Both the position numbers and the translations under genes were made by a program. Positions 1 to 64,000 of a stretch of DNA of 64,000 bases are shown one piece after another. Within the stretch, counting starts at the first letter, position 1; every line of letters begins with the position of its first letter. Below the pieces are notes generated by a model. The model saw only the letters and a program-made list of their open reading frames with translations, was not told the origin of the DNA and did not search any database. The stretch is from Owenia fusiformis (lineage: Eukaryota > Annelida > Polychaeta > Sabellida > Oweniidae). The stretch is taken from NCBI GenBank assembly GCA_903813345.2, contig CAIIXF020000008.1, positions 19,082,822-19,146,821 of the forward strand, given 5' to 3'.

Positions 1-203
1 TTTTGCTTGATTTGAGAGTCACTGTGGAGGAACTCTTCAAACTAGTTACTGAAATGGAACAAATTGTCAGAACCTTGAAGTTACGGTTTTTCTTTTTTCC
101 TTATCTCACAAGTTGTAGGCAGAATCTTCATCACATTTTTATCACAAAGATGTGTCAGTATCATATGTTTGAGAAAGTCTACACATTACATTTCTGAACA
201 TAT
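1..203. other. No gene recognised at left edge
   Basis: A 64-codon open frame starts at position 3. Its first 27 codons look mildly protein-like (acidic/hydrophobic helix), but no donor with a phase matching the first recognised INTS2 exon was found, and I recognise no family. An upstream INTS2 exon is possible but unsupported. Confidence 0.3.
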
Positions 204-589
204 ACAAGGGTCGTTCAAAAAGTCTTGCATGATAGCTTCTCAAGAGTAGAGATTTTATTATTTTCATGTGAAATTGTAGTTCAGAAGACGACAGAATTAT
301 CGATACTCACTATTATTACGTAAACAGAACGGGTTAAAAATGAAGCCTGAACTTTAGCCATCTTGTTTCTGAGAGGGTTCGGTAACAGCGTATTAATGAG
401 TGGAAAACCATGGAAAGTTCTGTGTTCACATTCTTATCATATAATTTAGGGCAAAACTGTTGAGAAAATACATAAAAACTTGATGCAAAAAAGAATAGAA
501 AGACATATACTTTTTGAAGTACTTATTGTGCACAATATTTTATAGAATTCATATGAAAATTTACAATTTTAGAAGCTCAGAACTTTCTG
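204..589. repeat. Mariner-type end and unclassified sequence
   Basis: At about 204 the sequence CAAGGGTCGTTCAAAAAGT resembles the ends of the mariner-like element at 61372-63002 (both contain GTTCAAAAAGT). No matching opposite end or transposase was seen, so this is probably a solitary or decayed end. Nothing else was recognised to 589. Confidence 0.35.
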
Positions 590-780
590 TCATGGTTAGG
601 TAACAGGAAGCCCACATAGAAGTGACTTGTTAATTAACTTTTGACGTAAGTAAGTAAGTCAACTGGGATCCTGAAGAAATAGCTGCAAAATATTATGTCA
701 TATTTTGTCTGGAACCATGACGATCTTCACGGTAGTATGTTCTCGGCACTTGGTTTCACTGCTTCGTATATCTTTCTTTT
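590..780 (+). repeat. Partial copy of ~570-bp tandem repeat (family T)
   Basis: This segment carries the right half of the unit repeated at 5219-7065: a CACATAGAAGTGACTTGT stretch, GACGTAAGTAAG, and a TCTTTCTTTTTTATT end. It is cut off at about 780 by the rolling-circle-like array. The continuation of the same unit resumes at about 5219, so the array inserted into this repeat. Confidence 0.7.
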
Positions 781-2339
781 TTATTATTAGACTCCAGATT
801 GAAAATCTGGAGTCTATTGCTTTTGCCTGTATTCTTATTAGACTCCAGATGAAATCTGGAGTCTATTGTTTTCGTCAGTTTTCTTATTATTCTTTTTCTT
901 CTTATTATTATTATTCTAAGCACGTTTTCTCAATAACCGTAAGGTTTTCAGTAAAGTCAGTCATTTGGTCAATTTAGGTCCAGAATCTAGTTCCTCGGAA
1001 ATTGGGTCAAATTTTTATCTAGGTCAAAGGTCAGGAACTGGGTCAAATCCAGTACTTTGTCACTTTTTTCGATTTTCTCAGTCGTCCTTCAGTATTTTCG
1101 ATCCGGGTTTTTTTTATTGTGTTCCTCATAAAAAAGTAGGAAATCTAGGGTCGATTTAGTTTTTTGATATCTCAAACCGATTTCGAAATATCCGTGTCCG
1201 AAAACGAGGTCCAAAAAAAAGTTCCCCGAATCAAATGTCCAGGATATTAATCTTATAGGAAATTTTCTCAGAATTCCGAATCTGAAAACGAAATTTCGAT
1301 CCGACTTCCGGTTCGGAAGTTATGGCGTTTTGAAAACTCAAAAATCGCTAAATTTGGTGCCCATGTTAAGTCAATGGGAAAAAATATTTTTTTGAAGTGA
1401 AAAATACGGAAAAATGACTGAGTTCAGCTTCATATAATCAAAGCCTTTAATAGAAGGGGACCTTAAAAGCCATCTAGCTTTAAAATTTGGACACCGAAAT
1501 GCCTAGGTCAAAATCTAGGTCAAATTCATAGGTTTTCCTTATTTTTTCGATTTTGACACTACACTCTAATTATATTCTTCGAAATTGTGTATACATGTAG
1601 CCAAGAATATGCTTATAGTGTTAGACTTTTGCCGTCAGAAAGTATTTTGACCCACTTTTGAGATATGGTGTCCGAAAAGTAGGTCAAAATAAAAAGTTCT
1701 CCAAATTTAATATATGAGTTATGAATTTAAGGTAGAATTCTGTCAGGAATCCGAATCTGCAAACCAAATTTCGATCCGACTTCCGGTTCGGAAGTTATGG
1801 CGTGTCCGAAAAGTAGGTCAAAATAAAAAAGCTCCAAATTTAACGTATTTGTTATGAATTAGGGGTAGAATTTTGTCAGGAATCCGAATCTTTCAATCGA
1901 ATTTCGATCCGACTTCCGGTTCGGAAGTTATGGCGTTTTGAAATTTCGGAAAATCGATCTGATGGTATCCTGATAGAAAGTCAAGAGTAGAGAAGAAAAT
2001 GTTGAAAAATTCATCCATCCTTCCTATCTGATCTTATCCTATCCTTCCTTTCTATCCTTTCTTCGTATCTTTTCTATCCTTTCTTCGTATCTTTTCCTTC
2101 CTATCCTTCCTATCCTAACCTATCCTTTCTTCCTATTCTATTCTATCCTATCCTTCTTTCTTATTCTATCCTATCGTTCTTTCCTATTCTATCCTATCCC
2201 ACCTTCCTATTTTATTTATCCATCTCTTTGTAGATGACTCAGCTTATTCTGGATGACTCGGCTTATTCTGGATGACTCGGCTAAAAAAAGTCTAGATCTG
2301 GAGTCTGAAATTGAACTTTGTTCAATTTCCAAAATCTAG
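781..2339 (+). mobile_element. Rolling-circle-like (HINE/Helentron-type) element, unit 1
   Basis: The 5' end has a palindrome (arms AGACTCCAGAT and ATCTGGAGTCT), present twice near 788-865. The right end has a subterminal inverted copy ATCTGGAGTCT at about 2298, then a hairpin (TTGAAC/GTTCAA) and CTAG at 2336-2339. The interior is non-coding, with repeated GGTCAAAATCTAGGTCAAAT-type and GATCCGACTTCCGGTTCGG motifs and a TATCC/TTCC microsatellite at about 2015-2220. No protein is encoded, so it is non-autonomous. Assignment to the Helentron-associated class is inferred from end structure only. Confidence 0.6.
2015..2220. repeat. TATCC/TTCC microsatellite
   Basis: Degenerate runs of TATCCTATCCTTCC lie inside the rolling-circle-like element. 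A matching tract occurs at 3364-3550 and another at 52705-52835 in sister copies. Open frames over these tracts are artefacts. Confidence 0.85.
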
Positions 2340-3671
2340 TTATTTTTCTTAACACGTTTTCTCCTTAACTAGAAGACATTGAGTCAAGTCCTGTATATGG
2401 TCAATTTAGGTCCAGTATCTAGTTTCTCGGAAATTGGGTCAATTTTTTATCTAGGTCAAAGGTCAAGAACTAGGTCAAATCTTACATTTTCATCATTCTA
2501 TCAATTATCTTCGTCGTTATTTATCGAAATGTCTTTGTCTTTTTTTCATCATGTAGCTTAGAAAAAGCCCTTTCATAAGTGTCACTGTTTTTTTTTAATT
2601 ACTCTTACCGATTTTGAAATATGGCGTCCAGAAAGTAGGTCAAAATAAAAATTCTCCAAATTCAGGGTATGAGTTATGAATTAAGGGTAAAATTTTGTCA
2701 GGAATCTGAATCTGCAAACCAAATTTCGATCCGACTCCCGGTTCGGAAGTTATGTCGTTTTAAAAGCTCAAAAATCGCTAAATTTGGTGCCCATGTTAAG
2801 TCAATGGGAAAAAATATTTTTTTGAAGTGAAAAATACGGAATATAGACTGAGTTCAGCTTCATATAATCAAAGCCTTTAAAGGAAGGGGACCTCAAAAGC
2901 CATCTAGCTTCACAATTTGGACACCGAAATGCCTAGGTCAAAATCTAGGTCAAATTCATAGGTTTTCCTTATTTTTTCGATTCTGACACTACACTTTAAT
3001 TATATTCTTCGAAATTTGTGTATACATGTAGTCAAGAATATGCTAATAGTGTTAGCCTTTTGCCGTCAGAAAGTATCTTGACCCACTTTTGAGATATGGT
3101 GTCCGAAAAGTAGGTCAAAATTTCGATCCGACTTCCGGTTCGGAAGTTATGGCGTGTCCGAAAAGTAGGTCAAAATAAAAAATCTCCAAATTTAACGTAT
3201 GAGTTATGAATTAGGGGTAGAATTTTGTCAGGAATCCGAATCTGCAAACCAAATTTCGATCCGACTTCCGGTTCGGAAGTGATAGCGTTTTGAAATTTCG
3301 AGAAAAATCGATCTGATGGTATCCTGATAGAAAGTCAAGAGTAGAGAAGAAAATATTGAAAAATTCATCCATCCTTCCTATCTCATCCTACCCTATCCTT
3401 CCTATCTATCCTTCCTTCATATCTTTTCCTTCCTATCCTTCCTATCCTATCCTATCTTTTCTTCCTATTCTATTCTATCCTATCCTTCTTTCTTATTCTA
3501 TCCTATCGTTCTTTCCTATTCTATCCTATCCTACCTTCCTATTTTATTTATCCATCTCTTTCTAGATGACTAAGCTTATTCTGGATGACTCGGCTTATTC
3601 TGGATGACTCGGCTAAAAAAAGTCTAGATCTGGAGTCTGAAATTGAACTTCGTTCAATTTCCAAAATCTAG
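2340..3671 (+). mobile_element. Rolling-circle-like element, unit 2
   Basis: This is a direct head-to-tail repeat of unit 1. It starts just after the CTAG end of unit 1 with TTATTTTTCTTAACACGTTTTCTC, so it lacks the 5' palindrome. It ends with the same inverted motif, hairpin and CTAG (3668-3671). Interior blocks match unit 1 closely, including the TTGACC and CCGACTTCCGGTTCGGAAGT blocks and the TATCC tract. Confidence 0.6.
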
Positions 3672-4477
3672 TTATTCTTATTAGACTCCAGATTGAAAAT
3701 CTGGAGTCTATTGTTTTTGCCTGAATTCTTATTCTTATTATTATTATTCTTCTCCTTAGCACGATTTCTCAGTAACTAGAAGACTTAGGGTAAATCTGTT
3801 TACATGGTCAGTTAGGGTATGTGACCTAGTTTCTGGGAAATGAGGTCAAATTTTTATCTAGGTCAAAGGTCAAAATCTAGGTCAAATCTACAAATTGTCA
3901 ATTATCTTTCTTATGGTCAATTATTTTTTCTCAATTTTTTTTTCATCGTGTAGCTAAGAAGGAGCGCTTTTTAGTGAACTAAATTTTTTTATCGTAACTT
4001 TTAAGAATTTTGAGAAATTTGACTTTAAAAAAAAGTTGAATTTTTTAAATGTTCCAAATCCATTAAAATTGGTATTAATTCAATAGGATATTGTCTCAAG
4101 ATCTGAATCTGAAAACGAAGTTGTGATCCGACTCCCGGTTCAGGAGTTAAGACATTTTGAAATTTTGAAAAAATGATTTGATGATATCCCCATGTCATGT
4201 CAATCGGACCAATATTTTTTTATTTCTCGTTAATATCAAAGTTCAAATTAAGGTTTTAATAGAAAATATTCTCAGGATTCCGAATCTGAAAACAAAATTG
4301 AGATCCGACTTCTGGTTTACAAGTTATGGGCTTTTGAAATCTCAAAAAAATCCCACCGCTGCCACCAAATTGTAACAATCTCAACCCTTTCATTAATACC
4401 AGATCTCAAAATGGTTTTGAGATAAACTATCTAAATCTGGAGTCTTGAATTGAACTTGTTCAATTTCTCCAATCTAG
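3672..4477 (+). mobile_element. Rolling-circle-like element, unit 3 (short subfamily)
   Basis: The 5' palindrome (AGACTCCAGATT / AATCTGGAGTCT) is intact at about 3682-3709 and the end CTAG is at 4474-4477. The interior is shorter than in units 1 and 2 and lacks the TATCC tract. It shares the GATCCGACTCCCGGTTCAGG-type block and the CTGGAGTCTTGAATTGAAC end with unit 4, so units 3 and 4 form a subfamily. Confidence 0.6.
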
Positions 4478-5218
4478 TTATTCTTATTAGCACGTTTTCT
4501 CAGTAACTAGAAGACTTGGAGTAAATCTAATTACATGGTTAGTTAGGGTATGTGACCTAGTTTCTGGGAAATTAGGTCAAATTTTTATCTAGGTCAAAGG
4601 TCAAAATTTAGGTCAATTTTTCTAATTTCACAAATTTTCAATTTTCTTTTTAATCTATCAATATTTCTTGCGATGAATTAAATTGTAGCTCCCTCTAAGT
4701 ATTTCAAACATTTCGCTCACTCTATGTCTCGATGAAAATTTTACCAATTTTGAGAAATTTGACTCCAAAAAAAGAGTGAAATTTAAACTGTTCCAAATCT
4801 ATTAAAATTAGTCTCAATTTAACAGGAAATTTTCTCAGGATTCCGAATCTGAAAACGAAATTGTGATCCGACTTCCGGTTCAGGAATTAACACATTTTGA
4901 AATTTCAAAAAAATGATATGATGGTACCCTGATGGCATGTCTACCTGACCGTTAATTTTCTCATGTCTCATTAGTATCAAAGTTCAAATTAAGGTTGTAA
5001 TAGAAAATTTTCTCAGGATTCCGAATCTGAAAACAAAATTGAGATCCGACTTCCGGTTGAGAAGTTATGGGCTTTTGAAATCTCAAAAAAATCCCACTGC
5101 TGCCACCAAATTGTAACAATCTCAACCCTTTCATTAATATCAGATCTCAAAATGGTTTTATGATAAACAATCTAAATCTGGAGTCTTGAATTGAACTTGT
5201 TCAATTTCTCCAATCTAG
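4478..5218 (+). mobile_element. Rolling-circle-like element, unit 4 (short subfamily)
   Basis: Closely similar to unit 3, starting TTATTCTTATTAGCACG without the 5' palindrome and ending with the hairpin and CTAG at 5215-5218. The sequence right after CTAG (TTTTATTTAAGATG) is host repeat, which fixes the right junction of the array. Confidence 0.6.
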
Positions 5219-7065
5219 TTTTATTTAAGATGCATAATTCAATGGTAATCAAACATGATTTACACATAAACCTTACATTACCAATTGACTTGGATATAAT
5301 GTTTCTTGGAATAATAACCAATAATAGTACTAGTTTAAGTGATTAAGTGATTAAATAATCAATAAACTCTCTTTAGCAACTTCAAATAACAAAAAAAATG
5401 CAAAATTCCAAAGCAAACAGAACACACTGCAAGTGTTATGGGTGGGGGGGGGGAAATCATGACCCTAGCAAGATTAGACTTAACTAATTTTATGCCTCCT
5501 TTCATCCCTTCCATTCCCCAGGCTAATATATAGAAAGGAAATAGATGTGTAAAGTGGGGTTGGTAGATTTTTCTATATAAAATTTTTGAAGCTGAGACTG
5601 CCATGAAGCCAAGGTATGTTACATGTAAGTTGTTTTCCACATAGAAATGACTCTTGAATTAACTTTTTGACGTAAGTAAGTCAACTAGGATCCCTGAGAA
5701 ATAAATATTATGTCATATTTTGTCTGGAACCATGACAATCTTCACGGTGACATGTTCTCGGCATGCTTTCACTGCTTCATATATCTTTCTTTTTTATTTT
5801 ATTTAAGATGAATAATTCAATGGTTATCAAACCTGATTTACATGTAAACCTTATATTACCAATTGACTTAGATATAATGTTGCTTGGAACAATAACCAAT
5901 AATAGTTTAAGTGATTAAGTGATTAAATAATCAATTAACTGTATTTAGCAACTTCAAATAACAAAAAAATGCAAAATTTCAAAGCAAACAGAAAACACTG
6001 CAAGTGTTATGGGTGGGGGGGGGAAATCATGACCCTAGCAAGATTAGACTTAACTAATTTTATGCCTCCTTTCATCACTTCCATTCCCCAGGCTAATATA
6101 TAGAAAGGAAATAGATGTGTAAAGTGGGATTGGTAGATTTTTCTATATAAAATTTTTGAAGCTCAGAGACTGCCATGAAGCCAAGGTATGTTACATGTAA
6201 GTTGTTTTCCATATAGAAATGACTAGTGAATTAACTTTTTGACGTAAGTCATCTAGGATCCCTGAGAAATAAATATTATGTCATATTTTGTCTGGAACCA
6301 GGACAATCTTCACGGTAGCATGTTCTTAGCACATGCTTTCACTGGTTCATATATTTCTTTTTTATTTTATTTTAGATAGATAGATAATTCAAAGATTATC
6401 AAACATGATCTACATGTAAACCTTACCTTACCACTTGACTTGAATACAATGTAGCTTGGAATAATAACCAATTATAGTTAACGATTAACTGATTAAGTGA
6501 TTTATTAATCCTCTCGTCTTTTGAGCAGCTTCAGAACACAAAATATCCAAAGCAAAGAGAACACCTGCAAGGGTTATGGGTGGGGGGAAACCATGACCCT
6601 AGTAAGATTAGACTTCACTAATCTTATGCCTCCTGTCATCCCTCCCCTTCCCCAGGCTAATATTTATAGAAAAGAAATAAAAACAATGCCAATATATTGC
6701 GTATACATGAACCTAATGCCTCATTCACATTTGAACTATGGTAACCGTAAGGTGGCTGTAGCTTCCCAAAATCAACAGAAATATATAGCATAAAAGATAG
6801 GGATAAGCAGTATGATGTAGATTTTTGTATATAGAATTTGTGAAGCTGTGGCTGCCGTGCAGCCGCCGTATGTTATATAGGCACCGTTATATATAAGGTA
6901 TTTTCCATTAATTGATGCCCACATAGAAGTGACTTGTAAATTGATTTGTGACTAAGTAAGTCATTTAGGATCCTGAAGAAATAGCTCAAAAAATATTGTC
7001 ATATTTTGTTTGGAACCATGACGATCTTCACTGTAACATGTTCTGGGCACCTGCTTTCACTGCTT
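5219..7065 (+). repeat. Tandem array of ~570-bp repeat (family T), three copies
   Basis: Three head-to-tail copies (about 5219-5793, 5794-6361, 6362-7065) share TTATCAAACATGATTTACATG, a G-run before AAATCATGACCCTAGCAAG, ACTAATTTTATGCCTCCTTTCA, and an end in GCTTCATATATCTTTC. The third copy is longer and more diverged, with a segment at 6720-6880 also seen at 57840-58010. Partial copies lie at 590-780 and 11617-11990. No coding frame is conserved among copies; origin unknown. Confidence 0.75.
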
Positions 7066-7068
7066 CAT

Positions 7069-7099
<31 letters not shown>

Positions 7100-10000
7100 C
7101 AATTCAATTCAATTCACTTTATTTCAAATGTTTCAAATACAGTGTTTTACGTTGACATGAAAAGACACCCCGAGGGGTGTATAAGTTCCATGTTTAACAT
7201 ACAATATAGCATTTATTAAATTAACAGTCAGGTTATATGGAAACAAAAAAAAAATGACAAAGCATAACATGCATCACAATAAAATACAAGTAATAAGAAG
7301 AAAGCATTTTTCAAAGAAGGTCTAATAATGACTTAGCAAATCAAACTTTAACTTTCGTTCAAATGATTTGATATGTTTAGACTTTTTGAGATCAAGTGAA
7401 AGAGTATTGTAGAGTAATGGGCCACTTGTTTAGATTGATTTTCTTCCAATTTCTGTTCTGAATTTTTTTACAGTTAAATTCTTATTAATTCTCGTGTCAT
7501 GATTGTGAATTGCTGCTCCTGGAACAAATAAATGTTTGAACTTTTGAAAAGGAAATTCTGGTGATTCTGAAACAGTTTTCTGAACAAAGCTAGCGGTTTG
7601 TAGTTTATTGATGTCAAATATATTCAATATTTTCAGTTTTGAAAAGAGAGGTCCTGAAGGAGCCAGACGATCAGAATAGGTGATAACTCTCAAGAATTTC
7701 TTTTGCAGAACATACAATTTTTGAATAAGAGTTTTTATGGCATTTCCCCATAAAATGTTACAATAGCTTAAGTAGGAATATATCATGGAATAATAGATAG
7801 TGGTCATTGTATTTAAAGTCAGTCTATGTCTAGTCTTGTAGAGAAGGCCTATCAAGTTAGAAATTTTTGTACAGATAGCATTTATGTGACATGACCAATT
7901 CAGCTTTGAGTCAATAATGACACCTAGAAAATTGATTTCTTTAACTTCTTCTATAGGTTGTTCATTAATTTTGAGAACAATATTGTTTTTATTAGGATCC
8001 TTCTTTTTATTAAATATCATATATTTTGTTTTTTCAACATTAAGAGTTAATTTATTAGATTTCATCCAGTTAGAAACAGTTTTTAATTCAGCATTCATAT
8101 CTGAGACTAGAGTTTCAAAATTTTTATTGGTAAGTAGGATATTAGTATCATCAGCATATAAGACAAAGTTTAGTTTATTTGATATTAAATGTAAGTCATT
8201 TATAAATATTATGAACAAGAGGGGACCTATGACTGAACCTTGAGGGACACCATATTCAACTTTATTTTTACCGGATCTATATCTCATATCTGTAGTTGTA
8301 AATTGATCAATCAAGACATCTTTCTTAACAATTTCTGTGACCATAATTCGATTTTCGAGATAACTTTTGAACCAGGAAAGAGCTGTTCCACGAATACCAT
8401 AAAATTCAAGTTTTTGTAATAATATTTTGTGATCCACTGTATCAAAAGCCTTAGTCAAATCAATATATATCCCAATGCTAGTTTCCCCGATATCTAATGA
8501 CCTACGAATATTTTCAATGAAATTTAGAAGTGCCATATAAGTTGAGTGCTTCTTCCTGAAACCATATTGTTGTAAATATAAAATTTCATATTTTTCTAAA
8601 AATGTTGTCACTTTTACATGAACAATTTTTTCAAGCACTTTAGAAAATACACTGAGAATTGAAATTGGTCTATAGTTGTTGAATTTATCTTTAAGGCCTT
8701 TCTTATAAATTGGAATTACTCTAGCTATTTTTAATGCATCAGGAAATGTACCAGTAGTTATTGATAAATTGAATATCTGAGTAAGAGGAGTTGACAAAGA
8801 TTCGTTCAGTGTTTTCACTACTCTGGGTTCTATATCATCTATAGATGCAGCAGAGTCTTTTAAAGATTTTAATTGGGCCATGACATCAGTTTCAGTAATA
8901 GGTGTTAGAAATATTGAGTTATTATTTGAATTAGTTTTCTTTAAATTTACCATTGGATCTAGATTATTGTTTATCTTTTTTGCAAGTTTATTACCAATTG
9001 AACTAAAGAAATTATTGAAATTCTTAGCTATCTCAAGACCATCTGAGATTTGTGTATTTTCAAGATCAAATGTATCGTTGATATAAGATTGATTTGGATT
9101 TCTGTTTAAGATAGCGTTAATTACATTCCAAGATTTCTTTATATTGCCTTTATTTGTCTCAAATTTATTTCTGTAATAAGATTTTTCTGCATTTCTAATG
9201 ACATGGTTAAGCTTATTTTTATATCGTGTATATATTGCATTGTTTTCTAAAGTAGGATTCTTTTTATATTTTATGAAAAGTTTGTTTTTATATTTAGCTG
9301 AAATAATGATCCCGAGAGAAATCCAAGGTTTTTTATGATCATTATAGGTTTTAATTATTCTGGATCTGTTTGGTAGACATCTATTATAAATATCAGTAAA
9401 AATCTCAATGAAGGAGTTATATGCATTATTCACACAATTTTGATCAAGTATATCTTGCCAATTAATATTTGCGACCTCATCTTGGAGTTTGGAACAATTT
9501 TCATTATTTATTATTCGATATTGAATCTTTTGCTTTTTTATTTTAGGTGTTTCATTATTATTACTTACAGCATAAATTGGAAAATGATCTGATATGTCAT
9601 ATAAAATTATACCAGATTGGGTGATATTATTTGCATTGGTAAAGATGTTATCAATTAATGTAGCACAGTTACTAGTGATTCTTGTGGGTCTATAAATTAA
9701 AGGCATAAAATTATTAGTATACAAGTTACACAAAAAGTCATTTGTAAGGTCATGTTCATTTGATTTCAGAAGGTCAACATTAAAGTCCCCTAAAATATAG
9801 GCAAACTTATTTTCAGATGCCATTTTCTCTAAGTGTGAATTAAAAAGATTATTAAATTCATGTAAGTTAAAATTAGGTGGCTTATAAATAGCTGATACCA
9901 AAATATTTTTCCCTTTATTTTGTTTGATTTCTATGGAAACAGATTCACATTTATCAGAGTTTAATTTAAGATCTGATCTTTCAATAAAATTGTAAGTTTT

Positions 10001-10800
10001 TGCAATATGGAGGCAAACCCCGCCACCTCTTGAAAGTTTCCTTGAATCAAATACAGTATTATATCCATCTAATGTAAATTGCTTTTCAGATGATTCTGTT
10101 AACCAGGTTTCTGACATTGCTATGACAGAAAAAGAATTTTTACCAAGAGAGTTGAGCATTTCAAATTTCCAGTTATTCTTTGGTAAACTTCTCATGTTCA
10201 GATGAAGTAAAGAAAATGAGTCATATTTAATTGTTGAGTTTAATTTGTCAATATTATCAAAATTACACTGTTGAGAAATGCTATGCATTTGAGTTTGAAC
10301 ATTGTTAAACTGGTCTTCCGTGGCTAAGTGTTTATCAAAGTCAAGTGGATTTAATAGAAGATTATCATAATGATCTAGTCCATGTGCTAAGTCCAAAAAA
10401 TCAATGTTAGAACATGAATAAAATGGAAGGTCTTTTAAAAATTTAGCCAGTGTCAAGTTCAAAGTGCATTGAAAGTTGAATAATCATTTTTTCCTTGTAT
10501 AAATATGGGTAAATGCTTCCTTTATCAGTATAAAATGCTTTGAATGTCAACAGTACAAATTCATTCTTTGATCCTAAAGTAACGAAAGAAAATAACGAAT
10601 AAAAATAAAGGGGAGCAAGTGACTTGCTTGCAGAAATATGTACAAGAAATAGCAGCATATTGAGCATCTCTTGGCTCGAGATAACTGCTACAGATGCAAA
10701 AATGGAAATTAAAAGATATTTGCCATAAAGGCAGAAAAGTGAATTGTAATTTGTATAATGGAACATAGTTTAGTATTGAAAATGATTACCAAAATAGAAT
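7069..10800 (-). mobile_element. Non-LTR retrotransposon (LINE with APE endonuclease and RT)
   Basis: On the - strand a long endonuclease-RT frame is followed by a short 3' UTR (about 7321-7100). The UTR has an ACACCCC/GGGGTGT hairpin near 7165, a GAATT-type repeat (about 7100-7115) and an A-run that reads as about 29 T on the + strand (7070-7099). The 5' limit is uncertain; I place it near 10800 where recognisable sequence stops. A GAATTGAATTG-type tail and lack of RNase H suit the CR1/L2-like group, but the clade is not settled by inspection. Confidence 0.85.
7430..10462 (-). CDS. LINE ORF2: APE-type endonuclease and reverse transcriptase, one late stop
   Basis: This 1010-codon frame encodes the retrotransposition enzyme that nicks target DNA and primes reverse transcription from it. 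The endonuclease (about residues 85-300) shows LHLNMRSL, MSETWL, GDFNVDLL near 226 and SDHFPI near 291. The reverse transcriptase follows with YRPISIL, FRKKHST, YIDLTKAFDTVDH, GVPQGSVIGPLLF, the catalytic YADDT near residue 770, and FLGVIID. No RNase H or zinc knuckle is seen. The frame ends at a TAA, but translation past it reads on in the same frame for about 35 codons (PLLYNTL, then a basic helix) to TAG at 7324-7322. That tail is typical of these proteins, so the TAA looks like a recent nonsense mutation. The Met start at 10462 is only the first in the frame. A 107-codon frame upstream (10766-10443) overlaps in another frame and is not recognisable. Confidence 0.92.
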   Translation of the reverse strand: MNLTLAKFLKDLPFYSCSNIDFLDLAHGLDHYDNLLLNPLDFDKHLATEDQFNNVQTQMHSISQQCNFDNIDKLNSTIKYDSFSLLHLNMRSLPKNNWKFEMLNSLGKNSFSVIAMSETWLTESSEKQFTLDGYNTVFDSRKLSRGGGVCLHIAKTYNFIERSDLKLNSDKCESVSIEIKQNKGKNILVSAIYKPPNFNLHEFNNLFNSHLEKMASENKFAYILGDFNVDLLKSNEHDLTNDFLCNLYTNNFMPLIYRPTRITSNCATLIDNIFTNANNITQSGIILYDISDHFPIYAVSNNNETPKIKKQKIQYRIINNENCSKLQDEVANINWQDILDQNCVNNAYNSFIEIFTDIYNRCLPNRSRIIKTYNDHKKPWISLGIIISAKYKNKLFIKYKKNPTLENNAIYTRYKNKLNHVIRNAEKSYYRNKFETNKGNIKKSWNVINAILNRNPNQSYINDTFDLENTQISDGLEIAKNFNNFFSSIGNKLAKKINNNLDPMVNLKKTNSNNNSIFLTPITETDVMAQLKSLKDSAASIDDIEPRVVKTLNESLSTPLTQIFNLSITTGTFPDALKIARVIPIYKKGLKDKFNNYRPISILSVFSKVLEKIVHVKVTTFLEKYEILYLQQYGFRKKHSTYMALLNFIENIRRSLDIGETSIGIYIDLTKAFDTVDHKILLQKLEFYGIRGTALSWFKSYLENRIMVTEIVKKDVLIDQFTTTDMRYRSGKNKVEYGVPQGSVIGPLLFIIFINDLHLISNKLNFVLYADDTNILLTNKNFETLVSDMNAELKTVSNWMKSNKLTLNVEKTKYMIFNKKKDPNKNNIVLKINEQPIEEVKEINFLGVIIDSKLNWSCHINAICTKISNLIGLLYKTRHRLTLNTMTTIYYSMIYSYLSYCNILWGNAIKTLIQKLYVLQKKFLRVITYSDRLAPSGPLFSKLKILNIFDINKLQTASFVQKTVSESPEFPFQKFKHLFVPGAAIHNHDTRINKNLTVKKFRTEIGRKSI

Positions 10801-10864
10801 AGCTCACTATGCGAGCTAAATAAAGCTTAAAAATATTGGAGAAATATGAGAAAAATAAATAAAC

Positions 10865-11325
10865 ATTTGCAAGGGCAATTTGATCAATTCATTTCCCGAG
10901 AAGTAACGTGAAAAATAATTGCAAGGGCAATTTGATCAAAACATTTCCTGGGGAAAAGTGAAGAACAAATTGCAAGGGCAATCTGATCAGAAACATTTCC
11001 TGGAGAAATAAAAGAAAAAGCAATTTGATCAACACATTTCCTCATGAAAAGTGAATAGCAATTGCAATGTAAGAGTTTATTATGCAATACACCCCAGTAT
11101 AAAGATTAATAGTGAGATATTAGAATAATAAATAAACAATTGCAAGGGCAATTCCATCAGTTCATTTCCTCGACAAAAGTAAACAACAATTGCAAGGGCA
11201 ATTTGATCAAAAACATTTACCTGAGAAGTAAAGTGAAAAAACAATTGCATGGGCAATTTGATCAAAACATTTCCTCATGAAAAGTGAAAAACAAATGCAA
11301 GGGCAATTGTAAATGGTGAGTAAAT
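10865..11325. repeat. Short-period satellite built on ATTGCAAGGGCAATTTGATC
   Basis: About eight imperfect units of roughly 50-60 bp each contain TGCAAGGGCAATTTGATCA, then CATTTCC and AAAAGTGAA. The core (ATTGC..GCAAT) is itself palindromic. Spacing is irregular and the between-core DNA is also repeated, so this is a satellite. Frames over it are artefacts. Confidence 0.8.
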
Positions 11326-11616
11326 TATAATGTGTAAATGTTCCTGTTTACCACTTTCAAAGAAAGCGCAGAATCAAAAATACAAGTAGATTCATCAAGT
11401 TATAAATGCAGGGGAAAAAGGTTAAATAACTGAATATAGTACATGGGCTTGAGAAACTATGTTTTTGTGTCTGAATAGAGCATTATACAAAATCTGGAAA
11501 GTTTCCAATTTTCCCTTGCAATTAAAAACTTTTAGAATATAAATGGTGAATTAACAGTTGAATGTTCAATGTTTTGTTGCTGGAATGAATTATTCCAGAA
11601 AGCCTTGTCTTTTTAT

Positions 11617-11995
11617 TTTAGATGAATAATTCAATGGTTATCAAACATGATTTACATGTAAACCTTACCTTACAACTTGACTTAAGTAATTTTGCTTGAA
11701 ACAATTACCAATTTATGATTAAGTGATTAAATCAATTTACTCTATTTAGCAACATCAAAAACCAACCCAAAAAATCCAACCGAAAGAGAACACACTGCAA
11801 GGGTTATGGGTGTGGGGGAGTTTTGGGGAAATCATGACACCAGCAAGATGAAACCTCACTAATTTTATGCCTCCTTTCACCCCCCCCCCCTTCTCCAGGC
11901 TAATATAAAGAAAAGAAATAACTGTAAAAAATAATGCCAACGTATTGCCTTTATATGAACCTTACTTGTAAAATATGTGAGCGGTCTAGGGCATT
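11617..11995 (+). repeat. Partial copy of family T repeat
   Basis: Matches the units at 5219-7065 from AGATGAATAATTCAATGG through the GGGAAATCATGAC block and the GCCTCCTTTCACCC stretch, and stops before the first recognised INTS2 exon. It is separated from the main array by the LINE and the satellite. Confidence 0.7.
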
Positions 11996-12082
11996 GAACA
12001 TGCTAGATCTTTCAACATGACAATGAGTTTTAGATGCTTTTGCTCCTTGCGTTTATTCATTTAGATTTTATGTGTATTTCAG

Positions 12083-15000
12083 CATTTACAGAGATTGATA
12101 CGAATGATGCTGCTTTGGTGCTTCAGTTGAATTGTCTCATGCAGCTATCTGCAGAGGACATCATACCTTATGCCGATGCTTTGACGATGAACCTTCCCCG
12201 CCTGTTGACACCCACTGTACCACGTGCCATTTTAGACCAAGTTAAACATGTCTGGTTGAAACTTAACACTGTGATGCCTCGGAGGTAATGTTTAGTTTAG
12301 TTTTTTTTTATTTCAACTCACATCAACATATACATGTAAGTAAATAAAAATATGAATACATAAGGGTTATGTACTGGGAGGTTTTGGATATGGGGTTTTT
12401 CCAGAGGGAGATATGCATATCTACCTGAGGGAACGTAGGGACCGAAGGTAGATGTGCATATCTCACGAGGGATGAACCCAATATCCAAACCGACCGTACA
12501 TAACTGCTTTATCCTATACCAAGTAGAGTTTTCTAGTTTTCTTTCGATTTTTTTTTATTTTTTCAATTTTTTTCACATTTTTCTAATTTTTTTCAATTTT
12601 TTTTCAAATTTTTATTTTTTTATTTTTTTCACATTTTTTCACAATTTTCGAAGCGGGAAGATATGCCCTTGAGCGGGAGATATGGCGGGAGATATGGAGG
12701 TTCAGGATATGGAAACCTCAAAATCAGGATACGGGATATATCTTACCAACTTATCTCCCTAAAACTCTACTTGGCATAGGATAAAATTGCATACAATACT
12801 AACCAACGAGTATCACGGCATGGAAATAATAATATAAGTTATTGAAATTATGTATTGGTACGAGACAAAGTCGAGTGCCAATACAGAATATCGAGACAGA
12901 ATATATCTTGTATTGCACTTCAAATCATTTAATAACGTTTTTATCGTGTGATCCTTTGTATTGCTACTGAGATTGTCCCCTCAGTACCAATATTTTCTGT
13001 ATTGCGACGGAGATGTTCAACAGGGACAATCTCAGTAGCAATACAGATTGGTACAGCACAAGAACTGACCAATCAGAGGGCTTCATTTTACAGAGCATAC
13101 GATAAAATATTAACATGTTACAAAGTACAGTATTTTAACTTTTATCTTTCATTATATGTAGACTAAACAGAGGGCTGCAATAATTACTAAGATGTCGGTA
13201 TATAATTGAGCCTAATTTTGAAGTGCACACATACTATACTTCCAATTTCTTTCATCGGAACTTCAATACAAGCGCACAGGCGCTCATATGGTGGCCAAAG
13301 GCAGGCCAACATTACATTTACAATACGATATAAGTTAACATTACAAAAACAATTTCAGTGAGTGATGAATCAGATGTCTCTTTCTAGAGCTTGGAATACA
13401 TGTGTCACATTCAAGTAATATTCCTTGTAGAAATTCACAGGTTTTTCCCTCAGTAGAATAAAGATTATAGATTATATATGATTCCAGATTACGTGTGATG
13501 ACAGTGAATGCATTAAGAAGTAAAGAGGATGCTTCTGACCAGGTGATGTTGTCACAGGATGACCTTACCCAGAATCCTTTACTGATATTGCGTTGCCAGG
13601 ATGCAGTTTATAGGTATACCTTTATTATCTTAATGGGCGATTTAGTTTAATGTGAAACTGTACAAATCCAATGTATGTTATAAGTAATCAGCTTTCACAA
13701 AGATTTGATGTAGAGGTCACATGATAATTATTGTGCCCTCCCCCCAAATGTCACCAGTGTTTTTTCTGAGTGAACACAACTCACAGGACCAATGGACCAG
13801 CAAAATCATAATTTTAACCAGTCCAGGCTAAGCATCATCGGTCACCTGGACCTGTAACTGTTATATCACCGGTCCAAAAACTAACCAGTCCTTAAAATAT
13901 TAAAGAATTACTCTTGACTAGTAGGCCTAATAGCCCTATTTTTACGTCATGTGTCATTTTTCGTAGCCCTGTCATTATTCTCATCATTACCTGCTTCAAT
14001 ACCAGTACCATATTTTTTATCGAAATTTGACAAAATTTCCCAACAGTTCCAAAAATTAAAAAAAATCAAAAATATGAATACCGAAACTGGAACTTACTTT
14101 GATTACACTAGACAAAAATAAATTTAGTTTTGTATCTTCACTATAGTGAAGTCATTCAATTTTTATGCCACCACCAAAAAGTGGTGACATATTGTTATGG
14201 TTTCCTTTCTTTGTGACCGTGGTTGATGGTTGGTGGTTGGTGATCGGTGGTTGGCGTCTGTAACAAATTCTTAAAACTTCCAATAACTTAACAAATGCTG
14301 TTTAGACTGACTTCATTTTTTTCAAAATCATCTACAAGTTTTCAGAAGTTCAAATCTGACTTTATAAATAAGATTTGACCTTCAGTGACTTTTTCAAGAT
14401 CAAAAATATCTTTTTTCAACTTGCTTCAAATTGACCACATTTTTTTCAAAACCATCTACAAGTTTTCAGAAGCTCAAATCTGACTTTAGATTGAACTAAT
14501 GATATTATGAGCAACTAGGCGGTGAAATTTTGTTAAATTCCCATGCAATTTCCAGGATAATTTTTCACTTTTTTCTCTTCATTCAATATTGTTGTGGACA
14601 GAAATGAATGGCTCCTGTTAGAATTCCCAGATCTGAAACTTTTGTATTTTGTCAGTTTTCAAGAGTTTCAATGCGATGATGAGTACAATCTTGAATAAAT
14701 TAAATACATAGATCGGACCAATATTTGAGGTAAGAATTTGGTGCATATCTTAGCCATCTGATATGGATGGTCTTGTGGACTGGCTTGTTGAAACTCATCA
14801 GTCCTGTGTCAATATCGCCAGATTTGACCGATTGTCCGTCACTTAGGAAAAACACTGAATGTCACATTGATTTCATCTACTAACTGACCACCAACCACAC
14901 TAGCTACAGCATGTATGTTCATACAAAATCGTCTTTATTATTGATATTAAACAGGTCAGCCCCAGTGCTTGAAGTTGCCCTCCGTGTGTTATCAGCCTTC

Positions 15001-18000
15001 TTACAGGCATCTAGAGCCCAACTGAACCAGCACATCCAGGCCAACCCTGTCTTGGACCACACCCAACAACAAGCTGTTTCATTGGAGCGCGAGGAGTTAA
15101 AGGGGGCACTACAGTCAGCCCAGGAGAGTGCAGTTGTACAAATTTTACTTGAAGTCTGCCTGCCTACTACACTTGAAAAGGTATAACTTAGTGACATATT
15201 GTTAGAGACCAAAATAAGATGCCTTATAGCCTCATGGAATGGGACCTTTGCTCGAGAAAAAATTTGTTATATGGCCACTCAATTCAAAATGGCTGCCATT
15301 TTTCTAAGTTAATACAAGATTGAGATTGATAGAAATGTTTGTTTTTGGAATCCACCATTCATAATATATGAACCTCATTTGACCTGCTACTTATGCCAAG
15401 GTTAGTTGTATTAGCGAAGTTAGCAATGTTTACCCATCGATTTCCAACATCTCCAAGAGTTCATTAGACTAAAGTTAAGTTGCTGCCATTTTTCTAAAAA
15501 AAAATTGGGACTCGAACTTGAATGTCTTTTTACCGACTTTTATCGGGTTATATTTTGGTGTTATACATGGCCTGTATTATGCTTTAGACATGTACGAAGT
15601 ATATATAACAAGGTATATACTAGATTGGGAGCTAATAATATACTTTTTTTTAATTCTGAATTCTGAGAATTCAGAGTAAATGAACCTCATTTGGCTTGCT
15701 GCTTATGCTAGGGTTAGTTTTATTAGCGTATTTAGCAATATTTGCACATCGATTCTCCACATGCTTAGAATTCGTTAGACCTGAGTGCCAGACACAAATT
15801 ATCAACTTCTGAAGCTTTTTTTTTAATTTTGCATCATGGATAGTTTCATTGATTGGTTTAAAAATAACTAAAATCACATCCAGTTTCATTAAATTATTAC
15901 AGCTCTTTGAAAAAAACAATGCATGACATTTTTTATTATTATTATTAGCTCACATGGTGAGCTATTGCAATCATTATTATTATTATTAGCTCACATGGTG
16001 AGCTATTGCAATCACTCACTTGTCTGTCTGTCTGTCTGTCTGTCCGTCCGTCCGTCCGTCCATGCGTCCATCCGTCCGTCCGTCCATTCATCTGTCCATC
16101 CGTCTGTCTGTCCATCCGTCAACAATAGTGGCACGTTTTAAGAACTCTGTCGATAGGATTCCTGTTGTAAGTTATTTCTGTTCAACATCAATACAGAAAA
16201 CTCCCCTATGACTCCTGGTTCAAAAGCTTGCCTATTTTCAAAATGGCCGCCATTTTTGTCTCACAAAATGTACTTTTGACCCATTTCCTAGCTTTAAAAA
16301 TAATTTCAGGTGTCCTACATTGTAAAAATCCATGTCAATGTAAAGGGTAGATGTATGAAATAATTTTGTTTCAAAAAATCAGCAAAAAGTTATATCCATT
16401 TTTTAATTTTCAGCCATTTTAGTTAACATTGATTTGTCCATCTGTCTCTCAAAATCCACTTTTGGACCATTTGCCTTATACCCTCTGTCGATAGGATTCC
16501 AGTTTTAAGTTAATTTTGTTCAACATCAATACAAAAAACTCTCCTATGACTCTTGGTTCAAAAGCTCGCCTATTTTCAAAATGGTCGCCATTCTTGTCTC
16601 GCGAAATTCACTTTTGGCCCATTTCCTAGCTTTACAAATAATTTCAGCTGTCCTGCATTGTAAAAAGCCATGTCACTGTAAGGAGTAGTTGTATGAAATA
16701 ATTTTTTTACAAAAAATCGGCAAAATATTATATCCATTTTTTTATAGCCATTTTTGTTAACATTGATTTGTCCATCTGTCTAGCGAAATCCTCTTTTGGA
16801 CCATTTGCCTTCAAACCTCTGTCGATAGGATTCCCGTTTTCAACATCAATACAAAAAACTCCCCTATGACTCCTGATTCAAAAGCTTGCTTATTTTCAAA
16901 ATGGTTACCATTTTTGTCTCGCGAAATTCAATTTTGGCCCACTTCCTAGCTTTACAAATAATTTTTTTACGATTTTTACTGCAACTCGAAAAGTAGTGGA
17001 GCGAATTTGTTCATATTTGGTACGTGGATACTATAAGCATGGCACACTGTCTAATGACACTTTTAGTAGAAGGTGGCCATTTTGAAAAATGGCTGTATAT
17101 ACTTTGTTTGTAAATATGCCAGACATAGTTGTTCGATGGGATTTGCTATGCTTTGGCATTGCTGTTGTCTAGTTTCATTTTTGTCTTCTGAAATTCACAT
17201 TTCCTAGCTTTACAAATAATTTCAGGTGTCCTGCATTGTAAAAAGCCATGTCACTGTAAAGAGTAGTTGTATGAAATAATTTTGTTCCAAAAAATCAGCA
17301 AAAAACTATATCTGTTTTTTTATTTTCAGCCATTTTAGTTAACATTGATTTGTCCATCTGTCTCACGAAATCCACTTTTGAACCATTTGCCTTAAAACCT
17401 CTGTTGATAGGATTTCCGTTTTAAGTTATTTTTGTTTAACATCAGTTCAGAAAGCTCCCCTATGACTCCTGGTTTTGTTTTGAGCAACACCATGTGAGCC
17501 CAGTACCCACGGTACTATTTATTTATAAAAGTGTGCAGTTGGGCATCAAAAAATGCCATAGCTTGGCATAATATGCAATATTATTTCATTGAATCTATCC
17601 AAATTACATTAAAAACTTATTTTTGTTCAAAAGTGTGATGTTTAAAATGTATTTATCGTATGATTTGAAAATGAAGCCCTCTGATTGGCCTGTTCTTGTG
17701 CTGTACCAATCTGTGTTACTACTGGGATTGTCTCCATTGATCGTCTCCAGGCAGCTATACAGAAAATATTGTTGCAGAGGGGACAATCTCAACAGTAATA
17801 CAGAGAATACAGAAAATTTCATAGGGATTATCTCCTAAGTAAAATGTATTGGCCTAAGATCACACAATAAAATCACTACACTTTAAATCATTACTTATAG
17901 TATTTGACTTTAAGCTGTCAAATCATTCCTCCTAGGCTATCGTATGTAGCCATCTTTTCCCAGTTTATAACATAAGTTAGAATCTTGCAGTTAGAATCTG

Positions 18001-21000
18001 GATAAATAAAGATGAATTTAAGGATGTTGAGGGTGCCAAAAAATTTTGGTACATGACAACATTGCCTCTTCAAAAATTGAGATGTACTTCACCAAATTAT
18101 CTTCTGGAACTGAATCAAATTTTTACAATCAACTTTAGTACTCTTATGTACAAGAAACATATAAAAACTGAATTGTGTGTTTTATTTCATCATTTGTGTG
18201 TGTATAAACTCCTATATTCATTACTTTTAATATACCTGTCTTTCGCTAATTACTAATGATTTTTAAACAAAAATAGCTTTTAGGGAAGTTAAAAGAATTA
18301 AAATCAACAGGTAGAGATTCCCTTACTTAATCTCGCTCCTTATGCTCTATGTACATGATTCAGGAGAAAATTTTTATATAGAAAACATTATGTCATAAAA
18401 TTGTTTATTTTCAGGACAGCAATACATTACTGACTGATCTCCGAGAGGTTCAATGTGTGATCTTCTCACATATCCACCAGATGTTCATAGCTGAACCTAA
18501 TTTAGCTAAGTTGGTACACTTTCAGGTATGTTAGTTGTTGAACTTCCATTTGTTCTCCATATTTAATGATTTGTGTTCTTTTTAAATAAATCCTTATATA
18601 TATATACATATTTGTATGTACTGCTGTATAGTTATATACATATTATATATGTATATTTATCCCATACTTGGACGTGTTACAGGTACATAAAGCCGGTTTG
18701 TAAAAACTTATATTTTCATCAGCGGGCAGATATAGCTTTACGTCCCGCTCCGAGCGGGCAGATATAGTATATCTGCCCGCTACGTCATAATCGCCGCTCG
18801 CATAATTTGTAACGTTCGCGTAATGACTGTAAACGACAATGGAGAAAACACACACAATCGGGATCTGTTTAATGGTTCAAAAAATGGAAGGAGCATCCAC
18901 TTAATCAAAAATCCGAGAAAATAAATGTGGGAATATTTGAGAGAACCGGAAAATCCGCCCACGGCCAAGAAAACAAAACTGGACATGAATATTCTAAAAT
19001 ATTTCCACGATTGAACAATGTGAACCAGATTACCAAGATTGGTATGGGATAAACATATTATCCTATAGTCGGTTCAGGATATTGGGATTATCCCTTGGCC
19101 AATATAATATATTATATTTGCCTCGGGATAATCCCAATATCCTGAACCTCATATAGGATAATCTCTATTTATCCCACCCTAAGTGCTTTATATGATTGTA
19201 TAATAGCATTGTATAACTGCAATATAAAACCAACACTCGTCGTATACAACTCTTGAGAACGATATACAACTCCTGGATAGCGTATACAACTCCTGGGCAG
19301 CGTATATAACTCTTCGACTTGATATACAACTGCTGAATTTAGATTAACCTTTTATTGATTAGCCTAAAGATTAGGGTGGGATAATAAGATCATATAATGG
19401 TTGATTCTGTATATCGTTATACTCTCGTGAGTATATGATATATTCACTCGTTCCCTTCAGTCACTCGTGAATATATCATATACTCACTTGAGTATAAACA
19501 CGATATACGGAATCAACCATTATATAACCTCATAGTATATCATGTCATATTGTAATGTTATGTGCTCCAGGGTTATGATGTGTCACTTCTACCATTGACG
19601 GTTGCTGCTATTCCTTCAATGCACATATGTCTTGACTTCATCCCCGAACTCCTCAGCCAACCACATCTTGAGAAACAGGTACGTTCATAATTTCATGAAA
19701 GTTCACTGTTCCATTTTAATAATAATTAGTACATAGGTATATCGAGAGCTGACTAGTTTCTGTCTTGAGCAGGCTGGATGCATTTTTAGACTGTAGTCTA
19801 TGCTTTTCCAGGGAGCCAGTTATATGAGTTGATTTAAAAGTTGATGTTTGCCTTTGATCACCTAGCCCATTTGTCTCATGTTGTACACTTTGTGTTGTGT
19901 GTCATTCCAGGTGTTTGCAGTTGTCTTAGTGTCCTATTTGAGTCTCCAATACCCACTGCCAAAAGCTTTAGATGTCGCTAAATTAGCGGTCAGTGTCCTA
20001 ACCACTCAACTTGGAGGTAAGTTTCAACATTTTTCATCACACGTCACAAGAGCTATACTTGTAAATGTTAACACCTCAATTTCAATACTTGTTTTTGATT
20101 GAAGTTCGAGAGTGTCCTTGGGAGTGCTCAATACTTGTATGCAATTAACCTTGAGAAAGGCCAATGATTGTATATGGTCAACTTGAGAGAGGTCAATACT
20201 TGTACATGTATTCAGTCAATCTTGAGAGAGATGAACCATGACATTATTGGCTATTAATTGACCTATCAGATTGGAGTATTTACAATGAGGTACTTTCAAT
20301 AATTATCATCAGTAGGATTACAAGCTGATGCCTCTAGATTGTTTGTTTTAATGCGAATCAATTTACAAAATGCCCTTCGGAATTGTTTCATCCGATAACT
20401 GTATATCAGAGGATTGATTCCTGAATTACCAAAAGCTAAAAGCTGGAAATAGGAAAACGAGGAAACAATGATTAAATTTTCTGTCGCAGTTTTGTCCCAA
20501 AGAAAGAATCCGTCGAGAACTGTAACAGGTGTCCAACACAGTAGAAATACACCAATGACAATCACTGAAGTTTTCAAAATAACCATATTTTTTCTTTTGG
20601 TGCTCATAGTTTCATGATTAGTACTAGTATCTTCATGATTGGTGCCAATGTCTTCATGATGAGCGATCATCTTGGATTGTTTGTGAATCACAGTGAAGAT
20701 ATGTATATAAAGAATGATCTGGATCACTGATGTTAAACAAAATATTAGTATGTACAGATACGCTGTGTACTGTGGTACACAGTCCAATTTTGTGGCTGGT
20801 CTTGATCCTGTTTCTATAATCGATATACAGCTATATCCAATGACAATAGCCCATATAGTACAAACTGCAATTTTGGCTCTTTTGTACGTCATGATATCAT
20901 GATATCTCAGCGGCCAGAAAACAGCGACATATCTGTCAACCGTCACACCAACTAACATCACTAATGACATAAATATTGAAATATCATAGGAAAATGTTAT

Positions 21001-24000
21001 CACCGCACAAAATATTTTGTAAAGCAGATTTCCAGGTTTTGCTTGAAGAAAAGGCACAACCAATGATACAATTTGTTGCAATCCCATTGAGAAGTCTGCA
21101 ATCGCTAAGTGTAGAATCCAATAATTTGCGACTGTTTGTAATTCTTTATATCTTAGATATGCCGTTATCACTAATCCATTCCCTCCACAAATCCAAATGA
21201 GAAATATGATTTTGATGACGAGAATTGGAATATTTATTTCATAAATTTCGTTATTTGATTCATTATCAAAGAAATGGCTGTTGTTCACTGCTGATATGTT
21301 TTTATCATCCATTTTTATTAAAGAATCATTATTGTGTCAGAAAGTACTATATAGAGCACGTAAATAAACATGAAATATTGATCTGGAACCTCATTTGTCC
21401 GATTATCTTTAAGTTCAGCGCTGCATATCGGCTTTCTCAGATTTACAGCCTGTCTGCAAAAGAGAGTGTTGACTTGCCAATCCGTAACTTTATGATGCTC
21501 GTATAAATCAGGTGGAGGTTCTTAAATATACGAGAAGCAGATATTTCCAAAATCATAAAAATGTGATTTCTCTTCCATGATAAAGTGAACACTATATATG
21601 CATATTTTGAACCAGGAATGATAATCCAATAAATAATCAAATTATGACTGCTTTCCAAATGATCGTGTCTCTCAATGTCAATGTCTCTTTTATAATTGCA
21701 TTGATCCTGCTCTGAAAGCCTCTTTTAATTATTCATATTCATAATAATGGTCTGATGTGGCAATCAAGTGCTTAATTAAAGTAATGCCTTAAAGTAGTTT
21801 AAAATTGTCATTAGTTGAACATATCACACTATTAATATTTAATACACTAGTTGGGGGACAAGGGATATTGTTTGTTGGGAATGGTAGTAATTTTAGTTGC
21901 CCTGGTCACAAATGAGTGAGTAAATTTTGTGAATCTATAACAAGTACTTATTTCTTACAATGTAGACTGAGCTGTTTATAAACAGTTCATATCTATATTA
22001 TAAGCGCTTTGAAAGACTAAAATTGCCTGATTGTGATATTTTACCAAGAATGCCTTATTTTTGGTAAAGAAGGCCTGATCATGATATTTAACCAAGATTT
22101 TTTTTAATCAAAAACCTGCAACTTAGACAAAATAATCCACTCTATATCAATTCTAAATCAGTCTGCAGAAATTTCTTTAGATCCCAGTTCTGATGAAAAT
22201 ATCCGGATTAGTTGATGGGACTCTGCTTTGTTTTATTTTTAAAAAATTTTTTAGAAATATTTCTTGGTACAGAGCTGGAGCAACTGATCTGCTCTTCCAC
22301 CAAACCAGCATTAGGTTCTGATAAATCAGAATGCCCACTAGCTATTTACTGGGAAATATTCTTAAAAACAATATAGCAGAGATACATAAATTAAAAAAGG
22401 AAATGTTCTAGTTTTGTTCAGAAAGACAGAAATGACTGTAGTATTTGATCGAGAATTTTCGTAATAATAAAATAAAATTGATTTATTTCCAAGTGCATTT
22501 TAATCGAATAAATAATAGAATAATTTAGGCATTTGAAAGGGTATTACACCTTTTCAATTTCTGTTGTTATTATCCCACCGAACGAAGTTCGAGAGGGATA
22601 TAGGAAAGCCGTTCGTCCGTCCCTTTGTCCGGGCGATAACTCAAATACCGTTTCACGGATTTGATTCAAATTTTATAGGCTTATGCCTTATGGGTGTAGG
22701 ACCTCTGCTCGAGAAGGAATTTTCAATATGGCCACTGAATTCAAAATGGCCGCCATTTTTCGTAAAAAATGTAATCTTTAACCAGAACAACGGCAACGCC
22801 AAAGCGTAGCGAATCCCATCGAACAGAAATGGCTGGCATTTTTACAAACGAAATATATAGCAAATATCATAAAAACACACCAGAAAGGCCACCATTTTCA
22901 AAATGGTTGCTCACTAGCCAAGTTGTCATCAGAAGAAATAATATGCTTTTAAGTAGCCACCTATAAAATTTTAGAAAAATCGCACACATGTACTTGTAAA
23001 ATAACACACATAAAAATGGTGGCCATTTTTCAATATGGCCGACTACTCCCCAAAGTTTTATTAGACAATGTGCCATGCTTAGAGTATTCACATATCAAAT
23101 ATGAACAAAATCACTCCACTACTTTTCGAGTTATAGTAAAATAAGTTAAAATGGCGGCCATTTTTCAAAATTTTTCAAAATGGCCACCTTCTACCAAAAG
23201 TGTCATTGGACAGTGTGCCATGCTTATAGTATTCACATACCAAATATGAACAAAATCGCTCCACTACTTTTCGAGTTATAGTAAAATATGTTAAAATGTC
23301 GGCCATTTTTCAAAATGGCCGCCTTCTACCAAAAGTGTCTTTAGACAGTGTGCAATGTTTATAGTATTCACATACCAAATATGAACAAAATCGCTCCACT
23401 ACTTTTCGAGTTACAGCAAAAATCGTAAAATAACGAGTAAAGGCCGCCATTTTTCAAGATGGCTGCCATGTGCTTTTTTAATATCTACATTTGTAGCTTT
23501 ATTAATGTCCTTTATAATTTTTTTACACTAAAAACATATTGCTATTACAGTTTTACATATTGTACCTAAATAACTGTAAAATCAGCATCTAAAATGGCCG
23601 CCATTTTGAAATGAGCGGCCATTTTGAAAATCGGCTTTCGAGCAGAACTTCTACCCCCATAGGGTATATGTGTACAAAATATGAACAAAATCGGGCCAAC
23701 GGTATTTGAGTTATTGCCCGGAGGGACGGACGGACGGAGGCGTTCCCTATATCCCTCCGAACTTCGTTCGATGGGATAATAACTCAAATACTAGTTTGCG
23801 GATTTGGTTCAAATTTTATATGCTGATGCCTAGGGACAAAGGAGTTTTGCACAAAAAGAGATTTTAAAGATGGCCGCTTAATTTCAAAATGGCGGCCATT
23901 TTTCGTAAAAATATGTAATCTTTGATAACTCAAATAGTTCAAATTTTATATGTTCGACAAAAATTTTTCAAGATGGCCGCTGAATTTCAAAATGGCAGCA

Positions 24001-25875
24001 ATTTTTCGTAAAAACGTAATCTTTGATAACTCAAATACCAGTGAACAGATTTGGTTGAAATTTTATATGTTTATGCCTAGGGACACAGTGGCTCTGTTCA
24101 AGAAATAATTTTCAAGATGGCGGCTGAATTTCAAGATGGCGGCCAATTTTCGTAAAAAACGTAATCTTTGATAACTCATATACCAGTGAACGGATTTGGT
24201 TCAAATTTTATATGATGATGCCTAGGGACACAGTTGCTATGTTCGACAAAGAATTTTCAAGATGGCCGCTTTATTTCAAAATGATGGCAATTTTTCGTTA
24301 AAAAACATAATCTTTGATAACTCAAATACCAGTGAACGGATTTGGTTCAAATTTTATATGATGATGGCTAGGGAAACAGTTGCTTTGTTCAAAAATGAAT
24401 TTCCAAGATGGCCACTGAATTTCAAAATGGTGGCCATTTTTCGTAAAAAAAACCATAAAATTTTGATAACTCTAATACCAGCGAACACAGTATGGAGTCA
24501 GGGACACAGTAGCTCTGTTTGAGGAAGAATTTTCAAAATGGCAGCTGAATTTCAAAATGGTTGCCATTTTTCTTAATTCAAATTTTATATGCTGATACCT
24601 AGGGACACTATAGCTCTGTTCGAGAAAGATTTTCAAAATGATTGCAGAATTGGCCGCCATTTTTAGTAAAAAAGAATGTAATCTTTGATAACTCAAATTT
24701 TAATTTATGGATATGGTTTACATTTTATATGTTGATGCTTAGGGACAAACAAGCTCTGCTCAAGAAGGAATTTTCAAGATGGCCACTAATAATCTAAATA
24801 TGTTTTGTTCGGTGGGATTTGCTACTCCGCGGAGTTGCTGTTTTTCTAGTTCTCTTAGTTTTCGTTCAAATGTGTTTCAGTTCTCAAAGCTGATCAGCGT
24901 GCAGAGTTCTTCCTTCCCACCTTGCAGCCAATAGTGCGGATCGCCAAGGCATTCCCACCCTTAGTAGATGATATTGTGGCCTTCTTACAGCAACTAGGGA
25001 GGGCATGTGAATCTCATATAGCAGTCATGGAGGGCCACATACTGAAAGGTAGGGCATGTGAATTTTATATAGCAGTCATGGAGGGCCACATACTGAAAGG
25101 TAGGGCATGTGAATCTCATATAGCAGTCATGGAGGGCCACATACTGAAAGGTAGGGCATGTGAATTCTATAAAGCAGTCATGGAGGGCCACATACTGAAA
25201 GGTAGGGCATGTGAATTTTGTATAGCAGACACGTAGGGTCACATACTGCAGATAAATAATTGCAAATTCTAGGGATTTTCCAAAATAGATGTGAAAATTG
25301 GCGGATTTTTAATTTGGCGGATTTTTGAATCCGCCAATCCGTCAAACTAAAACAATAGCCAAATTAAATATTTACAGTACTGAAAGGTAGGGCATGTGAA
25401 TTTTATATAGCAGTGATGGAGGGCCACATACTGAGAGGTAAGGCATGTGAATTTCATTTATAAGTCATAGAGGGCAACTTACTGAAAGGTAGGGCATGTG
25501 AATCTCTAATGTTTAGGTATACTCAGATTTATCAGACCCATTATAAACTCATAAACCACTTGGTTTAGCTCTTGTTTAGTAAGATTTTTTTGTATTTACC
25601 TGAATAGTTAGTATTGTCAGCATTAACTGGGAACAATTCAAGAGATTTGGTGGAATTTAAAAAATAATAGAATTACTATCATTATCTTTTTTCTTTCAGA
25701 CAATACAACTAACCCATCAGCCAATAGAGAAACTGAACCTGAAATATCAAGCCAAATGACAGAGGAGCAGAAATTGAACAATAAGTTACCAATATACCTT
25801 GAACTATCACAACAAATACAGAGAACGTTTTCTGATGTTGTTAAAACAGCAGCCCTTGTGCCAGTAGATTGTTAG
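12083..25875 (+). CDS. INTS2: Integrator complex subunit 2, C-terminal third (eight exons)
   Basis: INTS2 is a scaffold subunit of the nuclear Integrator complex, which cleaves snRNA and nascent mRNA transcripts at RNA polymerase II. Exons: 12083-12284, 13488-13613, 14955-15180, 18415-18525, 19571-19678, 19911-20016, 24881-25048 (or later donors), 25700-25875 with stop TAG. All junctions are GT-AG and phases agree throughout, giving about 406 residues; vertebrate INTS2 is about 1200 residues, so the N-terminal two thirds lie to the left. Recognition rests on conserved blocks: LNCLMQLSAEDIIPYADAL, RVMTVNALRS, IPSMHICLDFIPELL, SLQYPLPKALDVAKLAV and a FFLPTL...AFPPL block, in family order. The first exon here needs one base from a preceding exon. 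No domain has catalytic residues. The C-terminus (FSDVVKTAAL) matches the family end. The seventh exon has a 51-bp repeat; one intron houses a GPCR gene. Confidence 0.93.
12364..12503. mobile_element. Foldback MITE-like element
   Basis: GGTTATGTAC at the left is mirrored by GTACATAAC at the right, and GGTTTTGGATATGGG by CCCAATATCCAAACC. The centre is a second palindrome (GCATATCTACC / GGTAGATGTGC). The whole stretch folds as a long hairpin. It is intronic and non-coding. Confidence 0.6.
12511..12783. mobile_element. MITE with ~22-bp terminal inverted repeats
   Basis: The left end TATCCTATACCAAGTAGAG is the inverse of the right end CTCTACTTGGCATAGGATA. The interior is T-rich with AGATATGCCC and GGAGATATGG motifs. 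It abuts the foldback element at 12364-12503 and may be part of one composite. Confidence 0.6.
12852..13115 (+). repeat. Intronic repeat family Q, copy 1
   Basis: Contains GGACAATCTCAGTAGCAATACAG and AAGAACTGACCAATCAGAGGGCTTCATTTT. The reverse complement of these blocks occurs at about 17605-17880 in another INTS2 intron. Internal GTATTG...CAATAC inverted segments suggest a foldback MITE. Confidence 0.6.
13755..14857. mobile_element. hAT-type non-autonomous transposon with 8-bp target duplication
   Basis: The ends are CAGTGTTTTTTCTGAGTG at the left and CACTTAGGAAAAACACTG at the right, inverted copies of each other. The element is flanked by AATGTCAC at 13747-13754 and again at 14858-14865, an 8-bp direct duplication as expected for hAT transposition. 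No transposase frame is present. A second repeat (14172-14530) lies inside. The insertion is in an INTS2 intron. Confidence 0.85.
14172..14530 (+). repeat. Family P repeat (GTCACCAC hairpin start)
   Basis: Begins with a CACCAC(n)GTGGTG hairpin followed by ACATATTGTTATGG, then GGTTGGTGG-type repeats and two copies of a CATCTACAAGTTTTCAGAAG block. Similar 5' starts occur at 44668 and 55088, and related sequence at 40790. It is nested in the hAT element. Confidence 0.5.
15369..15766 (+). repeat. Two direct copies of an ~87-bp sequence
   Basis: Positions 15369-15455 and 15681-15766 share ATGAACCTCATTTG, CTTATGC..GGGTTAG/AGGTTAG, TTAGCAATRTTT and CATCGATT in the same order and orientation. They are non-coding, within the INTS2 intron after the 14955-15180 exon. 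The rest of 15181-15943 shows nothing recognisable. Confidence 0.65.
15944..17516 (+). mobile_element. HINE/Helentron-like repeat, family G
   Basis: The 5' palindrome TAGCTCACATGGTGAGCTA occurs twice, 39 bp apart (about 15948 and 15987). A TCTGTCTGTCCGTCCGTCC microsatellite follows (16019-16125). The interior has four diverged copies of a block with TCTGTCGATAGGATTCC and ACTCCTGGTTCAAAAGCTTG. Near the right end CACCATGTGAGC (about 17489) is the inverse of the 5' arm, followed by hairpin AGTACC-CAC-GGTACT. No frame is conserved. Confidence 0.6.
17605..17895 (-). repeat. Intronic repeat family Q, copy 2
   Basis: The inverse orientation of the repeat at 12852-13115: GAAGCCCTCTGATTGGCC, GTACCAATCTGTGTTACTAC and GGGGACAATCTC are found in order. 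Both copies lie in INTS2 introns. Confidence 0.6.
18590..18790. repeat. TA/TATG microsatellite and GCGGGCAGATATA palindrome
   Basis: A TATATATACATA tract (18594-18660) is followed by GCGGGCAGATATAG at about 18723, a second copy at about 18755, and inverted TATATCTGCCCGC at about 18769. The inverted pair forms a hairpin of at least 13 bp. Confidence 0.6.
19030..19185. repeat. Foldback element with GATATTGGGATTATCCC arms
   Basis: The left arm (GGTTCAGGATATTGGGATTA) is mirrored by the right arm (TAATCCCAATATCCTGAACC). Outer segments ATGGGATAAA and TTTATCCCA also pair. A TATAATATATTATA core forms the loop. Confidence 0.65.
19225..19335 (+). repeat. Short tandem repeat of TATACAACTCCTGG
   Basis: Five imperfect units of about 20-22 bp (CGTATACAACTCTTGAG, CGATATACAACTCCTGG, GCGTATACAACTCCTGGGC and so on). 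They lie between two foldback elements in the same intron. Confidence 0.6.
19372..19530. repeat. Foldback element with ATAATGGTTGATTC arms
   Basis: ATATAATGGTTGATTC at about 19395 is mirrored by GAATCAACCATTATAT at about 19511. Inner ACTCGTGAGTATATGATATA and TATATCATATACTCAC segments also pair. The arms span about 55 bp each. Confidence 0.7.
20296..21312 (-). CDS. Class A (rhodopsin-like) G protein-coupled receptor, single exon
   Basis: A 338-residue seven-helix plasma-membrane receptor. The N-terminus carries three N-glycosylation sequons (N5, N10, N17). Hallmarks: GN at 44-45 in helix 1, LAIAD with D73 in helix 2, Cys102 paired by position with Cys178, DRY at 126-128 followed by VAVFWPLRY, CWTP at 259-262 in helix 6, and NPLIY at 300-304 in helix 7. 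After helix 7 a short tail contains FRRAFCK, with Cys316 a likely palmitoylation site. The third intracellular loop holds three 7-residue repeats (HHEDIGT, NHEDTST, NHETMST; 218-238). The intronless frame begins at a good Met just before the first sequons. The gene lies antisense in an INTS2 intron. The ligand cannot be read from sequence; resemblance is generic to amine/peptide-type class A receptors. Confidence 0.9.
   Translation of the reverse strand: MDDKNISAVNNSHFFDNESNNEIYEINIPILVIKIIFLIWICGGNGLVITAYLRYKELQTVANYWILHLAIADFSMGLQQIVSLVVPFLQAKPGNLLYKIFCAVITFSYDISIFMSLVMLVGVTVDRYVAVFWPLRYHDIMTYKRAKIAVCTIWAIVIGYSCISIIETGSRPATKLDCVPQYTAYLYILIFCLTSVIQIILYIHIFTVIHKQSKMIAHHEDIGTNHEDTSTNHETMSTKRKNMVILKTSVIVIGVFLLCWTPVTVLDGFFLWDKTATENLIIVSSFSYFQLLAFGNSGINPLIYSYRMKQFRRAFCKLIRIKTNNLEASACNPTDDNY
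21340..22560. other. Intronic sequence, nothing recognised
   Basis: This stretch holds AT-rich unique-looking DNA upstream of the GPCR gene, so it probably includes that gene's promoter. No gene, RNA or clear repeat ends were seen. Confidence 0.5.
22569..24849 (+). mobile_element. HINE/Helentron-like repeat, family C, with nested inverted copy
   Basis: The 5' end TCCCACCGAACGAAGTTCG is partly palindromic and is followed by GTCCGTCCC. Near the right end GTTCGGTGGGA (about 24808) is the inverse of the 5' arm, then hairpin GCTACTCCGCGGAGTTGC and CTAG at 24846-24849. The interior is a run of diverged ~100-120-bp repeats with AAAATGGCCGCCATTTTTCG and TTTGATAACTCAAATACCAG motifs. No frame is conserved. 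It ends just 31 bp before an INTS2 exon. Confidence 0.6.
22786..23778 (-). mobile_element. Reverse-oriented family C copy nested in the 22569 element
   Basis: On the - strand, 23778 to about 23690 reads as a 5' end (TTATCCCATCGAACGAAG..., then CCGTCCGTCCGTCCC). Positions 22835-22786 read as the 3' end (TTCGATGGGATTCGCTACGC...TTGCCGTTGTT). The plus-oriented copy continues on both sides, so this copy inserted into it. Confidence 0.55.
24881..25048 (+). CDS. INTS2: INTS2 exon with tandemly multiplied splice donor
   Basis: This exon follows acceptor GTGTTTCAG (to 24880) and encodes the VLKADQRAEFFLPTL through HILK segment. It ends with CTGAAAG before GTAGGG. The last 51 bp of coding sequence plus the donor are repeated downstream; identical AAAG|GTAGGG sites have GT at 25049, 25100, 25151 and 25202. 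Each extension adds 17 codons and keeps phase 1, so all four splice in frame to the exon at 25700. Family comparison favours the first donor, because the 17-residue unit has no counterpart repeat in the known proteins. Confidence 0.85.
24998..25250 (+). repeat. 51-bp minisatellite spanning an exon-intron boundary
   Basis: Five units of exactly 51 bp (GGGCATGTGAAT...CATACTGAAAGGTA). Units 1-4 are nearly identical and open; unit 5 has changed (CACGTAGGG), creating an in-frame TAG at 25234-25236 and losing the donor. Three more units follow at 25379-25510. Confidence 0.95.
25379..25510 (+). repeat. Detached units of the 51-bp minisatellite
   Basis: Two to three further units with CTGAAAGGTAGGGCATGTG and CTGAGAGGTAAGGCATG. 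They are separated from the main tract by about 130 bp of other sequence. Donor-like sites recur, but the in-frame stop at 25234 lies before them. Confidence 0.85.
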
Positions 25876-26840
25876 CGTTTGGATCAAAAGTTATGTAACT
25901 GTCCTTTGTCTTAATCATGATGGAGAATGAAAGAAATGGTTTCCAGCATTAAGGAGCATGGTTTATACACTGCGAATATGATAAAAACCATATGTCTTAA
26001 GGCCATGTGATGTTTATACATGTGGCATAGTGTACAACAATGTCCTTTGTGGAAGATCACCTCAGATGTTTTTGTCCCAGTTGATTAGTGATCATTTTAC
26101 AAAGGAGCACGTAGGTTATCGCAAACAATTTCAGAAGGTTATATCTTGGATTATGACTATTTTCTAACAATGAAGAAAGGTTTATCTTTTAGATCAATTC
26201 ATCATCTCAAAGAAATTTATATACAGTAATAATAAAGTCAAACAAACTCGGAGATATTTAACTAGCAATCAACCCATCAACACACTTTTTCAAAGATGTT
26301 GATGTATCAAATGGTTCTTGAAAGAAAAACTTAATTGCTTTAAGATATCATTTATACAATGGGAATATGAATTAATAACCATCTGTCTTATACAGCCATA
26401 TGATTCTTATACACGTGGCACAGTGTACAACGGTGTCTTTTGCAGGCGATCACTTCCTGCTTTTATCACAGCTGTGTCGTGATAATTCTACAAATTTGGT
26501 TTGTTTATTATATTAACGCATTTCATTTATTCAAAGTATGTAGGCGGTTTCTCTTAACAAATGTTGGCATATAACATGTATTATTTCCTGTGAAAATCAG
26601 ATGCGAGTGAAAATAACATTTTGTACAGAAAGCTTGAAAGCTAGCTGTTACAAATTTCTCTGTTTAAGCAGCTATTCATGATGTCATGAACTGGTCATGA
26701 ATACAACACTAGGCTATAGCCCGACGGGGAATATCTCTATATTAAACAAGAATGTTATGGAAAAATGACTTATGGAGACCAAGAGAACCAAACCAAATGG
26801 TCTACATACTGCATCGTTACAGTTTGCTAAATTTTTCCTC
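25876..26840 (+). other. INTS2 3' UTR and downstream flank
   Basis: Follows the INTS2 stop. An AATAAA at 26231-26236 is a candidate polyadenylation signal. Two related blocks (about 26000-26060 and 26385-26450, with ATGTGGCA/ACGTGGCACAGTGTACAAC) suggest a local duplication. No gene was seen. Confidence 0.5.
26231..26236 (+). terminator. Candidate INTS2 polyadenylation signal AATAAA
   Basis: A canonical AATAAA lies 356 bp after the stop codon; no better site was noted between. Function is inferred from position only. Confidence 0.45.
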
Positions 26841-26869
26841 ATACAGAATAGACCCCAATCCACTCTAAA

Positions 26870-27060
26870 ATCATGGTACTGTACATAAAAAGTATGGTAC
26901 TAAACAGTACCATTTGAGTATGGTGCCATACAGTGTTCACAGTACTGTATGGTACTGTTTTAGTCTGCGGTTCTTTACATTACCATATTTTATGGTATCT
27001 TACAGTAGCATAGCCAAAATGGTACCATATGGTACTGATAGAGATTGGCTGTGTACCCTT
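26870..27060. repeat. Cluster of ATGGTACYRT motifs
   Basis: At least nine copies of GGTAC/GTACC in both orientations (for example CATGGTACTGTAC, GTATGGTACTAAACAGTACC, TGGTACCATATGGTACTG) make a self-complementary stretch. CCAATC and GATTGG near the limits may be inverted ends of a MITE. Confidence 0.5.
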
Positions 27061-27594
27061 TTCCTCTGTGAGCACTTCACACAGTAATATTGCAGTTCTG
27101 AACATCACAATATACCAATTACCCTGTTCTGACAGGCATTGATGAAACAATATATTTTTGGAATAAAATGTCTTGAATCTTAAAAATGTTGTTAAATGTA
27201 TTAACAGTTAGGATATTTACGAAACCTTGAAAACTGGCGGAAACAAGTGGAGTATTTTTGTTTGTAATTTTATTTAGTAGTTTGTGAACATTTTGAAGTG
27301 TTTTTTTTTTTTTTTTTTTACTTGTCAATATGCTCATCATGTTCCCACTACTTCGGGGGAAACATTCCATTGTTAACCAAAGAAATATTGTGATTTTGAA
27401 CCAAGATTCTGTGGTTAACCCCACTTTGTTGAAAAACTAGAGTCTTGGTGTTAATTTGTAGCCACTGAATGTTTTCCCGATGTATTGGAGGCGTAATGAG
27501 CGTTTTGGCAGATGAGGAAGTACTAAAAAATGTTGACAGACAACAAAATAAACCTACACCTACCTAATTTTTTTTGGAATAAAACAACAGTTTT

Positions 27595-27923
27595 TGTAGT
27601 ATTGTATTTTATTTTGATCACCACCAATGAAGGTGAGCAATACCTCTTGGGTATATCCCGTATATATACGGTCGCAATTAACGTAATTAGCCTGGAATAT
27701 AGACATAGAAACACCTCCTCAAAGGAGTCCTGTGTTTTTTATGTGCACCCATACATAGACATAGGTACACATCATAGCCTTTTATACGAGTTGTGGACCA
27801 CTCAGTCAAACACCCTGAAGTACTTTATGCAAACAAGCAAATTAAGTCTTTCCTGAACTGGGGATCGAATCCGGGACCTATTGCGTAAGAGGCACATGTG
27901 CTACCGCTGAGCTATATGGGTGG
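27595..27923 (-). mobile_element. tRNA-headed SINE
   Basis: On the - strand the head (27923 to about 27853) has an A box TAGCTCAGCGGTAGC and a B box GGATTCGATCC at tRNA spacing. The anticodon-loop region CTCTTAC suggests a Lys (CTT)-type ancestor. A body follows, then a tail (about 27685-27597) with GGTATTGCTCACCTTCATTG and an AATACAATAC-like end. That tail is shared with the 5S-headed SINE at 47925-48116. It sits between the convergent 3' ends of INTS2 and DTD1. Confidence 0.8.
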
Positions 27924-27929
27924 ACTTTC

Positions 27930-28640
27930 CTGTGTACATGACAAAAATTAATTCTCAATGTGTTTCCACTCACTGTTTTTTTTTTACTAATTAGTAGTGA
28001 TGAGAAAACAGTTTTGCTTCTTTAACTCTTGTGGGACAACTAATAGATATTTCTACCAGAAGTGAAATGTTACCAAGATGGTGAAAAATCAAATAAGATT
28101 AAACTGATCAAATAAATAGTATCACTAACAGTCATTTTTGTGGTTTAATAATATTCATTATTATTATTAATATATTACTATTGTTATTCAAATGGTATCC
28201 ACAATACAACAAGTGCAGTATTTGTACTTTAGCCATTCATATTTAAATACATGTATTTCCATGGTTACATGCACTAGAATCATATAAAAGGGAGCCAAAA
28301 TTGTCCTTCAATGGTCTCAATTATGAAATCAAGCTAAATCAAATCAACTATGATTATCTTTTGCTTTATAAATTGTCAAATTATCTCTCACCAAAGAGAT
28401 AGACGTCCTTGCTCTTACAGAGCATTTCATGATTATTTGATGAAATCCTAAAGTTATAGTTCTATTTTTATTATTTTCCAAAACTATATGATTGATGTAT
28501 TCAACTTATAACAACTGAACAATAAATACAGCTCATTATAACAAGGAGACAGTTTCTTTTGGTTTTTCATTCATCCAGGTTTCATCAGATGTTGTTCTTT
28601 ATCAGATGCTGTTCTTTATCAGATACTGTTTTTTATAGAT
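27930..28640. other. Intergenic sequence with a small tandem repeat
   Basis: AT-rich DNA between INTS2 and DTD1 with no gene seen. At 28583-28645 a short tandem repeat of ATCAGATGCTGTTCTTT occurs three to four times, just below the candidate DTD1 poly(A) signal. Confidence 0.5.
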
Positions 28641-28647
28641 GCTGTTC

Positions 28648-28653
28648 TTTATT
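28648..28653 (-). terminator. Candidate DTD1 polyadenylation signal
   Basis: TTTATT on the + strand reads as AATAAA on the - strand, about 360 bp beyond the DTD1 stop. Assigned by position only. Confidence 0.4.
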
Positions 28654-29011
28654 TTGCTCTTGATTTGCTTTATCCAGGGTCATCCTGACTGAAAGATAGA
28701 AATTGCATGATTATACAAAAGAATAAGTACATAATTAATTTCTGATTCAAAGTTATGTTCATTAACAGCTACTGCATGGATACAACAGGTTTCATTAGCA
28801 GCACTTAACAGGTGATTGTAAGTTTTGCCTCTTCTGAGATATCCCTTCAGACTGGTATATCTGTTAATATACCAAGGCGTATTTAAAGCAATGAGGCTTG
28901 TTCACACCTTCGTTTCATTAGGAGTACTTAACAAGTGATTTTTTAATTTAAACCTACCTCAAACATCTGATATGAAATCTAGTGGTGTTAACATAACATG
29001 GAGTCCATATG

Positions 29012-32000
29012 CTAAGTTTGTGAAGGTATTTTTTTGTCATCTACATTATTGGTCTCGCTTTCTGATATCTTCAGTGTAGCTATAGTTTCTGAACTACTAT
29101 CATTTACAGTTGCTTTCTTTTTGTTTTGTTTATATCCCTAAAAAGCATGTTGAAATCATTGTTTTAGCGTATTGGAGCAAATAGTAAAATTTGGTCACAT
29201 GGAAAAGTGGTTTGATCACTTAATTTAATACGATATAAAATTTTCTTCGTAAATTTTTTTTATTTATTCATTTATTAAATTAAACATGTAGAAAAATACA
29301 TTTTGCAAGATGTTAAGTTCAACCACTTTCACACCACCTCCGTTCAGCATCTTTCGTGAATTTATCAAGATTGTGTTTAATTTATTTCACATTAAAGGTC
29401 TGCCAATCACAAGTACATTGTACATTGATAATATAGCTGGGTTCCTTTTTTCTAAAGGGTGTGTTGATATTGACATGAAGAGAAAAAATGAGACCTTGAT
29501 AGAGTATACAGAAAAAAAGTTTTTGACTGTTAACAATGCTAATCATAATTAGCATATACTCTATCAGAATATAATTGAAAAGTAGCAAGTATTGATTATC
29601 AAAACATATTACATCACAATAACATAATGTTACAACACAATAATTTACAGGTTTATAATGGGTTTGGCCTACGTATGATTAGTAAATCTCATTATAGACC
29701 AGTAAATGGATTGTCTGTTACAATGACACACTTTTGTCAGGTTAGAATTGTAACAATGCTTCTATGATTTATGGCAAATATATGACCTCAGAGTTTATTC
29801 TGGTCATTGCCATATATTATTAAAGCCCCCATATAAAGTTAAAATCACTTTGCCTTATATTGTAGTTTTACCCAATGTTATCAAAGTGTGATATGTGAGT
29901 TTTTTTTATTTCAAAAAGTGGTCTTTGAAGTAACTTTTTGATAAAAAAATCATGAATTTATCTAAAACTAAATTTTAGAGGTCACACATATCTTTTAATA
30001 AGCGATACTTCACACAAAGCAAACAAGCCTAAGAGAATAACAGTCTCATAAATTATATTGAGCAGAAAATCTTCGATGTAGAGTGAATCTGAAAATCTTT
30101 CTAGGCTTGTTTAAGGGACTGTCTAAGGATGCTATTGACCTTCATTACCTTATCGCGGTTGTTATCAAAAGAAGAGTCAATTTCTATTGGTATTGTGACA
30201 GGCCCATCATTCTGTATGTTCACCTGCATGTAGGCCCCAAACCTCCCATCTGAAACATTGAAGTATTTACATGTAATTAGAATTATATATAAGTCATGTC
30301 TCTATACACCACTGGTGGGATATTGTTATCATCTTCTCATCCTGGTGCTCAACATATTGCCATGGCGATTCCAGGAAAACTGGTCATTGTATTTACTTGT
30401 ACTTGTTCTAGAGCTTATCAACGTTGACAAAAATTATCAAAATAAGACAAATAAGAGGGATGCATCTTCATTTACTAGATTCATTAAACCCTTGGCTAAT
30501 GAAATAAACATATCCTTAAGCTTTTGAATAAATCGGCCACAATATTTACATACCTTTTATTTTTTCAGGACTATACATGGATTTTAACTTTTCTAAAAAG
30601 TTGTTGTAAAATGTTTGTGATTCTTCTCCACCCATTGCAGCATGGAAGTCAGGTTTGTTTCCCTTCATGATGCACTCTAAGGTAAACTGGAAATAGAAAT
30701 TAATATTCTCAGGGGTATTGTTCGCGAATATACCCTGGGTGAAATATTGACTTTGTTCACAGTTTATAGAAGGCGTGAATAGTCATGTTCGAATTACTGT
30801 TATTCTACTAAATTTGGCGCCCATTTTAATTTGGCATATTCATCAATTTTTCAGAAAAAATCCTGCGAAGAAATTTCAATCAGTGCAGTGATCAGTAATT
30901 CTGCTCCAAGTGCTTTTTTCAACAGTTTTCAAAAATTTTCTTCATCAGATCATGTCAATTCTAACATGGCTTGGGAAAGCCACATGCTATCTATTGCAAG
31001 AGATACGCCTGCCACAACCATCGCCATGTTAATCAGTGTTTTTAAGTAGCGCAAGGATCCTGCCATGACCGTGGTAGTGTTATCGTGTAAGCCTGGTATA
31101 ACCGTGACAGGCTGGTATAACCGTGACAATGCTGTATTATATTGCAAGGCCTGTCATGACCCTGGAAGTGTTATCGTGGAAGCCTGGCCCGACCGTAGCC
31201 TTTATTGTGGTTTATCAGTTTATAAGCGAATGTGAATATTAATGTATAGTAGTAATTTTGATTTTGACATGATTAAGGTAGTTAAACACCATGATCATAG
31301 TATTAAACTGTTTAATTGTAATGACGATCACTTATTAAAATTGTTAAGGATATTCCTGGCATTAATGTCATACATATTTACTAGTCATTGCAATACATTA
31401 TAACGGTCATAGTAGGACTAAGCCTAAATTCTACATTACTACCCTCATACACTGTACCTGGCCTTGCAATACTATATTACATTGTCACGGTCATACCAGG
31501 CTTTGCGATCCCATAATACATTGTCACGGTCATGCCAGGTTTTGAAATACACATTGTCACTTAAAGCAATCATAAATTTCTACATTACCACTCTCATACC
31601 CGAACTTGGAACACTATATCACATTGCCACGGCGGTCATACCAAGCCTTGCAATACTATATTACATTGTCACGGCCATGCCAGGCCTTGCAGTACTATAT
31701 TACATTGCCACGGTCATGCCAGGCTTTGCAATACACATTGTCACGGTTAAAGCAGTCCTAATCGTAAATTTCAACATTACCACTCTCATACCTGAACTTG
31801 CAATACTATATTACATTGTCACGGTCATGCCAGGTCTTGCAGAACTATATAACATTGTCATGGTCATGCCAGGCCTTGCAGTACTACATGGTATATTCAG
31901 GCCCGTAGCCAGAATTTTCCAAGGGGGGGGTTCGTTTTTCTAAAAAATTCCAGGGGGGGTTCACTTTGGCAAATATGGCCAAAAATCACTCAAAAATTAG

Positions 32001-35000
32001 TCAGAATGGTGAAAAACTGCATGATTTTGAAATAAATTTTGGCCAGGGGGGGATTCGCCTGAACCCCCCGAACCCCCCCTGGCTACGGGCCTGATATTAC
32101 ATTGTCACTGTCATGCCAGGCCTTGCAGTACTATATTACATTGTCACGGTCATGCCAAGCCTTGCAAAACTATATTACATTGTCACGGTCATGGCAGGCA
32201 TTGCAATATAATACAGCATTGTCACGGTTATACAAGGCTTTCACGATAACATTACCACGGTCATGGCAGGATCCTTGCGCTACTTAAAAACACTGAATAA
32301 CATGGTGACAGTTACGCCAGGCGTTAGTCTTGCAACAGATAGGGTCTCGGGAAAGCAGAATGCTGTCTAGTCAAACTCAATGATGATTCTTGTAAGAAGG
32401 ATGAAATACTTATAGTAAATCGCTAGTAATTAACTAAATCATCACCAATTTTGGCAATATTGCCAAATTAATTAGAGCAATGAGATAAAGAATCATGGGA
32501 ATTTAAGATCAATCCAACACACTAAAAGAAGAGTTAACAAAGTAATCAAACAGTTTAGAATTTTTGAAATATGAATGTTTCTGTATGCTCTTGCTCTTAT
32601 ATCTGCTTTTATATGTATGACCCCTAATAGAAATCAGTACCCTCTATGTACAATGTCTAGGCCTACAACTTTTTTTTTTGTGATGACTCAACAAATATGA
32701 AATAGTCTAAAGTTTTAATACCTGGCTAACACAAAGGACTTCATATTTTTTATCCATCACATTTTTGTTCCATCTCTTCCCCGCATCACTGTCAAAGATT
32801 CTTAAATTCAGTATCTTTCTAGCCCTGAAACAGAAAATGTATTTCGACAATTCAGGATGGGTATATCGATGGGTTCTCAAGATTCCTAATATCTTTAAAT
32901 AAATACATGTACACTATTTTGGGAAAAGATAATGGAAAATTATACTCATATAATCTCATACCCCATATAATCGTCACCCAGATTGTTGACAATTGGGACC
33001 CCATTCTAGCTGTTTTACTTACAAAATATCACTTTCTTTTGTGGTATCATCTCTAGATATGCCTACTAGAACACAGATCCCTTTCCCAATGGAGCTAACT
33101 ACTTCATCTCCCACTGAAACAATGAAATACGTAGCTGCGAGTACTATAATCAATACATGATGAAGACAATATTTTGATTGTATAGGCTACTTGGGCATCC
33201 TTTTGATCCGATCCCCGAGGGTTTGTTCAAGTCGATGAGGAGGCATGGAGGAAACAACAGATCTACGACGTTGGGAGTAGATAACTAGGCCAGACGGGTT
33301 TGGTTAAGGCTCAGCTTACCAATCAGGTAAAAAATCTCAGAAAAGCAAAACGTAATTATAATAGACGCAGTGATCCAGCCAACTGGGCTGTCTACACCGG
33401 GCTTGCCGATCAGTTTGCCTCAGATGTCAAAGAATGTGAATCTCAGTATTGGGACAAATTGTTCGGGGAGCTCTGTGTGGGCAGAGAAACTTCTGGGAAT
33501 TGTCATCAAAAAAGGAGGCAACATGTTACATCGCTCAATCTGGAAACTAGCCCAGAAATGTTGGGAGGGGGGAGTCCTGCCCTCTGAATTCAAGATAGAC
33601 CCCAAATCTATGCTTGGAAAACCCAACAAAAAAGACTACAACACTGAGAGATCATACAGGCCTATAACACTTGAATCTTTAATTGGGAAAATCCTGCAGA
33701 GAATAGTAAGTCCCCGGCTCTCATGGCGCTGTGAGGTTAACAACATATACTGCAGCCACCAAGACGCGTACAGAGAGCATAGGGGATGTTCTCAGACTGT
33801 CATCAGATTCATTCAGTCTGTACAGGCTGCTCTCAATAGAGGTGAAACTGTCATAGCTGCTGTATTAGATTATGAAAGATGTTTTGAGCGGATCTGGCGG
33901 GAGGGACTGATTTACAAAATGGCTCAAAATGGCATTGGGGGAAGACTGCTCGTATACATCTCCCAGTACCTGTTCAACAGGCAGTTCTCCATCACTGCCA
34001 ATGACCATACTACCAGTCTTATTACATCAACGGTGGGTATTCCTCAGGGATCTGTGCTATCCCCATCCCTCTGCAACATTTATACTGCGGATTCCATGGC
34101 TAATGTTTTGTCTCATACGGCGGGATTTGCTGACGACAACACCATTTGGTCTAGTGGTGTTGACATAGCAGCCATAGAACAGAGAATAAACAAAGACCTG
34201 GAGTAAATTGCAGGTAAATGGTGCAATAAGTGGAATATGGAGATAGTGCCGGAGAAATCAGAAGTACTCATCTTCACCCCACCTGGAAAAGTGAAACCTA
34301 ACATCAGCATTCGCTTCAGGAACAAGCAACTTCCAATAGTCCACTCAAAGAAAATCCTGGGAGTCACAGTCGATGATGAACTCAACTTCGAGCAACACAT
34401 CAACCTGAAAAAGAAGTCCGCATTCGGAGCACTGGCAGGTATTACTAACTTTACCAGCTGCAACTCTGGGTGCAGTGAGGAAGTTTTCACCACACTTTAT
34501 AAGACACTGGTGATCCCTCACTTTGAAACTGGTATAAGTGCTATTGCTACAGCCACAGACAAAGCAGCAAAAGCCTACTCTTCAGTCCAACGTGCTGCAC
34601 TCCTAAAAACAACAGGATGTTTATCAACAGTGAGCACCGAATCACTGGAGGTGATAGCTCAGTTCTTCTCATAGACATACACCTGAGAGCCAGACAAGCT
34701 CAAGAGGCGGTCAGAATATTATCTCATAATATAACTGACCCTATTACTGAAGAATACCATCATTGGGCAGAATCTGGAAAACAAGAAAGAAAGCCTACCT
34801 GTTTTAACATCTTAGCAGCTAGACTCAGATTGCATAACTGTCCAACCAAACCAACCAACTACGTCAAACACAGCTACTACCAAGCAGATGCAGAGACCTT
34901 TTTACCAGCTGATGTCATCGTGCATACCGAGGATTTCAGCAGATCTAAATCCGAGCAATCTCATCGCATCAACAACTTGCTGAATGATCTTGATGGCTCG

Positions 35001-38000
35001 GAGACTGTTATCTTCACAGACGGATCTGCTGAGGGCAACCCAGGACCAACTGATGCTTCAGCCATTATTTACATCAGTGGCTTAAAGAGCAATCCGGTAT
35101 GCCTGGAGGAACCAGTAGCCAGTCAGGGCAACAACTATACTGGAGAGGTCACTGCACTCAAGCTGGCTGTGGAATTCATTGTCAAAACAAGGACGTCAGA
35201 TAAAGTTATCATACTATCTGACTCCCAACCAGCTATAACAACTGCCTTTCTGAACACTAAACTCAAAAATATGATGCCTAAAATTTTCAACATAAGAAAA
35301 GCTTGCAAATCACTTTCCATGCTAAAGGAAAACTTAGAAATCTTCTGGGTACCTGGGCATCTAGGAATTGAGGGCAATGAGGTAGCTGATAAGATAGCCA
35401 AAAAAGCTACTAAAACAGCCACAACCCTCCCACCCCCAAAAACAACAAAAACAATGGCTTACAAATCAATTAAAAATAAGTCTATTGATAAATGGCAAAT
35501 TAGGTACAGCTACTCTGATAAAGTCAACTTCAAAACCTTATCCCACAAGTAAAAGTACAATCACAATCAGTAAAGTTAGGTAAAAGATACAGTCCGACAA
35601 AAGTCAATCAAATTATATCTGGGCACACCCGTCTCAATGGCCACTACTACAAAATCAACCCTGATCTCCCCTCTCCTAACTGTGAACACTGTAATTCACC
35701 AGAAACTTTGCATCATTTCTTGTTTCAGTGCAGCAAATACAGTACACAGAGGGAGGTTATGCTAGCAGCTATAGACACTGTACTACTAGGAGCCAACCAC
35801 AGCCCAACCATAGACTTACAAACCATCACAGGTCTTAACACGAACTTAGACCAGCAAATCAACATAAAAATAGTAGAACGACTACAACAGTTCATACTAT
35901 CTACTAATAGAATTTAACTACGTAAAACAACACTGAGATAGTGACTCTTAACCCTTTCACGACGATAGGCTCCATATGGAGCCCTATTTTGTAATACCTT
36001 TCAGGACGATAGGCTCCTTTTGGCACCATTATTTTTATTTATATACATCAATGAAATGACAATATCTCCAGTTCTATTCAGTATTTTTACACCAAATTTT
36101 GACAAGTTGTTCTTATGTGATAATCCTTACTAAAAATTGTATATCAGTGATGAAATCCAAGGTATAGGTCCCAGGGCATAGGTATTTTGCAGTTTTCCCC
36201 TAAAAAACACTCTTACTTATCCGTCACTGGGGACAACATTTTCCTCTTATATTCACGTCGGGAAAGGGTTAAACAAAAGTTTTTTATTATAACTGAGAAA
36301 TTGACTCTTTTAGATGACGAAAACTAATGTAAAATGCGCACTCTCAAAAAGTAAATCAAAACAAGTATTAGTGAAAAGTACAAGTGATAACATAGTACAA
36401 AGTGAAACCAATGTATCTAGTGACCAAAGGCAGCATTAAAGTGCCATCGTGTTAAGTACACTAACACGTAAATTGGATAAAGAAGAAGAAGAAATTGAAC
36501 TCCTACCAGATATTCTAAAAGAACACAATGTAATGATACTTTCCTGAAAAAAGAAGAAATTGACACATGCCTGCCTTCATACTTTATTTTGTACCAGAAA
36601 ATAACATGTGCAGGTATTAGCAATTTTTTACCAAAACTAAAATGTTACGCAAAGGCTAGAGTACAGACAATTGTCGGTACTCTAGATTTTGCTTTGTTGA
36701 CAGGCTAGAGGACCGACAAATAAATTGTCGGTACGGGAGACTTTGCTGTGTTGACACGCTAGAGGACCGACAAATATGAGAGCACTTTACCCCTTAGTAG
36801 GATCTAATAGAGAACTGACCAAAAGTCTGTGGGTCTGCTAAATACTGTAGGCCTAAAACATCTAAACAGCTAAATTTTCAAGCATGGTGATTTCGCCTTT
36901 ATTTGCCTGAATGTAAAATCGCGAATTTAAAACTGTGTCTTTTCCGGAGTAATGTGGATGAATTAATGGAACAAATGAAGAATAAAAACTACTGAGAAAA
37001 ATCTGTATTCTAATTGTGTTTTGTTTATTTTATTCAAGCGTTAGGCCTATAGAGTATAGACTACGCAATTATAAAACAAACGTGAAGAAAAACTTAAAAG
37101 TCGTATTTGAATACATTTGTTTGTTTCAACACTACATGCTGGTTATAAACAATAAAACATGTACAATATAAAGTTAGTTGAAAGAGCGTCTGTTGTTTAA
37201 AATACCATCATCAGGGGTATAGCCAGCTTCCAGTCACGTACGCGTGCGATCGCCAAAAATCGCCTTTCAGTCAGGAGGGGGGGACGTGACATACAGGTAA
37301 GCAACCCAACCAAAACAAACTTTTTTATTACAAAAATTGATGCAACTTCCTTCAAAAACCCGGGCTTCAAACGTGAGCGAGAAGCTGCAAATTAAACGCA
37401 TTTGAAAGGTCTTCTCTTTATCGGATCTATTGTTATTGGTTATGGGGTTCAGTCGCATCCCCCTGGATGATAAAACCAGTCATCAAAGCAACGAGCAGTC
37501 TCACGACCCGACCCTACATGTACATATCAACAATCAACAGGCGACTTAATATCTCAATATATACTCATGACAAGAAAGTTTGTAAGTTTAATTAAACCTT
37601 TATGGGTTTTATTTTCAAAAAATAACATGTGGCAATCATGACTGGATAATTAGCAGGAAATAACCCTAATTGACATAAGCTTATATAACCAACTAGAAAA
37701 ATAATCTCATAACAATGTTGCACTCAATTTTTTCCAAAACAGGTTTCATTTCTTATCACAGTTCGGTGCAGTTTTATTAGAGACAATTCATTTTGTAAAC
37801 AGAATGTATTTAATATTACTATCCGTGTATTGTGGTTATAATTCGCAAAAACATCAGGAAATTATGAATTACTAAGCCAGCCAGTCTTTGAGGGTAAGCC
37901 AGATCATTGTAGCATCAATGGCTCAAAATATCTATTTAGCTACTACCTGAGACTAACATAAAAGGGATTGGAAACTCTACTGATATAAAAAGAAATAGAA

Positions 38001-38641
38001 AGAACAATTCCAAAACTGGGTCCGAAAAAGAAAGATGTATAATCTAGACACAGAAAAACGCGGCCGGGAATTGAACTCGCACCACATGCGTGGCAGTCGA
38101 TGACGCTAACCACTACACTAGCAGTGAACGATACGAAACATAACTAATGTATTTATTTTGAAAATGGGTAGTCTCCCTGTACAATTCGATCCCGCAAAAG
38201 AAGCACTATGCCCCCTTCAAAAGAAAAAAGGATTATGATGGGATTCGAACTCGGTACCGTGTGTTTACGCGTCGTGCTCGCTAACCACTAGGCCACCATG
38301 GATGAGATGATTCTGACGGTAAAACTAGTAGATAAATTTTTGAAATTGTCGGCTCTCTAGCAAATCCACGTAATACCCACTTGTGTACTGACAATTGTCG
38401 GTTCTCTATCTGGATCTACTAGGTGACGATAGAGTGCCGACAATTGTCGGTACCCCAGCAAATACCCACTGTACAGTCTCAAGTACCGACAATTGTCGGT
38501 CCTGGAGCCACTTCGAAAATGTTATTTTGAAAGAATTGAAAAAGATGAAATTATTGGCTGTAAACCATATTCAATGACTCTATAGTCAATAATTTTACCT
38601 GAAACACTAGCTTGTGTAACTCGTTGAACAATGGTTCTCAT
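29012..38641 (-). CDS. DTD1: D-aminoacyl-tRNA deacylase 1 (six exons)
   Basis: DTD1 is a cytosolic homodimeric proofreading enzyme that hydrolyses D-aminoacyl-tRNA (and mischarged Gly-tRNAAla), keeping D-amino acids out of translation. Exons on the - strand: 38641-38599, 33113-33023, 32824-32722, 30686-30554, 30249-30149 and 29137-29012 (stop TAG). All are GT-AG and phase-consistent, giving 198 residues; vertebrate DTD1 is 209. The start Met begins MRTIVQRVTQASV, the family N-terminus. Conserved blocks follow: IGKGICVLVGIS, RKILNLRIF, the SQ|FTL motif split between exons 3 and 4, KGNKPDFH, FGAYMQV, and NDGPVT, which holds the Gly-cisPro dipeptide that gives chiral specificity. The C-terminal 40 residues are Lys/Ser-rich and not conserved, as in other animals. 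Intron 1 (5.5 kb) and intron 3 (2 kb) are filled with transposons. Confidence 0.95.
30963..32366. mobile_element. Foldback element with minisatellite core
   Basis: Arms of about 145 bp (30965-31110 and 32215-32365) are inverted copies: CTTTTTAAGTAGCGCAAGG-type sequence, GGATCCTGCCATGACCGTGG and the outer CATGTTAATCAGTG block all recur inverted on the right. The core (31450-32230) is a minisatellite of about 35-40 bp built on TACATTGTCACGGTCATGCC with AGGCCTTGCA. Open frames through it are artefacts of a repeat whose length keeps frame. It lies in DTD1 intron 3. Confidence 0.75.
31898..32093. mobile_element. MITE with CAGGCCCGTAGCCAG ends
   Basis: A 196-bp element with ends CAGGCCCGTAGCCAG and CTGGCTACGGGCCTG, flanked by ATATT on both sides (31893-31897 and 32094-32098). 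The interior has G-runs and GGGGGTTCACTTT. It is inserted in the minisatellite core of the foldback element. Related fragments lie at 42545-42685, 49690-49825 and 63685-63835. Confidence 0.85.
33300..35917 (+). pseudogene. RT-RNase H-zinc knuckle frame with stops and frameshifts
   Basis: Read in pieces, the frame contains a pre-RT region (33300-33587), RT motifs in the next frame (SYRPITLES, AVLDYERCF, VGIPQGSVLSPSLC, FADDNT near 34130), a TAA at 34204-34206, and a thumb region (ILGVTVDDELNFEQH) to 34674. A frame change then leads to an RNase H (IFTDGSAEGNPGP, NYTGEVTALKLA, ILSDSQPA, VPGHLGIEGNEVAD) ending at 35552. A further frame change gives the knuckle CEHC(x)...LHHFLFQC near 35685-35735. 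At least three frame breaks and one stop show that it is dead. All RNase H acidic positions expected (D, E, D, D) are still present. Confidence 0.88.
35952..36268. mobile_element. MITE flanked by TTAA
   Basis: A 317-bp insert with ends CCCTTTCACGACG and CGTCGGGAAAGGG, with TTAA directly at both sides (35948-35951 and 36269-36272), as in piggyBac-type integration. The interior repeats GACGATAGGCTCC twice. It interrupts the 3' UTR of the RNase H LINE, so it is younger than that element. Confidence 0.85.
38050..38125 (-). repeat. tRNA-like sequence (Gly-GCC type), degenerate
   Basis: On the - strand an A box TAGTGGTTAGCG, an anticodon-loop CTGCCAC (GCC) and a B box GAGTTCAATTCC are at tRNA spacing. 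The T stem does not pair well, so this is a tRNA-derived repeat or SINE head and probably not a working gene. Confidence 0.6.
38236..38305 (-). repeat. tRNA-like sequence, degenerate
   Basis: On the - strand GGCCTAGTGGTTAGCGAGC (A box) and CCGAGTTCGAATCCC (B box) lie about 30 bp apart. The anticodon stem is not convincing. Its A box matches the module at 38050-38125, so both probably belong to one SINE family. Confidence 0.55.
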
Positions 38642-38897
38642 GATTTCCAATTTCCGTAACCAATAAGCACGGAATTCAAGATAAGGTTGAAGAGATGTGG
38701 AAAGAAAAATATTTTTCAAATTGAAACCGGAAGCAGCAATTTTCATCCAAAGCGCATGCGCGAAATTTCTATGGCGATTTCTCTTGCAGAACTCTTTGCA
38801 TTACACTGATTTATTCAATATTTACTTCACCAAAAGTTGTAAATTGTGTATCGGAATTGAGAGGAGATCACATTCTACTCGACTACGTACATATCAG
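38642..38897. promoter_or_regulatory. Bidirectional DTD1/CFAP70 promoter region
   Basis: Between the DTD1 start codon (38641, - strand) and a probable CFAP70 non-coding first exon lie CCAAT at 38660-38664, an ETS/GABP-type ACCGGAAGC at 38726-38734, and a full NRF1-type palindrome GCGCATGCGC at 38752-38761. A donor-like CAG|GTATAA at 38897/38898 may end the CFAP70 5' UTR exon, which would splice to acceptor CTTTTAG at 39487. Motifs are seen; factor binding and transcription start sites are inferred. Confidence 0.6.
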
Positions 38898-39494
38898 GTA
38901 TAACATTTATTTGTGTTTTGAGAAATAATGGTTTGAATTATGAGCAATGTAAACAACATGGCGAATTTTAAAAAAAAATTACAAATCTGAAATTGAAATT
39001 ACAGATCACTAAATTAGGCTGAATGTGTAATAAAGTTTATATACAGGCTTTCATTCAAAGAGTTCCAGTCAGATCTTTCTCATTGGACTTCACTTCTTGA
39101 AAGAGAGCTTCGTCTACGTCTTTACTCTTTCGGTTTACAATAAATCTCTGATCATCAGAGTTTGTCGTCGAAATAGGCCTATGGACTTCGCTGATTGGTT
39201 GAGAAAGGGTCAGCGTGATAGATTTTGAATGATTTATTACCTGGGCTGTCACAGTATAGTCTATACTAGGCAGAGGATAGGTTATAACTAGACTGCGTGC
39301 CTAGGGTACAAAGGTCCATGCTTTCACTACCCTTTGCATTCGTTTGACTTTGCTTCTCAAAAGAAAGCTTCGCCTTCGGTAGTTTATAACTAGACTCTGC
39401 GGCACAGGGTATGCTTTCACTGACAGTATTCATGAAACTATTACATGTAGTCTAGTTATCATTTGAAAAATTGTTTATTACTTTTAGGGTCAGG

Positions 39495-42400
39495 ATGGGG
39501 GACTCAGATATAGGTCATGTACGTGGACCAGAGGCCATCACTATCACTGTTCTCAGAGCAAGGAATCTGGTAAGCACTGTATTGTGCCTTGTTTGTGTGA
39601 TTAATACTATGATATCAATAATCCTGTTCCATGATAAATCTATTACCCACACCAAGGGCTTAACTTGATGCAATTAAGTCTCAGAATACCTATCAGTTGA
39701 CTATATTGTTTTGTTAATGCATACCGTAACAAGGATCATCACATATTTATGCTAATGTTAGAAACATTTTTGTTGTTGAAAATATGATAACCTAAATACA
39801 GTACAGAATTTTATGTCAAAAATATGAGTTTTTTGACAGTTACTCATCATTCTTTAAAATAGATATATACTCTACAGCTTACCTCTATATTGATATATTC
39901 CAGAGAGGGAACAAAGGTGAGACACTGAACAGTGTAGTGAAAGTCGAACACATCGATAAACAGCTTGGTGAGACACCCAAGGTTGAATGCTCTCCAGAAA
40001 GCCCTGCAGAGTACAACTACAGCACACAGCTCAATGCAACATTTGAAGATCCACTCTCATTAGATGAGTTTGCACACAGACCTGTGTTGTGTAAGTTGAA
40101 CTTACTTGTATGATGAAATTATGGTGAATAAACGAAAAGGGACTCTAACTGATTCAAATATACTTTTGTTATCAACAAAATACAGTAAATATTAAAGTAA
40201 AATTTCTAGGCTCGTAAGCTGCATGACAAGTGCAAATATAAGGTGGTTTATTCACATTCTCCTTGTTCAGTTGTAGCATTTACAGAAAGTATGTTTTGTA
40301 TCAAATCATTTGATGGTTCAAGTTGCAGCTTTTTGTTGATTATCAGTAAGAGACTCTTTCTGTGCTAATGTACAATGTTTAAATGAACACTTAAGTTAAG
40401 GTGCATCTTTGAATTTAATTTTATATAATTGTTAATTAGAGAAATTTTCTAACCTGATGTGGTGTCAGGAAAATATGTAAGATAAAATATAAAACAAATG
40501 GTTTCATAAATGGAAATGACAAATGAATGTCAATAACGTTTAGGAAAACAAACACCACCATCCCAATAATCAGGTTTTCACTGTACTTGAAATTAATTGT
40601 GATTTATTCTCTGTTTCAGTAACTGTAGTTGAAGTTCTTGCCAAAGAGAAGAAACAGAAAGAAGAAAAGACAATACAACTTGGACAATGTACAGTAGATC
40701 TCATACACCTAGTAAAAGGTAACATACTTGTAGTAATAAACATCCACCTGTTTTTTAATGTTATGAATTTGGTACCAGTTCATTTTTTATAGTCTCCAAC
40801 TTTTTGTGGACTGTGTTTGGCAGTTGTAGTTCAATGTTTGGTAGTTGGTGTTTGGCGGTTGGTGATATTTTACATGTTAATGCCTTTTTAGCACATGACA
40901 TATAATCACATGAATTAAACCATTTGGGATAGCTATTTAACAACTTTGGGATACATTCTCAACAAAAGTCCTTATAGTGTCCTCCCTTGCATTGAGACTA
41001 TCATGTGGGATTAAAATCAAGCTCTTTAAAGATTGCTAGATTACTTATAGGTGTCTCCACTTGTATATAAAATGTACTGTCACTGAGTAGTCTTCTCAAT
41101 AAAATTAGAACCATACTCAAACGCTTATATTTAATCTCTCCACGCTTTTTATAGGTGAACTGAAGCGTAAATACACACTTCAAATCCACCCATTACCTGG
41201 CTCCCCATTAGAGAGTGTACCTGCCGAAAATCCAAAGGTGAGCCAATAATATTTTATCAAACTATTTTGGCTTACCCTGTACATGTACATATTCCATTAA
41301 ATTAGATATTATTGAAAAGATTAACTGCTGAAATGCAATATTTTAGACCATTTGTACCATTTATCTGTATTTTTGTCCATGTGGGTTTTTAGGGAGTAGT
41401 CATTTCTGTTACATATTTGATTTTGTTTTAATTAGCTATATTATCTATCAAAAACATAAACAGTACATCTGACCAATATAATAGTGATTACTTTAGTTGC
41501 TTACCTTAATGTATCACTAACAATATACCTAACCATTTTCTTGATCTCATCTTAGTTGGGGGATAATTCATGGGTGGTTTTGGTTTACAATTGTTATCAA
41601 ATTATAGACATGTTTTACAGTACATGCCAGATGCATTTTTTGGAATTTTCTTTTATATAGGCTGAACTTGATGTTGTTGCCTTTGTTGGCGAGCCTTTGC
41701 TGACAGAACCCCAGCTTCAGGACTCCAATCTTATGTCAGTGAGTGTGGAAAGCATGTATTCTCCGCCCGATGCTTGGATGCCTTCAGGACCACAATTCAT
41801 TTACACAGTTGCACTTCCTATACCAATCACAGGGGAGGTAAATTGTACTTACCATATATATATTTTTTTAATCAATTTCATTTCCTGAGTAGATACAAAG
41901 TTTGTCTGTATATGAAATTATTAATGCTCCTAAGGAGCCTTTAAATTATTACTTCAATACCAATCACGATGGAGCTGTTAATTGCAAATTTCCTGAGTAT
42001 GTATCCCGGGGTATGTATATATTATGTCTGAACTTGTATTAGTTATGCTCCCATGCAAAGTTTGAATTTATCTTCTTCATAATTTACAGGGGGTGTAGAT
42101 TGCACATTTCCTGTGTGTATAGCATGTCTGGAGATGCTATTAGTTATGCTCCCATACAAAGTTATTATATATATTTTTATGCAAATCATGGGGGGAATTG
42201 TATATTTTCTGAGTACCCATATATTATGTCATGTCTGCACATCTTGTTATTAAAGGACCCATGGAAAGGTTGAATATTACTTCTAAAATTGAAAACATGT
42301 TTACCCTTTGATTTTCTATTATTTAGTTGCATGTTGCTTGTAGAAAGAAAACACAGTTGTTTTTCCTGCTGGATCTTTAAAAATGGCTGCCGAGAAAGAA

Positions 42401-45400
42401 TTCATATCTAAACAGAAGAGGTGGCCTAACACCACTAATATGCAAGGTGGAGCTGTGTATATACCAGAAAGGTACATCCTTTTAATTTCTTTGAGAAGAC
42501 TGATAAGCATTAGTACATGAACTTCCATTCAATACAACTGTTGCCAGGCCTTTATCTGGCTTTTGCCAAGGGGTTTCACTTTTAAAAAAATTCCAGGTGG
42601 GTTCACATTGTACCATTTGGCCCAAAATCACTTGAAAAGTGCTCAGAATGGTCAAAAATGGCATGATTTTGAAAGAAGTCTTGTCATTTCTAGAACTTTT
42701 TGTAAAGTCAAGAACTCCAACTTGTTCTGTTACTATGGAATCATTATATCCACAGTTATCAGTATTTATTGAATTTCTGAAGTTTCAAAGTATGATCCCC
42801 TAGTTTCTATTCACATACGTTACATTTTAGTTGCCTTCCAACGGATAACATAGAAGATGAGGATGGTGATCTAAGGAGTAGGGACGAGAGAGAACATAGG
42901 TCTATAGCTGAACAGGAGAAGAACAGAGTTGTATGGAATACTGAGCGTCGATGTTTCTTAGATCCACAGGCTGTTAAAAGGTACAAACCTTACTATATAG
43001 TCTAATACCTGGGTACACTCTTTTAAGAGTCAAAATAATGTTTTTCAGTTTAACTGATGTTTTAGAGTTCAAATTTCTGAGGGACTTGTTATTGACTTGT
43101 TATTATAAAGTTGTTTTTAAAAAGATTTTCTGATCTGGAGTTTTGTCAATGCCACAAAATTACAGAACATGTTAATATAATAATATTTCAGCGATAATTT
43201 CAATATTTTGTATGAGAAATTTATTTTATTAAAAAAGATGTTTTGAACAAATAAAAAAAAATGTCATTCATACATACCTAGGCATGGTGTGTCCAATCTA
43301 TCCAATCAGAAAACAGCATTTCATATAATTGCATTGCATTATATGACCAAAAACTACATATTATTATAATAATATTTCAGCAATAGTTTCAATATTCTGT
43401 ATGAGAAATTTATTTTATTAAAAAAGATGTTTTGAACAAATAACAAAAAAACTGTCATTCATACATAGCTAGGCATGGCGTGTCCAGTCTATCCAATCAG
43501 AACACAGCATTTCATACAATTGCATTGCATTATATGACCAAAAACCTATAACTCTAATGCACCAAGGTCATCCTTAGATTCTAGGGAAACTCATGAAACC
43601 TTGCAGAAGTGTCTTGCAGAAAAAATTATTCTTTTTAAATGATTCTATGTAATATCTTTTGCATTGTGTGAAAAGAGTTTAAGCCCAAAGCTCAATGTAT
43701 TGTGATTGATTCATTCCACTCAGGCATTGTTTCCTAAACTTTGCATTCATGCTGCGCAGTGCTACACAGATTTGAAAACAACGCCTTAGTGGAATGATGT
43801 AGCAGACAATGTATTGAGTCCAGGGCTTAAATCCATTAATATATTTGTGAATTATTTGTCAGAAAAAATATTTGATATTTATAATACACATTTCTTTCAT
43901 AATTAGCTTCCAAGAGAAGATAGCAAAGAATCGCTACTGGCCCGTAGAAGTAATGAGAATGGCAGTACCTACTGCTGGCAAGGGAAAGAAAGGAGCCAAT
44001 GATGATGATGGGCACTTCAGTTTCCATGGTGTCTGCTACATAAACATGGCACCATTGCTGTATCCAGGAGGTACGGGAGATTAGTATTGTATTTCTTTTG
44101 GCAGTTTTTTTTTACTTTATGGATTTGTGAATCAATTATCATTAGGATTATATATGTTTTCAAATGTACACAATGATCTCCCCAGGATTTTTTCTCAGGT
44201 GGGTGCAAAATTCTCATTTTCACAATTCAGACCAAAATTGGTCAACATATGCCAATTTTTCATGATTTTTCATTTTCAAGTGGGTGCAAATGGATTTTCA
44301 GGTGGGTGCAAGCATCTTTTCAAAATCTCAGGTGGGTACTGCGCCCACTTGCTTTAATGCTGGGGAGATCACTGGTACATGTACTAATGTACTACCAATA
44401 AGGATGGTAATTGAAAAATGAAAATGGCTGATACTTTGAACATAAATAAGGTTTGTTTCTGAATGCTTGCATGAATCTGAAAATCAACTCCATGGTAAAG
44501 GAGGGTGTTGTGTTCCAAGCTATATTTATTTATATCTGACCAATCATACAAAAAACTGTACATTTGTTGGTTCTCTGGGATATGGACTCCATTATCATCA
44601 CTAGCAAGATGCATTCAGATTGATTAATCAATCAATGTCATAGATTAAATTGGATGGATAAATATTGTTATGTCACCACAAGTTGTGACATATTGTTACA
44701 GTCTCCAAATTTTTTGTGACGGCATCTGATGGTCAGTGTTCAGCATATGTAACAAATGGTAGGTGATGACATTTTGCATGTTAATGCCTTGTTCTAATTT
44801 TTGTTGTGCCGCCCGACTGTGATGTCACTTATTTCACATTGTGGTCATTTTGCTTTTAAGATTGTGTATAAATTAAATGATTAAATTCTGTGATCATTAA
44901 CACAGCCTTCATATTAGCTTATATATTATATATGATTGACAATGTACTCATATGTCTTAATTTCATTATTATATCATTAACACAATCTATATATTAAGTT
45001 ATAGTACATGTCAAGTAAGCATTAACACAATATAATTATTTTTGATTAACAGTTCATTTTTACAATGACTTACTTTATTTTGTTGTAGTGAAGAGAATCA
45101 GAGGAGCTTACAAAGTCCATGCATTCTTAGAGCATGATGTCGCAGAGAAAGTAAGTTCCCATATAGGTGTCTTGTCTTTGGAATCCATTGTGTAAATTGT
45201 AAAAATGATTCTGGATTTGAAAATGTGGTTTTCAGTAGGATATGAACCCTTTTGAAGGCTAAGCAATTAAGCATGTGTACATTATATTTAATTCTATATA
45301 ACAATTTGGCTAGAGCACCTTTCCTTTTAGGGCTATAAAACAAAAAGGCCACCAAGCTCTCTGTCAAGATCTTTAAAAAATTTAACTTTAAGTGCATCCT

Positions 45401-48400
45401 TGTTTCATTTAATTTTCATCACTGTATACTGAGTACTAATTAGTAAGGCTTCAGAGGGCTCATACACGCGGTACAAACTTTGACCGTTAATTTGAATTTT
45501 TGACCTACCGGATGTTTGAAAATCAAGGATTACGAGTCTCATACTCTTCAAACTTGTTCCATTCAAAGCATCACAAAAATCCCTTTCTGATGGTACATTA
45601 TTCTCTTAATCAGAGTCCCTACTTCCAGCGGCATTTTGGCCTTCTAACAGCTGGGGACCAATAAAGTAATGCACTGACAGAAAGGCAATTTTGTTTTGCT
45701 TTTAATGGTATAAGTTTGAAGAAAAACGGTGCAGTATGAGACTCACAATCCTTGATTTTCAAGCAGCTGGTAGGTCAAAAATTCAAATTAACAGTCGAAG
45801 TTTGTACCGCGTGTCATAGACACTGAACAGAAATAAAATATTATGCTACTGATATGGTTTATTGTGACCAATAATCAAATCCATTTGTCTATTCCTGAGT
45901 TGAGAAACTATAGTGTTATCATTAACATATGAACAGAAATACATTTTCTATTCCATTGCGATAGATATGATGATCTGAGAAAAACATACTTTGATGAAGT
46001 AAATTTTAAAGATTTGGATAATGAAGGTAGCAAAATTGAATTTCTTTTTAGGGAACATACCTGTAAAATGTTTAAATTTATTAAGATGGCCTTTATGCAA
46101 AGAAGGCAATTCATTTACAACATGTGATATTGATTTCTTTGTATTAATTTTGTATTTTCCATTGTTAACAGTGGTTGATACGCCCAAGGTGGGCTGGGTA
46201 AAATTGTTATTAATTTTTTATATATTTTTTCGTTGAATTGTAAGACTGACCACTATAGGTAAAAAACTAAAACTAAAACTAAACTAAACTAATGATATGA
46301 AAATTATTTAAAAAAAATATGAATATAGAGAGGTTAGATCTCGGGAGGGATTGTATATTGAATTTATCTTCTATCGCTTCAGTTCCCCAAGACATCATAT
46401 CATCTGGGAGGATTAACCAACATACACGGTGGATGACTTTTTTTAAATTAATAATTAATAAACAAATGAAAAAATTTATTTATGCACTCTTTTGTAAATT
46501 CCCAAATAAGAAATTAAAAGATTATGTTTAGGGGTTGGGTAATATTTCAATGTCCATCAAAAATGTAATTAATTACGTTAGTGGGTGGGGGTTAAATGCT
46601 TTTTAATTAGGTGATGGATATTGATTTTAAGTTTTCTGAGGTTTTGTCTTAACAATGATGAAGTTAACACAGATGTATATCTAATGAGAATATGTGCAGT
46701 TATTAGCAGTAGCAGATATTGTATGCTTAGGTTACATTTGTACACACACATTATTCAACATTTTGACTTGTTTACACCACACAATTCATTAGAAGGGGGA
46801 TGGGGGGTTAAGACCTCCCCAAAGTCTTCCCAATCTAGAAGTCAAAGTTTCAAAGAAAAATAACAATTTCAAAGTTGATAAACACTATTTAAAAACGCAT
46901 TTCCAGATGTAATTTAATAATAGATTTCAAGTATGATATCACTTTGACCGAATTTTGAATTTCTAATGATGTAAATCAAAATTGTTTCAACTTGCACCTT
47001 GTCTCTTAGGGTATTCAAGATATTTTTAACCACATTAACATAATGAAAAATTCACATGTTTGATTTCGTGAGACAGTGAGTTCAAAAGGGGAATGCTTCC
47101 TAAGAACTTGAATAATATTGTTGGAAAATTAAAATAACAGAGCATTTAATATAAATATTATTATATTTAATAATTATATATTAACAAATGCCAATATTAG
47201 GTTCTTTGCTTTTGACTAGCAATACTTTTTGTGCGAAGATCTGATTAGGTTTTAGCTTAAGCTTTAGGTTTTTTGCTATACTTCAAAGTGTGATATTTAT
47301 CGCTATGTGTCCTGTTTTTAAAATATAATTATCTTAGGTACAACTACGTACAGTCACAAATTTCTCACATGTTTACAGACCTTAGGATTATATGAATAAT
47401 AATATAAACTTAATAATGATATTTTCAAAAGTGTTAATTGATATTCAATAGGTTTTACTTAAATGATCAAAACAACTTTCAGTTGTTGAGAAGTATACAA
47501 TATTAAAAGGTACCTGGATATACATATGTCAGCCAGATCATCAAACTCTCCATCTTTCCAACTTTCGAGTGCTTGGAATACCATTGACAATCTGTGTCTA
47601 AAATATAAGATGAAAATATAAATACATCATGTCCCATTCCAACTACTAAAATGTGAATCAAAAGAATTCAATTCAATTTCAATTTTATTCATATTATTAA
47701 TAACAGGTGGCGCCACAGGTGATGCTTATACCCGTACATATAGTAGTTAAATCATTTAGTATATCATTATGTTGTCAAGGAATCAAACCAGAATGCAATC
47801 ACAAAAGTTAGGTTAATAAATAAAGGTTGTGGGGGATCCATGATGCTCACTTCTTTTGAAGCCAAGAAGGTGCCAAGAAAGAAAAGGGTTAAAAAAACTA
47901 AGAGTTGATTGCTTTCTTTTTTTTGTATTGTATTTTGTTCACCACCAATGAAAGTGAGCAATACCTCTTAGGTATATCCCATAAATATATGGTTGAAATT
48001 AATTTCTTGGTATTCCCAGATGGTCACCCATCCAAGTACTAACCAAGCTCGACATTGCTTAACTTCAGTGATCGGACGAGAACTGGTGTATTCAACGTGA
48101 TATGATCCTTATGCTCAGTAATGCTCACTTTTTACTCACAAGTATTCATCAGATTAACCCTACATGTGTTTTTTTTCAATGAATAAAAAAAGGAATAAAA
48201 AAAAAGCCTACATGTATTAATAATTGTAGCTATAAAATTCTAACCACGATTACCACCTCTTTCAGACTAGCAGAAAAGGTGGTCTTGCTGAAGAAGCTGC
48301 TAAAATCGCAAGTGGCATTATGTTTAGGAGCAGTAGCTCGCCATTTCCTAAAAAGGGCAAGGATGACGTCAAGGGGAAAGATGCCAAAAAAGCTGTAAGT

Positions 48401-51400
48401 TTTAATGAATCTTTTTACGATAAGCTTGATGTTGATTTTTAATGTTGATGATGTAATATTTCAAGACTGGCGTTGAAGTATTTCAGGCTTTAAATATTGT
48501 CAAGCTTGGTCAAGCATACTTGAAGATAAACTAGTTTATGTCATCTCAATGAATATGTGTATACATGTGCTTATCTATTAATCTGTCTAACTGTGCTCAA
48601 AATCTGTTATACTACTATCAATCTGAGGGTTCTCACCAGGAAATGTTTAGATTTTTCGTGGCATTGGGTCTTCTTCCCCTTTGTGAGAAAATACTACTTA
48701 AGATTATCTTCCTATTTTAATTACAATATTATTACATTTCTAAACAGTTTCTGAACGGTTTCCTTTTCCTATTCCTTGTTTGTGTCCAGTTTTATGTATT
48801 TTCTCAAGAGTCTAAAACCCCAGTGAGGACCCTGAATCTATATGTATATGTAATATCATACTGAAATATGTAATTGTTTTAACATTGTCCATGATATTCA
48901 CGTTGCACATGTTATTTGTGGATGACAACTTTTTGCAGCTGTATTCAAGTGTGTAGTAAAAGTTAAAGTTAAGGTAATTCCATATATTCAGAAGAATGGA
49001 AAATGGGGAAATCCCATTGCAACATAATTTGAACAAAATATTTTGAATTAGTAGTGTGTTATTTGACCAATGTATTCTATATCGTAGTTTTTAGATATCC
49101 ACGTGGCATTTTGAAAAATATCCCTTATTTTGTTAATTATTGGTGATTGAAATAATTTCTCATCAATGCGGATTTTCCTTTACAAAATAACAAAATTATT
49201 TTTGATCCTGAAAAATTTGTGGGAGTCTGTTTTGAATCATTGGTTTATATATGTATTTAGCACCATAAAAGCTTCAACCTGTTTGCTTTGAGGTGTTTAA
49301 CCCGAAATTTTTTTTTCATATTTGTTTACATGTTGTACTAACAGTTGTATTTGTATCAATCAGCAGTGTTCTAAGGGCCACAGGGGATCAATACATGTAC
49401 ATGTAAGGGGTTTTTAGTTTATTATTTTATTTAATATATGGTACTATAATTATATTGCTGTTATATATAATTGAATTGTATCAATTGTTATATCTCTGTT
49501 ATCCTCTCACATCTCTACTCTTCCCTCTCATTCCTGATGAATACTTTCTACCAAGTATTTCTGATGAATACTTTCTCTCAAATACTTTCTGATAAATACT
49601 GTCTATCCTCAAATTCTTAGGTTCAGTGGTTGTCTTCAGCATACTACACAGCCATCTCCAACAGCACCGTACGGTACCCTTTTCAGTCCCATAACCAAGA
49701 TTTGTCAAGGGGGTTCACTTTTCAAAAAATTCCAGGGGGGGGTTCACTTTTGACAACCTTGGCCCAAAAATGGCCAAAATCACTTGAAAAGTGCTCAAAA
49801 GGATTGGGGATGTTTCCTATGATTTTGAGTGATATCATTTTTATATGCGAGTCGATATTAATACTTGGAAGAGTGAGCATTGCGAATTAGGGAAATTGGA
49901 AATTGCCAGCTATTGAAAAGATAAATGGGAGAAAGGTCAAAGCAATGAGGATGAAAAAGTCTTAAATTTTAATTAAGTTCTCATCCTGCATGTGTATATA
50001 TGATTATGTACTGTATATAAGTAATACCTGGATAAATCATAATAAACAATACATTTTGATTCCAGGGCCTCACCGATGCATGACAAACAATAATATGTTA
50101 TATTACTATAAAAAACATGTCTGCATGTTATTTTTATCTTGTTTTTCGTATTTGTTTTTTATTTTGTTGCAGATTGCAGACACACTGAAATATACAGATA
50201 TAAGGGGAGGGGGGATGTTTTATGGCTTAATAGGAGGAGGGTAGAAAATCATGGATCCAAATCTAAAGGGATCAAATATACTGGGGGAAACTTTCTAATG
50301 CATTGTATTAATAATTTACTCATCAGTTTATTACAATATTTTGAAGAATGAAGGAGCATCAAAGACAGGCAGGCGAAGTTCAATGCAGAGTGATATAGAG
50401 CTACAATCTACCCAATCTGTTAGGGTCTCCCAAGGTTCAAGACTCAGTCGGAAAAACTCTGAAAAACTAGAGGTCTCTACATGTAGTCTGTTGATTTCCC
50501 TTTAGAATAGAACTCCTTTTTCAGACTAGCGTGTCTCTAGACATGTTATTCAAGTCCCGGAACTGAGAATCAGAAAGTCACTCCATTTGTACTGTACAGT
50601 AGTCTAGAGCCTTTAAAATAGGAGCCCTCTCTGAAATGGAAAGTCACAAAATGTTTAGTTCAGCCCCTTTAGAATAGAGTCCCCCTCTTAAAAACATTAT
50701 GTAATTCCAACAATTTGATTGGTTAAGATGATACATGGGACTATTCGAACATTCTTTTTTTGTCAGAATATTTATTCATCAAACATTACATTTTATATTA
50801 TAAAGTTAACAGCTAAAAAGATACGACTACTGCTGCAAAATAAAAATTTGTCCTACCACATCTTCACAATCTTCACAATTGTAATTTAGAAACCTAGGCA
50901 ACAAAATAATAGATAATGAATAGAGTAAATAACAATAACAAATTGAAAAAAACATGCCTCTTAAATATCAAACAAAACAAAAGAAAGCTGCACTTATATT
51001 TTAGAATTACTTTAAATATTAAGCAAATATTTCATTCTATGGAGGGCAATACCTGTTCATCTTTCAATGATTTTTGCAGCATGTATTGCCCGCAGCCCGG
51101 AGGGCGAGGGAAATACATGCTGCAAAAATCATTGAAAGTGCAACAGGTATTGCCCAAACATAGAATGAAATATTTGTTTTATTATATCATTGCTAGACAT
51201 TCGCTTACTTTGCAGACTGGCACTCTTGTAATATTCCCCATCCTTCGTTCGCAGTTCCACAAAAACTCTAAAATTCCATCTAGAACGATTTTATCGATAG
51301 ATTTAACGTCTATTTCGTCCACATAACACTTGAAAATGTTCTAAGACATTAGATGTCATTCCATTGATTTAATGGTGTTTTTAGAATGCACATCCCTCAA

Positions 51401-54400
51401 GATGTCGTTCTTTTCATCGGAATTCAGACTTTTAAATATTTTTCCGTCTGCCATTTTGATGCACGTCACAACTGTACTGGACGAAACGAGACGATTCAGA
51501 ATTCCCGGGCGGGCAATACGCCGGGCAATACGTCTTTTATTATTCCAAAATTAAGGGAGGTGTGAAATACGCTTTGGTATTTTTGATCACATGGTACTGA
51601 ATCAGCCAATCAAAGGACACAAATTCTAGCAATTATATAATAATATATTATACATCTAGGACCACAGATCCTCAACAAGAGCTGGAACTAGCTCTTCCAG
51701 TCGTCAATCATCCACAAGTGGGCTGGGCAAAACTCTAGGCCCCACCCACAGACCTATGACATCATTATTCGAAGATGAGGAAAAATTAAGTGTAAGGTTA
51801 CCAGTGTACTGTTAGATATATTAGAACCTTTAATATTTGAAAATCTCACTGCATGATTACCTGGTAAACTGTGATATAGGAGTTAGAAGAAAATTCACTG
51901 CATGGTTACCTGGAAATGTATAGAGGTGTCACGCTGACCCGAAGTCAACCCAAATCTCAGGTCAGAAGGCTCGGGTAGGGCTCGAACAACTGCTTATCGA
52001 TTTCAAGTTGGGTGAGAACACTCAGGAATATTGTAAATGATCGTAAAATGTAGATAGAATAGTACAATAACGTCATTTCGAAGGGCAATATAGTGAAATA
52101 TTGGACCGAGGGCCAAAGGTATGATTTTTCTATGATAATATTTGTATTATTTATTAGACTACAGATGTAAATCTGGAGTCTATTACTTTCGTCAGTATTC
52201 TTCTTCTTCTTTATTATTCTTATTCTCTACACGTTTTCTCAATAACTAAAAGACATTGAGTCAAGTCCTGTATATGGTCAATTCAGGTCCAGTATCTAGT
52301 TCCTCGGAAATTGGGTCAAATTTTTATCTAGGTCAAAGGTCAAGAACTAGGTCAAATCTTGCATTTTCAACCTTCTGTCTATTATCTTCGTCTTTATTTA
52401 TCGAAACGTCTTCATCTTTTTTTCAACATGTACCTTAGAAACAGCCCTTTCATGTACTTGCCATCCGTTTTTTGATTATTCTTACCGATTTTGAAATATG
52501 GCGTCCAGAAAGTAGGTCAAAACAAAAGTTCTCCAAATTCAAAGTATGAGTCATCAATTAGGGGTAGAATTTCCCCAGGAATCCAAATCTGCAAACCAAA
52601 TTTCGATCCGACTTCCGGTTCGAAAGTTATGGCGTTTTGAAATTTCGAGAAAAATCGATCTGATGATATCCTGATAGAAAGTCAAGAATAGCGAAGAAAA
52701 TATTGAAAAATGCATCCGTCCTTCCTTCCTATCCTGTCTGATCCTATCCTTCCTATCTACCCTTCCGTCCTATCCTATCCTTCCTTCCTATTCTATCATA
52801 TCCTATCCTTCTTTCCTATCCTATCCTATCCTAGAACTGGGTCAAATCATACATTTTCTACCTTCTGTCTATTATCTTCGTCGTTCTTTATCGAAACGTC
52901 TTCGACTTTTTTTCAACATGTAGCTTAGAAAAAGCCCTTTCATAAGTGTCCCTGTTTTTTTTTGATTTCTCTTACTGATTTTGAAATATGGCGTCCAGAA
53001 AGTAGGTCAAAACAAAAGTTCTCCAAATTCAAAGGTATGAGTTATGAATTAGGGGTAGAATTTCGTCAGGAATCCGAATCTGCAAACCAACTTTCGATCT
53101 GACTCTTGGTTCGGAAGTTATGGCGTTTTGAAAGCTCAAAAATCGCTAAATTTGGTGCCCATGTTAAGTCAATGGGAAAAAAGATTTTTTTGAAGTGAAA
53201 AATACAAAATATGGACTGAGTTCAGCTAAATATAATGAATGCCTTTAAAAGAAGGGGACCTCAAAAGCCACATAGCTTCAAAATTCGGACACAAAAATGG
53301 CTAGGTCAAATTCTAGGTCAAATTCAAAGCTTTTCCTTATTTTTGCGATTCTGACACTACACCTATATTATGTTCTTCGAAATTGTGTATATATCTAGCC
53401 AAGAGTGTGCTAATAGTATTAGCCTTTTGCCGTCACAAAGTATTTTGCCCCATTTTTGAGATATGGTGTCTGAAATGAAGGTCAAAATAAAAAGTTCTCC
53501 AAATTTGACGTTTGAGTTATGAATTCCCATCCATCTTTTTCTGGATGACTCGGCTTATTCTGGATGACTCAGTTTATTCTGGATGACTCGGCTTATTCTA
53601 GATGACTGGGCTTAAAAAAGTCTAGATCTGGAGTCTGAAATTGAACTTGTTCAATTTCCAAAGTCTAGTTATGTATATTATCATTTTTGTGATTGTGATA
53701 ATTATTTAAAGAAATATATTCAATTAGTATTTATTAAAATTATTTATGACTCATTATTGTTTATTTTCTTTTTTAATTAAGTACATAATGTACTGTTGTT
53801 ACCATATTTTGATGCTATAACAATTTTTTGCTTTCTAGCTAGAATTTGATGTTTTCATGACAATATTTGTATTATTTTGTTATCACTTTTGAGATGAAAG
53901 AGATATATTCAATTAGTATTTATCAAAATCATTAATAGTACAATTGACCTTTGGCCCTCGGTTCAATATTTCACTATATTGCCCGCAGAAATGATGTTAT
54001 TTGTATTATTTCCACCGTTAATGACCAGGACTGGAACAGCAAGAAAACCTTACTCACTGAACGATATCTAATTTCCCAGGGAAAATTGCCGGTCAAGAAT
54101 TGTATTCTATAGAGGGATAAGTTAAAATAGCACTGTCACTGGTAGAGGGAGAAGAAGTTAAAGAGGCACCGTCAGTTCGTACTGTTATTGTACATGCAAT
54201 CATTTTCATAAATATATGGGAGACAAGATTCGTTTTAGATTCTGACTCTGACATTAAAGGTGTAATTTGTTGATTACTAGTATATGACAAAATTGATATT
54301 TCATTGAATGGGAAAAGTCAGTTAGTTAGATTTAGAAGTGGAAATCCCCAAAATTGCTGATTAGTTCACAAAGATATTGAACATAACTGTAATAATTGTA

Positions 54401-57400
54401 TTTGTTCATGTATATAATATAAGTATCCATTCAGAAAAATAGAAAATTAGGTTTAGATTCTTGTCTCACTCATATATTTGGCCCTTTTCTTATATGAAAT
54501 TCATAGTTTCCCAGAATCACACAGTATTTTGTATTTGATTCAGATGTGGGTGATCCCTTCACTCTTCACGCTGTAATATTTCAGTGTTTGTGATTAGAAG
54601 AAATTTTGCTAAACAATAGCTTCTACATTTTTGAATTAAATGTTCAAAGAATAGTTGATATCAAAGGCTCTCAATCATACTTATTACATAATGTATCTCT
54701 AAAATTGCCCTGCACTTCAACCACAGCTTTATAATTTCTCTTGTACGTATTTCACGCATCATGCTAAGTTTAAATAGTCAAATTAATGCAATAAAAAGAA
54801 AAAAAGTTGAAAAGTCAAATGCTTTTATTTTCCAATTGACAAGAACTATAATTATTAATCTCAAAAGACTATAGTTTTTATAATTTAAGTTTTCTCTCCA
54901 ACAGCCTGGTCCTAATGAAGGTGTCACTCCAAGGAGACGTCAATCCAGGCGTCAGTCTATGATATCTGATCTCAACATAATACAGGTCCATATCACCAGC
55001 ATGTCACCTATATGATTGTAGATTGTATCTTAGAAGCATTTACTGTTAATTATAGTTGCATAATTTAAATGCAATTGATTTTACGTCATTATGTCACCAT
55101 CAAAAAATGGTAACGTTTGTTAAAGCCACCAAATTTCTGAAACTGGCATTCAGCTGTCAATGTCTGTAACCAAATGCCATAACAGTGTCTGTAACAGATT
55201 GTTACAGTTTTGTTACCAAATGCCATAACAGTGTCTGTAACAGATTGTTACAGTTTTGTTACCAAATGCCATAACAGTGTCTGTAACAGATTGTTACAGT
55301 TTTGTTACCAAATGCCATAACAGTGTCTGTAACAGATTGTTACATTTTTTTGTTAATTAAGACAGAGCTGTCAAGTGTCCCGCGAATGGCGGGATTATCC
55401 CGCGAATTTGACCAAAATTTGGCTAATTCGCGTGTCCCACAATGTCCCGCGAAGTCCCGCAAATGTCGGCTTTGACCGCCGCAAATTTTCAAAATTGTAA
55501 CAATCCCCGAGGCTAAATAATTGTGATTATCTTGTGATATAATAAGCTTAAGCTTTTTGCACTTTTGAGGAGTCAAGTTTACCTAATTTGAAAAGTGCTG
55601 CCGAACTCCCAGTGCATCAGATCATCGAAGACTGCTTTTGGAAAGAGCATATAGTACATTTATAAAACTGTGATTTTGATCCAAATAACACCCTAGTTGG
55701 CTTCTCAAGTACCCAGTATGCTGTTTGGTATCAAAATAATGAGGAAGAGTGCAATTTTCATCTTAATTATGGAAATAGGGATGTATGTCATGATTAGTTC
55801 CAACGTTGGCCTTTTTACTACGCGTGTCACGGCCTTCATCTCAGAACTGAACAAATGTTAGCAAACGCGAGTTCCAATAAATGGACACTGATATCTCGAA
55901 AAGAAACCTGACTCCCTATGATTTGATATAGAATAATCGAACCCCTATATGAATAGTTACATTTTGATATATAACACTATGGGGGGTAAATGTTTCATAG
56001 TTGATCACGAACGCCATAAGTGCAAAGTATTGACAAGAATTTTTGAATTTCGTGTTGGATTACGGTACTCACACCTAAAGCGTGGTTTTTTGATAGTTTA
56101 ATAATAGTTCTATGCGTATTGTGTGGAATTGTGTTGACGTTTACGTTAGTGCATTACATTTGATAAATCAGTATCTGAAAGTTTGATTTGTGTAATTTTA
56201 CATTAGCCCCAATCACGTAAATCCCTTGAATGTCCTGTGACATCACGCAAATTTAGGTGGATGTCCCGCAAAATCCAGCGAATTTAGGGCACTTTGTCTA
56301 AAAAATTATCTCTCTATGAAGTCTTTGGTGGTTACCCTGTTAACTGCCCCGCAAGTAGCGTGTTTGTCCCTCGAATGGTCCAGCGAAATCCCGCGAATTT
56401 AGGTGGATGTCCCGCAAAATCCCGCGAATTTTTGGCACTGGGTCTAAAAAATCTGTCCCGCGAGAAAATCTTTGGGGGTTGACAGTACTGTTAAGACCTT
56501 GTTTTGTAGTTATAATTCATTGGGTGGAGAGTTTTCGATTAATTCACTTAGAAAAATCCTCTCATTTGGAATGACATTTGGCAACCAACACATTAAAATC
56601 CCAATGAATGAAGCCCCCATCTTATACAGAACATAGGTGTAAGCCTTGTCCCCTCCCCATCACATCACCTAGAGTGATTGCACAATTAAGATTTATAATC
56701 AAGGACTTGTAAGAAATGTCCATATTATATTGAATGATCTCACTTAGAAAGTACATGTATTGGGTGTTCACTGACATGTGTGTCAAGAGTCCTCAAATGT
56801 GGTAGTTAGATAGAAAGCTCTTCTAAATAAGCAACAACTCATGGATTTTGAGACCCTGAAAATATTTTATTTTTAGATGTGCTATCCCATACTTGTAGAA
56901 TGTAGTACCAATGCATCTATACTTGTTCAGTACAGTACAGAACAGTGTGTAGAGTATGTTACAGTGCAAGTATGGTAGAGTACAGTGCATTGCAGTACAA
57001 TACAGTATAGTACAATACAGTTCAGTACAATACAGTACAGTACAGTTCAGTACAGTGCAGTACAGTGCAATGCCTTACTTCCATCTGTAAACAAATATAT
57101 GTTTCAACTTGCAAGACCAGAAAGATTATCACCCTTATACATCAAGACATCGAGTTCCTTTTCTACCCAAGGCTCAGTGCAACACTTCAAATGTTTTGAT
57201 TGGCTCATATTGATCTGCATGGTATGATATTATTTCAGACTCAACCACCAGGAACGACTGCGTCATCCCGTCGTTCTGCCATGAAAAGTGTGCAGCATGA
57301 TGATGAGGTGACCCAATTGTGACATCATCAAAACCCAGCGCTTCTTAGAATTACCCACCCAGCTCACTCTGTTATACTATTGGTTACCTGGGCTACAAGT

Positions 57401-60400
57401 CAAGGTTATATTGTTGTCTGGGTAACCAGTAACTGAGTGGGGGTTTTATAGGGGGTATTTTCCTTGATTTTAGGGCGTGTGAATCTTATCCTGCAGGATG
57501 CCAAAACCGTAGATGTTTGGTCGATGGAAAGATGGCCGTGTTGTTTACTGAAGTCTTTTTATATCTTCTGAAAAAGGACTAATTACACTGGTATCTTTCT
57601 ATCGATGAATCCCCTTTGCCCAAAATATCAACAAATTAATCCACATGTACGGAGGTCATTCATCATATAATTTATCCTAAATGAAAGATTAAAATGAACT
57701 CCTTGAGTTGAGTTGAATTTTTTTTCTCTTCCATCATTTGCAAGAGATATTCAGTAGATGCAAGACAGACTTAGGATGAGGAGACATAGTTAATGGAAAT
57801 TTAAGTACAAAGTACACCTATATGAATGGCCACTGTAGTGATACCTTAGTGACATTTGATCTACTGCAACTGTACGGGGTGTACGTGTAGCTTCCCATAA
57901 TCGAGAGAAATATGCAGGATAAATGTTTAGGGATAAGCAGTACAAAGTAGATTTTCTACATCGATTTTGTGAAGCTACGGCTACTATACAGCTGCCATAG
58001 AGAAAATGTGACTGAGGCTTAGGGAACAATATCCATAAATACAAGTACAGGTTTATCAAATCCCAATTTCTATATGCTTCTACTACCATTACATTTGTCT
58101 GATTTAATTGAGTTTGTGCTGAAATTGCTTGCTCAGATGCTGCTGTATCTGTGAAAGATGAATCCTAAATAGTCAGAATTTATTCAAATTTTGCTTGGTT
58201 CATAAATGATTTAATTCAACTGAGCCATTCAAAAATTGAATTTCTCCCGGCTGTTACGAGGGGTTTATATAGTTTATCACATATGTTTAGATTAAGAACA
58301 TGTTGCAACATGCGTAACAGCAAAAACTATTCTTGAAAACTATATGCACCATGCTTTTTTGTGTTTTTGCACCAAATTTCTTGGATTTTACTTTTTATTT
58401 CTTTAATCATTATCAAATACTTCAAAAATAAAACTTTCATTAAGATTGAAATAAAATTTTACTATTCATTCAAGTTTTAGGGAGAAACTGATATTTTAGC
58501 ATAAAATTATTTCAAATTATATTTTTACACATTCAATGTACTTATAAATATTATCATGTTATTTTTCACCCTGTACATAACAAGTGTGACCAACTCATTT
58601 TATCATCGTGATCATTACAGTGACTGATCTAGAAATAATTTTATTACAAAAATCATGAATCACCCTGTGTATTACAGCTATCTGGAACTCATACTTATAT
58701 TTTGTACAACCCTGTCATCTGGAATTTATTACTAAAATTATGTATCACCCTGTAGATTACAGACATCTGTAACTCATGTATTATATTCCATGTACTTATA
58801 TTAAATATCATTTCATTACAGGCCTCTGCAATGATGAAGCCAGCAGACTCTGCCAGTGAAGCAGATGGACAGCCTCAGAATGTTGAAGGTCAACAATACG
58901 TGGAGGCAAAGTCCTATATCATGCTAGAAATAGACCTATTACAACCTTTAGTACATAAACGCCCACCAGAGGAGCTTGCACAGAGAGTTGCTGAATACAT
59001 ACCACCAAGACCACTCTTCCCAAAGCGTACCAATGGCGCAGAAAAGGTTAGCATGTAAACCTGCTTCAAAAACCTGATTTAAGAAGTTACAATTTGTTCA
59101 TTGGTAGTTAGTTCATTTGTAAGTCTGAGGAGCTGCCATTCACTGGTGTTGTACTTAAAGGTTATGTAAATATTGTGAAATATGCCTGAGTTCTGCCATT
59201 ATTGGATGACCTTGAGAGGCTCTATATTTGGGCAAGAAGGAAAGCATATTTCAAGTTATAGTGACATAGTCATAGTGCATTACATACCTTTATTCTCATG
59301 GCAACTTTGTGTTTTATAGGTTGTGGAGGATTTGTACATCGAGTATATTTTCTTTTATAGGCAGTGGAAGATTATCACAATCAGATAGCTTCAGTTGCAG
59401 ATCTGGTCTTAGAGGAATTCAGGTAAAAATTAAAGGAGTCTCTTGGATAATTAGGGTATTGTCATGCAGTCCTGCCACCTTTAATGAATTAAGAGGTAGT
59501 TGGTTGAATTATCCCATTAAACATACTTTCAATTTTACAGCTTTTGGTTGACAAAGGTTAATGCAATAGAACTGGACAAAGACCATTTTGCTAGATAATG
59601 GATTATAATTATCCCAACGAACGAAGTTCGTTAGGGATATAGTGAAGCCCTCCGTCCGTCTGTCCGTCAGTCAGTCAGTCAGTCAGTCAGTCAGTCAGTC
59701 AGTCAGTCCGTCCGTCTGTCCGGAAGATAACTCAAATACTAGTTGACAGATTTTCTTCATATTTAGTGGAAAGATGTATATTGGTGAATAGTTTTACGCA
59801 AAAAAAAAATTTTTCAAGATGGCCGCCGCTTTAAAAATGACGGAACTTTTTCGCAAAAATCATAAATTTTTCATTCTAAACCAAAGTAATTAATATTATT
59901 GTTTGAAATTTTGGTAGTGTATTCACAACATTTATTTCACATATATTCCGCGTTTTTCATCCTGACCCCCAGGGGCCATGTATGGGGGAACAGGAAAACA
60001 GAAATTTTCGCTAATTTTTAGATCTTTCTGAAGTATAGCTTTATTATACTCAAATGAAAGGCAATTAAGAGTAGATTGCAAATATTGTATCTTTTTTCTG
60101 ATTCGAGCCTCGTAAAATTCAAAATGGCCGTCTAATGTACGATTTCGCAATAATTTTTCGATCCCTTCAAAGTATGGCTATATTATACTCAAATTGAAGG
60201 AATTTTGGAGTAGATCACAATTATGGTATTATTTTTCAGATTTGTACCTCAGAAAATTCAAAATGGCTGCTTTGCAGGAATTCGCAATTCTAAAATCTAA
60301 TTTTTTCATTTTCAACCAAAGTAATGAGTATAATTGATTGGAATTCGGTAATTAATATTTTGTTCGTTGGGATTTGCTACTCCGCGGAGTTGCCGTTATT

Positions 60401-63400
60401 TTTATCTTTGAAATGTGACAATATTTTGGAATAAAATATGCATACACCATTAAGAAATTTAACGAAGAAGATGCATGTACTGGTGAATAACAAGATGTTT
60501 TTAACACCTCTACAAATTATTGTTTTTATTTGAGTTGTGTGCGGTTTGGAGTCGCTTGATCACTACTTTAACCCAATATGTTATATCAATTATTGGGTTT
60601 ACATGATTTCAACATAATTCTTACAGACACATTAGTTAATCTATCTCAATTTAATACTATATTCTTATACCGAAGGGGTCCCTATCGCTAAGATATATAT
60701 TACAATAGACAATATATTCTATATATGTTTTTACTTACTTTAGTTGCAGTACATTAACCTGTTCATTACTTTGGTTGGTGCTGGGGAGGCTGGTGGGCTT
60801 TCCATGCTATGAGTTCACAAACTGATTCCCGCCAATGTAGTCACGTGACATTTCATCCTTATAGCATGGTCTATATAAATTAACTCACCTATGCACTTGT
60901 GCCATCTATACATCACTTACGGGATAGATTTAACTGTATGAATATCTAGTGATCTGAGGCAACTCCAAAACACATAAATATTTATATTTCATATAAGTCA
61001 TATGTCTTATTTTTTACATGTAATCATATGTGTCATTTAAAGTACAGTTATAAAAAATGTCTGCAGTACCTGGGAGTTAGTCTATATATACTGAACAAAA
61101 ACACATGAGTTTTTGCAAATGCTTGTCTATCTGGTGAATATTGGGGTATGGTAATATTATGATGTTTTTTAGCCTACCCTGAATATAACCTTAAAGACGC
61201 AATTTGAAAATATGGTTAAATTATGTAATTTCAGGGAATCATTTGGTGATGAACTTAGGGCAGGTAATGCCCCACTGACAACTGACTCAATGGAGGCAAG
61301 GTAGGGCTGAATCAGTCATAAAGTGGACACAACACATAAAAAAATAATGATAATTCTTTAACATGATTATACTTAGGTGGTTCAAAAAGTTTTGCAGTTG
61401 ATTCCATAACTTCAAGGAAAATAAGACTTTTACAATGAAACTTGGTATACATATGTGTTATACATTTATACATTATATGTCAAAATTTGGGACCTCAATT
61501 TTGATTGGTTCAGTGGAGCAAAAGGAAGCGCGTCTTGCAGCATCTAGGTTTTGCAGTTGATGCCATAACTTCAGGGAAAATAGGACTTGTACAATGAAAC
61601 TTGGTATACATATGTGTTATACATTTATACATTATATGTCAAAATTTGGGACCTCAATTTTGATTGGTTCTTGAGATATGGTTGCTATGGTAACAAGAGT
61701 GGTGGATACCATGTTCAACCCGAAATTATGTTTTTCCAAATAGTTTTCTTGCTTGAATGAACTCTTGTAAAGTGGCAATTAGCAGGTGTAAGTGTCTTTG
61801 GGTGGCTATTTTTCTTCAAATTCTTCAATTTTTCCAATTGTCTCTATGACATCACAATAGACAAGTGACACGATAAGTTCCTTTGTGATGTATACTGTCC
61901 AAAACCCAGTTGAAAAATTGAGATTGAAAAGTGAGGAAATTTTGAATTTTTTTCCAAAATTTTCAAAATGGCAGATGTTTCCACACCAACCAAATTGATG
62001 AAATGGAAGCATAGAAATCTGATACAGTGCATGGTTCAAAATGGCAAGACTTTCAGGGAGCATTTGGAAATGATGCCAAAACGTATCCAGAAATTGCCTA
62101 GATGCTGCAAGACGTGCTTCCTTTTGCTCCACTGTGAGGAACTTTGGAACCCACTTTGCTGCAACATACCGCTTTTTCAAGATCTTTGTGACAATTGTAT
62201 GGCAGGACGCCTTAGATATATCCAGTAAATCACTTATTTCCTCTAATGAAATATGTCTGTCCTTTGAATTTGAAGAAAAATAGCCACCCAAAGACACTTA
62301 CACCTGCTAATTGCCACTTTACAAGAGTTCATTCAAGCAAGAAAACTATTTGGAAAAACATAATTTCGGGTTGAACATGGTACCAACCACTCTGGTTACC
62401 ATAGCAATCATATCTCAAGAACCAATCAAAATTGAGGTCCCAAATTTTGACATATAATGTATAAATGTATAACACATATGTATACCAAGTTTCATTGTAA
62501 AAGTCCTATTTTCCCTGAAGTTATGGCATCAACTGCAAAACCTAGATGCTGCAAGACGCGCTTCCTTTTGCTCCACTGTGAGGAACTTTGGAACCCACTT
62601 TGCTGCAACATACCGCTTTTTCAAGATCTTTGTGACAATTGTATGGCAGGACGCCTTAGATATATCCAGTAAATCACTTATTTCCTCTAATGAAATATGT
62701 CTGTCCTTTGAATTTGAAGAAAAATAGCCACCCAAAGACACTTACACCTGCTAATTGCCACTTTACAAGAGTTAATTCAAGCAAGAAAACTATTTGGAAA
62801 AACGTAATTTCGGGTTGAACATGGTACCCACCACTCTGGTTACCATAGCAATCATATCTCAAGAACCAATCAAAATTGAGGTCCCAAATTTTGACATATA
62901 ATGTATAAATATATAACACATATGTATACCAAGTTTCATTGTAAAAGTCCTATTTTCCTTGAAGTTATGGCATCAACTGCAAAACTTTTTGAACCATCCA
63001 AGTACATAATAAAACACTATACATTAATATCTCTTTCAAATTGAAAAATGAAAATGCTTGAAAGTGTTATTTGGAAATGGTCTCAACATAACTTACTGTC
63101 AGAATACTCCAAAATGCCATGTTGGTTATTTTCCAATAGGTGGCTATACTGACTTTTACATCTTTACATCAGCTTACGATTTAAATTTTTCATTTTAGAC
63201 GCCAAGGGCTCCTGTACTCTCTCAATGCAAGTGGTAAATATTTTGCATTCAAAGAGAGGCTGAAACATTCAGTCGTCAAGATAGTTCGTGAAAAATATCT
63301 TAGAACGACAAGCTTTGAAGACAAAGATCAACTACAGGTAAAATATCTTTGTTATTATGAAGACACTTGATTTGTTTTTAAATTAGTTTTTACTTACATG

Positions 63401-64000
63401 TAATTTCAAATTGTTAAATGTAAATTATCTCGTTATATATTGTATATATTGTTATATTTTAAATCTATAGAGTTCTATTTGTAAATGCCCCTACATGTTT
63501 TTTTTGATTGATGAGAAGAATCTCTAATGCTTTCAACTCTTGAGGTTGTATTCTTCATGGTTCAAGTATGATTCATTGAAAGATAATAATTTTAATGTGG
63601 TTCTTGATCTGTATTCGTTTGCTAACAAATTGTAATGTGATATCGTCATTTTTAGTTGATGAAAATGGGAGGGTGTTCGGCGGTTAAAGCCCCTTGGCCA
63701 AAAATTCTTTCAAAAGCATGCAGTTTTTCACCATTCTGAGCATTTTCAGTGATTTTGGGCCAAAGTTGTCAAATGTGAACCCACCTTGAACTTTTCGAAA
63801 AGTGAACCCCCCTTGACAAAAGCTGGCAATGAGCCTGAATGTTGTGTTTGTTTACATCTGCAGGCTTTCCTGAGTGAGTTATATGTCTACCTGGTGGATC
63901 AGATGCATGTTGGTCTTGGGAAGGTGTTGTCTATAGAAGACCAGACTCCAGTACCAGAGCCACTCACTGACTCTGCTCAACTTAAACACTTTGCCAGGGA
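39495..64000 (+). CDS. CFAP70: Cilia- and flagella-associated protein 70, N-terminal ~764 residues (19 exons, continues right)
   Basis: CFAP70 (TTC18) is an axonemal outer-dynein-arm-linked protein of motile cilia and flagella. Exons: 39495-39569, 39904-40090, 40620-40718, 41155-41237, 41661-41837, 42344-42471, 42831-42980, 43907-44070, 45089-45150, 48266-48394, 50347-50472, 51660-51791, 54905-54985, 57239-57307, 58822-59046, 59361-59422, 61235-61300, 63199-63337 and 63863 onward. Phases agree at every join. Family blocks seen: [21 protein letters not shown]-like [53 protein letters not shown] with [46 protein letters not shown] and [11 protein letters not shown]. The TPR repeats lie beyond the window. 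The start follows acceptor CTTTTAG and matches the family's short N-terminus. Exon 50347-50472 has weak splice sites. Exons 10-14 encode a Ser/Arg/Lys-rich linker longer than in vertebrates. Confidence 0.95.
42545..42685 (+). repeat. Fragment of the CAGGCCCGTAGCC MITE family
   Basis: Shares AAAAAAATTCCAGGTGGGTTCAC, CCAAAATCACTTGAAAAGTG and GGCATGATTTTGAAA with the element at 31898-32093. The ends are decayed. It is intronic in CFAP70. Confidence 0.65.
43174..43550 (+). repeat. Tandem duplication of a ~190-bp segment
   Basis: Two direct copies begin TATAATAATATTTCAGC and run through GAGAAATTTATTTTATTAAA, GTCATTCATACATA and TGCATTGCATTATATGACC. They differ by only a few percent. Each carries a TATTTCAG acceptor-like motif, but no coding exon follows. 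Confidence 0.85.
44163..44385. mobile_element. MITE with TGATCTCCCCAG ends
   Basis: The left end ATGATCTCCCCAGGATTTT is mirrored by AATGCTGGGGAGATCACTG at the right. The interior repeats CAGGTGGGTGCAA four times. It lies in a CFAP70 intron. Confidence 0.75.
44666..44850 (+). repeat. Family P repeat fragment
   Basis: Starts TATGTCACCACAAGTTGTGACATATTG, the hairpin start also seen at 14172, then GTCTCCAA and a GACATTTTGCATGTTAATGCC block also seen near 40865-40890. The 3' end is not resolved. Confidence 0.55.
45455..45825. mobile_element. MITE with ~90-bp inverted repeats
   Basis: ACACGCGGTACAAACTTTGAC, TTTGAATTTTTGACCTACC and TTGAAAATCAAGGATTACG at the left recur inverted at the right (CTTGATTTTCAAGCAGCTGG, AATTCAAATTAACAGTCG, GTTTGTACCGCGTGT). 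No coding capacity. It lies in a CFAP70 intron. Confidence 0.8.
45900..46295 (+). pseudogene. 3' end of a decayed LINE
   Basis: From about 45959 a frame of about 55 codons ends at TGA near 46125 with a Phe-Ile-Lys...Arg-Arg C-terminal pattern ([12 protein letters not shown]) typical of LINE ORF2 ends. A short 3' UTR ends with AAAACTAAAACTAAAACT at about 46270-46290. No catalytic region remains. The clade is not identifiable. Confidence 0.5.
46300..47640. other. CFAP70 intron, nothing recognised
   Basis: AT-rich DNA. A short frame at 46319-46531 resembles no known family. No repeat ends or RNA genes were found. Confidence 0.4.
47665..47790 (-). repeat. Probable LINE 3' end fragment
   Basis: On the - strand a GGGTATAAGCATCACC stretch leads to GAATAAAATTGAAATTG and AATTGAATTC. 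This is similar in layout to the tail of the LINE at 7069. It is too short to classify. Confidence 0.35.
47925..48116 (-). mobile_element. 5S rRNA-headed SINE (SINE3-like)
   Basis: On the - strand, 48116 to about 48007 reads as a near-complete 5S rRNA: GATCATATCACGTTGAA, TCTCGTCCGATCACTGAAG, TTAAGCAATGTCGAGC, then TTAGTACTTGGATGGGTGACC and TGGGAATACC, in native order. This includes the internal promoter region. It runs directly into a tail (47995-47925) with GGTATTGCTCACTTTCATTG, shared with the tRNA-headed SINE at 27595-27923. The A-rich end is an AATACAAAAAAAAG run. It lies antisense in a CFAP70 intron. Confidence 0.85.
48395..49685. other. CFAP70 intron, nothing recognised
   Basis: AT-rich intron sequence. 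A short repeat of TGATGAATACTTTCT-type units is at 49535-49605. No gene or clear mobile element ends were seen. Confidence 0.4.
49690..49825 (+). repeat. Fragment of the CAGGCCCGTAGCC MITE family
   Basis: Contains GGGGGTTCACTTTTCAAAAA, CCAGGGGGGGGTTCAC and CAAAATCACTTGAAAAGTGC, as in 31898-32093 and its relatives. Confidence 0.65.
50698..51642. mobile_element. MITE-like element with internal long palindrome
   Basis: At 51028-51180 a near-perfect hairpin has arms of about 65 bp (ATATTTCATTCTATGG...GCATGTATTGCCCG and its inverse). Farther out, TTTGATTGGTTAAGATGATACATG at 50716 pairs imperfectly with the inverse of CATGGTACTGAATCAGCCAATCAAA at 51590, suggesting TIRs. The element ends just before the CFAP70 exon at 51660. 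Confidence 0.55.
52068..53995. mobile_element. MITE with ~50-bp TIRs, split by a rolling-circle-like element
   Basis: The left end (GGGCAATATAGTGAAATATTGGACCGAGGGCC) is the inverse of the right end (GGCCCTCGGTTCAATATTTCACTATATTGCCC). The insert at about 52151-53668 separates them. Two copies of a block with AGATATATTCAATTAGTATT (53715 and 53900) lie in the remaining interior. Confidence 0.75.
52151..53668 (+). mobile_element. Rolling-circle-like element, dispersed copy
   Basis: Starts TTATTAGACTACAGATGTAAATCTGGAGTCTATT and ends with ATCTGGAGTCTG, the TTGAAC/GTTCAA hairpin and CTAG at 53665-53668. It matches units 1 and 2 of the array at 781-3671 throughout, including the TATCC tract and the GGCTTATTCTGGATGACTC end repeats. 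It is in a CFAP70 intron. Confidence 0.65.
53996..54900. other. CFAP70 intron, nothing recognised
   Basis: No gene, RNA gene or element ends were seen between the MITE and the exon at 54905. Confidence 0.4.
55086..55350 (+). repeat. Family P start and 46-bp tandem repeat
   Basis: TATGTCACCATCAAAAAATGGTAAC at 55089 is a family P hairpin start. It is followed by about four units of 46 bp (ACAGATTGTTACAGTTTTG, TTACCAAATGCCATAACAG, TGTCTGTA) at 55165-55346. The units are almost identical, so the expansion is recent. Confidence 0.8.
55363..56490. mobile_element. 1.1-kb element with TTAAGA target duplication and TCCCGCGAA repeats
   Basis: The ends are CAGAGCTGTCAA and TTGACAGTACTG (inverted), flanked by TTAAGA on both sides (55357-55362 and 56491-56496). 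Both subterminal zones are crowded with TCCCGCGAATTT-type motifs in direct orientation (about ten copies). The centre encodes no recognisable transposase. The superfamily is not settled. It lies in a CFAP70 intron. Confidence 0.75.
56925..57075. repeat. ACAGT/ATACAGT microsatellite
   Basis: Runs of AGTACAGTACAG, GCAGTACAATACAG and similar units. No coding value. Confidence 0.85.
57800..58060. repeat. Repeat also found inside family T copy 3
   Basis: Shares GTAGCTTCCCA, GGGATAAGCAGTA, GTAGATTTT and TTTTGTGAAGCT with 6740-6860. GTAGCTTCC and GAAGCTACGG are inverted, so it may be a small foldback element. Confidence 0.5.
58070..58815. other. CFAP70 intron with weak internal repeat
   Basis: Three diverged blocks of about 60-70 bp with ATCACCCTGT, ATTACAG and TCTGGAACTCAT/TCTGTAACTCAT occur at 58655-58790. 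Nothing else was recognised. Confidence 0.4.
59608..60400 (+). mobile_element. HINE/Helentron-like repeat, family C, short copy
   Basis: 5' end TCCCAACGAACGAAGTTCGTTAGGGA (palindromic), CCGTCCGTCTGTCCG and a (GTCA)n tract at 59668-59706. The 3' end has GTTCGTTGGGA, the inverse of the 5' arm, then hairpin GCTACTCCGCGGAGTTGC. Both ends match the copy at 22569-24849. The interior is under half as long and mostly different. Confidence 0.65.
60401..61230. other. CFAP70 intron, nothing recognised
   Basis: AT-rich sequence with an ACCCAATATG..ATTGGGTT inverted pair near 60575-60600. No gene or element was defined. Confidence 0.4.
61806..62297 (-). pseudogene. Mariner-type transposase fragment, N-terminal HTH only
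   Basis: The first 70 or so residues are a helix-turn-helix DNA-binding segment of mariner style ([20 protein letters not shown], then [14 protein letters not shown]). After about residue 75 the frame shows no DDE/DDD catalytic motif, so it is a truncated remnant. A second copy of the same N-terminal segment lies at 62741-62529. Both begin with MSLGGYFSS, which is sequence from the terminal region read through. Confidence 0.75.
62529..62741 (-). pseudogene. Second copy of the mariner HTH fragment
   Basis: Almost identical to the first 68 codons of the fragment at 62297-61806, ending at AASR before the sequence joins an inverted terminal segment. No catalytic region. Confidence 0.75.
63685..63838 (-). 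repeat. Fragment of the CAGGCCCGTAGCC MITE family, reversed
   Basis: On the - strand it contains GGGGGGTTCACTTTTCGAAAA, GGGTTCACATTTGAC and TCAGAATGGTGAAAAACTGC, as in 31898-32093. It stops 25 bp before the last CFAP70 exon of the window. Confidence 0.65.

Follow-up and report, generated by a model that had tools for sequence, protein, structure and literature searches.

The splice donor of the penultimate exon of INTS2, which encodes an essential subunit of the Integrator complex, has been multiplied by a 51-bp minisatellite. We read this array as a neutral minisatellite of the "mirage" type, with the donor at 25049 mainly used, and give this reading a probability of roughly 0.7. It is favored because of the length of the protein tail, the recurrence of similar arrays at other splice junctions, the rates at control points, the chance-level frequency of periods divisible by three, and the precedent in amphioxus. 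The array seems to be a side effect of the abundance of tandem repeats, not a purpose-built ladder of protein lengths. Positions below are those of the window, the whole 64-kb stretch of DNA that was analyzed.

24879-24880, + strand: acceptor AG of the penultimate INTS2 exon, read from the sequence
24881-25048, + strand: penultimate INTS2 coding exon, ending at donor 1 (residues ...LKADQRAEFF...MEGHILK; PF14750; aligned with human INTS2, 7cun_B)
25002-25205, + strand: repeat units 1 to 4, 51 bp each; unit 1 exonic, units 2 to 4 beyond donor 1; unit 3 the same as unit 1
25049-25050, + strand: donor 1 (GT), phase 1; predicted as most likely the authentic splice site
25100-25101, + strand: in-frame donor 2 (GT); use would add 17 residues
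25151-25152, + strand: in-frame donor 3 (GT); use would add 34 residues
25202-25203, + strand: in-frame donor 4 (GT); use would add 51 residues
25206-25245, + strand: left part of unit 5; the whole unit has 5 changes from the array majority
25234-25236, + strand: in-frame TAG in unit 5, which would stop any read-through and any product of donors 5 to 7
25244-25379, no strand assigned: dispersed MITE-like element (about 25246-25377) with TA repeats on either side (25244-25245 and 25378-25379)
25380-25506, + strand: rest of unit 5 on the right, then units 6 and 7 and the beginning of unit 8; no similarity beyond about 25506
25387-25388, + strand: donor 5 (GTAGGG); if used, the transcript would stop prematurely at 25234, 150 nt upstream of the junction
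25438-25439, + strand: donor 6 (GTAAGG), best score in 24881-25699; if used, the premature stop would lie 201 nt upstream of the junction
25489-25490, + strand: donor 7 (GTAGGG); if used, the premature stop would lie 252 nt upstream of the junction
25700-25875, + strand: predicted last INTS2 exon, 57 codons after the split codon and then a stop; open frame, in phase

That the gene is INTS2, as originally proposed, was borne out by 17 exon-level matches to PF14750, all on contig C8 and in gene order; the penultimate exon matches model positions 1004 to 1050 (E = 5.7e-11). The unit consists of the end of this exon plus GTAGGG, so the exon-intron boundary lies inside it. Its first copy is in the exon, and there are about eight tandem copies from 25002 to 25506, starting at 25002, 25053, 25104, 25155, 25206, 25391, 25442, and 25493; the eighth is partial. 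TRF gave two blocks, 24996-25248 (period 51, 5.0 copies, 91% matches, score 413) and 25378-25503 (period 51, 2.5 copies). Thus, the repeat that the original prediction placed at 24998-25250 is real but larger, with three more donors. Tandem repeats with periods of at least 20 bp make up 9.6% of the window; an Rfam scan of the window gave a 5S-like match only. Searches for COX1 and for the GFP family gave 0 matches, which for GFP is no proof of absence.

Units 1 to 7 differ pairwise by 0 to 12 bases. The interior of the array is homogenized and its edge has diverged: units 1 to 4 differ from each other by 0 to 4 bases, and units 5 to 7 differ from the other full units by 3 to 12. A 134-bp insertion splits unit 5 directly before its donor, which resumes at 25387. 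The two sides of the split unit together make exactly 51 bp, and the unit register is kept across the element. Unit 5 had been described as having gained an in-frame stop and lost its donor; the TAG is present at 25234, but the donor is displaced, not lost. Tandem repeats are a usual site of assembly errors, and the repeat itself could be such an error; however, the units are not all identical, the element interrupts the array with the register kept, and the four clean units span just 204 bp. A crude artifact is thus highly improbable, and the structural part of the original prediction holds.

A search of the genome with the unit, which skips very common words, gave four matches, all at C8:19107817-19108329, i.e., in the INTS2 array. 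Because the unit DNA matched only the INTS2 locus in this search, it derives from the local exon, and a transposon origin of the unit was rejected; the dispersed part is the insert, which is present in at least 39 other places in the genome (among 40 scored matches of 294 candidates). No second copy of the array locus was found in the genome search, with very common words skipped and one haplotype represented.

Donors 1 to 4 are exact copies of CTGAAAG/GTAGGG (the slash marks the exon end) spaced 51 bp apart, as first reported, and all seven GT copies match in 21 to 24 of 24 bases. Each of the first four joins the exon at 25700 in phase 1, giving 113, 130, 147, and 164 residues from exon start to stop, which agrees with the predicted additions of 0, 17, 34, and 51 residues. 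That the units are open in frame is nearly automatic, because the unit is almost all exon sequence and 51 is a multiple of three. The four donors score 5.7 bits with a donor matrix, at least as high as four of the six other INTS2 donors in the window, and their U1 duplex is -9.7 kcal/mol. Since they are identical in sequence and context, the choice among them cannot depend on local sequence. Two observations count against a preference for donor 1: identical donors give no local reason for it, and the intron-proximal of two donors is reported to be favored by factors such as SRSF1.

The later donors have other predicted consequences. In nonsense-mediated decay, a stop codon is expected to trigger decay when it lies more than 50 to 55 nt before a junction, and transcripts spliced from donors 5 to 7 would carry their stop 150 to 252 nt before it. 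The donor at 25438, the best in the interval, scores 7.4 bits with the same matrix (U1 duplex, -10.1 kcal/mol). Use of these donors, or intron retention, could therefore lead through the TAG at 25234 to decay, and the array would lower INTS2 output, perhaps according to allele length. We consider such a brake very unlikely: units 5 to 8 have decayed and taken in a transposon-like insertion, as expected without constraint, and nothing points to regulation.

The protein tail bears on which donor ends the exon. In an ungapped alignment of 161 residues with human INTS2 (7cun_B), on which the comparison rests, donor 1 leaves a tail of 64 residues beyond the aligned block versus 65 in the human protein (1139 of 1204); donors 2, 3, and 4 would make tails of 81, 98, and 115 residues. 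The match in length could be a coincidence, because the last exon and the human tail have no detectable similarity: searched alone against the PDB, the predicted last exon gave 0 matches at E values up to 10, and homology with the human tail was not detected in that search. An AATAAA is present at 26231, beyond this exon. When the read-through exon (116 residues) was modeled with AlphaFold, the mean pLDDT was 40.1, which supports no inference.

Lengthening of the exon could also be complete, with the authentic end now at donor 4 (or 2 or 3) and the extra units a fixed, species-specific insertion in INTS2. Units 2 to 4 are open and unchanged over unit positions 19 to 51, where units 1 to 4 have 0 changes and units 5 to 7 have 12 in 99. 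However, only donor 1 matches the human tail length, and the third codon positions are equally free of changes, a sign of recent duplication and not of constraint; we hold this reading to be quite unlikely. At the third codon positions of units 1 to 4 within positions 19 to 51, there were 0 changes where about 4 were expected (P = 0.018, or 0.07 if two lineages are counted), a pattern that fits recent homogenization better than coding constraint. The four variable columns of units 1 to 4 fall within 7 of the 51 positions (0.4% of random draws); this clustering, together with the intactness of all four donors, could be used by a selectionist against a neutral reading.

We surveyed splice junctions elsewhere in the genome using 212 myosin, kinesin, and INTS2 exons, with the window's own INTS2 exons left out. 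For myosin there were 210 candidates, of which 65 were scored as matches, and for kinesin 218, of which 122 were scored; sequence was retrieved for 92 of the 102 myosin/INTS2 matches listed and for 120 of the 127 kinesin ones. The myosin set contains 12 tandem copies of one exon, and 17 of the 18 copies of one kinesin array on contig C2 were excluded beforehand. From the 424 exon ends, 85 with no predicted site (38 acceptors and 47 donors) were dropped. Junction positions are predicted, and a copy was counted if it lay within 170 bp. On these terms, 17 of 339 predicted junctions had a nearby copy, 3 of these arrays being irregularly spaced; at one (L035) the predictor may have chosen a neighboring copy, and at least one donor array found by TRF (L084, 67 bp) was missed by the junction test. 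Tandem repeats with periods of at least 15 bp overlapped 21 of the 212 exons (6/92 myosin/INTS2 and 15/120 kinesin).

Copies were found at 2 of 212 mid-exon points and, among intronic controls, at 19 of 333 points 100 bp from the junction and 28 of 328 points 130 bp from it. There was no excess at junctions over these intronic controls (P = 0.73 and 0.09); the controls lie in the same introns and, in part, in the same arrays and so are not independent. We therefore rejected the idea that arrays are born preferentially at splice junctions. Donors had copies less often than acceptors (4/165 versus 13/174; P = 0.045), so multiplication of donors may not be fully neutral. Among the 14 regular arrays, 4 had a period divisible by three (5 of 15 once the INTS2 donor array is added), about the chance rate; the frame was not kept above chance among these junction arrays, and selection on frame as the cause of the array was rejected. 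In the other 10 of the 14, splicing to another copy would shift the frame. One of the 17 junctions belongs to a second INTS2 array, at another exon, which has four acceptors 62 bp apart, the three upstream ones giving stops. All copies are in frame and open in two kinesin arrays, one at a donor (57 bp, 5 copies) and one at an acceptor (36/42 bp, 4 copies).

These results bear on the suggestion that the donors form a functional and harmless graded ladder, in which donors 2 to 4 are partly used and INTS2 isoforms with 0, 17, 34, or 51 extra residues are expressed, with copy number varying between individuals. The four early donors are identical and as strong as most others of the gene in the window, every isoform from them runs in frame to a common stop, the two kinesin arrays show the same openness, and the amphioxus mirages are described as varying in copy number between haplotypes. 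Nevertheless, the three donors past the TAG would be harmful in any choice made by position or strength, similar arrays keep the frame at the chance rate, the INTS2 acceptor array gives stops, the tail made with donor 1 is within one residue of that in humans, published mirages are said not to disturb splicing, and the INTS2 array is seen in one haplotype only. The ladder is thus unsupported, and we rate it as rather unlikely.

The neutral reading with donor 1 mainly used suggests the following history. The first step would have been the duplication of a 51-bp piece that comprises the last ~49 exonic bases and the very start of the intron. It probably came about through slippage or unequal exchange, with exonic AGGGAGGG and donor-site AGGTAGGG as the two sequences involved. 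Unequal exchange may then have expanded the array to about eight units, as the order of unit types, S-F-S-F', suggests. A short DNA-transposon-like element presumably entered unit 5 later, after which the far units would have diverged while turnover kept units 1 to 4 nearly identical. The extra donors would be mostly tolerated, the exon-most donor at 25049 most likely giving INTS2 of ancestral length. Such an array may have arisen because minisatellites are common in the introns of this genome and strike junctions about as often as other intronic points.

Natural arrays of identical splice sites offer a ready test of how the spliceosome chooses where sequence cannot decide, and the survey suggests that they are numerous in this genome, affecting both kinds of splice site, whether or not the frame is kept. 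At INTS2, the four early donors are predicted to be productive and the three late ones not; RNA reads could thus be sorted unambiguously, which makes this array a good test case. A wider proposal, which we think unlikely, is that about 1 in 20 predicted junctions lies in its own tandem array, that the spliceosome relies on a cue beyond site sequence (transcription order or exon definition) to choose between identical sites, and that at the few open loci with periods divisible by three (INTS2, the kinesin donor, and the kinesin acceptor) copy-number variation is expressed in the population as graded variation in protein length.

Our literature search found precedents for duplication and for donor competition and no other donor minisatellite in INTS2. 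Introns are reported to have been gained by tandem duplication of AG/GT segments in the potato RdRp gene, where the duplicate crosses the intron-exon boundary (PMC4974935), in fission yeast, with a 24-bp unit in several copies (PMC3629103), and in Drosophila (PMC2891723). These cases share with the INTS2 array a local tandem duplication carrying splice signals, but the INTS2 array multiplies an existing donor, and no new intron is seen; by inspection, the 51-bp unit contains no pyrimidine-rich acceptor tract. DOK7 intron 4, as described in PMC5585400, likewise has several competing donors per acceptor (predicted to be usable in INTS2), whereas the INTS2 donors are identical in sequence and context.

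The closest parallel is with the mirage minisatellites of amphioxus in Adh3, the globins BflGb6 and BflGb9, TnC, and PGBD5 (PMC3087553, PMC3902484), and in the literature searched, the term in this sense was found only in the amphioxus work. In these papers, mirages are said not to interfere with splicing and to differ in copy number between haplotypes (6 versus 3 units). Their reported hosts are cephalochordates; the assembly analyzed here has 12 large contigs (about 477 of 498 Mb), which does not fit the 19 to 20 chromosomes of Branchiostoma. Their units are 10 to 160 bp, compared with 51 bp here. Unlike what is described for them, the INTS2 unit is a multiple of three and open, so that the early donors all stay in frame, and a transposon-like element lies inside the array. 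In both kinds of array, tandem units cross an exon-intron boundary, splice signals are intact in several copies, and evolution is concerted within the array and its edges have diverged; in both genomes acceptor and donor sides are affected.

The INTS2 array, a 51-bp minisatellite that has multiplied the donor of the penultimate INTS2 exon, is real and richer than first described. When the genome (498 Mb, 525 contigs) was searched with profile PF14750, INTS2 gave 17 exon-level matches, spread over ~51 kb and confined to contig C8. The window spans C8:19082822-19146821. The penultimate coding exon, which starts at 24881, matches the end of the profile (positions 1004 to 1050, E = 5.7e-11). Each of units 1 to 4 ends in the donor CTGAAAG|GTAGGG (donors 1 to 4, with GT at 25049, 25100, 25151, and 25202), and each would be spliced in phase 1 to 25700, the start of the predicted last exon, giving 113, 130, 147, or 164 residues from the penultimate exon to a common stop. 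Thus, the original prediction of four identical, in-frame donors 51 bp apart is correct as far as it goes.

Units and additional donors of the INTS2 array (window positions)
25002, 25053, 25104, 25155, 25206, 25391, 25442, 25493: starts of the 51-bp units (unit 1 lies within the exon)
25387, 25438, 25489: three further donors, 3' of the insert in unit 5

Unit 5 was said to have acquired an in-frame stop and lost its donor. The stop is present (TAG at 25234), but the unit is divided by a 134-bp insertion, beyond which the donors resume; the 40 bases to its left and 11 to its right make exactly one 51-bp unit. The insert, flanked by TA on either side, has ends that are alike but imperfect (TACTGCAGATAAA versus, on the opposite strand, TACTGTAAATATT). 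It belongs to a dispersed family scored at 40 places among 294 candidates, the INTS2 array being one of them. This copy differs from the majority of 17 others in 7 of 115 columns; those 17 themselves have 2 to 9 differences in 112 to 115 columns. Because most of the copies fetched reach farther left, the unit 5 insert may be a short form of its family.

Scored with a donor matrix and U1 duplex energy, the top donor in 24881-25699 was 25438 (7.4 bits, -10.1 kcal/mol); the remaining six donors of the array scored 5.7 bits and -9.7 kcal/mol. Use of 25387, 25438, or 25489 would include the TAG, placing it 150, 201, or 252 nt, respectively, from the junction. The joined C-terminal protein aligns without gaps to human INTS2 (7cun_B) over residues 979 to 1139 of 1204. 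Past this block the human protein has 65 residues, and the Owenia fusiformis protein would have 64 with donor 1 and 81, 98, or 115 with donors 2 to 4. The near-equality with donor 1 is suggestive only, because the last exon by itself had no match in the PDB at E values up to 10.

Genome matches to the DNA of units 2 to 4 were confined to the array, and 6 of the 10 exact genome matches to the donor-spanning 13-mer lie within it; by these matches, the unit derives from the INTS2 exon. AGGGAGGG, in the exon at the start of unit 1, and AGGTAGGG, at the donor, are alike at 7 of 8 bases, and the first duplication may have occurred via this short homology. The order of unit types in units 1 to 4 (S, F, S, F', with units 1 and 3 identical) suggests that a two-unit block was duplicated later.

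Relative to the array majority, 6 of 204 bases are changed in units 1 to 4, against 15 of 153 in units 5 to 7 (P = 0.011); positions 19 to 51 account for none (of 132 bases) of the former and 12 (of 99) of the latter (P = 2.6e-5). These P values are a guide only, since related units are not independent. The third codon positions of 19 to 51 in units 1 to 4 are also unchanged where ~4 changes were expected (P = 0.018, or 0.07 counting two lineages only), which favors recent homogenization over protein constraint. Counter to homogenization, the four variable columns of units 1 to 4 fall inside 7 positions, as did 0.4% of random draws. A tentative explanation for this clustering is gene conversion over the remaining part of the unit.

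Is the INTS2 array special? We surveyed exons picked by protein family alone (myosin head, kinesin motor, and the 5' half of INTS2). Of the exons sampled, 6 of 92 (myosin and INTS2) and 15 of 120 (kinesin) had a coding match overlapped by tandem repeats with a period of at least 15. A predicted junction was counted if the 24 bases over it had a copy (at least 20 of 24) within 170 bp; 17 of 339 did so, and the rate was somewhat lower for donors, at 4 of 165, than for acceptors, at 13 of 174 (P = 0.045). The frequencies at intronic control points were 19 of 333 at 100 bp and 28 of 328 at 130 bp, so junctions were neither enriched nor clearly spared (P = 0.73 and 0.09), and they exceeded mid-exon points (2 of 212; P = 0.014). 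This recurrence of junction arrays is the main new result of the analysis.

Junction arrays discussed in the text
C6:40706160-40706357 (locus L068): array of a kinesin donor; 5 copies, period 57 bp, every one open and in frame
C6:34539205-34539402 (locus L047): array of a kinesin acceptor; 4 copies, period 36/42 bp, every one open and in frame
C8:19063300-19063560 (locus L019, 1-260; site at C8:19063499): second INTS2 array, four acceptors spaced 62 bp, three full units identical

Spacing was regular in 14 of the 17 arrays, and the period was divisible by three in 4 of these 14 (57, 42 with one 36, 159, and 84 bp), or in 5 of 15 counting the INTS2 array. This is about the proportion expected by chance and lends no support to the proposed functional ladder of graded protein lengths. 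Among the 17, the two kinesin arrays listed above resemble INTS2 donors 1 to 4 in that no copy breaks the frame or brings in a stop. At the second INTS2 array, the three upstream acceptors lead to stops. Since INTS2 tolerates this splice-site array with a period not divisible by three, it is likely that only one of its acceptors is selected, irrespective of which donors are used at the 51-bp array.

Other features observed in the genome and the window
C2:23266359-23269174: 159-bp repeat in 18 tandem copies, matching positions 290-327 of the kinesin motor model
C9:37986009-37994334: 12 tandem exon copies that match roughly one segment of the myosin head (positions 18-84) and may form a large set of mutually exclusive exons
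20296-21336, minus strand: 346-residue open frame in a single exon, rhodopsin-type receptor-like by eye, nested in INTS2 intron 20017-24880
7430-10483 (minus) and 33331-35552 (plus): open frames that, judged by eye, look like reverse transcriptase-containing polyproteins of retrotransposons
47994-48113, minus strand: 5S rRNA match, 89.8 bits, full model length
55165-55349: very clean tandem repeat, 46 bp x 4.0 (98%)
62097-62985: very clean tandem repeat, 444 bp x 2.0 (98%)

The INTS2 array is best read as one of many minisatellites of the mirage type, in which the unit straddles an exon-intron boundary, in a minisatellite-rich genome. Its in-frame ladder is a chance property, common to a few other arrays; the array is still a type of locus at which a length ladder could be expressed. 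The literature we found on the term concerns amphioxus only, which does not imply absence from other groups. In that work (PMC3087553, PMC3902484), "mirages" was coined for the boundary-spanning tandem repeats of amphioxus Adh3, and others are described in globin, TnC, and PGBD5 genes; regular splicing is said to be undisturbed, and lengths are said to differ between haplotypes and, at Adh3, somatically too. The structural features given there are found in the INTS2 array.
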